Shown one piece after another: positions 1 through 64,000 of a stretch of 64,000 bases of DNA. A program made the position numbers and the translations under genes. The stretch is taken from contig JAJEKV010000023.1 of assembly GCA_021234155.1 (NCBI GenBank), forward strand, positions 8,624,610 to 8,688,609. The letters run 5' to 3'. The stretch is from Isoetes taiwanensis. Its lineage: Eukaryota; Streptophyta; Lycopodiopsida; Isoetales; Isoetaceae. The notes beneath the pieces were generated by a model. It worked only from the letters and a program-made list of their open reading frames with translations, was not told the DNA's origin and ran no database searches. Position 1 is the first letter of the stretch; each line of letters opens with the position of its first letter.

Positions 1-385
1 TTCGGGAGGCCCATTCACTAGTGTATGCCACAAAGATTCGGGCCGGTGAAGGTCCCTCCCCGAAGTTATTGACCTCAAGTTCCCCTTCAACGATCATCCT
101 CAAGAAGCGCCACCGGTTCCTGTGCCCTAACGAAGAAGGCGAAGGCGGGGAGACCGAGGCTATGGCCGGGAAGCTGCAAATGGCAGATTCAGTCTGGTGG
201 CAAGGCTTGCCGGGGACATAATTATGAGAAACCCGGTGGGTCTGCTACATGCTCGTACCTCGTCTGCGAGAAAATGGTACCGCCGAGAAGCAGGGGTGTT
301 TGATTACTTCTCTCTGTGGTTCTTTTGGCGAGCTTCATTCTTTGAATAAGAGATTTTGCATTGTATTGAAAGTGACCCGCTTAAG
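1..385. other. unassigned sequence, weak open frame
   Basis: A plus-strand frame is open from about base 3 to 221 and contains charged stretches, but it matches no family I know and has no clear start. It may belong with the decayed coding stretch that follows at 386-735. Nothing else is recognised here. Confidence 0.2.
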
Positions 386-735
386 CATGAGTGCCTAAAG
401 GGGATTCTAGATAGGCTTGACCGCCCTCTTGAATCCTACCATCGCATTTGTTCTGTGATGGAGAGACCACCTTTGTAGTTGAAGAAGGCGTAGATCCACC
501 AAATCGAGAGATGCGAAGCTCCACCCGATGTGGACTACGATGTGATCAAGAATACACAATTCAATATGGACATTCTTGATGATCCCAATTTCAACGCCCA
601 CGGCGTTCGAGAGCTTTACGGGAGATCCTATGGTTGCTTCTTCTAGCCATGGCCCACGGCCATCGGAACTGATCCTATTGTGGAGCCACGTTTCACGATG
701 AGGAACCCCGAATTTTGTATGAAAATAATGTAAAT
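386..735 (+). pseudogene. decayed coding fragment, family unknown
   Basis: One plus-strand frame reads as protein-like sequence for about 115 codons, including the stretches LKGILDRLDRPLESYHRIC and DYDVIKNTQFNMDILDDPN, and ends at TAA near 733-735. It is interrupted by three in-frame stops, and all three are TAG. The composition is acidic and aromatic, as in a real protein, unlike the minus-strand frame over the same bases. I do not recognise the family; a plant transposase or another transposon ORF is possible. Three TAG stops would fit CAG-to-TAG change by deamination of methylated CHG sites in silenced DNA, but that is inference. Confidence 0.35.
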
Positions 736-1019
736 TGTACACTAATACTCTTGTATACTGGCTGCCTCTTAGAGTCCTTACTGTTTTGGCAAATTTTTAA
801 TATGCAAATCTATGAATTCGAATTTTTTACTATTTTTGTGATGTTATGTTTCTCGGCTTCATTTTATGCAATTTGGAATTTTTAATAAGCCAATAAATGG
901 CACTTTAGATGCATATTTTTTTTAAATGGCGCCATAATTGCTCAAAAAATTGGCATAAATTTGACTAAAAAGGATTTTCGTTCCTAATTGGAATCACGAA
1001 ATTTCTCATTTTAATGAAA
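736..1019. other. AT-rich spacer
   Basis: AT-rich sequence with runs of T and A and no supported gene, between the decayed coding fragment and the GC-rich repeat block. Confidence 0.4.
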
Positions 1020-3235
1020 TTGTGCTTCATACCCCAAGAGACGGACCCCAAAAAAGTTCCCGAGGGAGCCCGTACCCGTACTGCCACCGCTCCTCCGTGG
1101 AGCCGTACGCGAATGCCCGCCCTCCCGAAGCTCGGTTCATCTATCTGGCCGTTGAATCCTCCTTTCAATGGCCCCCGCTCGGCGGGTTCCAAAAATTCAA
1201 GATCCGTCCGGTGAGCTTGCCAAACCGCAAAGCGTGCTTTGGACGGTTGTGCGAAAATCCAAGGGTCTTGCCATTCGGGCAGTCAGGGGTCTCCGGAATG
1301 GCGATTCGACTTCGCCATTATGTTCGGAATGGCAGCATTACCCTAGTGACCAGGTTACACGGTCAATTTCTCCAAAGAAGGGAACACGAACGCCACACAT
1401 GGCAAGGCGCTTTGGAGCTTCTTGGAGATGGGGTGGTCTTCTGCGCGCGAAACTTGGTAACCTTGCATAATGCCGGGCGTTCGAGTCCATTGGAACAGTC
1501 GGTTCGTGATTTCGAGAAGGGGAAGCTGCTCGTCCCCGTCGTCCGCGGCCTTTGGGGAGGACTTTCGGGACAAAGCGCCTCCGGGTGGTTTTAAGGTTCC
1601 GTATTCTGGCGTCAACATCCTCCCTCTAGGCGAGGACACTGTGCAAGGTCCTGGACGGATCCGGAAAGGGCAAGGGTGCCGACACACCCGCCCCCCCCCC
1701 CATTTTGTTCTTCGGGCGGCACCCTTTCCCAATTGAGCGAGTCCAAGCCTTGGTCCCCCGCATAATGCGGTTTCGAGTCCATTGGAGCGATCGGTTCGCA
1801 ATGCAGGCGGGGAAGCTGCCCGTCCGTCGTCCGGGCCTTTGGGAGAGGACGTTGGGGCAAGCTGCCTCCGGGTGGTTTTAAGGTTCCGTCTTCTGGCGTC
1901 AAGATCCTCCCTCTACGCAAGGACACGGTGCAAGGTCCTAGACGGATCCGGCAAGGGCAAGGGTGCCAACACACCCGCCCCAGTCATTTTTGCCTGTTGG
2001 GCGGCACCCTTCTCCAATTCGAACGAGTCCAGGACTTTGCGTGGAGGCCTCAAGGGAGGGTAGAGGCCATACCCCAAGAGACGGACACCAAAAAAGTTCC
2101 CGAGGGAGCCCGTACTGCCACCGCTCCTCCGTGGAGCCGTACGCGAATGCCCGCCCTCCCGAAGCTCGGTTCATCTATCTGGCCATTGAATCCTCCTTTC
2201 AATGGCCCCCCTTCGGCGAGGTTCCAAAACTTCAAGATCCGTCCGTGAGCTTGCCAAACCTTGGCGTGCTTTGGGCGGTTGTCGCGAAAAATCAAGGGTC
2301 TTGCCATTCGGCCAGTCAGGGGTCTCCGGAATGGCGATTCGACTTCGCCATTATATCCGGAATGGCGGCATTACCCTAGTGACCAGGTTACACGGTCAAT
2401 TTCTCCAAAGAAGGGAACACGAACGCCACACATGGCAGTATTCCACAGCCACCTCCCAAGCCAATTGACTACAGGAGTCTTTGGATATGAGGCTTTGGAG
2501 CTTCTTGGAGATGGGGTGGTCTTTCGCACGCCAAACTTGGTAACCTCGCATAATGCTGCCGTTCGAGTCCATTGGAACAGTCGGTTCGCGATCCTGAGAA
2601 GGGGAAGCTGCCCGTCCATCGTCACGGCCTTTGGGGGAGGACGCTCGGGACAAGCTGCCTCCGGGTGGTTTTAAGGTTCCGTATTCTGGCGTCAACATCC
2701 TCCCTCTAGGCGAGGACACTGTGCAAGGTCCTGGACGGATCCGGAAAGGGCAAGGGTGACGACACACCCGCCCGGCCCCGGCCGCCGTTGGGCGGGCATC
2801 CTTTCCCAATTGAGCGAGTCCAAGCCTTGGTCTCTGCGTGATAATGCCGGCGTTTCGAGTCCATTGGAGCAGATCGGTTCACAATTCTGGGGTGGGGAAG
2901 CTGCCCGTCCGTCGTCGGGGCCTTTGGGAGAGGACGTTCGGGGCAAGCTGCCTCCCTGTGGTTTTAAGGTTCCGTCTTCTTGCGTCAAGATCCTCCCTCT
3001 ACGCAAGGACACGGTGCAAGGTCCTGGACAGATCCGGCAAGGGCAAAGGTGCCAACACACCCGCCCCCCCGTCCCGGCTGCCTGTTGTTGGGCGGCACCC
3101 TTCCCCAATTCGAACGAGTCCAGGACTTTGCGTGGAGGCCTCAAGGGAGGGTAGAGGCCATACCCCAAGAGACGGACCAAGGGTCAATTTCTCCAAAGAG
3201 GGTAGAGGCCATTCGGGCAGTCAGACGATTGGACT
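1020..3235. repeat. GC-rich nested tandem repeat, about 1.04-1.09 kb period
   Basis: The landmark ATACCCCAAGAGACGGA occurs at 1029, 2069 and 3160, giving spacings of 1,040 and 1,091 bp. Each large unit also holds two related sub-blocks. The string GGTTTTAAGGTTCCGT occurs near 1586, 1874, 2668 and 2959, each time followed by a diverged copy of the same 70-80 bp. Another landmark, GAGTCCATTGGA, occurs four times. Several frames are open because the DNA is GC-rich, but no frame is conserved between units, so I regard the block as non-coding. It may be internal sequence of the neighbouring CACTA element or an independent satellite. Confidence 0.75.
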
Positions 3236-3581
3236 TCACCCTTATGTCCGGAATGTCTAGGTGGCATATGTTGGAGCCCGCGTGGAAGAAATTGCTTATG
3301 GAAGTTGCAATATTATTGTTGCCTATAGTATACACAAATAATCGTGTCAAAGTATTTTCTTATTCATATGTGAAAAAATATAATATTAATACAAATTGCA
3401 AGTTCAAACAATGTTGGTCTCATATCATAAAAATAGTCTAGCCTCCATATTCATTTGTCATCTCTTCTTGGCCTTCAAATATGCGTGGGAGCGAGCCTTA
3501 CACGGAATTACAAACCACCAAGTATCTTGCAAAGGATCTGGAATGAAGGTGACCTACAAAACCTCTATTACATTAGCTCAT
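3236..3581. other. unassigned AT-rich stretch
   Basis: No supported gene or repeat. It lies between the GC-rich tandem block and the DUF4216-like frame, so it may be internal sequence of the same transposon. Confidence 0.3.
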
Positions 3582-3971
3582 TTAGTATTCGCATATATAA
3601 AATTTATTAAATCTAAGTAAACATACTTGTTCACATTGCTCAACCCTCGCGAGCGTGTCTTGACCACGATATCGATGAGTCGAATCTAGTGAATACAAAC
3701 CACTATGATCTTTGCGTATCGTGGCATGAGCACCAGTACATACAAGATCAAACAATTCTACATCAAACAACATTGCTTTGAATACGCCACCAACATCGAC
3801 CTCAATGATAGTCTTAATAGTTCCAATCCATTCCAACATTGCTTCGACTGTATTTAGGTCTGCACTACCAGTCTGGCAAACTGTACTAAACTTTGCTGAT
3901 ATGCCACAATCATAAGTGCGTTTTCCTTCATCCGTGCTTTTCCGTCGGAAGTGAGCACCAGAAGACCACAT
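3582..3971 (-). pseudogene. DUF4216-like domain of a CACTA transposon protein, fragment
   Basis: A minus-strand frame of 129 codons contains RTYDCGISAKFSTVCQTGSA followed by EWIGTIKTIIEVDVGG and AMLFDVELFDL. This is the layout of the plant DUF4216 domain: a conserved G-V/I-x-v strand, then a y-G-x-I-x-x-I-x-E-x-D-y-x-G segment, then v-L-F-x-c-x-W-F-D. In plants this domain usually forms the C-terminal part of CACTA/TNP2-type transposon proteins. The TNP2 transposase that would precede it is absent, because the element terminus lies only about 650 bp upstream. I infer an internally deleted, non-autonomous element. The recognition rests on pattern and context, without a search. Confidence 0.55.
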
Positions 3972-4083
3972 TGATGCATATGAATTATACTATAAAGAAA
4001 GAAAACAAAGCGTTCAAAATAACAAACGAAAATGATAACTATATATAAAGTTGCACTTACACAAGCAGACACGCCAAAAACAT

Positions 4084-4610
4084 CGTCGATCATCGACGTT
4101 CAACACCACGTAGGCATGCCATGCGGGCGACCACGTCGGCCTCGGCCAGACCACGCATTCCACGTCATCTCGACACAACGTCGATCATCGACGTTCCACG
4201 CCACGCGCACAGCCACGCTGGCGCTGGGGGACCACGTAGGCATCGGCCAGGCCACGCATGCCATGTCATCATCGACACAACGTCGATGATCGACGTTCCA
4301 CGCCACGCGCACAGCCACGCTGGCGCTGGGGGACCACGTAGGCATCGGCCAGGCCACGCATGCCATGTCATCATCGACACAACGTCGATGATCGACGTTC
4401 CACGCCACGCGCACAGCCACGCGGCCGTCGGGCGACCAGGTAGGCATGCCACGAGGCCAAAGGCGACACGTCACTCCAACTGAGCGTCGATGATCGACGT
4501 TCAATGGTCACCGGTCGACGTTTGACTGGTCAACGTAGACGATCGACGTTGACCGTCGATTGTCGACCTGTTTAGGTCGATAATCGACGGACAAATGTCG
4601 ATTATCTACG
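4084..4610. repeat. subterminal palindrome array, 102-bp period
   Basis: The palindrome CGTCGATSATCGACG begins at 4084, 4179, 4281, 4383 and 4485. The last four are spaced exactly 102 bp apart and separated by near-identical GC-rich sequence. From 4500 to 4610 shorter relatives (GTCGAT/ATCGAC) are packed every 15-25 bp up to the CACTA end. Dense short motifs next to a terminus are where CACTA transposase-associated proteins bind in known elements, so this array is probably the binding platform. Confidence 0.75.
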
Positions 4611-4886
4611 TTGATCCCTTGTAGTGCCCAGCGTTGCGGGGCACAAGCTGAGAACCTGTAAATGTTACACTGTAGCAATGAACCCAAAAGTACTCCATTG
4701 TTAAAGTATTCGACATTGTTTTCCCTTCCATTTGCTATTTACTGTACCCCGTTTTTACCCTTTTTGTTTCTCTTTTCCTCTTTTTCTATACACACTTCCC
4801 TTTTTCCTTTCTTGTTTCTAATTTTTCTTATATGTTTTCTTTTTGGGTTGCCCCTAAGGGGGCAAGCCTTGGTTCATGTGGGTTTG

Positions 4887-4930
4887 TGGCATATTCCAAG
4901 TATATGCAAATATTTGCTTGGAATATGCCA
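4887..4930. repeat. inverted repeat, 14-bp perfect arms
   Basis: TGGCATATTCCAAG at 4887-4900 is the exact reverse complement of 4917-4930, with a 16-base AT-rich loop between. It would form a stable hairpin. Its role is unknown; it could be part of a small foldback element. Confidence 0.6.
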
Positions 4931-5161
4931 ATGACTGCTCCAAACCCATTATTGGGGGTAAACTGGCGGTCATTTTTGTTGATGAGCAACCCCTCTGAAA
5001 CCGGTTAACTGGTTTGAACTGGCGATGGCACCGGACTGGTCTGAACTGATGCAGCGGGCATGTTTACGCATTACAATAAACTGTAGATAACTGCTGAACA
5101 TTTCTGAGATAAAAGATTACTTTTTTCTCCGGTTTTTGGAGTTTCTGGCACGTTTCTGGCA

Positions 5162-5359
5162 GTGTGTCTCCCAGACTTCCCCATCTACAACACTGCAAAA
5201 TGGTTTGCAACTCCAGAACGTATCAGAAAATCAAAACCAAACACCTTTTGGTTGCAAGAGCGTGGTTTTGGGCGGCCTAAGAAGTGGTTAAGCCTAGGAA
5301 GCAAGGAAGTGCTTGTCATAGGAAATCCGGCAAAAAATCCAAGTGATGATATGAACTAG
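5162..5359 (+). CDS. possible terminal exon, unknown protein
   Basis: The frame contains DFPIYNTAKWFATPERIRKS and then ERGFGRPKKWLSLGSKEVLV and ends at a TAG at 5357-5359. It looks protein-like (aromatic, basic, little bias). It is preceded by a plausible acceptor (TTTCTGGCAG ending at 5161), so the ATG is probably not the real start and this would be a last exon. I do not recognise the domain and see no matching upstream exons. It could be a gene fragment captured by a transposon. Confidence 0.25.
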   Translation: MCLPDFPIYNTAKWFATPERIRKSKPNTFWLQERGFGRPKKWLSLGSKEVLVIGNPAKNPSDDMN

Positions 5360-6387
5360 CAGATCCTCTATTTAATACACAGAACCAGGTATGGCATGGC
5401 ACGGGTATGTATCCTTTACAATGCAAATTTTTTCTTGGAAACTTCTTCCTTTTCTTCTTGTTCAGTTAAAAAACGTTGTATTTGGCTGTGGCTACCCATT
5501 TTTAGGCACTAAGAACAGACTATGTTTTGCATTACTTCTGCATTACTTCTGCCTTGAAGAGATATTAGGGATAAATTTTGCAGTAGAATTATTCCTGCTT
5601 TTCGTAAAGCTTTTCACTCAACAATGCCTTACATATTACATTCCAGCTATCTAGCCTGTTATAAGCCTGTCCGTAGGAATGTGTTCTTCAAGAATTGACA
5701 CATTAATTTGTAAAGTACTCTATGCTTAAGGGCAGGTTGGGTAATTTTTATATTAGATTGTATGCCCATAGTAAGTAAACAAAGTGATATTTGTTATGTC
5801 TGCGCTTATTATATCTTATGGGCGTGTTCATTAGTGTTCTCGAGAGCTGAAGAAATCTTACAATGATAATCAGGGGGTTATAAGATTCAATGATATTCTA
5901 GTCATCTCGATTTTAGTTTAACACTTAAACTAATAGGGCTTATCCTGAATACAAGGCTATTGTTTATAAAAAGTACATTAATATGGATTTTTTATTTTAG
6001 TCAGTCTGATCAATGTCTTACAGGTGATCTTGCTGCTGGCTTGGTCCAATGGGCATAAATGACAATTTTGTGATTGTATCTCTTCTTTCTTTTGTTTGAA
6101 TGATCTTTGGAATTGTTATGCAAATATAGAATGTCTATGTTTTCACATATGCCAATGTGCTTTCTTAGCTGCTGGTTTGTTTCTGCCGATATAGATGGTG
6201 AGATGCAACTTTATTTTGCTTGCTCTTATTCTTACGTGTTCCCTGCAGGTAAATCATGAGATAAATTATTACATGATGACATTATTCCTGGCAATACAAG
6301 TGTTCATGTCCTCAATTCATTGTTTTTTGAGTTCATGAATAACTATGAGTTTGTATATAGGCACTTACGTTGTGAAGGTCTACGCTT

Positions 6388-6623
6388 CCCGGGGGGTTCA
6401 CTTATAGTAAGGGGGGTATGCCATGTGCGTGCATAGGGTGATCAAAAACACCCCCGTATACGATTTCTTGAAAGGCAAATTCGACCCCTTCCGTACAAAG
6501 TTTACCCCAAGTAGTGGCAAAAAACCCCCCTACCTCTTACGTATACGTATGGAAATGGGTCGAAAAAACCCCCCTACAAGTCACTCAGGCACATTGTATG
6601 GCACTTACAGTGAATCCCCCTTG
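6388..6623. mobile_element. 236-bp MITE with 8-bp target duplication (hAT-like)
   Basis: The insertion is flanked by CTACGCTT at 6380-6387 and 6624-6631. The other array units have a single CTACGCTT at the same point, so the empty site is known. The ends are imperfect inverted repeats: CCCGGGGGGTTCACT on the left and, read in reverse, CAAGGGGGATTCACT on the right. An 8-bp duplication is typical of the hAT superfamily. The interior has no coding capacity and carries several runs of six or seven C or G. Confidence 0.8.
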
Positions 6624-7159
6624 CTACGCTTATGCAGGCAAGAAGTAGATTCCTTTATTGCATGGAATGATTTCTTTACTTCGGATGATGGATAGAAAGT
6701 GCTTATGTATTCTTTCAACGAGCTTCTTGAGAGCATATGCACTTCCTAGCTCATCATCGAGGACGCTGGGACACAAGCATTTGTCAGACATCCCGATATC
6801 TTGCAATACAATTTCTACAGAGTGATAACTTCTACAGAACGACCACAACATTGTGAATGAAAACTCTGTCAAATAGAAATACCGGAATCAAGAAAATGAA
6901 CTTTGTGTTCCCATGTTTGGGGCCCAAGACTATTTCCTATGCTCTATATTGATTTACAGGAGCAACTCAAAAGTAACATGTAAAACAACACAAAATTATC
7001 TCCTCTTATGCTACAAAATACATGAGCACCATATTTAATACATCTGCACTAGATATTTATTATCATATACATACTATGATGAATATACAAAACTTATTTG
7101 CTGCAATAGAATAATAATAAGATAATATGAATGTAAACATTCATCATCTTACACTGTAA

Positions 7160-7856
7160 TTAGGCACAGCTTCCCACAATTGCTACGTTGTCCAAGTACT
7201 GATACACAATTGAGTTACTACTAAGAGCTTTTCCATAGACACCAAAGGACTCTGATACGACGGCACCATTAGAATCTTTCACTTTAACACCAGCGCTCTC
7301 AAAAGACCAAGGCGAGCTTGAGGAGTATCTAACTTTAGCAGCGCAAACGTTTTTGAAACAGGGCTGGTTTTGTAATGTGAAAGTATCAATATGCAAAGCC
7401 TCAAAATCATCAACACCAGGGTTGTCAAGGCTTGGGAAGTCTAGAAAAGAAGACTGCCCATCATACACTCGCACACCGACTTCGCCATCAGTGCCTTTAT
7501 CCCCTGTTGCTATTTTTATCTCGATTGTGCAATCCCCTTTTTCCACGTAATGCATTAGGCGAGCGAGTGAAAAATCTTGAAGCATGTGATGCAGCATAAG
7601 AAATAGAAAAATAGAACAAAAGAGCATAAAATATAAGAGATCAATTGCCCATATCTTTTTGTGAAGAATTTTAAGTACCTGATGATGCTGGTGCTACATG
7701 AAATGAAAGACAATGGCTATTTACCTCAATCTTCTCGTTCGCCATAGTCGGCATAACAATATGATCTTCTTTGGTTGATCTCTGCGCAGCAGATGAAGCA
7801 AACAACATCATCAAGAGCATCATTATGCTACTACCAGATAATGTTAACAATGCCAT
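7160..7856 (-). CDS. secreted PLAT/ATS3-like protein, copy A
   Basis: Two exons, 7679-7856 and 7160-7536, join in phase to about 184 residues. I chose the ATG at 7856, which starts MALLTLSGSS, over the upstream in-frame ATG because the latter lies within a few bases of the TATA box. Residues 1-25 form a signal peptide, with likely cleavage after ASSAA. The domain starts at DCTIEIKIATGDKGTDG and includes LDNPGVDDFEALHIDTF, the layout of plant PLAT/LH2 and embryo-specific ATS3 proteins, with cysteines at DCT, PCFKNVC and GSC. Copy A differs from later copies (FTLQNQ, SSNSIVYQYL) and lacks the CACAG acceptor. Substrate or partner is unknown. Confidence 0.7.
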
Positions 7857-8387
7857 GTTTCTCCCAAGATGATGCAAATCAAGCATTGGTTGCATCTATA
7901 TATCTTGTTTCCAATGCATTATGGACCTGGCATGCATGCATAGTAGACTTCTCCCTCCATATTTATCACTTTATCTCGAATCATCCATTCGGTTTCCAAT
8001 GAAGATTCTAGACGATCAAATGCCTTTTTTTTTTGCAAAAAAGTTATTGTCCGTCGGATTTGCAATCTTCCTTCTCTAGTTTGCTCTTTCTCATCAATTC
8101 GGGCTTCCCAGAGATGTCTTTTTGCATGCACTTACTGAAATATATCGGTGAAGCCAACTTAGAGCATGGTGAACTGTAGATACCTTTGAGTTTTTGTCAT
8201 AGATTCCTCAACAAGCTTATATGAGCAACATGAAGATAGCATATCCTTCTTAGTTTTGAGATTGCCTCCATTTATACATGCTTTGAGGCAACTCATACTT
8301 CTCTTTGGCTTTAAAACCTGACACTAGACTTTCAAATACCATGGAAATAGAGTTTTCATAGAACAATCAAGGGAAACCATTTGCATT

Positions 8388-8636
8388 GTTTGAAGCATAA
8401 AATATAAGAGATCAATTGCCCATATCTTTTTGTGAAGAATTGTAAGTACCTGATGATGCTGGTGCTACATGAAATGAAAGACAATGGCTATTTACCTCAA
8501 TCTTCTCGTTATAAAACAAATTTAGGCATAACAATATGATCTTCTTTTGGTTGATCTAACATTTGGGAGTTCATGAAGCAAACAACATCATCAAGAGCAT
8601 CATTATGCTACTACCAGATAATGTTAACAATGCCAT
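8388..8636 (-). pseudogene. PLAT copy A-prime, exon 1 only, patchwork
   Basis: Only the exon 1 part of the gene is present; spacer sequence (CATTGTTTGA) joins directly to intron sequence (AGCATAAAAT) near 8391, so exon 2 is deleted. Two short pieces of exon 1 are replaced by sequence that normally lies in the spacer: ATAAAACAAATTTAG near 8511 and TAACATTTGGGAGTTCATGA near 8558. The result cannot encode the protein. The replacement pattern suggests template switching or mosaic gene conversion. Confidence 0.75.
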
Positions 8637-9240
8637 GTTTCTCCCAAGATGATGCAAATCAAGCATTGGTTGCATCTATATATCTTGTTTCCAATGCATT
8701 ATGGACCTGGCATGCATGCATAGTAGACTTCTCGCATGCATGCATGGTTTCGTAACCCTCCATATTTATCACTTTATCTCGAATCATCCATTCGGTTTCC
8801 AATGAAGATTCTAGACGATCAAATGCCTTTTTTTTTTGCAAAAAAGTTATTGTCCGTCGGATTTGCAATCTTCCTTCTCTAGTTTGCTCTTTCTCATCAA
8901 TTTGGGCTTCCCAGAGATGTCTTTTTGCATGCACTTACTGAAATATATTGGTGAAGCCAACTTAGAGCATGGTGAACTGTAGATACCTTTGAGTTTTTGT
9001 CGTAGATTCCTCAACAAGCTTATATGAGCAACATGAAGATAGCATATCCTTCTTAGTTTTGAGATTGCCTCCATTTATACATGCTTTGAGGCAACTCATA
9101 CTTCTCTTTGGCTTTAAAACCTGACACTGGACTTTCAAATACCATGGAAATAGAGTTTTCATAGAACAATCAAGGGAAACCATTTGCATTGTTTGAAACA
9201 ACAAACTTAGACAAAGCTTTTTTTGTTTAAAGAGAATACT

Positions 9241-10900
9241 CATTCTCCATTTTAGACATGAGAGTGCTGGGCTATAATTGAAAGAGGTTAACCGTTATGC
9301 CTGTGCTGAGGAGAAAGGGTCTATGGCTATTTCAAGGGCATTCGAGACTGCTTATAAAACAAATTTAGAAGCTATGGAATAGGCATATGCCATACCTTCA
9401 ATGAGGAGGTTTTAACGAACATTTTGGAGTTCATGAATAACTATGAGTTTGTATAGGCACTTACATTGTGAAGGTCTATGCTTATGCAGGCAAGAAGTGA
9501 ATTGTTTTATTGCATGGAATGATTTCTTTACTTCGGATGATGGATAGAAAGTGCTTATGTATTCTTTCAACGAGCTTCTTGAGAGCATATGCACTTCCTA
9601 GATCATCATCGAGGACGCTGGGACACAAGCATTTGTCAGACATCCCGATATCTTGCATTACAATTTCTACACAGCGATACTTTCTACAGAACGACCACAA
9701 CACTGTGAATGAAAACTCTGTCAAATAGAAATACCAGAATCAAGAAAATGAACTTTGTGCTCCCATGTTTGGGGCCCAAGACTATCTCCTATGCTCTATA
9801 TTGATTTACAGGAGCAACTAAAAAGTAAAATGTAAAACAACACAAAATTATCTCATATTATGCTACAAAATACATCAGCACCATGTTTAATACATCTGCA
9901 CTAGATATTTATTATCATATACATACTATGATGAATATACAAAACGTATTTGCTGCAATAGTGAGAGTGCTGGGCTACAATTGAAAGAGGCTATCCGTTA
10001 TGCCTGTACTGAGGAGAAAGGGTCTATGGCTATTTCAAGGGCATTCGAGACTGCTTATAAAACAAATTTAGAAGCTATATGGAATAGGCATATGCCATAC
10101 CTTCAATGAGGAGGTTTTAACTAACATTTTGGAGTTCATGAATGTCTACGCTTATGCAGGCAAGTAGATTCCTTTATTGCATGGAATGATTTCTTTACTT
10201 CGGATGATGGATAAAAAGTCTTATGTATTCTTTCAACGAGCTTCTTGAGAGCATATGCACTTCCTAGCTCATCATCAAGGACACTGGGACACAAGCGTTT
10301 GTCAGACATCCCGATATCTTGCATTACAATTTCTAATGCATGGTTTCGTAACCTTCCATATTTATCACTTTATCTCGAATCATCCATTAGGTTTCCAATG
10401 AAGATTCTAGACGACCAAATGCCTTTTTTTTTGCAAAAAAACTATTGTCCGTCGGATTTGCAATCTTCCTTCTCTAGTTTGCTCTTTCTCACCAATTTGG
10501 GCTTACTCGGGAAGGAGCTGCCATTTTTTTGTTGCCCAGAGATGTCTTTTTGCATGCACTTACTGAAATATATTGGTGAAGCCAACTTAGAGCATGGTGA
10601 ACTGTAGATACCTTTGAGTTTTTGTCGTAGATTCCTCAACAAGCTTATATGAGCAACACGAAGATAGCATATCCTTCTTAGTTCTGAGATTGCCTCCATT
10701 TATACATGCTTTGAGGCAACTCAGACTTCTCTTTGGCTTTAAAACCTGCCACTGGACTTTCAAATACCATGGAAATAGAGTTTTCATAGAACAATCAAGG
10801 GAAACCATTTGCATTGTTTGAAAAAACAAACTTAGACAAAGCTTTTTTTGTTTAAAAAGGATACTCATTCTCCATTTTAGACATGAGAGTGCTGGGCTAC
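9241..10900 (-). repeat. two array units that have lost the PLAT gene
   Basis: Spacer and 3' flank are present but no PLAT exons. At about 9961 the PLAT 3' flank (TTTGCTGCAATAG) runs straight into spacer (TGAGAGTGCTGGGC). At about 10335 the sequence CATTACAATTTCT joins AATGCATGGTTTCGT of the promoter region. These look like unequal-exchange or deletion products. Confidence 0.75.
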
Positions 10901-11549
10901 AATTGAAAGAGGCTATCCGTTATGCCTGTACTGAGGAGAAAGGGTCTATGGCTATTTCAAGGGCATTCGAGACTGCTTATAAAACAAATTTAGAAGCTAT
11001 ATGGAATAGGCATATGCCATACCTTCAATGAAAAGGTTTTAACTAACATTTTGGAGTTCATGAATAACTATGAGTTTGTATAGGCACTTACGTTGTGAAG
11101 GTCTACGCTTATGCAGGCAAGAAGTAGATTCCTTTATTGCATGGAATGATTTCTTTACTTCAGAAGATGAATAAAAAGTGCTTATGGATTCTTTCAACGA
11201 GCTTCTTGAGGGCATATGCACTTCCTAGCTCATCATCGAGGACGCTGGGACACAATCATTTGTCAGACATCCTGATATCTTGCATTACAATTTCTACACA
11301 GTGATAATTTCTACAGAATGACCACAACACTGTGAATGAAAACTCTGTCAAATAGAAATATCGGAATCAAGAAAATGAACTTTGTGTTCCCATGTTTGGG
11401 GCCCAAGACTATCTCCTATGCTACAAAATACATCAGCGCCATGTTTAATACATCTGCACTAGATATTTATTATCATATACATACTATGATGAATATACAA
11501 AACTTATTTGCTGCAATAGAATGTAAACATTCATCATCTTACATTGTAA

Positions 11550-12036
11550 TTAGGCAACTTCCCACAATTTCCCACAATTGTTACTAGTAACGTTGTCCAA
11601 GGACTCGATACACAATTGAGTTACTACTAAGAGCTTTTCCATAGATACCAAAGGACTGGTTTTGGAATGTGAAAGTATCGACCTCAAAATCATCAACCAT
11701 TAGAATCTTTCACTTTAACACCAGCGCTCTCAAAAGACTAAGGCCAGAGTGAAAAATCTTGAAGCATGTGATGCAGCATAAGAAATAGAAAAATAGAACA
11801 AAAGAGCATAAAATATAAGAGATCAATTGCCCATATCTTTTTTGTGAAGAATTTTTAACTGATGATGCTGGTGCTACATGAAATGAAAGACAATGGCTAT
11901 TTACCTCAATCTTCTCGTTCGCCGTAGTCGGCATAACAATATGATCTTCTTTGGTTGATCTTTGCGCAGCAGATGAAGCAAACAACATCATCAAGAGCAT
12001 CATTATGCTACTACCAGATAATGTTAACAATGCCAT
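11550..12036 (-). pseudogene. PLAT copy B, exon 2 scrambled
   Basis: Exon 1 (ATG at 12036) is intact with its signal peptide, but exon 2 is reduced to about 200 bp. The C-terminal end survives with an inserted short duplication (TCCCACAATT twice near 11560). The middle is a mixture of fragments out of order, with the piece containing GGTTTTGGAATGTGAAAG joined to the one containing ATTAGAATCTTTCAC. No PLAT fold could be made. Confidence 0.8.
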
Positions 12037-13291
12037 GTTTCTCCCAAGATGATGCAAATCAAGCATTGGTTGCATCTATATATCTTGTTTCCAATGCATT
12101 ATGGACGTGGCATGCATGCATAGTAGACTTTTCGCATGCATGCATGCATGGTTTCGTAACCTTCCATATTTATCACTTTATCTCGAAGATTCTAGACGAT
12201 CAAATGCCTTTTTTTTTGCAAAAAAACTATTGTCCGTCGGATTTGCAATCTTCCTTCTCTAGTTTGCTCTTTCTCACCAATTTGGGCTTACTCGGGAAGG
12301 AGCTGCCATTTTTTTGTTGCCCAGAGATGTCTTTTTGCATGCACTTACTGAAATATATCGGTGAAGCCAACTTAGAGCATGGTGAGTTTTTGTCGTAGAT
12401 TCCTCAACAAGCTTATATGAGCAACACGAAGATAGCATATCCTTCTTAGTTCTGAGTTTGCCTCCATTTATACATGCTTTGAGGCAACTCAGACTTCTCT
12501 TTGGCTTTAAAACCTGCCACTGGACTTTCAAATACCATGGAAATAGACCATTTGCATTGTTTGAAAAAACAAACTTAGACAAAGCCTTTTTTGTTTAAAA
12601 AGGATACTCATTCTCCATTTTAGACATGAGAGTGCTGGGCACAATTGAAAGAGGCTATCCGTTATGCCTGTACTGAGGAGAAAGGCTCTATGGCTATTTC
12701 AAGGGCATTCGAGACTTCTTATAAAACAAATTTAGAAGCTATATGGAATAGGCATATGCCATACCTTCAATGAGGAGGTTTTAACTAACATTTTGGAGTT
12801 CATGAATAACTATGAGTTTGTATAGGCACTTACGTTGTGAAGGTCTACGCTTATGCAGGCAAGAAGTAGATTCCTTTATTGCATGGAATGATTTCTTTAC
12901 TTCGGAAGATGAATAAAAAGTGCTTATGGATTCTTTCAACGAGCTTCTTGAGGGCATATGCACTTCCTAGCTCATCATCGAGAACGCTGGGACACAATCA
13001 TTTGTCAGACATCCTGATATCTTGCATTACAATTTCTACACAGTGATAATTTCTACAGAACGACCACAACACTGTGAATGAAAACTCTGTCAAATAGAAA
13101 TATCGGAATCAAGAAAATGAACTTTGTGTTCCCATGTTTGGGGCCCAAGACTATCTCCTATGCTACAAAATACATCAGCGCCATGTTTAATACATCTGCA
13201 CTAGATATTTATTATCATATACATACTATGATGAATATACAAAACTTATTTGCTGCAATAGAATGTAAACATTCATCATCTTACATTGTAA

Positions 13292-13998
13292 TTAGGCACA
13301 GCTTCCCACAATTGCTACGTTGTCCAAGTACTGATACACAATTGAGTTACTACTAAGAGCTTTTCCATAGACACCAAAGGACTCTGATACGACAACACCA
13401 TTAGAATCTTTCACTTTAACACCAGCGCTCTCAAAAGACCAAAGCGAGCTTGAGGAGTATCTAACTTTAGCAGTGCAAACGTTTTTGAAACAGGGCTGGT
13501 TTTGGAATGTGAAGGTATCGATATGCAAAGCCTCAAAATCATCAACACCAGGGTTGTCAAGGCTTGGGAAGTCTAGAAAAGAAGACTGCCCATCATACAC
13601 TCGCACACCCACTTCGCCATCAGGGCCTTTATCCCCTGTTGCTATTTTTTATCTCGATTGTGCAATCCCCTTTTCCCTGTGTCTGTTAGGGAGGCCAGAG
13701 TGAAAAATCTTGAAGCATGTGATGCAGCATAAGAAATAGAAAAATAGAACAAAAGAGCATAAAATATAAGAGATCAATTGCCCATATCTTTTTTGTGAAG
13801 AATTTTTACCTGATGATGCTGGTGCTACATGAAATGAAAGACAATGGCTATTTACCTCAATCTTCTGGATTCGTTCGCCGTGTAGTCGGCATAACAATAT
13901 GATCTTCTTTGGTTGATCTTTCTTGGCAGAGATGATGAAACAAACAACATCATCAAGAGCATCATTATGCTACTACCAGATAATGTTAACAATGCCAT
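13292..13998 (-). pseudogene. PLAT copy C, frameshifted
   Basis: Both exons are present with the usual spacing. Exon 1 has small insertions in the stretch after the signal peptide (near 13866-13935), and exon 2 has one extra T in the run near 13645, breaking the frame just after the domain start. The rest of the domain (VRVYDGQSSF to the stop) is intact. Some exon 1 changes fall at CAG triplets (GCGCAGCAG has become TCTTGGCAG), so consensus error is a possible cause. Confidence 0.65.
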
Positions 13999-15343
13999 GT
14001 TTCTCCCAAGATGATGCAAATCAAGCATTGGTTGCATCTATATATCTTGTTTCCAATGCATTATGGACGTGGCATGCATGCATAGTAGACTTTTCGCATG
14101 CATGCATGCATGGTTTCGTAACCTTCCATATTTCACTTTATCTCGAATCATCCATTAGGTTTTCAATGAAGATTCTAGACAATCAAATGCCTTTTTTTTT
14201 GCAAAAAAACTATTGTCCGTCGGATTTGCAATCTTCCTTCTCTAGTTTGCTCTTTCTCACCAATTTGGGCTTACTCGGGAAGGAGCTGCCATTTTTTTGT
14301 TGCCCAGAGATGTCTTTTTGCATGCACTTACTGAAATATATCGGTGAAGCCAACTTAGAGCATGGTGAGTTTTTGTCGTAGATTCCTCAACAAGCTTATA
14401 TGAGCAACACGAAGATAGCATATCCTTCTTAGTTCTGAGTTTGCCTCCATTTATACATGCTTTGAGGCAACTCAGACTTCTCTTTGGCTTTAAAACCTGC
14501 CACTGGACTTTCAAATACCATGGAAATAGACCATTTGCATTGTTTGAAAAAACAAACTTAGACAAAGCTTTTTTTGTTTAAAAAGGATACTCATTCTCCA
14601 TTTTAGACATGAGAGTGCTGGGCACAATTGAAAGAGGCTATCCGTTATGCCTGTACTGAGGAGAAAGGCTCTATGGCTATTTCAAGGGCATTCGAGACTG
14701 CTTATAAAACAAATTTAGAAGCTATATGGAATAGGCATATGCCATACCTTCAATGAGGAGGTTTTAACTAACATTTTGGAGTTCATGAATAACTATGAGT
14801 TTGTATAGGCACTTACGTTGTGAAGGTCTACGCTTATGCAGGCAAGAAGTAGATTCCTTTATTGCATGGAATGATTTCTTTACTTCGGAAGATGAATAAA
14901 AAGTGCTTATGGATTCTTTCAACGAGCTTCTTGAGGGCATATGCACTTCCTAGCTCATCATCGAGAACGCTGGGACACAATCATTTGTCAGACATCCTGA
15001 TATCTTGCATTACAATTTCTACACAGTGATAATTTCTACAGAACGACCACAACACTGTGAATGAAAACTCTGTCAAATAGAAATATCGGAATCAAGAAAA
15101 TGAACTTTGTGTTCCCATGTTTGGGGCCCAAGACTATCTCCTATGCTCTATATTGATTTACAGGAGCAACTCAAAAGTAAAATGTAAAACAACACAAAAT
15201 TATCTCATCTTATGCTACAAAATACATCAGCGCCATGTTTAATACATCTGCACTAGATATTTATTATCATATACATACTATGATGAATATACAAAACTTA
15301 TTTGCTGCAATAGAATGTAAACATTCATCATCTTACATTGTAA

Positions 15344-16037
15344 TTAGGCACAGCTTCCCACAATTGCTACGTTGTCCAAGTACTGATACACAATTGAGTT
15401 ACTACTAAGAGCTTTTCCATAGACACCAAAGGACTCTGATACGACAACACCATTAGAATCTTTCACTTTAACACCAGCGCTCTCAAAAGACCAAGGCGAG
15501 CTTGAGGAGTATCTAACTTTAGAAGCGCAAACGTTTTTGAAACAGGGCTGGTTTTGGAATGTGAAAGTATCGATATGCAAAGCCTCAAAATCATCAACAC
15601 CAGGGTTGTCAAGGCTTGGGAAGTCTAGAAAAGAATACTGCCCATCATACACTCGCACACCGACTTCGCCATCAGTGCCTTTATCCCCTGTTGCTATTTT
15701 TATCTCGATTGTGCAATCCCCTTTTCCCTGTGTCTGTTAGGCAGGCCAGAGTGAAAAATCTTGAAGCATGTGATGCAGCATAAGAAATAGAAAAATAGAA
15801 CAAAAGAGCATAAAATATAAGAGATCAATTGCCCATATCTTTTTTGTGAAGAATTTTACCTGATGATGCTGGTGCTACATGAAATGAAAGACAATGGCTA
15901 TTTATCTCAATCTTCTCGTTCGACATTGTCGGCATAACAATATGATCTTCTTTGGTTGATCTTTGCGCAGCAGATGAAGCAAACAACATCATCAAGAGCA
16001 TCATTATGCTACTACCAGATAATGTTAACAATGCCAT
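15344..16037 (-). CDS. secreted PLAT/ATS3-like protein, copy D
   Basis: Exons 15860-16037 and 15344-15720 give an open frame of about 184 residues with signal peptide and PLAT-like domain. It has private changes: SNEKIEI before the intron region, YDGQYSF and CASKVRYSS in the domain. This copy is informative for splicing. The upstream candidate donor GAG^GTAAAT is mutated to GAG^ATAAAT, so only the CAG^GTAAAA donor at 15859/15860 remains. The C-terminus is of the older SSNSIVYQYL type. Confidence 0.75.
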
Positions 16038-16396
16038 GTTTCTCCCAAGATGATGCAAATCAAGCATTGGTTGCATCTATATATCTTGTTTCCAATGCAT
16101 TATGGACGTGGCATGCATGCATAGTAGACTTTTCACATGCATGCATGCATGGTTTCGTAACCTTCGATATTTATCACTTTATCTCGAATCATCCATTAGG
16201 TTTCCAATGAAGATTCTAGACGATCAAATGCCTTTTTTTTTGCAAAAAAAACTATTGTCCGTCGGATTTGCAATCTTCCTTCTCTAGTTTGCTCTTTCTC
16301 ACCAATTTGGGCTTACTCGGGAAGGAGCTGCCATTTTTTTGTTGCCCAGAGATGTCTTTTTGCATGCACTTACTGAAATATATCGGTGAAGCCAAC

Positions 16397-17031
16397 TTAG
16401 AGCATGGTGAACTGTAGATACCTTTGAGTTTTTGTCGTAGATTCCTCAACAAGCTTATATGAGCAACACGAAGATAGCATATCCTTCTTAGTTCTGAGAT
16501 TGCCTCCATTTATACATGCTTTGAGGCAACTCAGACTTCTCTTTGGCTTTAAAACCTGCCACTGGACTTTCAAATACCATGGAAATAGAGTTTTCATAGA
16601 ACAATCAAGGGAAACCATTTGCATTGTTTTAAACAACAAACTTAGACAAAGCTTTTTTTGTTTAAAAAGGATACTCATTCTCCATTTTAGACATGAGAGT
16701 GCTGGGCTACAATTGAAAGAGGCTATCCGTTATGCCTGTACTGAGGAGAAAAGGTCTATGGCTATTTCAAGGGCATTCGAGACTGCTTATAAAACAAATT
16801 TAGAAGCTATATGGAATAGGCATATGCCATACCTTCAATGAGGAGGTTTTAACTAACATTTTGGAGTTCATGAATAACTATGAGTTTGTATAGGCACTTA
16901 CGTTGTGAAGGTCTACGCTTATGCAGGCAAGAAGTAGATTCCTTTATTGCATGGAATGATTTCTTTACTTCGGATGATGAATAAAAAGTGCTTATGTATT
17001 CTTTCAACGAGCTTCTTGAGGGCATATGCAC
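16397..17031. other. array spacer with conserved short frames, example unit
   Basis: The 1-kb spacer between PLAT genes carries short open frames in most units. On the minus strand there are frames of 93 codons (16397-16678), 85 codons and 60 codons (16849-17031). On the plus strand a coherent frame includes LQLKEAIRYACTEEKRSMAI and AYKTNLEAIWNRHMPYLQ (about 16,690-16,841). Copies are too alike for conservation to prove coding. The plus-strand frame reads most like a real exon; a captured gene fragment is possible. No family recognised. Confidence 0.3.
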
Positions 17032-17428
17032 TTCCTAGCTCATCACCGAGGACGCTGGGACACAATCATTTGTCAGACATCCCAATATCTTGCATTACAA
17101 TTTCTACACAGTGATAATTTCTACAGAACGACCACAACACTGTGAATGAAAACTCTGTCAAATAGAAATATCGGAATCAAGAAAATGAACTTTGTGTTCC
17201 CATGTTTGGGGCCCAAGACTATCTCCTATGCTCTATATTGATTTACAAGAGCAACTCAAAAGTAAAATGTAAAACAACACAAAATTATCTCATCTTATGC
17301 TACAAAATACATCAGCGCCATGTTTAATACATCTGCACTAGATATTTATTATCATATACATACTATGATGAATATACAAAACTTATTTGCTGCAATAGAA
17401 TGTAAACATTCATCATCTTACATTGTAA

Positions 17429-18123
17429 TTAGGCACAGCTTCCCACAATTGCTACGTTGTCCAAGTACGGATACACAATTGAGTTACTAGTAAGAGCTTT
17501 TCCATAGACACCAAAGGACTCTGATACGACAGCACCATTAGAATCTTTCACTTTAACACCAGCGCTCTCAAAAGACCAAGGCGAGCTTGAGGAGTATCTA
17601 ACTTTAGCAGCGCAAACGTTTTTGAAACAGGGCTGGTTTTGGAATGTGAAAGTATCGATATGCAAAGCCTCAAAATCATCAACACCAGGGTTGTCAAGGC
17701 TTGGGAAGTCTAGAAAAGAAGACTGCCCATCATACACTCGCACACCGACTTCGCCATCAGTGCCTTTATCCCCTGTTGCTATTTTTATCTCGATTGTGCA
17801 ATCCCCTTTTCCCTGTGTCTGTTAGGCAGGCCAGAGTGAAAAATCTTGAAGCATGTGATGCAGCATAAGAAATAGAAAAATAGAACAAAAGAGCATAAAA
17901 TATAAGAGATCAATTGCCCATATCTTTTTTGTGAAGAATTTTTACCTGATGATGCTGGTGCTACATGAAATGAAAGACAATGGCTATTTACCTCAATCTT
18001 CTCGTTCGCCGTAGTCGGCATAACAATATGATCTTCTTTGGTTGATCTTTGCGCAGCAGATGAAGCAAACAACATCATCAAGAGCATCATTATGCTACTA
18101 CCAGATAATGTTAACAATGCCAT
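17429..18123 (-). CDS. secreted PLAT/ATS3-like protein, copy E
   Basis: Exons 17946-18123 and 17429-17805 encode about 184 residues: signal peptide 1-25, a linker rich in charged residues and a PLAT-like domain of about 120 residues with DCTIEIK, LDNPGVDDFEA and PCFKNVC. First copy of the TSNSIVYPYLDN subfamily. The frame is intact and the promoter with RY motifs and TATA box is complete. An alternative model, GAG^GT with CACAG^GG (exons 17992-18123 and 17429-17812), also keeps the frame and gives 171 residues. Confidence 0.8.
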
Positions 18124-18162
18124 GTTTCTCCCAAGATGATGCAAATCAAGCATTGGTTGCAT

Positions 18163-18237
18163 CTATATATCTTGTTTCCAATGCATTATGGACGTGGCAT
18201 GCATGCATAGTAGACTTTTCGCATGCATGCATGCATG
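18163..18237 (-). promoter_or_regulatory. RY/ACGT/TATA promoter of PLAT copy E
   Basis: Read on the minus strand, two clusters of overlapping CATGCATG (18221-18237 and 18198-18208) precede an ACGT core (CCACGTCC) and a TATATAG box at 18163-18170, about 43 bases before the ATG at 18123. CATGCA is the RY element bound by B3-domain regulators (ABI3, FUS3, LEC2) and often acts together with ACGT motifs. The same layout recurs before nearly every PLAT copy. Confidence 0.7.
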
Positions 18238-19476
18238 GTTTCGTAACCCTCCATATTTATCACTTTATCTCGAATCATCCATTAGGTTTCCAATGAAGAT
18301 TCTAGACGATCAAATGTCTTTGTTTTTTTGCAAAAAAACTTCTTTCTCACCAATTTGGGCTTACTCGGGAAGGAGCTGCCATTTTTTTGTTGCCCAGAGA
18401 TGTCTTTTTGCATGCACTTACTGAAATATATCGGTGAAGCCAACTTAGAGCATGGTGAACTGTAGATACCTTTGAGTTTTTGTCGTAGATTCCTCAACAA
18501 GCTTATATGAGCAACACGAAGATAGCATATCCTTCTTAGTTCTGAGATTGCCTCCATTTATACATGCTTTGAGGCAACTCAGACTTCTCTTTGGCTTTAA
18601 AACCTGCCACTCGACTTTCAAATACCATGGAAATAGAGTTTTCATAGAACAATCAAGGGAAACCATTTGCATTGTTTGAAACAACAAACTTAGACAAAGC
18701 TTTTTTTGTTTAAAAAGGATAGTCATTCTCCATTTTAGACATGAGAGTGCTGGGCTACAATTGAAAGAGGCTATCCGTTATGCCTGTACTGAGGAGAAAA
18801 GGTCTATGGCTATTTCAAGGGCATTCAAGACTGCTTATAAAACAAATTTAGAAGCTATATGGAATAGGCATATGCCATACCTTCAATGAGGAGGTTTTAA
18901 CTAACATTTTGGAGTTCATGAATAACTATGAGTTTGTATAGGCACTTACGTTGTGAAGGTCTACGCTTATGCAGGCAAGAAGTAGATTCCTTTATTGCAT
19001 GGAATGATTTCTTTACTTCGGATGATGAATAAAAAGTGCTTATGTATTCTTTCAACGAGCTTCTTGAGGGCATATGCACTTCCTAGCTCATCACCGAGGA
19101 CGCTGGGACACAATCATTTGTCAGACATCCCAATATCTTGCATTACAATTTCTACACAGTGATAATTTCTACAGAACGACCACAACACTGTGAATGAAAA
19201 CTCTGTCAAATAGAAATATCGGAATCAAGAAAATGAACTTTGTGTTCCCATGTTTGGGGCCCAAGACTATCTCCTATGCTCTATATTGATTTACAAGAGC
19301 AACTCAAAAGTAAAATGTAAAACAACACAAAATTATCTCATCTTATGCTACAAAATACATCAGCGCCATGTTTAATACATCTGCACTAGATATTTATTAT
19401 TATATACATACTATGATGAATATACAAAACTTATTTGCTACAATAGAATATAAACATTCATCATCTTACATTGTAA

Positions 19477-20171
19477 TTAGGCACAACTTCCCACAATTGC
19501 TACGTTGTCCAAGTACGGATACACAATTGAGTTACTAGTAAGAGCTTTTCCATAGACACCAAAGGACTCTGATACGACAGCACCATTAGAATCTTTCACT
19601 TTAACACCAGCGCTCTCAAAAGACCAAGGCGAGCTTGAGGAGTATCTAACTTTAGCAGCGCAAACATTTTTGAAACAGGGCTGGTTTTGGAATGTGAAAG
19701 TATCGACATGCAAAGCCTCAAAATCATCAACACCAGGGTTGTCAAGGCTTGGAAAGTCTAGAAAAGAAGACTGCCCATCATACACTCGCACACCGACTTT
19801 GCCATCAGTGCCTTTATCCCCTGTTGCTATTTTTATCTCGATTGTGCAATCCCCTTTTCCATGTGTCTGTTAGGCAGGCCAGAGTGAAAAATCTTGAAGC
19901 ATGTGATGCAGCATAAGAAATAGAAAAATAGAACAAAAGAGCATAAAATATAAGAGATCAATTGCCCATATCTTTTTTGTGAAGAATTTTTACCTGATGA
20001 TGCTGGTGCTACATGAAATGAAAGACAATGGCTATTTACCTCAATCTTCTCGTTCGCCGTAGTCGACATAACAATATGATCTTCTTTGGTTGATCTTTGC
20101 GCAACAGATGAAGCAAACAACATCATCAAGAGCATCATTATGCTACTACCAGATAATGTTAACAATGCCAT
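19477..20171 (-). CDS. secreted PLAT/ATS3-like protein, copy F
   Basis: Exons 19994-20171 and 19477-19853 give an intact 184-residue frame with signal peptide and PLAT-like domain. The candidate acceptor CACAG is changed to CACAT here, so the acceptor must be AAAAG^GGGATTGC or AACAG^ACACAT. Together with copy D this favours the CAG^GTAAAA with AAAAG^GGG model. It reads ALHVDTF where E reads ALHIDTF. Confidence 0.8.
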
Positions 20172-21524
20172 GTTTCTCCCAAGATGATGCAAATCAAGCA
20201 TTGGTTGCATCTATATATCTTGTTTCCAATGCATTATGGACGTGGCATGCATGCATAGTAGACTTTTCGCATGCATGCATGCATGGTTTCGTAACCCTCC
20301 ATATTTATCACTTTATCTCGAATCATCCATTAGGTTTCCAATGAAGATTCTAGACGATCAAATGTCTTTGTTTTTTTGCAAAAAAACTTCTTTCTCACCA
20401 ATTTGGGCTTACTCGGGAAGGAGCTGCCATTTTTTTGTTGCCCAGAGATGTCTTTTTGCATGCACTTACTGAAATATATCGGTGAAGCCAACTTAGAGCA
20501 TGGTGAACTGTAGATACCTTTGAGTTTTTGTCGTAGATTCCTCAACAAGCTTATATGAGCAACACGAAGATAGCATATCCTTCTTAGTTCTGAGATTGCC
20601 TCCATTTATACATGCTTTGAGGCAACTCAGACTTCTCTTTGGCTTTAAAACCTGCCACTCGACTTTCAAATACCATGGAAATAGAGTTTTCATAGAACAA
20701 TCAAGGGAAACCATTTGCATTGTTTGAAACAACAAACTTAGACAAAGCTTTTTTTGTTTAAAAAGGATAGTCATTCTCCATTTTAGACATGAGAGTGCTG
20801 GGCTACAATTGAAAGAGGCTATCCGTTATGCCTGTACTGAGGAGAAAAGGTCTATGGCTATTTCAAGGGCATTCAAGACTGCTTATAAAACAAATTTAGA
20901 AGCTATATGGAATAGGCATATGCCATACCTTCAATGAGGAGGTTTTAACTAACATTTTGGAGTTCATGAATAACTATGAGTTTGTATAGGCACTTACGTT
21001 GTGAAGGTCTACGCTTATGCAGGCAAGAAGTAGATTCCTTTATTGCATGGAATGATTTCTTTACTTCGGATGATGAATAAAAAGTGCTTATGTATTCTTT
21101 CAACGAGCTTCTTGAGGGCATATGCACTTCCTAGCTCATCACCGAGGACGCTGGGACACAATCATTTGTCAGACATCCCAATATCTTGCATTACAATTTC
21201 TACACAGTGATAATTTCTACAGAACGACCACAACACTGTGAATGAAAACTCTGTCAAATAGAAATATCGGAATCGAGAAAATGAACTTTGTGTTCCCATG
21301 TTTGGGGCCCAAGACTATCTCCTATGCTCTATATTGATTTACAAGAGCAACTCAAAAGTAAAATGTAAAACAACACAAAATTATCTCATCTTATGCTACA
21401 AAATACATCAGCGCCATGTTTAATACATCTGCACTAGATATTTATTATCATATACATACTATGATGAATATACAAAACTTATTTGCTGCAATAGAATGTA
21501 AACATTCATCATCTTACATTGTAA

Positions 21525-22219
21525 TTAGGCACAACTTCCCACAATTGCTACGTTGTCCAAGTACGGATACACAATTGAGTTACTAGTAAGAGCTTTTCCA
21601 TAGACACCAAAGGACTCTGATACGACAACACCATTAGAATCTTTCACTTTAACACCAGCGCTCTCAAAAGACCAAGGCGAGCTTGAGGAGTATCTAACTT
21701 TAGCAGCGCAAACATTTTTGAAACAGGGCTGGTTTTGGAATGTGAAAGTATCGACATGCAAAGCCTCAAAATCATCAACACCAGGGTTGTCAAGGCTTGG
21801 AAAGTCTAGAAAAGAAGACTGCCCATCATACACTCGCACACCGACTTTGCCATCAGTGCCTTTATCCCCTGTTGCTATTTTTATCTCGATTGTGCAATCC
21901 CCTTTTCCATGTGTCTGTTAGGCAGGCCAGAGTGAAAAATCTTGAAGCATGTGATGCAGCATAAGAAATAGAAAAATAGAACAAAAGAGCATAAAATATA
22001 AGAGATCAATTGCCCATATCTTTTTTGTGAAGAATTTTTACCTGATGATGCTGGTGCTACATGAAATGAAAGACAATGGCTATTTACCTCAATCTTCTCG
22101 TTCGCCGTAGTCGACATAACAATATGATCTTCTTTGGTTGATCTTTGCGCAGCAGATGAAGCAAACAACATCATCAAGAGCATCATTATGCTACTACCAG
22201 ATAATGTTAACAATGCCAT
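21525..22219 (-). CDS. secreted PLAT/ATS3-like protein, copy G
   Basis: Exons 22042-22219 and 21525-21901, intact. It is almost identical to copy F, exactly 2,048 bp away, and shares its ALHVDTF and CACAT changes. It differs in few positions (ASSAAQ versus ASSVAQ, SNGVVVS versus SNGAVVS). The pair is therefore a very recent duplication. Confidence 0.8.
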
Positions 22220-22409
22220 GTTTCTCCCAAGATGATGCAAATCAAGCATTGGTTGCATCTATATATCTTGTTTCCAATGCATTATGGACGTGGCATGCAT
22301 GCATAGTAGACGTTTCGCATGCATGCATGCACGGTTTCGTAACCCTCCATATTTATCACTTTATCTCGAATCATCCATTAGGTTTCCAATGAAGATTCTA
22401 GACGATCAA

Positions 22410-22658
22410 GGGTAAAAGCATGAAAGGGTGTACGTACATTGTACTGAATTGATGTACAAATATGGATACATTTTGGTTATTTTTTATTTGTATAAACATA
22501 CACTTTTCGATTTTATGTACTTTGCATATATATTTAAGCTAAATTTCGGATATGTTTTAGCTATGCATGTACTTTTTGGGTACTTTGGGTGATTTGTGTA
22601 ATATAGCCACATGTACCAAAAGGGATACATTTATAGACACCCTTTCATGCTTTTACCC
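22410..22658. mobile_element. 249-bp MITE, GGGTAAAAGCATG ends, 4-bp target duplication
   Basis: Perfect 22-bp terminal inverted repeats start GGGTAAAAGCATGAAAGG. The flanks are TCAA at 22406-22409 and 22659-22662, while uninterrupted units have a single TCAA. It sits just upstream of the promoter region of copy G. No coding sequence inside. A second member with related ends lies at 25012-25332. Confidence 0.85.
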
Positions 22659-23901
22659 TCAAATGCCTTTTTTTTTTTTGCAAAAAAACTATTGTCCGTC
22701 GGATTTGCAATCTTCCTTCTCTAGTTTGCTCTTTCTCACCAATTTGGGCTTACTCGGGAAGGAGCTGCCATTTTTTTGTTGCCCAGAGATGTCTTTTTGC
22801 ATGCACTTACTGAAATATATCGGTGAAGCCAACTTAGAGCATGGTGAACTGTAGATACCTTTGAGTTTTTGTCGTAGATTCCTCAACAAGCTTATATGAG
22901 CAACACGAAGATAGCATATCCTTCTTAGTTCTGAGATTGCCTCCATTTATACATGCTTTGAGGCAACTCAGACTTCTCTTTGGCTTTAAAACTCTCTTTG
23001 GCTTTAAAACCTGCCACTCGACTTTCAAATACCATGGAAATAGAGTTTTCATAGAACAATCAAGGGAAACCATTTGCATTGTTTGAAACAACAAACTTAG
23101 ACAAAGCTTTTTTTGTTTAAAAAGGATAGTCATTCTCCATTTTAGACATGAGAGTGCTCGTCTACAATTGAAAGAGGCTATCCGTTATGCCTGTACTGAG
23201 GAGAAAAGGTCTATGGCTATTTCAAGGGCATTCGAGGCTATCCGTTTATCTTGAGGAGAAAAGGTCTATGGCTATTTCAAGGGCATTCGAGAAGCTATAT
23301 GGAATAGGCATATGCCATACCTTCAATGAGGAGGTTTTAACTAACATTTTGGAGTTCATGAATAACTATGAGTTTGTATAGGCACTTACGTTGTGAAGGT
23401 CTACGCTTATGCAGGCAAGAAGTAGATTCCTTTATTGCATGGAATGATTTCTTTACTTCGGATGATGAATAAAAAGTGCTTATGTATTCTTTCAACGAGC
23501 TTCTTGAGGGCATATGCACTTCCTAGCTCATCATCGAGGGACATTTGGGACACAATCATTTGTCAGACATCCCAATATCTTGCATTACAATTTCTACACA
23601 GTGATAATTTCTACAGAATGACCACAACACTGTGAATGAAAACTCTGTCAAATAGAAATATCGGAATCAAGAAAATGAACTTTGTGTTCCCATGTTTGGG
23701 GCCCAAGACTATCTCCTATGCTCTATATTGATTTACAAGAGCAACTCAAAAGTAAAATGTAAAACAACACAAAATTATCTCATCTTATGCTACAAACTAC
23801 ATCAGCGCCATGTTTAATACATCTACACTAGATATTTATTGTCATATACATACTATGATGAATATACAAAACTTGTAAACATTCATCATCTTACATTGTA
23901 A

Positions 23902-24596
23902 TTAGGCACAGCTTCCCACAATTGCTACGTTGTCCAAGTACGGATACACAATTGAGTTACTAGTAAGAGCTTTTCCATAAACACCAAAGGACTCTGATAC
24001 GACAACACCATTAGAATCTTTCACTTTAACACCAGCGCTCTCAAAAGACCAAGGCGAGCTTGACGAGTATCTAACTTTAGCAGCGCAAACGTTTTTGAAA
24101 CAGGGCTGGTTTTGGAATGTGAAAGTATCGATATGCAAAGCCTCAAAATCATCAACACCAGGGTTGTCAAGGCTTGGGAAGTCTAGAAAAGAAGACTGCC
24201 CATCATACACTCGCACACCGACTTCGCCATCAGTGCCTTTATCCCCTGTTGCTATTTTTATCTCGATTGTGCAATCCCCTTTTCCCTGTGTCTGTTAGGC
24301 AGGCCAGAGTGAAAAATCTTGAAGCATGTGATGCAGCATAAGAAATAGAAAAATAGAACAAAATAGCATAAAATATAAGAGATCAATTGCTCATATCTTT
24401 TTTGTGAAGAATTTTTACCTGATGATGCTGGTGCTACATGAAATGAAAGACAATGGTTATTTACCTCAATCTTCTCGTTCGCCGTAGTCGGCATAACAAT
24501 ATGATCATCTTTGGTTGATCTTTGCGCAGCAGATGAAGCAAACAACATCATCAAGAGCATCATTATGCTACTACCAGATAATGTTAACAATGCCAT
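23902..24596 (-). CDS. secreted PLAT/ATS3-like protein, copy H
   Basis: Exons 24419-24596 and 23902-24278 give an intact frame with signal peptide and domain. Differences from E: MRPML upstream of the start, STKDDH and EVNNHC in the linker. The CACAG acceptor and both donors are present. About 15 bp of the 3' flank (around 23876) is deleted relative to other units, which removes part of TTATTTGCTGCAATAG. Confidence 0.8.
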
Positions 24597-25011
24597 GTTT
24601 CTCCCAAGATGATGCAAATCAAGCATTGGTCGCATCTATATATCTTGTTTCCAATGCATTATGGACGTGGCATGCATGCATAGTAGACTTTTCGCATGCA
24701 TGCATGCATGGTTTCGTAACCCTCCATATTTATCACTTTATCTCGAATCATCCATTAGGTTTCCAATGAAGATTCTAGACGATCAAATGCCTTTGTTTTT
24801 TTGCAAAAAAACTATTGTCCGTCGGATTTGCAATCTTCCTTCTCTAGTTTGCTCTTTCTCACCAATTTGGGCTTACTCCGGAAGCAGCTGCCATTTTTTT
24901 GTTGCCCAGAGATGTCTTTTTGCATGCACTTACTGAAATATATCGGTGAAGCCAACTTAGAGCATAGTGAACTGTAGATACCTTTGAGTTTTTGTCGTAG
25001 ATTCCTCAACA

Positions 25012-25332
25012 GGGTAAAAGCATGTTAGGGTGTCCCTTAAAAAGTATTATTTAGTGACTAAAAAAGTACCTAAAAAGGTACCCAGGACTGGGTACTGGGT
25101 ACCCGTGTAATATCTCAATAAAAGTTACATTTTAGAACTTTTATATATATTTTGGTCTCCGGTAGCATTATCTTTATCTTAACTTTGAATATTAATGTGT
25201 CCTTGACTTTTATTTTGGACCTTTGTACTAGTTTTAAGGAAAATAAAAATGAGAAAGTACCCAGTTCGGAAGTACCTAGTGTATGTACTTTTGCAGGTTC
25301 CAAAAGTGGTACACCCTAACATGCTTTTACCC
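25012..25332. mobile_element. 321-bp MITE, same terminal family, 4-bp target duplication
   Basis: Inverted ends start GGGTAAAAGCATGTTAGG and are perfect for 22 bp. The target duplication is AACA at 25008-25011 and 25333-25336, and undisturbed units read CTCAACAAGC. The interior differs from the element at 22410 and contains several GGTACY motifs. It interrupts the spacer, not a gene. Confidence 0.85.
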
Positions 25333-25605
25333 AACAAGCTTATATGAGCAACACGAAGATAGCATATCCTTCTTAGTTCTGAGATTGCCTCCATTTATAC
25401 ATGCTTTGAGGCAACTCAGACTTCTCTTTGGCTTTAAAACCTGCCACTCGACTTTCAAATACCATGGAAATAGAGTTTTCATAGAACAATCAAGGGAAAC
25501 CATTTGCATTGTTTGAAACAACAAACTTAGACAAAGCTTTTTTTGTTTAAAAAGGATAGTCATTCTCCATTTTAGACATGAGAGTGCTGGGCTACAATTG
25601 AAAGA

Positions 25606-25727
25606 GGCTATCTGTTATGCCTGTACTGAGGAGAAAAGGTCTATGGCTATTTCAAGGGCATTCGAGGCTATCCGTTATGCCTGTATTGAGGAGAAAAGGT
25701 CTATGGCTATTTCAAGGGCATTCGAGA
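25606..25727. repeat. about 60-bp tandem duplication in the spacer
   Basis: The segment from GAGGCTATC to GGGCATTC occurs twice in a row here with two mismatches; ordinary units carry it once. A decayed form of the same duplication is at 23173-23292, so the unit pair upstream of H and I descends from one event. Confidence 0.7.
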
Positions 25728-26334
25728 AGCTATATGGAATAGGCATATGCCATACCTTCAATGAGGAGGTTTTAACTAACATTTTGGAGTTCATGAATAA
25801 CTATGAGTTTGTATAGGCACTTACGTTGTGAAGGTCTACGCTTATGCAGGCAAGAAGTAGATTCCTTTATTGCATGGAATGATTTCTTTACTTCGAATGA
25901 TGAATAAAAAGTGCTTATGTATTCTTTCAACGAGCTTCTTGAGGGCATATGCACTTCCTAGCCCATCACCGAGGACGCTGGGACACAATCATTTGTCAAA
26001 CATCCCAATATCTTGCATTACAATTTCTACACAGTGATAATTTCTACAGAACGACCACAACACTGTGAATGAAAACTCTGTCAAATAGAAATATCGGAAT
26101 CAAGAAAATGAACTTTGTGTTCCCATGTTTGGGGCCCAAGACTATCTCCTATGCTCTATATTGATTTACAAGAGCAACTCAAAAGTAAAATGTAAAACAA
26201 CACAAAATTATCTCATCTTATGCTACAAACTACATCAGCGCCATGTTTAATACATCTACACTAGATATTTATTGTCATATACATACTATGATGAATATAC
26301 AAAACTTGTAAACATTCATCATCTTACATTGTAA

Positions 26335-27029
26335 TTAGGCACAGCTTCCCACAATTGCTACGTTGTCCAAGTACGGATACACAATTGAGTTACTAGTAAG
26401 AGCTTTTCCATAGACACCAAAGGACTCTGATACGACAACACCATTAGAATCTTTCACTTTAACACCAGCGCTCTCAAAAGACCAAGGCGAGCTTGACGAG
26501 TATCTAACTTTAGCAGCGCAAACGTTTTTGAAACAGGGCTGGTTTTGGAATGTGAAAGTATCGATATGCAAAGCCTCAAAATCATCAACACCAGGGTTGT
26601 CAAGGCTTGGGAAGTCTAGAAAAGAAGACTGCCCATCATACACTCGCACACCGACTTCGCCATCAGTGCCTTTATCCCCTGTTGCTATTTTTATCTCGAT
26701 TGTGCAATCCCCTTTTCCCTGTGTCTGTTAGGCAGGCCAGAGTGAAAAATCTTGAAGCATGTGATGCAGCATAAGAAATAGAAAAATAGAACAAAAGAGC
26801 ATAAAATATAAGAGATCAATTGCCCATATCTTTTTTGTGAAGAATTTTTACCTGATGATGCTGGTGCTACATGAAATGAAAGACAATGGTTATTTACCTC
26901 AATCTTCTCGTTCGCCGTAGTCGGCATAACAATATGATCATCTTTGGTTGATCTTTGCGCAGCAGATGAAGCAAACAACATCATCAAGAGCATCATTATG
27001 CTACTACCAGATAATGTTAACAATGCCAT
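26335..27029 (-). CDS. secreted PLAT/ATS3-like protein, copy I
   Basis: Exons 26852-27029 and 26335-26711, intact and nearly identical to copy H (shared STKDDH, EVNNHC and the 3'-flank deletion). It is the last minus-strand copy before the inversion junction. Promoter present; one RY block reads CATGCATGGAT at 27110, a private change. Confidence 0.8.
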
Positions 27030-27945
27030 GTTTCTCCCAAGATGATGCAAATCAAGCATTGGTCGCATCTATATATCTTGTTTCCAATGCATTATGGACG
27101 TGGCATGCATGGATAGTAGACTTTTCGCATGCATGCATGCATGGTTTCGTAACCCTCCATATTTATCACTTTATCTCGAATCATCCATTAGGTTTCCAAT
27201 GAAGATTCTAGACGATCAAATGCCTTTGTTTTTTTGCAAAAAAACTATTGTCCGTCGGATTTGCAATCTTCCTTCTCTAGTTTGCTCTTTCTCACCAATT
27301 TGGGCTTACTCGGGAAGGAGCTGCCATTTTTTTGTTGCCCAGAGATGTCTTTTTGCATGCACTTACTGAAATATATCGGTGAAGCCAACTTAGAGCATGG
27401 TGAACTGTAGATACCTTTGAGTTTTTGTCGTAGATTCCTCAACAAGCTTATATGAGCAACACGAAGATAGCATATCCTTCTTAGTTCTGAGATTGCCTCC
27501 ATTTATACATGCTTTGAGGCAACTCAGACTTCTCTTTGGCTTTAAAACCTGCCACTCGACTTTCAAATACCATGGAAATAGAGTTTTCATAGAACAATCA
27601 AGGGAAACCATTTGCATTGTTTGAAACAACAAACTTAGACAAAGCGTTTTTTGTTTAAAAAGGATAGTCATTCTCCATTTTAGACATGAGAGTGCTGGGC
27701 TACAATTGAAAGAGGCTATCCGTTATGCCTGTACTGAGGAGAAAAGGTCTATGGCTATTTCAAGGGCATTCGAGACTGCTTATAAAACAAATTTAGAAGC
27801 TATATGGAATAGGCATATGCCATACCTTCAATGAGGAGGTTTTAACTAACATTTTGGAGTTCATGAATAACTATGAGTTTGTATAGGCACTTAGGTTGTG
27901 AAGGTCTACGCTTATGCAGGCAAGAAGTAGATTCCTTTATTGCAT

Positions 27946-27949
27946 GGAT
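27946..27949. other. inversion junction 1
   Basis: Array spacer in the left orientation (ending TTATTGCATGGA) joins directly to the interior of the retroposed coiled-coil sequence (GATCAGTGTTAG), with GA shared by both sides. To the right of the retroposed block the array runs in the opposite orientation. The first 517 bp of the retroposed block, present in its two other copies, are missing at this junction. Confidence 0.8.
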
Positions 27950-29390
27950 CAGTGTTAGAAGACCAGTCTGCCACTCTGCTCATAGAAGCTGCCACTGCTT
28001 CTTGAATTCTAGTTTCTCGTATCATAAGCAAGCAAATTATCCTGTACATTAAACTGGATCTGATGCTGCATTGTCGGGGTAAGCTTTCAATCTGAAGCTG
28101 GCTAGACAAAGCATATGCCTAGCCGCTAGACTCCTCCCTTTAAAGCCCAGTGCAAGATGTATAGATATCAGCAAAACCCTAGCTCGGCAATCCAATCCAG
28201 TCTAATCCATTCAACCTACTTGCATTACATACTAAAGAAGACCAAAACTGCATAAGTACCTGATCTTTCTCTAAACCATAAATTTAGTCTTTCCGCCAGC
28301 AGAAAAGGGTAAGAATAAACCAGAACATTCTAAATCACTTCAAGATTGTATTTCTTTAGATAAGCTTATCCAGAAAGAACTCAAGAACTTAACCTGCTTC
28401 AATTTGCATCAATTCAGCCTATATTTTTCAATCAATCCCAGGTCGACCCAGCCGTAGAAAAATCTTTTACTTGGATCCATCAACAAACCAAGGAAGAAAT
28501 GAACTAATACGGCAAAAAGAAACAAAGTTGAAGATCGCCTCTGGGTTACATCTCAAGAAAGCCTGGAACAAACTTGTGAAGGACCAGTCTCAAAGCAAAA
28601 GAATGTCCTGGCCTGGCCACCATCCCCAAGAATCTCCTCTTCATGCTTCGCTGCTGATCCGAAGGCAAGGAGAAGCGGCGGTAGCCTCTCCCGCAAACGA
28701 CCTAGATAGCTGGAAGGAGTAGAGAAGTCCACCGGGATGTTGGTGGCAATGTCAAGATATCCCTCCTGTTTGGTTTGGGCCTCCTCAATAGATTGAACCG
28801 CTGCTTGGAGCTGATGTTCAAGGTCACGGATCCGATGCTCTTTTTCTAACAAAAGACGGGACTGATCACGGACCCGTTTACCAGGAAGCGTGGCATGTGA
28901 AGAGGATTGCCCCGGAGTATGGAGGCGAAGCGTGGCAATCTCCGCGTCATCGATGACCTTTTGTTTCTGAGCCTCCAAAAGCTGAGTCTGGAGGGACGTT
29001 AACTGATTGGTGAGCGTGGAAAGTTGAGCTTCAAGGGAGGTGAGTCGAGCTTCACGCTCAGTGAGATTTTGAACTTGAGTGCTGTAATTGTCACAAAGCT
29101 CTGAGTACAAGGTGTCTAGCTTAGCAATGTGTTTCTCCTTGTCACTCAGAAGGGTATCTTTGGACTTGTTCTGTTCCAATAAGTCCTGAATTTCAGTTTG
29201 GAGCTGCGCCTGCTGATCTGTAAGTAGGCGGGTCTGATCCTGAGCACTGGTGAGAGCTATACGGGCCTGTAATAGAGCCGCGTGCTTTTCTTGAAGTTGG
29301 GCTTCCAGGGTTTGAACATGGGCAGTGGCAGCTTGAAGGTCTCTTTGAACAGCATCGGAAGCCTCCAGGGACGCATGACCATCGTCTAGA
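27948..29390 (-). mobile_element. retroposed coiled-coil sequence, copy 1, truncated at its 3' end
   Basis: Minus-strand retroposed block, 98-99% like copies 2 and 3 where comparable, cut by the inversion junction so that its 3' part and poly(A) tail are missing. Its 5' end abuts ATCGTCTAGAATC at 29391, the same target sequence as in the other copies. The region 27,950-28,550 is non-coding 3' sequence. Confidence 0.75.
28553..29390 (-). CDS. coiled-coil protein fragment, 5'-truncated
   Basis: About 279 codons are open from the 5' edge of the retroposed block to the stop at 28553. The frame stays open upstream to an ATG at 29503, but that part is PLAT promoter sequence and not original. The protein is a long heptad coiled coil rich in Q, L, E and A, with DKEKHIAKLDTLYSELCDNY and LEHQLQAAVQSIEEAQTK as examples, followed by a proline-containing tail. 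There are no RT, nuclease or zinc-knuckle motifs. It could be ORF1 or gag of an unidentified retroelement, or a host coiled-coil transcript copied into DNA. This is the only one of the three copies with an unbroken frame. Confidence 0.5.
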
Positions 29391-29567
29391 ATCTTCATTG
29401 GAAACCTAATGGATGATTCGAGATAAAGTGATAAATATGGAGGGTTACGAAACCATGCATGCATGCATGCGAAAAGTCTACTATGCATGCATGCCACGTC
29501 CATAATGCATTGGAAACAAGATATATAGATGCAACCAATGCTTGATTTGCATCATCTTGGGAGAAAC

Positions 29568-30254
29568 ATGGCATTGTTAACATTATCTGGTAGTAGCATA
29601 ATGATGCTCTTGATGATGTTTGCTTCATCTGTTGCGCAAAGATCAACCAAAGAAGATCATATTGTTATGCCGACTACGGCGAACGAGAAGATTGAGGTAA
29701 ATAGCCATTGTCTTTCATTTCATGTAGCACCAGCATCATCAGGTAAAAATTCTTCACAAAAAAGATATGGGCAATTGATCTCTTATATTTTATGCTCTTT
29801 TGTTCTATTTTTCTATTTCTTATGCTGCATCACATGCTTCAAGATTTTTCACTCGGCCCGCCCTAACGCAACCACGGGAAAAGGGGATTGATAAAAATAG
29901 CAACAGGGGATAAAGGCACTGATGGCGAAGTGGGTGTGCGAGTGTATGATGGGCAGTCTTCTTTTCTAGACTTCCCAAGCCTTGACAACCCTGGTGTTGA
30001 TGATTTTGAGGCTTTGCATATCGATACTTTCACATTCCAAAACCAGCCCCTGTTTAAAAACGCGTTTGCTTTTTGCTAAAGTTAGATACTCGTCACGCTC
30101 GCCTTGGTCTTTTGAGAGCGCTGGTGTTAAAGTGAAAGATTCTAATGGTGTTGTCGTATCAGAGTCCTTTGGTGTCTATGGAAAAGCTCTTACTAGTAAC
30201 TCAATTGTGTATCCGTACTTGGACAACGTAGCAATTGTGGGAAGCTGTGCCTAA
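29568..30254 (+). pseudogene. PLAT copy J, broken exon 2
   Basis: Exon 1 (29568-29742) is intact but one Leu codon shorter than in left copies. Exon 2 has a 10-bp deletion that removes the codons for the first Cys and beta-strand (CACAATCGAG is missing after GGGGATTG) and further lesions near 30050-30080 that break the frame. The deletion is shared with K and L. Confidence 0.75.
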
Positions 30255-31472
30255 TTACAATGTAAGATGATGAATGTTTACATTCTATTGCAGCAAATAA
30301 GTTTTGTATATTCATCATAGTATATATATGATAATAAATATCTAGTGCAGATGTATTAAACATGGCGCTGATGTATTTTGTAGCATAAGATGAGATAATT
30401 TTGTGTTGTTTTACATTTTACTTTTGAGTTGCTCCTGTAAATCAATATAGAGCATAGGAGATAGTCTTAGGCCCCAAACATGGGAACACAAAGTTCATTT
30501 TCTTGATTCCGATATTTCTATTTGTGAGTTTTCATTCACGTGTTGTTGTGGTCGTTCTGTAGAAATTATCACTGTGTAGAAATTGTAATGCAAGATATCG
30601 GGATGTCTGACAAATGATTGTATCCCAGCGTCCTCGATGATGAGCTAGGAAGTGCATATGCCCTCAAGAAGCTCGTTGAAAGAATCCATAAGCACTTTTT
30701 ATTATCATCCGAAGTAAAGAAATCATTCCATGCAATAAAGGAATCTACTTCTTGCCTGCATAAGCGTAGACCTTCACAACGTAAGTGCCTATACAAACTC
30801 ATAGTTATTCATGAACTCCAAAATGTTAGTTAAAACCTCCTCATTGAAGGTATGGCATATGCCTATTCCATATAGCTTCTAAATTTGTTTTATAAGCAGT
30901 CTCGAATGCCCTTGAAATAGCCATAGACATTTTCTCCTCAGTACAGGCATAACGGATAGCCTCTTTCAATTGTAGCCCAAAGACTCTCATGTCTAAAATG
31001 GAGAATGACTATCCTTTTTAAACAAAAAAAGCTTTGTCTAAGTTTGTTGTTTCAAACAATGCAAATGGTTTCCCTTGATTGTTCTATGAAAACTCTATTT
31101 CCATGGTATTTGAAAGTCGAGTGGCAGGTTTTAAAGCCAAAGAGAAGTCTGAGTTGCCTCAAGGCATGTATAAATGGAGGCAATCTCAGAACTAAGAAGG
31201 ATATGCTATCTTCGTGTTGCTCATATAAGCTTGTTGAGGAATCTACGACAAAAACTCAAAGGTATCTACAGTTCACCATGCTCTAAGTTGGCTTCACCGA
31301 TATATTTCAGTAAGTGCATGCAAAAAGACATCTCTGGGCAACAAAAAAATGGCAGCTCCTTCCCGAGTAAGCCCAAATTGGTGAGAAAGAGCAAACTAGA
31401 GAAGGAAGATTGCAAATCCGACGGACAATAGTTTTTTTGCAAAAAAACAAAGGCATTTGATCGTCTAGAATC

Positions 31473-33421
31473 TTTTTTTTTTTTTTTTTGAAGGAGGAGC
31501 GGGCGCTTTTTATTCATATGATAGGAAGAATTACATCAACGATCCCACATGGATCTTATAGGAAGTATTTCTGCACATATATGAAAAGTACAACATATAA
31601 TGTTTCAACTTTCATAGAGGACTACTACAGGAGAAGCCTCAACATCTTCACCCTCCATGAACTGAAACTTATTGAATTGAGCAGCAATAAAACCAAAGAG
31701 ATATCAGATAGAGGTCACAGAACCTTTCAGTATCCTCTGAATCAAGACGAAAGGGTCACCCTGTAGAGGGCGTCTTCCACTTCCATTATCCATCAAGGAG
31801 CCCATACATCCTCAACTGTATGTAGATCAAGGAGCCCATACATCCTCGACCATATGCAGAAGACAACATGAAACAGCCACCATCACTTCTACCTGTATAT
31901 AACTTTGGAAGTGGGATAGGTGGACAAGCCCTATCACCAAGCTGCATTACTCTTACCATGACACTAAAAATATGATAAAGAAAAGTATAGATCAGTGTTA
32001 GAAGAGCAGTCTGCCACTCTGCTCATAGAAGCTGCCACTGCTTCTTGAATTCTAGTTTCTCGTATCATAAGCAAGCAAATTATCCTGTACATTAAACTGG
32101 ATCTGATGCTGCATTGTCGGGGTAAGCTTTCAATCTGAAGCTGGCTAGACAAAGCATATGCCCAGCCGCTAGACTCCTCCCTTTAAAGCCCAGTGCAAGA
32201 TGTATAGATATCAGCAAAACCCTAGCTCGGCAATCCAATCCAGTCTAATCCATTCAACCTACTTGCATTACATACTAAAGAAGACCAAAACTGCATAAGT
32301 ACCTGATCTTTCTCTAAACCATAAATTTAGTCTTTCCGCCAGCAGAAAAGGGTAAGAATAAACCAGAACATTCTAAATCACTTCAAGATTGTATTTCTTT
32401 AGATAAGCTTATCCAGAAAGAACTCAAGAACTTAACCTGCTTCAATTTGCATCAATTCAGCCTATATTTTTCAATCAATCCCAGGTCGACCCAGCCGTAG
32501 AAAAATCTTTTACTTGGATCCATCAACAGCTGCAAGGAAGAAATGAACTAATACGGCAAAAAAGAAACAAAGTTGAAGATCGCCTACAGGTTACATCTCA
32601 AGAAAGCCTGGAACAAACTTGTGAAGGACCAGTCTCAAAGCAAAAGAATGTCCTGGCCTGGCCACCATCCCCAAGAATCTCCTCTTCATGCTTCGCTGCT
32701 GATCCGAAGGCAAGGAGAAGCGGCGGTAGCCTCTCCCGCAAACGACCTAGATAGCTGGAAGGAGTAGAGAAGTCCACCGGGATGTTGGTGGCAATGTCAA
32801 GATATCCCTCCTGTTTGGTTTGGGCCTCCTCAATAGATTGAACTGCTTGCTGGAGCTGATGTTCAAGGTCACGGATCCGATGCTCTTTTTCTAACAAAAG
32901 ACGGGACTGATCACGGACCCGTTTACCAGGAAGCGTGGCATGTGAAGAGGATTGCCCCGGAGTATGGAGGCGAAGCGTGGCAATCTCCGCGTCATCGATG
33001 ACCTTTTGTTTCTGAGCCTCCAAAAGCCGAAGTGCGGAGGGGCGTTAACCGATTGGTGGCGTGGGAAAGCCGAGCTTCAAGGGAGGTGAGTCGAGCTTCA
33101 CGCCGGTGAGATTTTGAACTTGAGTCTTTGTAATTGTCACAAAGCTCGAGTACAAGGTGTCTAGCTTAGCAATGTGTTTCTCCTTGTCTTTCGAAGGGTA
33201 TCTTTGGACTTGTTCTGTTCCAATAAGTCCCGAATTTCAGTTTGGGAGCGCTGCTGATCCGTAAGTAGGGCGGGTCTGATCCCGAGCACCGGTGAGAGCT
33301 ATACTGGGCTGTAATAGAGCCGCGTGCTTTTCTTGAAGTTGGGCTTCCGGGGTTTGAACATGGGCGTGGCGGCTTGAAGGTCTCTTTGAACAACATCGGA
33401 AGCCTCGAGGGGACGATGACC
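31473..33421 (-). mobile_element. retroposed coiled-coil sequence, copy 2, with poly(A) tail and target duplication
   Basis: A T-run at 31473-31489, seen as poly(A) on the minus strand and preceded there by AATAAA, marks the 3' end. ATCGTCTAGAATC flanks both sides (31460-31472 and 33422-33434) and occurs once in units without the insert. It is therefore an L1-type retroposition product of about 1.95 kb. The coiled-coil frame (32598-33420) is broken by many small changes between 33020 and 33420, nearly all at CAG/CTG triplets. The 3' part (31490-32590) is non-coding. Confidence 0.8.
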
Positions 33422-33608
33422 ATCGTCTAGAATCTTCATTGGAAACCTAATGGATGATTCGAGATAAAGTGATAAATATGGAGGGTTCTGAAACCATGCA
33501 TGCATGCATGCGAAAAGTCTACTATGCATGCATGCCACGTCCATAATGCATTGGAAACAAGATATATAGATGCAACCAATGCTTGATTTGCATCATCTTG
33601 GGAGAAAC

Positions 33609-34265
33609 ATGGCATTGTTAACATTATCTGGTAGTAGCATAATGATGCTCTTGATGATGTTTGCTTCATCTGTTGCGCAAAGATCAACCAAAGAAGATCA
33701 TATTGTTATGCCGACCTACGTGAACGAGAAGATTGAGGTAAATAGCCATTGTCTTTCATTTCATGTAGCACCAGCATCATCAGGTAAAAATTCTTCACAA
33801 AAAAGATATGGGCAATTGATCTCTTATATTTTATGCTCTTTTGTTCTATTTTTCTATTTCTTATGCCTAACAGACACAGGGAAAAGGGGATTGATAAAAA
33901 TAGCAACAGGGGATAAAGGCACTGATGGCGAAGTGGGTGTGCGAGTGTATGATGGGCAGTCTTCTTTTCTAGACTTCCCAAGCCTTGACAACCCTGGTGT
34001 TGATGATTTTGAGGCTTTGCATATCGATACTTTCACATTCCAAAACCAGCCCTGTTTCAAAAACGTTTGCGCTGCTAAAGTTAGATACTCGTCAAGCTCG
34101 CCTTGGTCTTTTGAGAGCGCTGGTGTTAAAGTGAAAGATTCTAATGGTGCTGTCGTATCAGAGTCCTTTGGTGTCTATGGAAAAGCTCTTACTAGTAACT
34201 CAATTGTGTATCCGTACTTGGACAACGTAGCAATTGTGGGGAAGTCGTGCCTAATTACAATGTAA
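33609..34265 (+). pseudogene. PLAT copy K, intron shortened, read-through frame
   Basis: The intron has lost about 35 bp including its usual acceptor region, and the 10-bp exon 2 deletion is present. By chance the frame is open without splicing from the ATG at 33609 through the former intron into the PLAT domain. That would give about 218 residues with a hydrophobic insert (ILCSFVLFFYFLC). The last residues are altered by a one-base change near 34243. I treat it as a pseudogene, though an intron-retained product is possible. Confidence 0.6.
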
Positions 34266-35471
34266 GATGATGAATGTTTACATTCTATTGCAGCAAATAA
34301 GTTTTGTATATTCATCATAGTATATATATGATAATAAATATCTAGTGCAGATGTATTAAACATGGCGCTGATGTATTTTGTAGCATAAGATGAGATAATT
34401 TTGTGTTGTTTTACATTTTACTTTTGAGTTGCTCCTGTAAATCAATATAGAGCATAGGAGATAGTCTTAGGCCCCAAACATGGGAACACAAAGTTCATTT
34501 TCTTGATTCCGATATTTCTATTTGACAGAGTTTTCATTCACAGTGTTGTGGTCGTTCTGTAGAAATTATCACTGTGTAGAAATTGTAATGCAAGATATCG
34601 GGATGTCTGACAAATGATTGTATCCCAGCGTCCTCGATGATGAGCTAGGAAGTGCATATGCCCTCAAGAAGCTCGTTGAAAGAATCCATAAGCACTTTTT
34701 ATTATCATCCGAAGTAAAGAAATCATTCCATGCAATAAAGGAATCTACTTCTTGCCTGCATAAGCGTAGACCTTCACAACGTAAGTGCCTATACAAACTC
34801 ATAGTTATTCATGAACTCCAAAATGTTAGTTAAAACCTCCTCATTGAAGGTATGGCATATGCCTATTCCATATAGCTTCTAAATTTGTTTTATAAGCAGT
34901 CTCGAATGCCCTTGAAATAGCCATAGACATTTTCTCCTCAGTACAGGCATAACGGATAGCCTCTTTCAATTGTAGCCCAGCACTCTCATGTCTAAAATGG
35001 AGAATGACTATCCTTTTTAAACAAAAAAAGCTTTGTCTAAGTTTGTTGTTTCAAACAATGCAAATGGTTTCCCTTGATTGTTCTATGAAAACTCTATTTC
35101 CATGGTATTTGAAAGTCGAGTGGCAGGTTTTAAAGCCAAAGAGAAGTCTGAGTTGCCTCAAGGCATGTATAAATGGAGGCAATCTCAGAACTAAGAAGGA
35201 TATGCTATCTTCGTGTTGCTCATATAAGCTTGTTGAGGAATCTACGACAAAAACTCAAAGGTATCTACAGTTCACCATGCTCTAAGTTGGCTTCACCGAT
35301 ATATTTCAGTAAGTGCATGCAAAAAGACATCTCTGGGCAACAAAAAAATGGCAGCTCCTTCCCGAGTAAGCCCAAATTGGTGAGAAAGAGCAAACTAGAG
35401 AAGGAAGATTGCAAATCCGACGGACAATAGTTTTTTTGCAAAAAAACAAAGGCATTTGATCGTCTAGAATC

Positions 35472-37427
35472 TTTTTTTTTTTTTTTTTGAAGGAACGGAA
35501 CTGCTTTTTTATTCATATGATAGGAAGAATTACATCAACGATCCCACATGGATCTTATAGGAAGTATTTCTGCACATATATGAAAAGTACAACATATAAT
35601 GTTTCAACTTTCATAGAGGACTACTACAGGAGAAGCCTCAACATCTTCACCCTCCATGAACTGAAACTTATTGAATTGAGCAGCAATAAAACCAAAGAGA
35701 TATCAGATAGAGGTCACAGAACCTTTCAGTATCCTCTGAATCAAGACGAAAGGGTCACCCTGTAGAGGGCGTCTTCCACTTCCATTATCCATCAAGGAGC
35801 CCATACATCCTCAACTGTATGTAGATCAAGGAGCCCATACATCCTCGACCATATGCAGAAGACAACATGAAACAGCCACCATCACTTCTACCTGTATATA
35901 ACTTTGGAAGTGGGATAGGTGGACAAGCCCTATCACCAAGCTGCATTACTCTTACCATGACACTAAAAATATGATAAAGAAAAGTATAGATCAGTGTTAG
36001 AAGAGCAGTCTGCCACTCTGCTCATAGAAGCTGCCACTGCTTCTTGAATTCTAGTTTCTCGTATCATAAGCAAGCAAATTATCCTGTACATTAAACCGGA
36101 TCGATCGATTTCGCATTGTCGGGGTAAGCTTTCAATCTGAAGCTGGCTAGACAAAGCATATGCCCAGCCGCTAGACTCCTCCCTTTAAAGCCCAGTGCAA
36201 GATGTATAGATATCAGCAAAACCCTAGCTCGGCAATCCAATCCAGTCTAATCCATTCAACCTACTTGCATTACATACTAAAGAAGACCAAAACTGCATAA
36301 GTACCTGATCTTTCTCTAAACCATAAATTTAGTCTTTCCGCCAGCAGAAAAGGGTAAGAATAAACCAGAACATTCTAAATCACTTCAAGATTGTATTTCT
36401 TTAGATAAGCTTATCCAGAAAGAACTCAAGAACTTAACCTGCTTCAATTTGCATCAATTCAGCCTATATTTTTCAATCAATCCCAGGTCGACCCAGCCGT
36501 AGAAAAATCTTTTACTTGGATCCATCAACAGCTGCAAGGAAGAAATGAACTAATACGGCAAAAAAGAAACAAAGTTGAAGATCGCCTACAGGTTACATCT
36601 CAAGAAAGCCTGGAACAAACTTGTGAAGGACCAGTCTCAAAGCAAAAGAATGTCCTGGCCTGGCCACCATCCCCAAGAATCTCCTCTTCATGCTTCGCTG
36701 CTGATCCGAAGGCAAGGAGAAGAAGGCGGTAGCCTCCCCCAAAAGCGACCTAGATAGCTGGAAGGAGTAGAGAAGTCCAGGGATGTTGGTGGCAATGTCA
36801 AGATATCCCTCCTGTTTGGTTTGGGCCTCCTCAACAGATTGAAGCGCTTGCTTGGAGCGATGTTCAAGGTCACGGATCCGATGCTCTTTTTTCTAACAAA
36901 AGACGGGACTGATCACGGACCCGTTTACCAGGAAGCGTGGCATGTGAAGAGGATTGCCCCGGAGTATGGAGGCGAAGCGTGGCAATCTCCGCGTCATCGA
37001 TGACCTTTTGTTTCTGAGCCTCCAAAAGCTGAGTCTGGAGGGACGTTAACTGATTGGTGAGCGTGGAAAGCTGAGCTTCAAGGGAGGTGAGTCGAGCTTC
37101 ACGCTCAGTGAGATTTTGAACTTGAGTGCTGTAATTGTCACAAAGCTCTGAGTACAAGGTGTCTAGCTTAGCAATGTGTTTCTCCTTGTCACTCAGAAGG
37201 GTATCTTTGGACTTGTTCTGTTCCAATAAGTCCTGAATTTCAGTTTGGAGCTGCGCCTGCTGATCTGTAAGTAGGCGGGTCTGATCCTGAGCACTGGTGA
37301 GAGCTATATGGGCCTGTAATAGAGCCGCGTGCTTTTCTTGAAGTTGGGCTTCCAGGGTTTGAACATGGGCAGTGGCAGCTTGAAGGTCTCTTTGAACAGC
37401 ATCGGAAGCATCCAGGGACGCCTGACC
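35472..37427 (-). mobile_element. retroposed coiled-coil sequence, copy 3
   Basis: Same limits as copy 2: T-run from 35472, flanks ATCGTCTAGAATC at 35459-35471 and 37428-37440. The coiled-coil frame is open from its 5' edge to about 36,890, where an extra T in a run shifts it, and the remainder is disturbed near 36,720-36,860. Copies 2 and 3 share target site and flanks, so they spread by duplication of the whole 4-kb unit and not by separate insertions. Confidence 0.8.
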
Positions 37428-37614
37428 ATCGTCTAGAATCTTCATTGGAGACCTAATGGATGATTCGAGATAAAGTGATAAATATGGAGGGTTACGAAAC
37501 CATGCATGCATGCATGCGAAAAGTCTACTATGCATGCATGCCACGTCCATAATGCATTGGAAACAAGATATATAGATGCAACCAATGCTTGATTTGCATC
37601 ATCTTGGGAGAAAC

Positions 37615-38296
37615 ATGGCATTGTTAACATTATCTGGTAGTAGCATAATGATGCTCTTGATGATGTTTGCTTCATCTGCTGCGCAAAGATCAACCAAAGA
37701 AGATCATATTGTTATGCCAACTACGGCGAACGAGAAGATTGAGGTAAATAGCCATTGTCTTTCATTTCATGTAGCACCAGCATCATCAGGTAAAAATTCT
37801 TCACAAAAAAGATATGGGCAATTGATCTCTTATATTTTATGCTCTTTTGTTCTATTTTTCTATTTCTTATGCTGCATCACATGCTTCAAGATTTTTCACT
37901 CTGGCCTGCCTAACAGACACAGGGAAAAGGGGATTGATAAAAATAGCAACAGGGGATAAAGGCACTGATGGCGAAGTGGGTGTGCGAGTGTATGATGGGC
38001 AGTCTTCTTTTCTAGACTTCCCAAGCCTTGACAACCCTGGTGTTGATGATTTTGAGGCTTTGCATATCGATACTTTCACATTCCAAAACCAGCCCTGTTT
38101 CAAAAACGTTTGCGCTGCTAAAGTTAGATACTCCTCAAGCTCGCCTTGGTCTTTTGAGAGCGCTGGTGTTAAAGTGAAAGATTCTAATGGTGCTGTCGTA
38201 TCAGAGTCCTTTGGTGTCTATGGAAAAGCTCTTACTAGTAACTCAATTGTGTATCCGTACTTGGACAACGTAGCAATTGTGGGAAGCTGTGCCTAA
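37615..38296 (+). CDS. PLAT/ATS3-like protein, copy L, altered domain start
   Basis: Exon 1 37615-37789. Exon 2 carries the 10-bp deletion but is otherwise intact. The frame is restored only if the acceptor CACAG at 37918-37922 is used (exon 2 37923-38296), giving about 182 residues in which KRGLIKIATG replaces GDCTIEIKIATG. The first domain cysteine and most of beta-strand 1 would be lost, so function is doubtful. Confidence 0.45.
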
Positions 38297-38765
38297 TTAC
38301 AATGTAAGATGATGAATGTTTACATTCTATTGCAGCAAATAAGTTTTGTATATTCATCATAGTATATATATGATAATAAATATCTAGTGCAGATGTATTA
38401 AACATGGCGCTGATGTATTTTGTAGCTTAAGATGAGATAATTTTGTGTTGTTTTACATTTTACTTTTGAGTTGCTCCTGTAAATCAATATAGAGCATAGG
38501 AGATAGTCTTAGGCCCCAAACATGGGAACACAAATTTCATTTTCTTGATTCCGATATTTCTATTTGACAGAGTTTTCATTCACAGTGTTGTGGTCGTTCT
38601 GTAGAAATTATCACTGTGTAGAAATTGTAATGCAAGATATCGGGATGTCTGACAAATGATTGTATCCCAGCGTCCTCGATGATGAGCTAGGAAGTGCATA
38701 TGCCCTCAAGAAGCTCGTTGAAAGAATCCATAAGCACTTTTTATTATCATCCGAAGTAAAGAAAT

Positions 38766-38771
38766 CATTCC
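38766..38771. other. integration core CATTCC, left
   Basis: CATTCC at 38766-38771 is the point where array sequence (AAAT-CATTCC) meets the element (TAGGATGGG). The same hexamer is at the right edge (46605-46610) and at the internal junction (39764-39769). Uninterrupted units read AAATCATTCCATGCAA. Confidence 0.8.
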
Positions 38772-38805
38772 TAGGATGGGTCCTGATCTACACATAAGTG
38801 GCCGA
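38772..38805 (-). repeat. B2 repeat of the YR retroelement
   Basis: 34 bp starting TAGGATGGGTCCTGATC, identical to 39770-39803. Next to the integration core; the outer end of the element. Confidence 0.8.
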
Positions 38806-39607
38806 AGTGAAGTGGTATTCTCATTGAGCTTTGTGAAATCGTTGAATACAAATTGATTCCCCTATTAGGGTAGAGCTTTGAAAGAACGTGAAATATAAAT
38901 GCTCCGAAACTAGACAATCATCGAGAGCGCGAAGAGACTACGAAACACAAGATGAACAAAGATCTTTCATCCGCCGCTCGGTTTATACAAGGAAGAGAAA
39001 ACTGGTGCTCGCTTCTCCTCGGGATGCAAGCCCCGTCCTTGCGCAATCCCGTGCATCTCGATCACCAAGAGACCTCAGAATCAACCTGCAAAGGCAACGA
39101 TGAAGAAAAAACCCGTCAAGGAGTTAGGCGCCCTGCGCAATAATATATCAAATATCCAATCAAGTCCAGAGGCGCCAGGGCCACGCTGAACAAAGGAACA
39201 ACAGCCGACCAATCGAAAATCGTCCGCGGAATGACCATCGCGGAGAAAAATATTCGATTAGTGCTGCCTCAGAGGCTACAATGCCACGCTGAGGGATGAA
39301 AAATTGGAGGATGCCTCAGAGGCTACAGAGCCACGCTGAGAACACTGAACCATAAGAACATATAAACTTGCCAAGAACATCAGACAACGAAAAACATGGA
39401 GGGTGCCAGAGGCAGTAAAGCAATCTGAGAGGTAGAGAAAGAAGACAGAAACCGTAGATGGTCACTTGACCAAAGGAAAAGAGGAATAACAACATGGAAC
39501 AAACATGAACAATTTACTGTCAACAAACCCAAGAAACTCAACCGAACCAGAGCCAATGAACCCTATACCATCCGAGAAGAACACAAAGAGAGGGAGGGAA
39601 GGGCGGG
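38806..39607. other. non-coding tail region of the YR retroelement
   Basis: About 800 bp between the B2 end and the A2 repeat. It holds short direct repeats such as GCCTCAGAGGCTACA near 39267 and 39312. Short frames exist but none resembles a known protein. Confidence 0.5.
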
Positions 39608-39769
39608 AAGGTAGGTAGAAGGCGCTAAAGACAACAAAGCAAAGCTCAAGAGAATGCCGATAGCCAACCAAGGGAAAAACCGGTCTATAAATAGGAGGGC
39701 GTGATACTGGGGCGTCCCCATCCAAGGAATGACGGTTCTATTGCTATCGCAATAGAACCGTAGCATTCC
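39608..39769 (-). repeat. A2 repeat of the YR retroelement
   Basis: 162 bp matching 46449-46610 with one mismatch (GGGGCGTCCCC against GGGGCATCCCC). It contains a 13-bp perfect inverted repeat, ACGGTTCTATTGC at 39732-39744 and its complement at 39749-39761, separated by TATC and two bases from the core CATTCC. This is a likely recombinase binding site. Confidence 0.8.
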
Positions 39770-39803
39770 TAGGATGGGTCCTGATCTACACATAAGTGGC
39801 CGA
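39764..39803 (-). repeat. internal circle-junction copy: core CATTCC plus B1 repeat
   Basis: A2 and B1 meet here across CATTCC exactly as the two outer ends would meet in a circular intermediate. The end of the recombinase gene overlaps or abuts B1 on the minus strand. Confidence 0.8.
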
Positions 39804-39829
39804 TAGAAGAGGAACCTACCTCAAAGACC

Positions 39830-40853
39830 AAGATGGCGGGATACAGTGAGGCGCTCCTGAATGTCGGGTAGAATGTAGCGCAAGTGGGAAGCAGCAGAGC
39901 GCCAACGCCCGTGAGAGCGGACAATGTCGGCGATGACGAAGCAAAGAATCGTGGTAGCACCGCCTCTACCGCATGGGTGCCAAAATCCCGAGGCTCCAAA
40001 CCGATAAGACGCAGAGACTCAAACCACCACGAACGGGCAGCAGCATATGACAAAGGCCGTGTGGAGGACAAGGATGAGCGAAAAAGAGGGCCGCCCTCAG
40101 GTGGGTCGGAGGCACGAAAACAACAGACGGACAACAAACGCTGCAATAACATGACAGGCGTATGGGGAAAAAGCGGCTATGAGGACCTCCCGGCCACGCT
40201 GATTGGTCGCGACTTAGACTCGCGGATGTGCAACCGACATAGTCCGGGAAAAGGACAGTCGTGCTAATTCAAAAAGTGCAAAGGCTCGAAATTCTGGAGA
40301 AAACCAAAGAAAGAGATAGTGACTAGGCACGCCATGAGGTCAGCGCTTAATCGGGCTTGTGAGGGGGGGTAGTAGGGAGATGATTTGGCTTAACGGAGAC
40401 GCAAAGCCGAGGTAAACGTCGCCGTGAAGAAGAGTGGGTACGAGGGGCGGCTTGGCGGACCAACACAGGAAGAGGGGCTGAACAAGGCGAAGGAAAGTTG
40501 ATCAAGCTATGAAAAAAGGCAATAGCGGCAGAAGCGACCCCTATAGAAGTAGGACTACGATGGGTAGATATTAGAGAGGAGAAGAATGCAGCAACATGCA
40601 AAGAGGAGGCAGGTAAAGATGTAAGCTGCTGAGAGTGACACCACCGACGAAATTGAAGCCAGGCAGAAGAATAACTGAGCAAAGTTGACGGTGCGCAAGA
40701 CTGGAGAACAGAAGCCATAGCCGAGGTGAAGAAGGGAAATGAGGGGCCATCATAAAAAGGTAAAATATCTGGAACAAGGGAATAAGCAAGTGTTAATATC
40801 AACCAACCAAAAAAGAAAAAATAACACCATGGACTACTCCAAGCTATACCCAA
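39830..40853 (-). pseudogene. tyrosine recombinase of the YR retroelement
   Basis: The N-terminal part (40853-40347) has the SAM-like core-binding layout: APSTLLSYSSAWLQFRRWC, then SLHVAAFFSSLI and SIGVASAAIAFFH. The C-terminal part (40152-about 39840) contains PLSYAAARSWWFESLRLIGL and RDFGTHA. The catalytic Arg followed by GGAT is encoded near 39953-39970 and the box HGRWRS near 39899-39913, in a different frame from RDFGTHA, so a frameshift separates them. About 200 bp between the parts (40153-40346) reads poorly in one frame. The family catalyses integration of circular element DNA without an integrase. This copy looks inactive. Confidence 0.7.
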
Positions 40854-40977
40854 AACTAACCAACAACTCAGAAACCAGTCCCGACGCTATCAAACAGATG
40901 AGAAACAACCTTATGAAAATGAACAAACTTTCTAAAAAACATGTGAGATTACAAGAATGATGTGAGAAGAGACAATA

Positions 40978-41778
40978 TTAAGTATTAGAAAAATCACAAC
41001 GCAAGGCGAATAGTGCTGCATGACGACGGACACCTGCGATGCGGGAAGAAGGTGAAGGTAGTAAGGCCTGGGAGAATTCATGAAAGAAAACTGCGTCTCG
41101 AACAAAAGATTGCCAAGTGGAGGAGTCAACAGCAAGCAGTGGCCACCAAGGGGCAGAGGGCCAAGAGAAAACAAGTAGTGTGAGGCGGGCCCGGCAAATC
41201 CGAGCATGATGCAAAACCTCAGGAACCAAGGAAGGTGGAGGAAAGCAGTAGTTGTTAAACAGATGCCAGTCATAAGAAAAGGCGTTAGGCGCGATCCGAT
41301 GAGGATAACAATCTTTGGTGTTGAAGACTGGCAGGAGAGCATTAAAAGGGCTAGCAAAACGATCAACATGATGTGGCCCCCACCGCTCATCTAAGAGGCA
41401 AAAGACTGAGGGGGAAAGAGAAAATTCATCAAAGGCCCGAATTTTGGAAAGATAGTCAGCCCACTCATTCTCCAAGCGTGGAACCCAAACTGGCTCCAAC
41501 TGAATATGATGCTGATAGCAGAAAATTAGTACTTCCAGCAGCAAAAAATGAAGCACGGGGGATCGCGAACCGCCATTCTCAGAATAAAAAGAACACATTC
41601 TCGATTGTCCCCACGAAGCTATCACACAAGAGTCGACAACAACTAAAACACACCGGCCGCAAGATCTGAAAAAGAGCAAAGAGTTCACGCCAAGTAGAAG
41701 ATTGAGGCGGGCATCCGCCGAGAAATCTCCGTAAAAAGAGAGAAGCTCTAAACCGGACGTGAAAGCCAACCACCCCAT
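40978..41778 (-). pseudogene. RNase H and connection region of the YR retroelement
   Basis: Open for 266 codons. It contains PVWVPRLENEWADYLSK, the RNase H segment with the N-x-x-A-D motif, then HHVDRFASPFNALLPVFNTK and AFSYDWHLFNNYCFPPP, the conserved stretch after RNase H in DIRS-like pol proteins. The first half reads partly in a neighbouring frame. It continues from the RT region and is followed by the recombinase gene. Confidence 0.75.
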
Positions 41779-41885
41779 CCCTCATCACGGCATCAAAACC
41801 CAAGGTAGAATCGACGACACAAAGAAAGCGGCCACAATGGGGCTCTATCAAACTGACAAATAAGGGTCTGCCAAAGCTGGACCTC

Positions 41886-42837
41886 CTATTTTGCAAGGGG
41901 AGATAGAAGAAGGGGAGTATCCCAAAGGTCGGCCTGGCGTAGATCAAAATGGAGACCACAAGACAAGGCAGCACACAGACGACCCAGGACCAAGTGCAGG
42001 GATTGGATAAAGCCAAGAAAACGGGCAATCAGGCGAGGAGTGACAACTTGGGAAGACAACAAACTAGAACACAGAGACAAGACCCGTTCCTTCTTAGCCC
42101 GAGATATACGAAAGAAGCCCTCATGAGCGTCCACTATGAAACCTAAGAAAATTGTGCAATGTGAGAGACGAAACCGACACTTCTTCCAAGCTAAGAGAAA
42201 ACCGGCCCGTTGCAAATCAGAAATGACGCGGATCTCAGAGAACCTCGTGACATGTTTGGCATAAGAATAAAATATCATCGACATAGGGTAAGCAAACGGA
42301 CGCCTCGACCTCGCCAAAACCGAACCAACCTGTCCCGACTAATTTGGTAAAGACAAAAGGGGCTGGAGCTAGACCAAAGGGGAGGACATTAAAGACATAG
42401 AACTGGCCATCAAGCTCAAAACCCAAGAAAGTGCGATGAGAAGGCCAGATTGTGATATGATGATAACCGGATTTCAGGTCGACAAAGAAAGAGAAAGTTG
42501 GGTAGACACAGATGTGACAACAGTTTCGAGGGACTCATACCGAAAAGAGGGGATGGTCAAAAAAGAGTTTAGATAGCGCAGATCTAGGATGAGACGGAAT
42601 TTGTTTAGGCCTTTAGGGACGACCCCCAAGGGGGAACAGAAGAAGGGGCGGGAGGTGACTGGGGATGCGGCACCCGTACGCAGGAGATCGGCCACGCCAG
42701 CAGAGCGAAAGCAAAGTCACGATGGGCGCATAAAGACGAAAGTGGTTTGGAGCAGAGAAAGCATCGGGGAGGACACGGATGACCAAGGAAGGTGATAACC
42801 AAATCAGATCCAATTCAAAACCTGTTGTGAGGAGCAA
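41886..42837 (-). pseudogene. reverse transcriptase of the YR retroelement, frameshifted
   Basis: RT motifs occur in order on the minus strand but in several frames. PLGVVPKGLNKFRLILDLRY lies in 42695-42474. FNVLPFGLAPAPFVFTKL and the catalytic box LPYVDDILFLC (YVDD at 42274-42285) lie in 42426-42235. FLGFIVDAHEGFFRISRAKK and the thumb-like FLGFIQSLHLVLGR lie in 42317-41886. The breaks near 42480 and 42290 show at least two frameshifts. The motif spacing and the RNase H that follows are typical of DIRS-like pol. Confidence 0.8.
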
Positions 42838-43442
42838 ATGGATTGCCAGAAAGGAAGGGCCGCATGGAGGCGATTCAAGACTATAGTAGCCGAGGCCAAG
42901 TCATCAGCTGGGGAGGGGTCGATGCCAAGATGAGGGATGACCGAGGTAAATGGAGCACATTCTGAAAAGAGGGCACAAACTGTAAGTAACCAACCAAATA
43001 ACCAAGGAACTCGTCAAACCAAGAAGGCAAACGGACCCCGTGAACTTTATACATTTTGCACGCCGAAGTTAACCAAACCAAGCTCATACCTCAAAAGCTC
43101 GTGATACACGTAATACACCCACATGCAACAGTAAACCAAAGGAGAAAGTTGAACGAAGACTAGAAAAAACCCTTTAGGGCTAAGCACAAACACATGCATA
43201 CACAACCCCACCCAACTTGCATACATACACACCCCGTAGGAAAATAAAACATCTAACACCACCACAGCCCTCAATCGGATACCGTCCTAACATGCTAGAA
43301 CACAAATTGAAAACCAAACAACAAAACGTGAGCTAATGAAGAACGGGACGAGCCATAGCACCAAAATCATCTTAATAAAAGCATATGTAATAGTATTGCT
43401 TTAATGTAATATCCGAGGAGGTCAAATCGAGGGAGGCATAAA
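42838..43442. other. spacer between gag and RT of the YR retroelement
   Basis: About 600 bp without a convincing frame; probably the degraded start of pol. Confidence 0.4.
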
Positions 43443-44095
43443 TCATGGGCCGGGACGGGGAAAAAATGGAGTCGGGGCCGGCACCAAAGGACCCGGAGGT
43501 GGAATCAAAGGTGGCAGAGGGGCGTTAGGAGATCCGGCATTAACACGAGCATGGCAGGTTTCAATTCGATGGCCAAGCCGACCACAAAACGTGCAGAAAG
43601 GACGGGAACCAGATCGAGATGAAGAGAACTGGGATGGAGGCGCAGCAGAGAAGGAAGAGCCAGTAGAGGGAGCAGAGGGTCTCGAAGCAGGGGGGCGCCG
43701 ATCGCGATGCATTTGCCGAGCTAACTTCAATTTCCTGGAATCATCGGCAGATAAAGCGGGGCCCGCATGGTCATCAAAATCTAAAGCGACATCATAGCCT
43801 TCGCGATCAGCAATAATCAAGAACTTCATTCTCTGTAGGGTGGCAGCCTTACCTTCCTCAATAATCTGAAGAATCGTCTCGGGCACCCGAGGAGACAAAG
43901 CAGTCAAACGAGCATGAAGCTCCCGAAATCTCGACTCCGTGGCACAAAGGAACTCATACCGGTGGCGGACGACTCTCTTAAAGTTGGGAACAGACCGAGA
44001 CGCCTCGCTCCGAACCTCCCCGGGCGAAGCACCTCATCCGCCTCATGCACGTAAGCATCGAAGTAAGTGAGGACCGAAGGCTCAGACTGCGCCAT
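43443..44095 (-). pseudogene. gag-like protein of the YR retroelement, frameshifted
   Basis: Starts at ATG 44095 (MAQSEPSVLTYFDAYVHEAD) and ends at TGA 43443. The frame shifts near 44015; the downstream frame then runs through FRELHARLTALSPRVPETIL and ends in a proline-rich tail. A CCHC zinc knuckle (CTFCGRLGHRIETC) is at about 43554-43595, preceded by a Ser/Pro-rich linker. This is the nucleic-acid-binding end of a retroelement capsid protein. Confidence 0.7.
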
Positions 44096-44109
44096 CCGTG
44101 AATCGAGGG

Positions 44110-44628
44110 TCAGAAGAGTACCGAGGCACCATGTCCAATGATGGAGAAGGAATAGAGGAGCTCGCCGTTGGCAAGGAAATGGCTCAGCCTAATAGAAGGA
44201 CTGGCCGGGGCTTTAGAGAAAAACCGGGGAGGAACCGAGCAAAAGAAACAGTAAGAGACAACCCGAGATGGACCGGGTGAGCCGAGTGGGAAGGCATGCT
44301 TGTGCATCCGGATGTGGGGATAGCCGGCGTGACGGGTTTCACCGTAAAACAGCAAACCGACAAAGATAGTGGGCCCATCGATGCAATAGAGACCCCAAAG
44401 AAGCGCGTGCTCGCCGGACGGGTGGGGTAGATCGGCAAGGTCGATCAGAACCCTCGCCTCGGCCGTCGGGCTCGTAAGGAAGCCCGAGATGTGCTTTGGG
44501 AGAGCCCGTGATCCGCCATAATGTGAGATGTCTAGAAACAACAAGTTGCAAGCGTTAGAATGTAACCAAAAATCAACTACCGTGACATAAGGAGGGAGAC
44601 GAAAGAGCGTAAAGGGCATGATGCACAT
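44110..44628 (-). CDS. unknown ORF at the 5' side of the YR retroelement
   Basis: 172 open codons on the same strand as gag, ending 15 bp before the gag ATG. Segments such as HPSGEHALLWGLYCIDGPTI and HAGYPHIRMHKHAFPLG look protein-like, but I recognise no family. It could be the N-terminal part of gag or a separate ORF. Confidence 0.35.
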   Translation of the reverse strand: MCIMPFTLFRLPPYVTVVDFWLHSNACNLLFLDISHYGGSRALPKHISGFLTSPTAEARVLIDLADLPHPSGEHALLWGLYCIDGPTIFVGLLFYGETRHAGYPHIRMHKHAFPLGSPGPSRVVSYCFFCSVPPRFFSKAPASPSIRLSHFLANGELLYSFSIIGHGASVLF

Positions 44629-44639
44629 GAGTTAACGGG

Positions 44640-46448
44640 ATTAACGGAGCAAAAGGAAGAAATGAAAAAAATAATAAAAAGGAACTAGAAACAAGCCACA
44701 AACTTAACGAAAAAAATTGACAAGGAAAACATCGAAAAAACATAAAGAAATAATACAGGATAATGTTTGCATGTACATATGCACCATCGCATACCTAAAA
44801 CCCCAAAATCTAAAAAATAGTAGGTAAGCTAGACGGAATAAAAGCACACATAAAACCATAATGCTTAAATCGACAACATGCTAAAACATGCTAAATAGAT
44901 CAAATTGCGTACCACGCTATAGGATTAATGGGACAAAGAGAAGAACCTTACAAACAAACATAATGAATATCCTAACGACCATCTAAAGGGACCAATCCAA
45001 ATGGAAAAAATGCAAAAAACAAGATGTTATGAAAACAATGAGGGCAAGAGATGAATTTCAATCAAAGAGACAAGCGAAGAAAAAGCTCTAACGAGATTAC
45101 CTACTAAAACACGTGAAAAGAACAAAAGGGGGGGCGAAGACAACACAACCCCAACTATCTATAACGAACAACCCTGAAGGCGGTTTTGGGGAACTTGAAA
45201 AACCTCCATACAACGACTTTGTGCAAGCGAATGACCCAAAAACTTATATGGTAGAAATAAATACATATACCCATGGGGACGCAAGATCAATTTTATGCAC
45301 GATGAAGCAACAAAAAACAAAAACACCTACAACTAACAGCGAAAACCATACAGCCATAAGACGAGGCCAAGACGCAGAGCTAGCAACAACTATAAGAGCA
45401 ACACGATCGGATACCCCAACGCGGAACACAAAAAACCCAAGCAAAACAAACATGAATCGAAAATGAGGAAAGCACAAAAAGAATGCAAGGGAATGAGAAA
45501 ACAACGTGCAACTCCCCAAAGGTGCACAAAAATCCCAGGGAAACCCGTACTGGGTATCCCCAGAAAAATAGGGAACCGAACCCGGTATCCCTCCCTTGAA
45601 AGAGGAGGCGGAGCGATGGATGGCGGCAAGCCTGGAGCTGGCGGTGGCAGCCCATAGGAACTCCGGAACCAACAAAAAGGGGGACCAAGACGTGGTAAGG
45701 CACAGGCAAATGTGCGAGCCGATAAAATGAGAGCTATTTCGCCAAAAAGATCATAATGAACCAAAAAATCCGGAACCAAAAACCGCATGATAGGATCTAC
45801 CGGACAGAGGGAGAAGGAAAGACTAAAGGAGGAAGGGAAAAAACTGCCGAGGCAAGCAATTAACTTCCCAAGCAAACCCGGCTCTGAGCCGATTGTTGCT
45901 GGGCAGACAGGGTCTATCCGGCAGCTGCCATACTGCCGATCAATCTGGCAGACGGCAAACCGGGCCGATTTAGCCAAATGGGCCGTGGAGCTTAACAGAA
46001 TCAACCGCCCAGATCCAAACCGATGGCAAAGCAGCAGAGAAACCAGCAGACGGATCCAAAGGCAAACAGAGCACGCAAATGAACAGACAAAAAACCAACG
46101 AGAAAGCAGCAGGACGGAATCAAAAGCATAAACAGCTCCAACAGGACGGAATCAAAAGCATAAACAGCTCCAAATGAACAGACAAAAAACAAAGGGAGAA
46201 AACTAACCAATACCGCTGTTCAAACCACCGAGTTGAAGCATCCATCGAGCCGAGCATGGCATATGGATCCAAGTAAAACAGGAGAGATTAACCCAAAACA
46301 AACCAACAGCCGTACCTTGTTAGGTGCAGAATCAGGATGTGGGACGCAGATGAGAACAGAGGCAGCCACCGAAGTTCGTCTTGGCGTGGATCTCCTTGGA
46401 TGGTGTCGGTTCGCCCTAGCGTGGATGGCCTTGGCTGGTGCGCCTTGA
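44640..46448. other. 5' untranslated region of the YR retroelement
   Basis: A-rich on the plus strand, with no supported ORF. A direct duplication of about 34 bp (CGGAATCAAAAGCATAAACA and following bases) is at 46115-46175. Confidence 0.4.
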
Positions 46449-46610
46449 AAGGTAGGTAGAAGGCGCTAAAGACAACAAAGCAAAGCTCAAGAGAATGCCG
46501 ATAGCCAACCAAGGGAAAAACCGGTCTATAAATAGGAGGGCGTGATACTGGGGCATCCCCATCCAAGGAATGACGGTTCTATTGCTATCGCAATAGAACC
46601 GTAGCATTCC
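46449..46610 (-). repeat. A1 repeat and outer end of the YR retroelement
   Basis: 162 bp, one mismatch to 39608-39769. It carries the same 13-bp palindromic arms at 46573-46585 and 46590-46602 and ends in the core CATTCC (46605-46610), followed by array sequence ATGCAATAAAGG. Confidence 0.8.
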
Positions 46611-47395
46611 ATGCAATAAAGGAATCTACTTCTTGCCTGCATAAGCGTAGACCTTCACAACGTAAGTGCCTATACAAACTCATAGTTATTCATGAACTCC
46701 AAAATGTTAGTTAAAACCTCCTCATTGAAGGTATGGCATATGCCTATTCCATATAGCTTCTAAATTTGTTTTATAAGCAGTCTCGAATGCCCTTGAAATA
46801 GCCATAGACATTTTCTCCTCAGTACAGGCATAACGGATAGCCTCTTTCAATTGTACCCCAGCACTCTCATGTCTAAAATGGAGAATGACTATCCTTTTTA
46901 AACAAAAAAAGCTTTGTCTAAGTTTGTTGTTTCAAACAATGCAAATGGTTTCCCTTGATTGTTCTATGAAAACTCTATTTCCATGGTATTTGAAAGTCGA
47001 GTGGCAGGTTTTAAAGCCAAAGAGAAGTCTGAGTTGCCTCAAGGCATGTATAAATGGAGGCAATCTCAGAACTAAGAAGGATATGCTATCTTCGTGTTGC
47101 TCATATAAGCTTGTTGAGGAATCTACGACAAAAACTCAAAGGTATCTACAGTTCACCATGCTCTAAGTTGGCTTCACCGATATATTTCAGTAAGTGCATG
47201 CAAAAAGACATCTCTGGGCAACAAAAAAATGGCAGCTCCTTCCCGAGTAAGCCCAAATTGGTGAGAAAGAGCAAACTAGAGAAGGAAGATTGCAAATCCG
47301 ACGGACAATAGTTTTTTTGCAAAAAAACAAAGGCATTTGATCGTCTAGAATCTTCATTGGAAACCTAATGGATGATTCGTGGAGGGTTACGAAAC

Positions 47396-47474
47396 CATGC
47401 ATGCATGCATGCATGCGAAAAGTCTACTATGCATGCATGCCACGTCCATAATGCATTGGAAACAAGATATATAG
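47396..47474 (+). promoter_or_regulatory. RY/ACGT/TATA promoter of PLAT copy M
   Basis: CATGCATG repeats at 47396-47416 and 47430-47440, CCACGTCC at 47440-47447 and a TATATAG box at 47467-47474. The ATG at 47514 follows after about 40 bases, so the leader is very short. An in-frame upstream ATG at 47475 directly follows the TATA box and should not be in the transcript. Confidence 0.7.
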
Positions 47475-47513
47475 ATGCAACCAATGCTTGATTTGCATCA
47501 TCTTGGGAGAAAC

Positions 47514-48208
47514 ATGGCATTGTTAACATTATCTGGTAGTAGCATAATGATGCTCTTGATGATGTTGTTTGCTTCATCTGCTGCGCAAAGATCAACCAAA
47601 GAAGATCATATTGTTATGCCGACTACGGCGAACGAGAAGATTGAGGTAAATAGCCATTGTCTTTCATTTCATGTAGCACCAGCATCATCAGGTAAAAATT
47701 CTTCACAAAAAAGATATGGGCAATTGATCTCTTATATTTTATGCTCTTTTGTTCTATTTTTCTATTTCTGATGCTGCATCACATGCTTCAAGATTTTTCA
47801 CTCTGGCCTGCCTAACAGACACAGGGAAAAGGGGATTGCACAATCGAGATAAAAATAGCAACAGGGGATAAAGGCACTGATGGCGAAGTCGGTGTGCGAG
47901 TGTATGATGGGCAGTCTTCTTTTCTAGACTTCCCAAGCCTTGACAACCCTGGTGTTGATGATTTTGAGGCTTTGCATATCGATACTTTCACATTCCAAAA
48001 CCAGCCCTGTTTCAAAAACGTTTGCGCTGCTAAAGTTAGATACTCCTCAAGCTCGCCTTGGTCTTTTGAGAGCGCTGGTGTTAAAGTGAAAGATTCTAAT
48101 GGTGCTGTCGTATCAGAGTCCTTTGGTGTCTATGGAAAAGCTCTTACTAGTAACTCAATTGTGTATCCGTACTTGGACAACGTAGCAATTGTGGGAAGCT
48201 GTGCCTAA
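47514..48208 (+). CDS. secreted PLAT/ATS3-like protein, copy M
   Basis: Exons 47514-47691 and 47832-48208 encode 184 residues with signal peptide and complete PLAT-like domain (TSNSIVYPYL type). It lacks the 10-bp deletion of J to L and the retroposed block, so it resembles copy E of the left array. The ATG context is AAACATGG. This is the only fully intact plus-strand copy. Confidence 0.8.
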
Positions 48209-48286
48209 TTACAATGTAAGATGATGAATGTTTACATTCTATTGCAGCAAATAAGTTTTGTATATTCATCATAGTATGTATATGAT

Positions 48287-48292
48287 AATAAA
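48287..48292 (+). terminator. poly(A) signal of PLAT copy M
   Basis: AATAAA lies 79 bp after the stop codon, in a conserved AT-rich 3' flank found after every copy (reverse orientation in the left array). Confidence 0.5.
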
Positions 48293-49569
48293 TATCTAGT
48301 GCAGATGTATTAAACATGATTTTGTGTTGTTTTACATTTTACTTTTGAGTTGCTCTTGTAAATCAATATAGAGCATAGGAGATAGTCTTGGGCCCCAAAC
48401 ATGGGAACACAAAGTTCATTTTCTTTGATTTTGATATTTCTATTTGACAGAGTTTTCATTCACAGTGTTGTGGTCGTTCTGTAGAAATTATCACTGTGTA
48501 GAAATTGTAATGCAAGATATTGGGATGTCTGACAAATGATTGTGTCCCAGCGTCCTCGGTGATGAGCTAGGAAGTGCATATGCCCTCAAGAAGCTCGTTG
48601 AAAGAATACATAAGCACTTTTTATTCATCATCCGAAGTAAAGAAATCATTCCATGCAATAAAGGAATCTACTTCTTGCCTGCATAAGCGTAGACCTTCAC
48701 AACGTAAGTGCCTATACAAACTCATAGTTATTCATGAACTCCAAAATGTTAGTTAAAACCTCCTCATTGAAGGTATGGCATATGCCTATTCCATATAGCT
48801 TCTAAATTTGTTTTATAAGCAGTCTTGAATGCCCTTGAAATAGCCATAGACCTTTTCTCCTCAGTATAGGCATAACGGATAGCCTCTTTCAATTGTAGCC
48901 CAGCACTCTCATGTCTAAAATGGAGAATGACTATCCTTTTTAAACAAAAAAAGCTTTGTCTAAGTTTCTTGTTTCAAACAATGCAAATGGTTTCCCTTGA
49001 TTGTTCTATGAAAACTCTATTTCCATGGTATTTGAAAGTCGAGTGGCAGTTTTTAAAGCCAAAGAGAAGTCTGAGTTGCCTCAAGGCATGTATAAATGGA
49101 GGCAATCTCAGAACTAAGAAGGATATGCTATCTTCGTGTTGCTCATATAAGCTTGTTGAGGAATCTACGACAAAAACTCAAAGGTATCTACAGTTCACCA
49201 TGCTCTAAGTTGGCTTCACCGATATATTTCAGTAAGTGCATGCAAAAAGACATCTCTGGGCAACAAAAAAATGGCAGCTCCTTCCGGAAGTAAGCCCAAA
49301 TTGGTGAGAAAGAGAAACTAGAGAAGGAAGATTGCAAATCCGACGGACAATAGTTTTTTGCAAAAAAACAAAAGGCATTTGATCGTCTAGAATCTTCATT
49401 GGAAACCTAATGGATGATTAGAGATAAAGTGATAAATATGGAGGGTTTCTGAAACCATGCATGCATGCATGCGAAAAAGTCTACTATGCATGCATGCCCG
49501 TCCATAATGCATTGGAAACAAGATATATAGATGCAACCAATGCTTGATTTGCATCATCTTGGGAGAAAC

Positions 49570-50261
49570 ATGGCATTGTTAACATTATCGGTAGTAGCAT
49601 AATGATGCTCTTGATGATGTTGTTTGCTTCATCATCTCGCGGCGCAAAGATCAACCAAAGAAGATCATATTGTTATGCCGACTACGTGACGAGAAGATTG
49701 AGGTAAATAGCCATTGTCTTTCATTTCATGTAGCACCCGGCATCATCGGTAAAATTCTTCACAAAAAGATATGGGCAATTGATCTCTTATATTTTATGCT
49801 CTTTTGTTCTATTTTTCTATTTCTTATTTGCATCACATGCTTCAAGATTTTTCACTCGGCACGCCCTAACAGACACAGGGAAAAGGGGATTGCACAATCG
49901 AGATAAAAATAGCAACAGGGGATAAAGGCACTGATGGCGAAGTCGGTGTGCGAGTGTATGATGGGCAGTCTTCTTTTCTAGACTTCCCAAGCCTTGACAA
50001 CCCTGGTGTTGATGATTTTGAGGCTTTGCATATCGATACTTTCACATTCCAAAACCAGCCCTGTTTCAAAAGCGTTTCTTATTTGCTAAAGTTAGATACT
50101 CCTCAAGCTCGCCTTGGTCTTTTGAAGCGGTGTTAAAGTGAAAGATTCTAATGGTCTTTGTCGTATCAGAGTCCTTTGGTGTCTATGGAAAAGCTCTTAC
50201 TAGTAACTCAATTGTGTATCCGTACTTGGACAACGTAGCAATTGTGGGAAGCTGTGCCTAA
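49570..50261 (+). pseudogene. PLAT copy N, several frameshifts
   Basis: Same structure as M, but exon 1 has a one-base loss (TATCTGG has become TATCGG) and insertions at the signal-peptide end, and exon 2 has changes at 50070-50160 that break the frame. Most lesions sit on CAG/CTG triplets. Confidence 0.6.
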
Positions 50262-51646
50262 TTACAATGTAAGATGATGAATGTTTACATTCTATTGCAG
50301 CAAATAAGTTTTGTATATTCATCATAGTATGTATATGATAATAAATATCTAGTGCAGATGTATTAAACATGGCGCTGATGTATTTTGTAGCATAAGATGA
50401 GATAATTTTGTGTTGTTTTACATTTTACTTTTGAGTTGCTCTTGTAAATCAATATAGAGCATAGGAGATAGTCTTGGGCCCCAAACATGGGAACACAAAG
50501 TTCATTTTCTTGATTCGATATTTCTATTTGTGAGTTTTCATTCACAGTGTTGTGGTCGTTCTGTAGAAATTATCACTGTGTAGAAATTGTAATGCAAGAT
50601 ATTGGGATGTCTGACAAATGATTGTGTCCCAGCGTCCTCGGTGATGAGCTAGGAAGTGCATATGCCCTCAAGAAGCTCGTTGAAAGAATACATAAGCACT
50701 TTTTATTCATCATCCGAAGTAAAGAAATCATTCCATGCAATAAAGGAATCTACTTCTTGCCTGCATAAGCGTAGACCTTCACAACGTAAGTGCCTATACA
50801 AACTCATAGTTATTCATGAACTCCAAAATGTTAGTTAAAACCTCCTCATTGAAGGTATGGCATATGCCTATTCCATATAGCTTCTAAATTTGTTTTATAA
50901 AAAGGTCTTGAATGCCCTTGAAATAGCCATAGACCTTTTCTCCTCAGTACAGGCATAACGGATAGCCTCTTTCAATTGTAGCCCAGCACTCTCATGTCTA
51001 AAATGGAGAATGACTATCCTTTTTAAACAAAAGAAGCTTTGTCTAAGTTTGTTGTTTCAAACAATGCAAATGGTTTCCCTTGATTGTTCTATGAAAACTC
51101 TATTTCCATGGTATTTGAAAGTCGAAAGTGGGGGTTTTAAAGCCAAAGAGAAGTCTAAGTTGCCTCAAAGCATGTATAAATGGAGGCAATCTCGGAACTA
51201 AGAAGGATATGCTATCTTCGTGTTGCTCATATAAGCTTGTTGAGGAATCTCGACAAAAACTCAAAGGTATCTGAGTTCACCATGCTCTAAGTTGGCTTCA
51301 CCGATATATTTCGGTAAGTGCATGCAAAAAGACATCTACGGGCAACAAAAAATGGCAGCTCCTTCCCGAGTAAGCCCAAATTGGTGAGAAAAGAGCAAAC
51401 TAGAGAAGGAAGATTGCAAATCCAACGGACAATAGTTTTTGCAAAAAACAAAGGCATTTGATCGTCTAGAATCTTCATTGGAAACCTAATGGATGATTAG
51501 AGATAAAGTGATAAATATGGAGGGTTCTGAAACCATGCATGCATGCATGCGAAAAGTCTACTATGCATGCATGCCCGTCCATAATGCATTGGAAACAAGA
51601 TATATAGATGCAACCAATGCTTGATTTGCATCATCTTGGGAGAAAC

Positions 51647-52342
51647 ATGGCATTGTTAACATTATCTGGTAGTAGCATAATGATGCTCTTGATGATGTTG
51701 TTTGCTTCATCTGCTGCGCAAAGATCAACCAAAGAAGATCATATTGTTATGCCGACTACGGCGAACGAGAAGATTGAGGTAAATAGCCATTGTCTTTCAT
51801 TTCATGTAGCACCAGCATCATCAGGTAAAAATTCTTCACAAAAAAGATATGGGCAATTGATCTCTTATATTTTATGCTCTTTTGTTCTATTTTTCTATTT
51901 CTTATGCTGCATCACATGCTTCAAGATTTTTCACTCGGCACGCCCTAACGGACCACGGGGAAAAGGGGATTACTGTCGAGATAAAAATAGCAACAGGGGG
52001 GATAAAGGCGCGATGGCAAAGTCGGTGTCGCGAGTGTATGATGGGCAGTCTTCTTTTCTAGACTTCCCAAGCCTTGACAACCCTGGTGTTGATGATTTTG
52101 AGGCTTTGCATATCGATACTTTCACATTCCAAAACCAGCCCTGTTTCAAAAACGTTTGCGCTGCTAAAGTTAGATACTCCTCAAGCTCGCCTTGGTCTTT
52201 TGAGAGCGCTGGTGTTAAAGTGAAAGATTCTAATGGTCTTTGTCGTGTCGAGTCCTTTGGTGTCTATGGAAAAGCTCTTACTAGTAACTCAATTGTGTAT
52301 CCGTACTTGGACAACGTAGCAATTGTGGGAAGCTGTGCCTAA
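51647..52342 (+). pseudogene. PLAT copy O, altered intron and domain start
   Basis: Exon 1 is intact, and from VYDGQSSF the domain is nearly intact. Between 51,940 and 52,030 the intron end and domain start carry several small indels, including loss of the Cys codon region. The frame happens to be open through the intron. The change GTGCTGTCGTATCAG to GTCTTTGTCGTGTCG near 52,235 alters the VVVSES segment. Confidence 0.6.
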
Positions 52343-53736
52343 TTACAATGTAAGATGATGAATGTTTACATTCTATTGCAGCAAATAAGTTTTGTATATT
52401 CATCATAGTATGTATATGATAATAAATATCTAGTCTTGGATGTATTAAACATGGCGCTGATGTATTTTGTAGCATAAGATGAGATAATTTTGTGTTGTTT
52501 TACATTTTACTTTTGAGTTGCTCTTGTAAATCAATATAGAGCATAGGAGATAGTCTTGGGCCCCAAACATGGGAACACAAAGTTCATTTTCTTGATTAGA
52601 TATTTCTATTTTGTGAGTTTTCATTCACGGTGTTTGTGGTGGATTACGTAGAAATTATCACTGTGTAGAAATTGTAATGCAAGATATTAGGATGTCTGAC
52701 AAATGATTGTGTCCCAGCGTCCTCGGTGATGAGCTAGGAAGTGCATATGCCCTCAAGAAGCTCGTTGAAAGAATACATAAGCACTTTTTATTCATCATCC
52801 GAAGTAAAGAAATCATTCCATGCAATAAAGGAATATTCTTTCCTGCATAAGCGTAGACCTTCACAACGTAAGTGCCTATACAAACTCATAGTTATTCATG
52901 AACTCCAAAATGTTAGTTAAAACCTCCTCATTGAAGGTATGGCATATGCCTATTCCATATAGCTTCTAAATTTGTTTTATAAGCAGTCTCGAATGCCCTT
53001 GAAATAGCCATAGACCTTTTCTCCTCAGTACAGGCATAACGGATAGCCTCTTTCAATTGTAGCCCAGCACTCTCATGTCTAAAATGGAGAATGACTATCC
53101 TTTTTAAACAAAAGAAGCTTTGTCTAAGTTTGTTGTTTCAAACAATGCAAATGGTTTCCCTTGATTGTTCTATGAAAACTCTATTTCCATGGTATTTGAA
53201 AGTCGAGTGGCAGGTTTTAAAGCCAAAGAGAGTTTTAAAGCCAAAGAGAAGTCTGAGTTGCCTCAAAGCATGTATAAATGGAGGCAATCTCAGAACTAAG
53301 AAGGATATGCTATCTTCGTGTTGCTCATATAAGCTTGTTGAGGAATCTACGACAAAAACTCAAAGGTATCTACAGTTCACCATGCTCTAAGTTGGCTTCA
53401 CCGATATATTTCAGTAAGTGCATGCAAAAAGACATCTCTGGGCAACAAAAAAATGGCAGCTCCTTCCCGAGTAAGCCCAAATTGGTGAGAAAGAGCAAAC
53501 TAGAGAAGGAAGATTGCAAATCCGACGGACAATAGTTTTTTTGCAAAAAAACAAAGGCATTTGATCGTCTAGAATCTTCATTGGAAACCTAATGGACGAT
53601 TAGAGATAAAGTGATAAATATGGAGGGTTACGAAACCATGCATGCATGCATGCGAAAAGTCTACTATGCATGCATGCATTGGAAACAAGATATATAGATG
53701 CAACCAATGCTTGATTTGCATCATCTTGGGAGAAAC

Positions 53737-54519
53737 ATGGCACTGTTAACATTATCTGGTAGTAGCATAATGATGCTCTTGATGATGTTGTTTGCTTCAT
53801 CTGATGCGCAAAGATCAACCAAAGAAGATCATATTGTTATGCCGACTACGGCGAACGAGAAGATTGAGGTAAATAGCCATTGTCTTTCATTTCATGTAGC
53901 ACCAGCATCATCAGGTAAAAATTCTTCACAAAAGATATAGGCGAGGTGATCTCTTATATTTTATGCTCTTTTGTTCTATTTTTCTATTTCTTATGCTGCA
54001 TCACATGCTAAGATTTTTCACTCTGGCCTGCCTAACGGAACCGCGAGGAAAATGTATATTTTTATGCTCTTTTGTTCTATTTTTTCTATTTCTTATCTTT
54101 GCATCACATGCTTCAAGATTTTCACTCTGGCACGCCTAGCGGAACCGAGGAAAAGAGTTACTGTCGAGATAAAATAACGAGGGGATAAAGGCGATGGCAA
54201 AGTCGATTGTCTTGTGAGTGTGATGGGCGATCTTCTTTTCTAGACTTCCCAAGCCTTGACAACCACGAAGTGATGATTTTGAGCTTGCATATCGATACTT
54301 TCCACATTCCAAAACCAATACATTTCAGCGTTTCTTGGCGCTAAGTTAGACTACTCCTCAAGCTTCGCTAGCAGTCTTTTTGAGCTGGTGTTAAAGTGAA
54401 AGATTCTAATAGTCTTTGTCGTGTCGAGGAGTCCTTTGGTAATGCAATGGAAAAATGTACTAACAATTGTGTATCCGTGCTGCGGACAAGCGTAGCAATT
54501 GTGGGAGATTTGTGCCTAA
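53737..54519 (+). pseudogene. PLAT copy P, intron duplication and many indels
   Basis: Exon 1 is intact to about 53,930. The intron contains a duplicated segment of about 100 bp (TTATGCTCTTTTGTTCTATT at about 53,960 and again at 54,061). Exon 2 (54,160-54,519) has an indel every 20-40 bp. Confidence 0.6.
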
Positions 54520-55883
54520 TTACAATGTAAAGATGATGAATGTTTACATTCTATTGCGAAGTTTTTGTATATTCATCACCGTATGTATACTGATAATAAA
54601 TATCTGAAAATGCGAATGTATTAAACATGGCCCGATGTATTTGTAGCATAAGATGAGATAATTTTGTGTTGTTTACATTTTACTTTTGAGTTGCTCTTGT
54701 AAATCAATATAGAGCATAGGAGGAGATAGTCTTGGGCCCCAAACATGGGAACACAAGAGTTCATTTTCTTGATTAGATATTTCTGTTGTGAGGTTTCCAT
54801 TCCTGCGATGTTGTGAAGTTTATTTACGTAGAAATTATCAACGTAGTAGAAATTATGAAAATGCAAAGATGTTAGGATGTGGGCAAATGATTGTGTCGGC
54901 GTCCTCGGTGATGAGCTAGGAAGTGCATAATATGCCCTCAGAAGCTCGTTGAAGAATACATAAGCACTTTTTATTTCATCCAGAGAGTAAAGAAATCATT
55001 CCATGCAATAAAGGAATCTACTTCTTGCACGCAAAAAGCGTGAACCTTCTAGCGTGGGTATATACAAACTCATAGTTATTCATGAACTCCAAAATGTTAG
55101 TTAAAACCTCCTCATTGAAGGTATGGCATATGCCTATTCCATACTTAGAATTTGTTTTGCTCATGATCACCGAATACCCTTAGATACGTATGCCCACAGA
55201 ACATATGAACAAAACATAACGGATAGCCTCTTTCAATTGTAGCCCGGCCTCTCATGTCTAAAATGGAAGTAATGACTATCCTTTTTAAACAAAAAGCTTT
55301 TATGCAAGTTTGTTGTTTCAAACAATGCAAATGGTTTCCCTTGATTGTTCTATGAAACTCTATTCCATGGTATTTGAAAGTCAATTGGCGAGGATTTTAA
55401 AAGCCAAAGAGAGTAAATTGCCTCAAGGCATGTATAAATGGAGCAATCTAGAACTAAGAAGGATATGCTATCTTCGTGTTGCTCATATAAAGCTTGTTGA
55501 GGAATCACGACTAGCAAAAACTCAAAGGTATCTGTTCACCATGCTCTAAGTTGGCTTCGATATTTTAGGTAAGTGCGTACAAAAGGGCATCTGGGCAACA
55601 AAAATGGCGGCTCCTTTGAGGTAAGCCCAAATTGGTGAGAAAAAGAGGCAAAACTAGAAGGAAGATTACCATCCAAGCCGGACAATAGTTTTTGCAAAAA
55701 ACAAAAAGGCATTTGATAGATCTAGTAATGGATGATTCGAGATAAAGTGATAAATATGGAGGATTCTGAAACCATGCATGCATGCATCACGAAAAGTCTA
55801 CTATGCATGCATGCCGTCCATAATGCATTGGAAACAAGATATATAGTGCAACCAATTAGCGGTTGCATCATCTTGGGAGAAAC

Positions 55884-56557
55884 ATGGCATTATTTAACCT
55901 CGGTAGTAGCATAATGATTATGTACTGATGATGTTGTTTCTTCTAACTGCATAAAGATCAACAAAAGAAGATCATATTGTTATGCGACTAAGTAGAGCGA
56001 GAAGATTAAGGAGTAAATAGCCATTGTCTTTCATTTCATGTAGCCTTAGCATCATCGGGTAAAATTCTTCACAAAAAAGATATGGGCAATTGATCTCTTA
56101 TATTTTATGCTCTTTTGTTCTATTTTTCTATTTCTTATGCTGCATCGCATGCTTCAAGATTTTCACTCTGGCACGCCCCTATGAACCACGGGGAAAAGGG
56201 GATTACTGTCGAGATAAAATAACGGGGATAAAAGGCGATGGCCCGAGTCGATTGTCGCGAGGAAGTGTATGATAAATGATCTTCTTTTCGACCACAGTGT
56301 TGATGATTTTGAGGCTTTACATATCGATACTTTCATTCCAAAACCAGCCATTTCAAAAAGCGTTTCTTGTTGCTAAAGTTAGATACTTTCGTCCTTCGCC
56401 TTGGTCTTTTGAGGCCGGGTGTTAAAATTGAAAGATTCTAATGGTGTTGTCGTGTCGAGTCCTTTTGGTGTCTATAAGGAAAGCTCTTATAGTAACTTCG
56501 GCATTGTATGTCCAGGTACTTGGACAACGTAGCAATTGTGGGAAGGCAAATGCCTAA
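55884..56557 (+). pseudogene. PLAT copy Q, heavily disrupted
   Basis: All gene parts are in order (ATG region, intron, domain, stop region), but indels and substitutions disrupt both exons. It is the last plus-strand copy before the second inversion junction. Confidence 0.6.
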
Positions 56558-56735
56558 TTACAATGTAAAGATGATGAATGTTTACATTCTATTACTTGTG
56601 AAATAAGTTTGTATATTCATCATAGTATATATGATAATAAATATCTAGATGCGGATGTATTAAACATGCGTGTATTTTGTAGCATAAGATGAGATAATTT
56701 TGTGTTGTTTTTACATTTTACTTTTGAGTTGCTCT

Positions 56736-56740
56736 TGGCT
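56736..56740. other. inversion junction 2
   Basis: The 3' flank of copy Q stops within GAGTTGCTCTT and joins exon 1 sequence in reverse orientation (GGCTGGTGCTAC). From here to 64,000 all units are on the minus strand. Confidence 0.7.
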
Positions 56741-56908
56741 GGTGCTACACATGAAATGAAAGACAATGGCTGGCCCTCAATCTTCTCATTAGAAGTAGTT
56801 GGCATAACAATATGATCTTCTTTGGTTGATCTTTCTTGCTTGGCGAGATGGAAGCAAACAACATCATCAAAATCGTATGCTACTACCGGATAATGTTAAC
56901 AATGCCAT
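56738..56908 (-). pseudogene. PLAT copy R, exon 1 only
   Basis: Exon 1 with damaged signal-peptide coding sequence; the intron and exon 2 are cut off by the inversion junction. Confidence 0.6.
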
Positions 56909-58246
56909 GTTTCTCCCAAGATGGTGATCAGTATTGGTTGCATCTATCTTATTTCAATGCATTATGGGCGTGGCATGCATGCATAGTAGACTTTACCAGC
57001 ATGCATGCATTACATGGTTTAAGTAACCCTCCATATTTATCCCTTTATCTCGAGAATCATCAGTAGGTTTCAATGAAGATTCACAGGCGATCAAATGCTT
57101 AGCACATTTTTTGCAAAAAACTATTGTCGTCGGTTGCAATCTTCCTTCTCCTAGTTTGTCTTTCTCACCAATTTGGGCTTACTTTCGGGGAAGGCTGCCA
57201 TTTTTGTTGCCCGAGAGATGTCTTTTTGCATGCACTTACTTGAAATATATCACGGTGAAACCAACTTAGAGCATGGTGGTAGATACCTTTGAGTTTGTCG
57301 TAGATTCCTCCAACGAAGCTTATATGAAGCGACGAAGATAGCATATCCTTCTTAGTTACGAGATTGCCTTCATTTATACATGCCTTGAGAACCTTCGGAC
57401 TTCTCTTTTGGCTTTAAAAACTTTGCCACTTTCGACTTTCAAATACCATGGAAATAGAGTTTTCGCCAAAATTTCAATCAAGGGAAACCATTTGCATTGT
57501 TTGGGGAAACAACAAACTTAGACAAAGCTTTTGTTTTAAAGGATAGTCATTCTCCATTTTAGACATGAGGTGATGGGCTACAATTGAAAGAGGCTATCAG
57601 TTATGCATCTTGAGGAGAAAAGGTCTATGGCTATTTCAAGGGCATTCGAGAATGCATATAAAACAGATTTAGAAGCTATATGGAATGGCATATGCCATAC
57701 CTTCAATAGGGAGGTTTTAACTAACATTTGCGTTCATGGAATAACTATGAGTTTGTATAGGCACTACGTTGTGAAGGTCATCTTGGCTATGGGGCTCTAA
57801 CTGCCGGATGATGAATAAAAGTGCTATGGATTCTTTCAACGAGCTTCTTGAGGGCATATACTTCTGGCTCATCATCGAGGGCAGCTAGGATACAATCATT
57901 TATCCGGGCATCGATATCTTGCATTACAATTTCTACGGTGATAATTTCGAGCGACCACAACTGCTTTGTGAATGGCTCACGTCAAAATGAAATGCCCGAG
58001 GAATCAGAAATGAACTGTGTTCCCATGTTTGGGGCCCTAAGACCTCTCCTATGCTCTATATTGATTCTGAGAACAACTCAAAGTAAAATGTAAAACAACA
58101 CAAAAATTATCTCATCTTATGCTACAAAATACATGGTAGCCGTGTTTAATACATGCACTAAGATATTTATTATCATATATATATGATGAATATACAAAAC
58201 TTATTTGCTGCAATAGAGATATGAAGCATTCATCATCTTACATTGT

Positions 58247-58899
58247 ATTGAGCCGCGGCTTCCCACAATTCGCCGTTGTCCAAGAATACGGATACTGGTG
58301 TGAGTTACTAGTAAATTCCATAGACACCAAAGGACTTTCGATGCGACATCACCATTAGAATCTTTCCTTTAACACGGCGCTCTCAAAGACCAGGCGGAAG
58401 CTTGAGGGAGTATCTAACTGGCAGAAATAGCGTTGAAGCGAGACTGGTTGGAATGTGAGAAAGTGTCGATATGCAAAAGCCTCAAAATCATCAACACCGG
58501 GGTGTCAAGGCTTGGGAGATCTAGAAAAGCGCCCATCATACACTCGCACCACCCACTTAGCCATCGATTGCCTTTATCCTGTTGCTATTTTTATCAATCC
58601 CCTTTTCCACGATAATGCGGTAGGCGGGGGCAGTGAAAAATCTTGAAATGATCACGACATAAGAAATAGAAAAATAGGCAAAACATAAAATATAAAGAAT
58701 CAATTGCCCGCATATCTTTTTGTGCGAATTTTACGATGATCTTTGGTGCTACATGAAATGAAGACAATGTTATTTACACATAAATCTTCGTTAATTCGTA
58801 ATTAGAAGCATAACAATATGATCAGTTGATCTTTAGCGCGAATGAAGCAAACATCATCCAAATCATTATGCTACTACCGGATAATGTTAACAATGCCAT
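58247..58899 (-). pseudogene. PLAT copy S, heavily disrupted
   Basis: Exon 2 (58,247 to about 58,610) and exon 1 (about 58,735-58,899) are recognisable by order and sequence but carry many indels, often at CAG/CTG positions (for example AAACAGGGCTGG has become AAGCGAGACTGG). Confidence 0.6.
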
Positions 58900-60225
58900 G
58901 TTTCTCCCAAAGATGAAGTGCAAATCAAGCATTAGTTTGCATCTATATATCTTGGCAATGCATTATGGGCGGTAGCATGCGGCGCGTAGACTTCGTATGC
59001 GTGCATGGCTGTCAACCCTCCATATTTATCCCCATCTGCAGTCTCAGGTTTCCAATGAAGATTCTAGGCGATCAAATGCCTTTGTTTTTGCAAAAAACTG
59101 TGTCGTCGGTTACAAATCTTCCTTCTCTGGATTTGCTCTTTCTCACCAATTTGGGCTTACTGGGAAGAATTTGCCATTTTGTTGCCGGGGATGTCTTTTT
59201 GCGTACTTCGAAATATGTCCGGTGAAGCCAACAGAGCATAGTGGCTGTAGATACCTTTGAGTTTTGTAGTAGATTCCTCGGCAAGCTTATATGAGCAACC
59301 GCAGTCGCATATCCTTCTTAGTTACGAGATTGCCTCCATTGCCATGCTGAGGCAGCGGACTTCTCTTTGGCACAAAACACGCCCACTTTCGACTTTCAAA
59401 TACCATGGAAATAGAGTTTTCATAGGGTAGTAAGGAAACCATTTGCATTGTTGAAACAACAAACTTAGACAAAGCTTTTTGTTTAAAAGGATAAGTCTCC
59501 ATTTTAGACATGAGAGTCTTTACAGGCTACAATTGAAAGAGGCTATCAGATTATGCACGTAGTGAGGAGAAAAGGGCTGTAATATTTCAAGGGCATTGGT
59601 ACTTATAAAACAAATTTAGAAGCTATATGGAATAGGCATATGCCATACCTTCAATGAGGAGGTTTTAACTAACATTTTGGAGTTCATGAATAAGCTATGA
59701 GTTTGTATAGGCACTTCGTTGTGAAGGTCTGCGGCTTATCTTGAGCCCGAAGTATATTCCTTTTATTGCATGGAATAGTTTCTTTACTTGGATGATGAAT
59801 AAAAGTGCTTATGTATTCTTTCCATGAGCTTCTTGAGGGCATATGCACTTCCTAGCTCATCGCAGAGAATGGGACACAATCATTTGTGAGACATCCCAAT
59901 ATCTTGCATTACAATTTCTACGATTGATAATTTCCTCTGAGCGACCACAACAACGTGAGATAGCTCGTAAATAGAAATATAGTCCGAAAATAAACTTTGT
60001 GTTTCCATGTTTGGGAGACCCAGGGCTATCTCTATGCTCTATATTGATTTACAAAGGCAACTCAAAGTAAAATCTAAAACAACACAAAATTATCTCATCT
60101 TATGCTACAAAATACATCGGTATACATGTTTAATACATGCGCTAGATATTTATTATCATATACATCTTATGATGAATATACAAAACTTATTTGCTGCAAT
60201 AGAATGTAAGCATTCATCATCTTAC

Positions 60226-60895
60226 GGTAAGAGCACAACCCCACCAATTACTCACGTTGTCAGAATACGGATACACGAATTGAGTTACTAGTAAGAACTT
60301 TTCCATAGACGCAAAGGGATACGATCACGGCTGACACCATTAGAATCTTTCACTTTAACACCAGCTCTCAAAAGACGAGGCGACTTGGTATCTAACTTTA
60401 AGAAGCAAGCGTTTTTGAAATGTTTAGTTTTGGAATGTGAAGAGCGCTCGATATGCAAAACCTCAAAATCATCAACACGAGGGGTTGTCAAGGCTTGATC
60501 TAGAAGAAGGCGCCCATCATACCTCGCTGCAGAGCTTAGCCATCGATTGCGCCTTTATCCTGTTGCTATTTTTATCACCGATTGTGCAATCCCTTTTCCA
60601 CAGTATGCGTTGGGGCCGGAGTGAAAAATCTTAGAAGCATGTGGGCGTCGGCATAAGAAATAGAAAAATGAACAAAAAGGGCATAAAATATAGAAGATCA
60701 ATTACCCATATCTCCCAGTAATTACTGATGATAGCGAGCTATATGAAATAGGCTAATATTATTCAATCTTCTGGATTACGTATTCGCGCTTAACTAATAG
60801 CGATCTTCTTTGATTGTTCGTGACTGGCTGGCACACGTCATCAGAGCTCGACCCTGCTGCTACCAGACTGTGTTAACACAGCAGCTGCTCACAGT
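60226..60895 (-). pseudogene. PLAT copy T, heavily disrupted
   Basis: Exon 2 lies at 60,226-60,600 and strongly altered exon 1 at 60,720-60,895. More diverged than S. Confidence 0.55.
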
Positions 60896-62123
60896 ATGAC
60901 AAAATCATTGGTTCTCTATATAATAACGACTTGGCGTATGACGTGGCATCACATGCATAGTAGGCTTTTAGCATGCATGCGTACGTAGTTTAAGTAACCC
61001 TCCATATTTATCGCTTTATCTCGATCATCCATTGAGTTTTCCAATGAAAATTCACAGGCGATCATGCCTTTGTTTTGCGAAAAGCTATTGTGGTGGTCTG
61101 CAAATCTTCCTTCTCTGAACGCTTTCTTTCTCTCCATTCAGGCTTCGCACAGAAGAAACTGCCATTTTGTTGCTTGAAGATGTTTGCATGCGCTAACTTT
61201 AATATAAGGCGGTAACATGAATGCGGTTTTATTAATTCCCTCAACAGCTATGACTTGGCTGCGATAGCGCCATCGCTATTTGATTGAATTTGCGCTCCGT
61301 TATACATGCTTTGAACAACCGACTTCTTCTTTGGCTTTAAAACTTTGCCGCTCGACTTTTCAGCTTCTGCATGGTATAAAATTTTCATAGAACATCGAAA
61401 CCATTTGCATTGTTTGAAACAACAGAGCTTGAACAAGCTTTTGTTTAAAAGGATGGTCATTCTCCATTTTAGGCCAGCCAATCGGCGGCTTGAACCGAAA
61501 TTGCTCGCTCTGCTCTTTGAGGAGAAAAGATGTAATATTTCAGAGGCGACCGGCTTTATAAACTGAAATTTAGAAAGCTTTATATGGAGCATATGCCGCT
61601 ACCTTCAATGAAGGTACCAACTTTAACATTTTGAGTTCATGAATAACTTTATGAGTTTAATATGAGCACTGGAACAGTCCTAAACTTTATGCTGACGAAA
61701 TGAATTCGCGTAGTTGCCGGATGATGAGAATAAAGTGCTTATCTTCTTTCAACGACTTCTTGGTATGCCTTTCAACTTCATCATGGAATCTTTGGACGCA
61801 ATTATTTATGGGAGATATCCCAATATCTTCATTACAATACTGCGATGATGGTGACCACAACAGCGCGGTGGCTCATCATCAATATCGAGTCGGGAAAAGG
61901 CTTTGTGTTCCACATGTTTGGGCCCAGGCTCTCTGTCGCTTTCGCTATTGATTTGCAAAGGAAACGGCTTTCAAAGTAGTGTAAAGGCAACGCAAAAACA
62001 ATAAATAACGCTCTTTACAAAAATAAATGGAAACCATGTTAATACATCGCATAGATATTTGTGGCATGCTGTGATGAACGCGAAACGACTGTTGCAATGA
62101 AAATAACGAAGCATTCATCATCT

Positions 62124-62745
62124 TCGTTAACAATGGAAACGCGACTTCCCACGGTACTGCGTTATTCAATAACGGATACAGTGAGGTTACTGGTAAAACT
62201 TTTCCCATAGACTGGATACATTTATTTCGATAAGTCTTTGTAACGCGATACTCAGATTAGGCGGCGCTGAGTATCTAACAGCGGCGCTTTTGGCGAGCTT
62301 TGGTTTGGAGATATTAGATATGCAAAAACATCGCGCGAATTTGTCAGACGAAGTCTGAAAATCTACTTTGCTTGTTTCATCGATTGCCCTTTATCTGGGT
62401 ATACCTTCTTTCGAAGATGCAATTCGCTTTCGCGGTATTACTGACCCGGAAATGGGGCGAAGATGAAAAATCTTTGTGAAGCGATGCGGCATGAAAAAGA
62501 AATGGAACAGAGCATGTAAAATATAAAGAGATCGGTGCTTCTTTTGTGAAAGGAGTACGCACGATGATAACGGTGCTTACATGAAAATGAACGTATTATT
62601 TATCAATCTTCTCTGATTGGCCGTGATAGGCGCTCAATATGATCAGCTTTCTTTGGTGATCTTTCTTGGCGGCATTGAGCAAGCTGGCCATCATCAAACA
62701 TCATTATCTTTACTTTACGGGCCTAATGTTAGCGGTGCCTGTTCT
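62124..62745 (-). pseudogene. PLAT copy U, barely recognisable
   Basis: Fragments of exon 2 (62,124-62,460) and exon 1 (62,580-62,745) in the right order, with a dense mix of indels and A-to-G changes. Confidence 0.5.
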
Positions 62746-64000
62746 CCCAAAATTGATGGAAATCGAAACATTGATTCGTCTATATATCTTGTTTTCCAAT
62801 GCATTATGGTGGCCGACTGCGTATGGTAGACTTTTGCGTACGTAAATGCGTTTAAACCAACCTCGCTATTTATCGCTTTTATCTCGAATCATCCATTGGG
62901 TTTCAATGAATTCTGGAAGCGATCAAATGCTGTTTTGCAAAAAACTGACCGATGCGTCGGTTACAATATTCCTTCTTTCTGGTTCCTTCTTTCCTCTGAC
63001 TGAGCTTGCGCCAGGAAACTTTGCCATTTTGTTGTGAAGATGTCTTTTTTGCGTGCGCTGAAATATATCGATGAACTGAAGTTTTATTAAAACGTTAGCT
63101 GCATATACAACATAAAGATCAGCATGTCATCTTAGTTCTGGATTGCCTCCGTTGCAATGCTTTGAACAACCATTTCTTTATTTTAAAATACTCTTTTATT
63201 TAAGGCACGCGCTCGGGCTTTCCAGATGCCGTAGATAAGTTTTCGTAGAACAATCAGAAACCATTGCGTGTTTGAACAACAAACTGAACAAAAAGTTTTG
63301 TTTAAAAGGATTGAAGATCGGATACGGTTGAGAAAGAACTATCGTTTCAATACTGTCTTGAGGAGAAGATCTATAATATTTCAGGGCGACCGAGCCTTAT
63401 AAAACAAATTTATTATATGAATGGGCATGCCATACCTTTCAATGAAGGAACAACAACATTTGGAGTTCATATTAACTATATTTCGATAACCGAACACTAA
63501 GACCAATGATCGCTTATCTTGTTGCTTCGACGCGTGGGTCCCCTAACACCGGATGATGATGAATAAAAAAGTGTATGTATTCTTCAGCGAGCTTCTTGAA
63601 CATATCACTTTCTGGCTCTCACCCGTTTAATCAATCGGTTTAATCAATATCTTGCGATACAATTCTGCCGCCGTTGATAGTTTCTGCAAAGCGGTACGGC
63701 AGCGTGAATGAAGGCTGCGTCAAGTAGAAATGTCGAGATCAAGAAATGAACTTTTTGTGTTCCCCGTGTTTTGGGGCCCAGACTATCTCTATGCTCTATG
63801 ATTGATTTGCAAGGCAGCTCAAGAAGTGGAAATGTAAAGGAAGCAACACAAAATTATCTCATCTTATTAACACCGCAAAGTACATCGGCCGTATTGTTTA
63901 ATGCATGCGCTAGATGTTGTTATCATATATATACTATGATGAATATGCAAAACTTATTTGCTGCAATGGGAGATGTAAGCATTCATCATCTTACATTGTA

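Follow-up and report, generated by a model that had tools for sequence, protein, structure and literature searches.

A very probably PAT-like tyrosine recombinase retrotransposon of Isoetes taiwanensis with an inverted pair of recombination sites at its internal junction

Positions 38766-46610 of the window (the whole 64,000-nt stretch of Isoetes taiwanensis DNA analysed) hold a tyrosine recombinase (YR) retroelement that is coded on the minus strand and sits inside a tandem gene array. A gag zinc knuckle, reverse transcriptase (RT), Dam-like domain, same-strand YR and split direct repeats match it to PAT-like elements, and although this assignment is set by domains and repeats only, the element is very probably a PAT-like YR retrotransposon of I. 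taiwanensis with a proposed cycle of RNA copy, circle and YR action at an ATT. At its internal junction two recombination sites face each other in inverted orientation, arranged as arm-ATT-hairpin-ATT-arm, a feature described here for the first time.

The split direct repeats and circle-type junction described in the initial annotation were confirmed as two repeat pairs, one of 162 nt (39608-39769 and 46449-46610, with a single mismatch at 39714) and one of 40 nt (38766-38805 and 39764-39803, identical). Read conventionally along the minus coding strand, these give a terminal long repeat A1 (46449-46608), an internal short repeat B1 (39764-39803), an internal long repeat A2 (39608-39767) and a terminal short repeat B2 (38766-38805), so that the window copy has the A1 ... 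B1A2 ... B2 order of PAT-like elements. The circle-type junction is B1 plus A2 with its core ATT at 39765-39767, and the left-end ATT at 38767-38769, its length taken from comparison with the ends of other copies, marks the boundary of target and element. The terminal hairpin (46558-46608) consists of the arm of the opposite end in inverted orientation (46558-46571), an inner stem (46573-46585 with 46590-46602) and the core ATT at 46606-46608. The non-repeated minus-strand segment between B2 and A2 (38806-39607) is found again in solo remnants, matching in 791 of 807 columns in L002, 689 of 818 in L029 and 773 of 810 in L032, whereas L016 and L038 align with it only in part. Among other copies, L044 carries all four repeats and L046 the short pair, which is also present in 14 of the 28 stretches on the RT side.

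The host array preserves the empty target. The sequence AAATCATTCCATGCAA occurs uninterrupted 17 times within the window, and allowing up to three mismatches gives 19 matches, compared with a maximum of 7 in shuffled sequences (n = 100). The closest sister unit carries it at 34720-34735 (plus strand), and the flanks next to the insertion are identical to this unit at 229 of 229 positions on the left and 702 of 703 on the right; over 1 kb with gaps, 958 of 1037 and 882 of 1038 columns match, respectively. The integration product can thus be read against sister units, as had been proposed. The further copies that the initial annotation suggested seeking were found at 190, 930 and 979 places by three end patterns, for which reversed controls gave 0. 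Broken frames in the window copy, and the tendency of array repeats to be mis-called in long-read assemblies, could be taken as signs of a contaminant or assembly artefact. We give this almost no credence, as the element sits in a repeated host gene array, copies are spread across many contigs of the 1.66-Gb genome, 91 NAC-domain matches compare with 0 in 14 control genomes, and open frames in other copies reach 767 aa.

Comparison of copies changes the recombination core. CATTCC, read initially as a 6-bp core at both edges and the internal junction, is indeed located at 38766, 39764 and 46605; it is also common by itself, occurring at 54 places in the window compared with 39.5 expected. ATT is present at 34 of 36 right ends of other copies and at 47 of 48 left ends, the 30 window-family left ends having first been chosen with a pattern that contained ATTCC and therefore being biased towards ATT. 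Since the base preceding ATT and the bases following it vary among copies, with right ends diverging directly after ATT, the common core is ATT. The first C of CATTCC is replaced by A, T or G at 21 of the 40 listed one-mismatch places, and the edges of other copies do not have CATTCC in common, the very result that the initial annotation had named as counting against its 6-bp core, which is hence abandoned. CATTCC is a lucky target, and ATT in its place rescues the recombination mechanism. Ends that depart from this rule are the right ends of L022 (ATC) and L026 (AATGG) and the left end of L104 (GTT), which was not recovered when searched again; in the abundant family, two of 20 left ends (L077 and L085) were not found.

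As in DIRS1-like elements, the 3-bp core is accompanied by no target duplication, with the exception of L004, in which 13 target letters, ATTGTCCATGTTG, stand at both ends and on the left replace the element's own letters. Target letters extend 10-13 nt beyond ATT into the element end clearly in L004 and probably in L013. Such overrun could arise from staggered strand exchange, and the data suggest both an exchange tract longer than ATT and insertion of one element into the end of another. There is only weak evidence of a target preference (C before ATT at 12 of 25 sites, T two bases beyond ATT at 18 of 25) because 11 of the 25 sites belong to the window family, most left ends of which had been chosen by a C-containing pattern. 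This set leaves out six of 20 abundant-family pairs, namely L077 and L085 (no left end), L104 (GTT) and the tandem pairs L091/L092, L092/L093 and L106/L107, and five of 16 window-family pairs, namely L021/L022 and L025/L026 (right end without ATT), L004/L005, L011/L012 and L013/L014.

The reading frames of the window copy, all on the minus strand, are broken. The gag (43443-44033) contains a CX2CX4HX4C zinc knuckle recognized in the sequence, a feature of the Pat1 subgroup for which Pfam support is weak in the window (zf-CCHC_4, E = 0.01) and in L044, and absent in L047. The YVDD part of the RT lies at 42235-42534 (RVT_1, E = 9.9e-9), and its likely N-terminal part, GVVPKGLNKFRLILDLRYLN, was recognized by sequence in another frame (42474-42716) where the Pfam scan gave no RT match; RVT_1 was found in all seven long pol ORFs scanned (E 8e-18 to 3e-15). 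The YR N-terminal part (40347-40886) resembles the phage-integrase SAM-like domain (PF13495, E = 1.7e-4, below its cut-off) and matches the L046 YR (i-E 5.8e-22). The catalytic part matches the same protein in two frames, at 39769-40176 (i-E 2.2e-20, no Pfam match) and at 39824-40018 (HPCGRGG, HGRW and Y; i-E 1.8e-10), the frame break falling at the HxxR box. L046 itself matches Phage_integrase (E 6.5e-9), and the YR ORF had no match when its sequence was searched against the PDB. Other copies have the R-HxxR-[HW]-Y residues of tyrosine recombinases: the R box is present in nine of nine aligned YRs, and HxxR, HGRW and Y in all seven that reach that region. The window copy is defective, and probably was either moved by another copy's proteins or broken after inserting. 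The original identification of a YR retroelement in a plant is supported.

The end of RNase H and a Dam-like methyltransferase (MT) domain occupy 40978-41781, the Dam-like segment being 40981-41616 (PF05869, E = 0.0086; phrog_111, E = 8.6e-4). Structure prediction of this segment alone gave a mean pLDDT of 37, and a PDB search with the methyltransferase profile gave nothing convincing (WDR24 at E 8.7e-4 over 21 positions, taken as chance, and three others at E of at least 0.48). This domain bears on whether the element is instead Ngaro-like, with split direct repeats downstream of the YR and no methyltransferase. The order of repeats and location of the internal repeats fit that definition (PMC4157794, as given in section 7), and among whole pol ORFs only two of five passed E 0.1 for Dam, the other three having no match. 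However, all 10 near-complete segments scanned have a Dam-like domain after RNase H (best E 8e-4, with Dam and RNase H scores below Pfam's cut-offs), and a second library agrees in six of the 10 (phrog_111 DNA methyltransferase, best E 6e-5), making a Ngaro-like element highly improbable.

Other classes were rejected. The RT did not fall with LTR elements, the outcome that the initial annotation had offered as a test of its reading, in a tree where nine YR-element sequences separated from seven Ty3 sequences of the same genome (100/100); because these seven are near-copies of one another, only one Ty3 clade was tested. Pfam gave no evidence of a DDE integrase, protease or plain LTR in 24 element ORFs, and a Ty3/Gypsy element was set aside. 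A Crypton is defined as lacking the RT present here. An ALOG-type DIRS element does not fit a YR that has a SAM-like domain and no ALOG, which has only seven matches genome-wide.

The junction palindrome spans 39717-39778 and folds with a z of -8.4 relative to 100 shuffles. Its outer arms (39717-39723 and 39772-39778) enclose the direct core, an inverted core AAT (39728-39730) and an inner stem (39732-39744 with 39749-39761), and its pairs are kept between lineages through double changes. Of the 20 junctions read, 17 fold strongly, with z at or below -4.2; L058, L065 and L066 have a weak hairpin or none, and L045 has an eroded inner stem. Double changes affect 19 of 30 stem columns (8 of 16 outer, 11 of 14 inner) among five lineage representatives, and since these are related and pairs were taken from each sequence's own fold, without a shuffled control, not all changes are independent. 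The MAFFT junction alignment was out of structural register and was excluded from the pair counts. Four core-proximal pairs are invariant across eight aligned junctions. Spacers are unequal (3-5 nt and 1-2 nt), and all ends read map to the site copy with the longer spacer, the only ends that the searches were able to show.

These observations bear on two alternatives to a recombination site. The palindrome could act in RNA, in 3' processing, export or priming, its covariation being that of an RNA stem, and the double changes do not distinguish RNA from DNA stems. The outer stem, however, contains the recombination core and the other end's arm, and the constancy of the four core-proximal pairs likewise speaks against this unlikely, if still reasonable, explanation. 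We consider it very unlikely that the palindrome is a functionless relic of an origin by inversion, both arms having been copied together. Every cycle does copy both arms, and some copies, such as L058, have lost the palindrome, but arms and inner stems have diverged strongly between distant lineages and yet stay complementary, unlike the result of drift alone.

Alongside the observed anatomy, empty site, common ATT and catalytic residues, a recombination role can be placed in a cycle. An RNA copy would be reverse transcribed by the RT-RNaseH, with the internal B1A2 junction as the template that completes and joins both ends. The product would be a circle with the joint ...GTAGC-ATT-CCTAGG..., which the element's YR would recombine with a chromosomal ATT; both ends of the insertion would then carry ATT, generally without duplication of the target. 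The palindrome, in which the recombination site (inner arm, ATT, outer arm) stands as an inverted dimer, may hold YR subunits in pairs, or fold as a single strand, ahead of target capture. Folded single-strand sites such as integron attC place inverted arms around an asymmetric hairpin beside the crossover, and the palindrome resembles attC in these respects. By this analogy, B1A2 might fold into a single-stranded hairpin and be used in that form, as integron cassettes are, which we regard as quite unlikely. The cDNA would fold arm to arm, the YR would bind the arms thus paired, and strand and site would be selected by the unequal spacers, so that recombination need not await a double-stranded circle. 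A palindromic junction that is nearly its own inverse complement would then be the missing intermediate between the split-direct repeats of PAT and the inverted repeats of DIRS1.

In the echinoderm Pat1-like form, SpPat1 and its relatives, the internal repeats are located downstream of the YR, as they are here. The Isoetes element has in common with this form the zinc-knuckle gag, MT domain and split direct repeats (PMC4157794, section 7), and differs in its land-plant host, its high copy number and its junction palindrome together with the short inverted repeats at the termini, of which those passages of PMC4157794 that describe Pat1 make no mention. Because the junction is an inverted site pair, short terminal inverted repeats occur here in a PAT-type element, which may link it to the architecture of DIRS1. 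DIRS1-like elements have a 3-bp circular junction, no target duplication and an MT domain (PMC3266345, in its section 3), all of which are paralleled here, as are terminal inverted repeats and an extension on one side. In contrast to those of DIRS1-like elements proper, the Isoetes repeats are direct, the internal copy being direct beyond the palindrome, with only about 14-15 bp inverted and without long inverted terminal repeats and inverse-complementary internal regions. Kangaroo and TOC3 of green algae share split direct repeats and green-lineage hosts, but both lack a gag zinc finger, and Kangaroo has its internal repeats between MT and YR and an inverted YR (PMC4157794, section 7), whereas YR and RT here share the minus strand. 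KnitGypsy-Dnmt3 of the charophyte Klebsormidium nitens also shows a DIRS-type repeat order in a streptophyte, but has a Gypsy domain composition and a Dnmt3 cytosine methyltransferase (PMC5890265).

A passage of a 2022 land-plant review holds that DIRS elements are found only in green algae (PMC9033089), contrary to the abundant, partly intact YR retrotransposons reported here in a vascular plant. ALOG regulators are thought to derive from DIRS1-type recombinases (a statement within PMC3537659), and YR retroelements are now shown in a lineage having these regulators, although the Isoetes elements themselves lack an ALOG domain. The intermediate between the two repeat architectures is described, in the relevant part of PMC4157794, as unobserved; the conserved inverted-site palindrome may provide a testable intermediate between them, and the junction offers a concrete DNA substrate for how retroelement recombinases select an ATT.

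The tyrosine-recombinase (YR) retroelement at window positions 38766-46610 is coded on the minus strand, and the window corresponds to G000:C1027:8624610-8688609 of the searched assembly (1,658,258,908 bases in 1110 contigs). In coding-strand order, A1, the long terminal repeat (46608 to 46449), comes first, followed by gag with a CX2CX4HX4C knuckle, reverse transcriptase (RT), RNase H, a Dam-like domain, and YR. After YR lies the internal B1-ATT-A2 junction (39803 to 39608), then a unique segment of 800 nt, and finally the short terminal repeat B2 (38805 to 38767), all on the minus strand. The split direct repeats described in the initial annotation are borne out by the near-identity of both pairs, which mismatch at 1/162 positions (long pair) and 0/40 positions (short pair). 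Because the repeats differ so little, the insertion is young or its repeats have been homogenised. Several breaks interrupt the reading frames of this copy, including one at the YR HxxR box. NAC-domain matches number 91 in the host genome and 0 in 14 control genomes. A genome search for ALOG returned only two full domains and five partial matches, and none coincided, when compared by eye, with the YR places listed.

RVT_1 was clear in 7/7 long pol ORFs scanned, and Ty3 is the closest solved RT structure. In an RT tree, nine YR-element rows separated from seven Ty3 rows of the same genome (100/100; eight Ty3 loci were fetched and one, L114, gave no match), a result that tests a single Ty3 clade because the Ty3 rows lie close together. 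The proposal of a YR retroelement whose RT does not group with LTR elements thus holds against that clade; with rows of YR elements and Ty3, the tree gives no ranking of PAT, DIRS1, and Ngaro. An LTR-type element with integrase and protease was rejected, since a scan of 24 element ORFs matched neither. Taken one sequence at a time, the Dam-like domain scores weakly, with 2/5 whole pol ORFs matching at E 0.1; it was found in 10/10 near-complete segments cut to the domain, chosen from 25 rows holding all or part of the segment, and a phage methyltransferase family matches 6/10 of the same segments. Its DPPY-type motif reads FPPPS or similar, which would fit an inactive methylase of the kind described for DIRS1-type elements (PMC3537659). 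Among nine aligned YRs the R box is present in 9/9, and HxxR, HGRW, and Y are present in the 7/7 not cut short. Its domain content and repeat layout make the element very probably PAT-like, with a zinc-knuckle gag.

As had been proposed, the empty site can be read from sister units of the host array. In the window the site is found uninterrupted 17 times, and next to the insertion the left and right flanks equal the unit at 34.7 kb at 229/229 and 702/703 positions (958/1037 and 882/1038 columns agree, respectively, over 1 kb with gaps). Beyond the shared letters, the window insertion carries no target duplication. The array is head-to-head: on the minus strand (6658-25885) 11 sites are uninterrupted, and the plus strand (30720-55008) has six such sites together with the occupied one. 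A resemblance to plant ATS3 (Pfam E=0.0082, which misses the cut-off) was seen in the one array ORF scanned (37826-38296).

A 6-bp core, CATTCC, had been claimed for both element edges, the internal junction, and the empty target, and this does not stand: other copies share ATT alone, at 34/36 right ends and 47/48 left ends in two families together, and the adjoining bases vary (the ATT joining L091 to L092, which lie in tandem, enters both counts, as a right end and as a left end). The window-family right ends examined comprise 10 fetched as such from a longer list, five solo remnants, and the window; ATT is present at 14/16, the base after it varies, and the exceptions are L022 (ATC) and L026 (AATGG). 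The L026 right end (C1074:5758591-5758748) reads GTAGC-AATGG, where either an A has been added or the core has slipped. In the same set ATT is found at 30/30 left ends, preceded by C in 15, A in eight, T in five, and G in two, a count that leans towards ATT because most were picked with a pattern containing ATTCC. For an abundant related family, a search pattern ending short of the core listed 979 places, and 20 elements were taken from the first 100. ATT was read at 20/20 right ends and 17 of the 18 left ends found, the remaining one being GTT (L104), not recovered on second reading. Since ATT is common to the ends and CC follows it in 1/25 reconstructed targets, the window's, CATTCC is ATT plus luck. 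The element thereby resembles DIRS1, for which a 3-bp junction without target duplication is reported (PMC3266345).

In 4/16 window-family pairs, the left end follows the target, not the element, just after ATT. L004 (with L005; C907:36.23 Mb) is the decisive case, as target letters run 13 nt past ATT and ATTGTCCATGTTG is present at both ends. L013 (with L014; C996:11.01 Mb) is supportive: target letters run for 10 nt, are also seen at the right end, and all three differences carry the target's letter. L011 and L032 each have one letter switched to the target's, which could be chance mutations. L017 resembles these four and was seen at the left end alone, and in the abundant family no clear left end has target letters past ATT. 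A YR cutting the two strands some bases apart would leave a heteroduplex that repair could resolve to either sequence; ATT may then be one side of a staggered overlap, and the 10-13 nt tracts in L004 and L013 may indicate how long the strand-exchange overlap is.

Five of the 30 window-family left ends read belong to solo remnants (L002, L016, L029, L032, and L038), bodyless loci in which a right end with flank lies 0.8-1.0 kb from the left end. These counterparts of solo LTRs carry ATT at both ends and would be expected from recombination between internal and terminal ATT, or from homologous recombination between the long repeats. A duplicated locus on contig C907 (L091, L092, and L093 versus L089 and L090) has its two copies 1.24 Mb apart; the copy at 45.93 Mb contains a single element and the copy at 47.17 Mb a tandem pair, joined as ...GTGGC-ATT-CCTAGG.... 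The flanks of the two copies agree in 367/381 (left) and 131/149 (right) alignment columns, and in a left-flank search that scored 40 of 699 candidates they were the only matches near full length. Because the second tandem element is also present at the single-copy locus (1069/1109 columns of the segment compared), the other appears to have inserted exactly at the resident's end, where an (ATT)n repeat leaves the exact ATT ambiguous. At L107, another right end runs directly into a short end.

YR elements are described as usually low-copy (PMC4157794). In the Isoetes genome the number of end-pattern places is 190 for a 26-nt short-end pattern at three mismatches or fewer and 930 and 979 for two long-end patterns, with 0 for reversed controls. 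Protein searches, scoring 150 of 6399 candidates for RT and 121 of 3176 for YR (123 matches), returned many with open frames. According to a 2022 review, DIRS are absent from land plants (PMC9033089), and a 2019 review reports them as present in plants (PMC6696364). A fern repeat table contains 361 DIRS fragments totalling 45 kb (PMC6890710), a strawberry library three DIRS entries (PMC10706760), and a figure in a 2024 review shows DIRS among plant transposons (PMC11630846). The term is absent from the main text of the I. taiwanensis genome paper (PMC8566536) and from the available text of that for I. sinensis (PMC10541799). In the accessible literature outside Repbase, supplements, and subscription journals we found no structurally described land-plant element, and because of that scope we do not claim priority.

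The window's B1-ATT-A2 junction folds into an outer stem with the core, a short unequal spacer, a 13-pair inner stem, and a 4-nt loop. Among 28 RT-side stretches fetched, a junction was recovered from 19 and none from the other nine (L043, L049, L050, L051, L055, L056, L059, L060, and L068). With the window's, 17/20 folded junctions reached z <= -4.2 (100 mononucleotide shuffles each); L065 (z -3.3), L066 (z -1.1), and L058 (z 0.1) are weaker, the last because part of its junction is missing, and L045 keeps the outer stem with the inner stem eroded. Five lineage representatives show double changes in 8/16 outer and 11/14 inner columns, counted without a shuffled control from pairs in each sequence's own fold, and four core pairs are invariant across eight aligned junctions. 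In a between-lineage control, complementarity was as a rule highest within lineages and low between distant ones, except that L046, L063, and L061 have most of the inner stem in common and the outer arm of L061 is as good a fit to L052 and L046 as to L061 itself. The spacer separating the core in use from the inner stem is 3-5 nt, with 1-2 nt on the opposite side, in 7/8 junctions, and 2 and 2 in L061. One literature search on palindromic or circular junction features of elements of this type, with the available text of PMC2632668 and PMC6681497, turned up no description. A 2014 study considered intermediates between the two repeat forms to be needed, and not observed (PMC4157794). An integrated copy thus has the arm at one end and, at the other, an inverted copy of the arm with a hairpin extension, which amounts to short terminal inverted repeats within a split-direct-repeat architecture.
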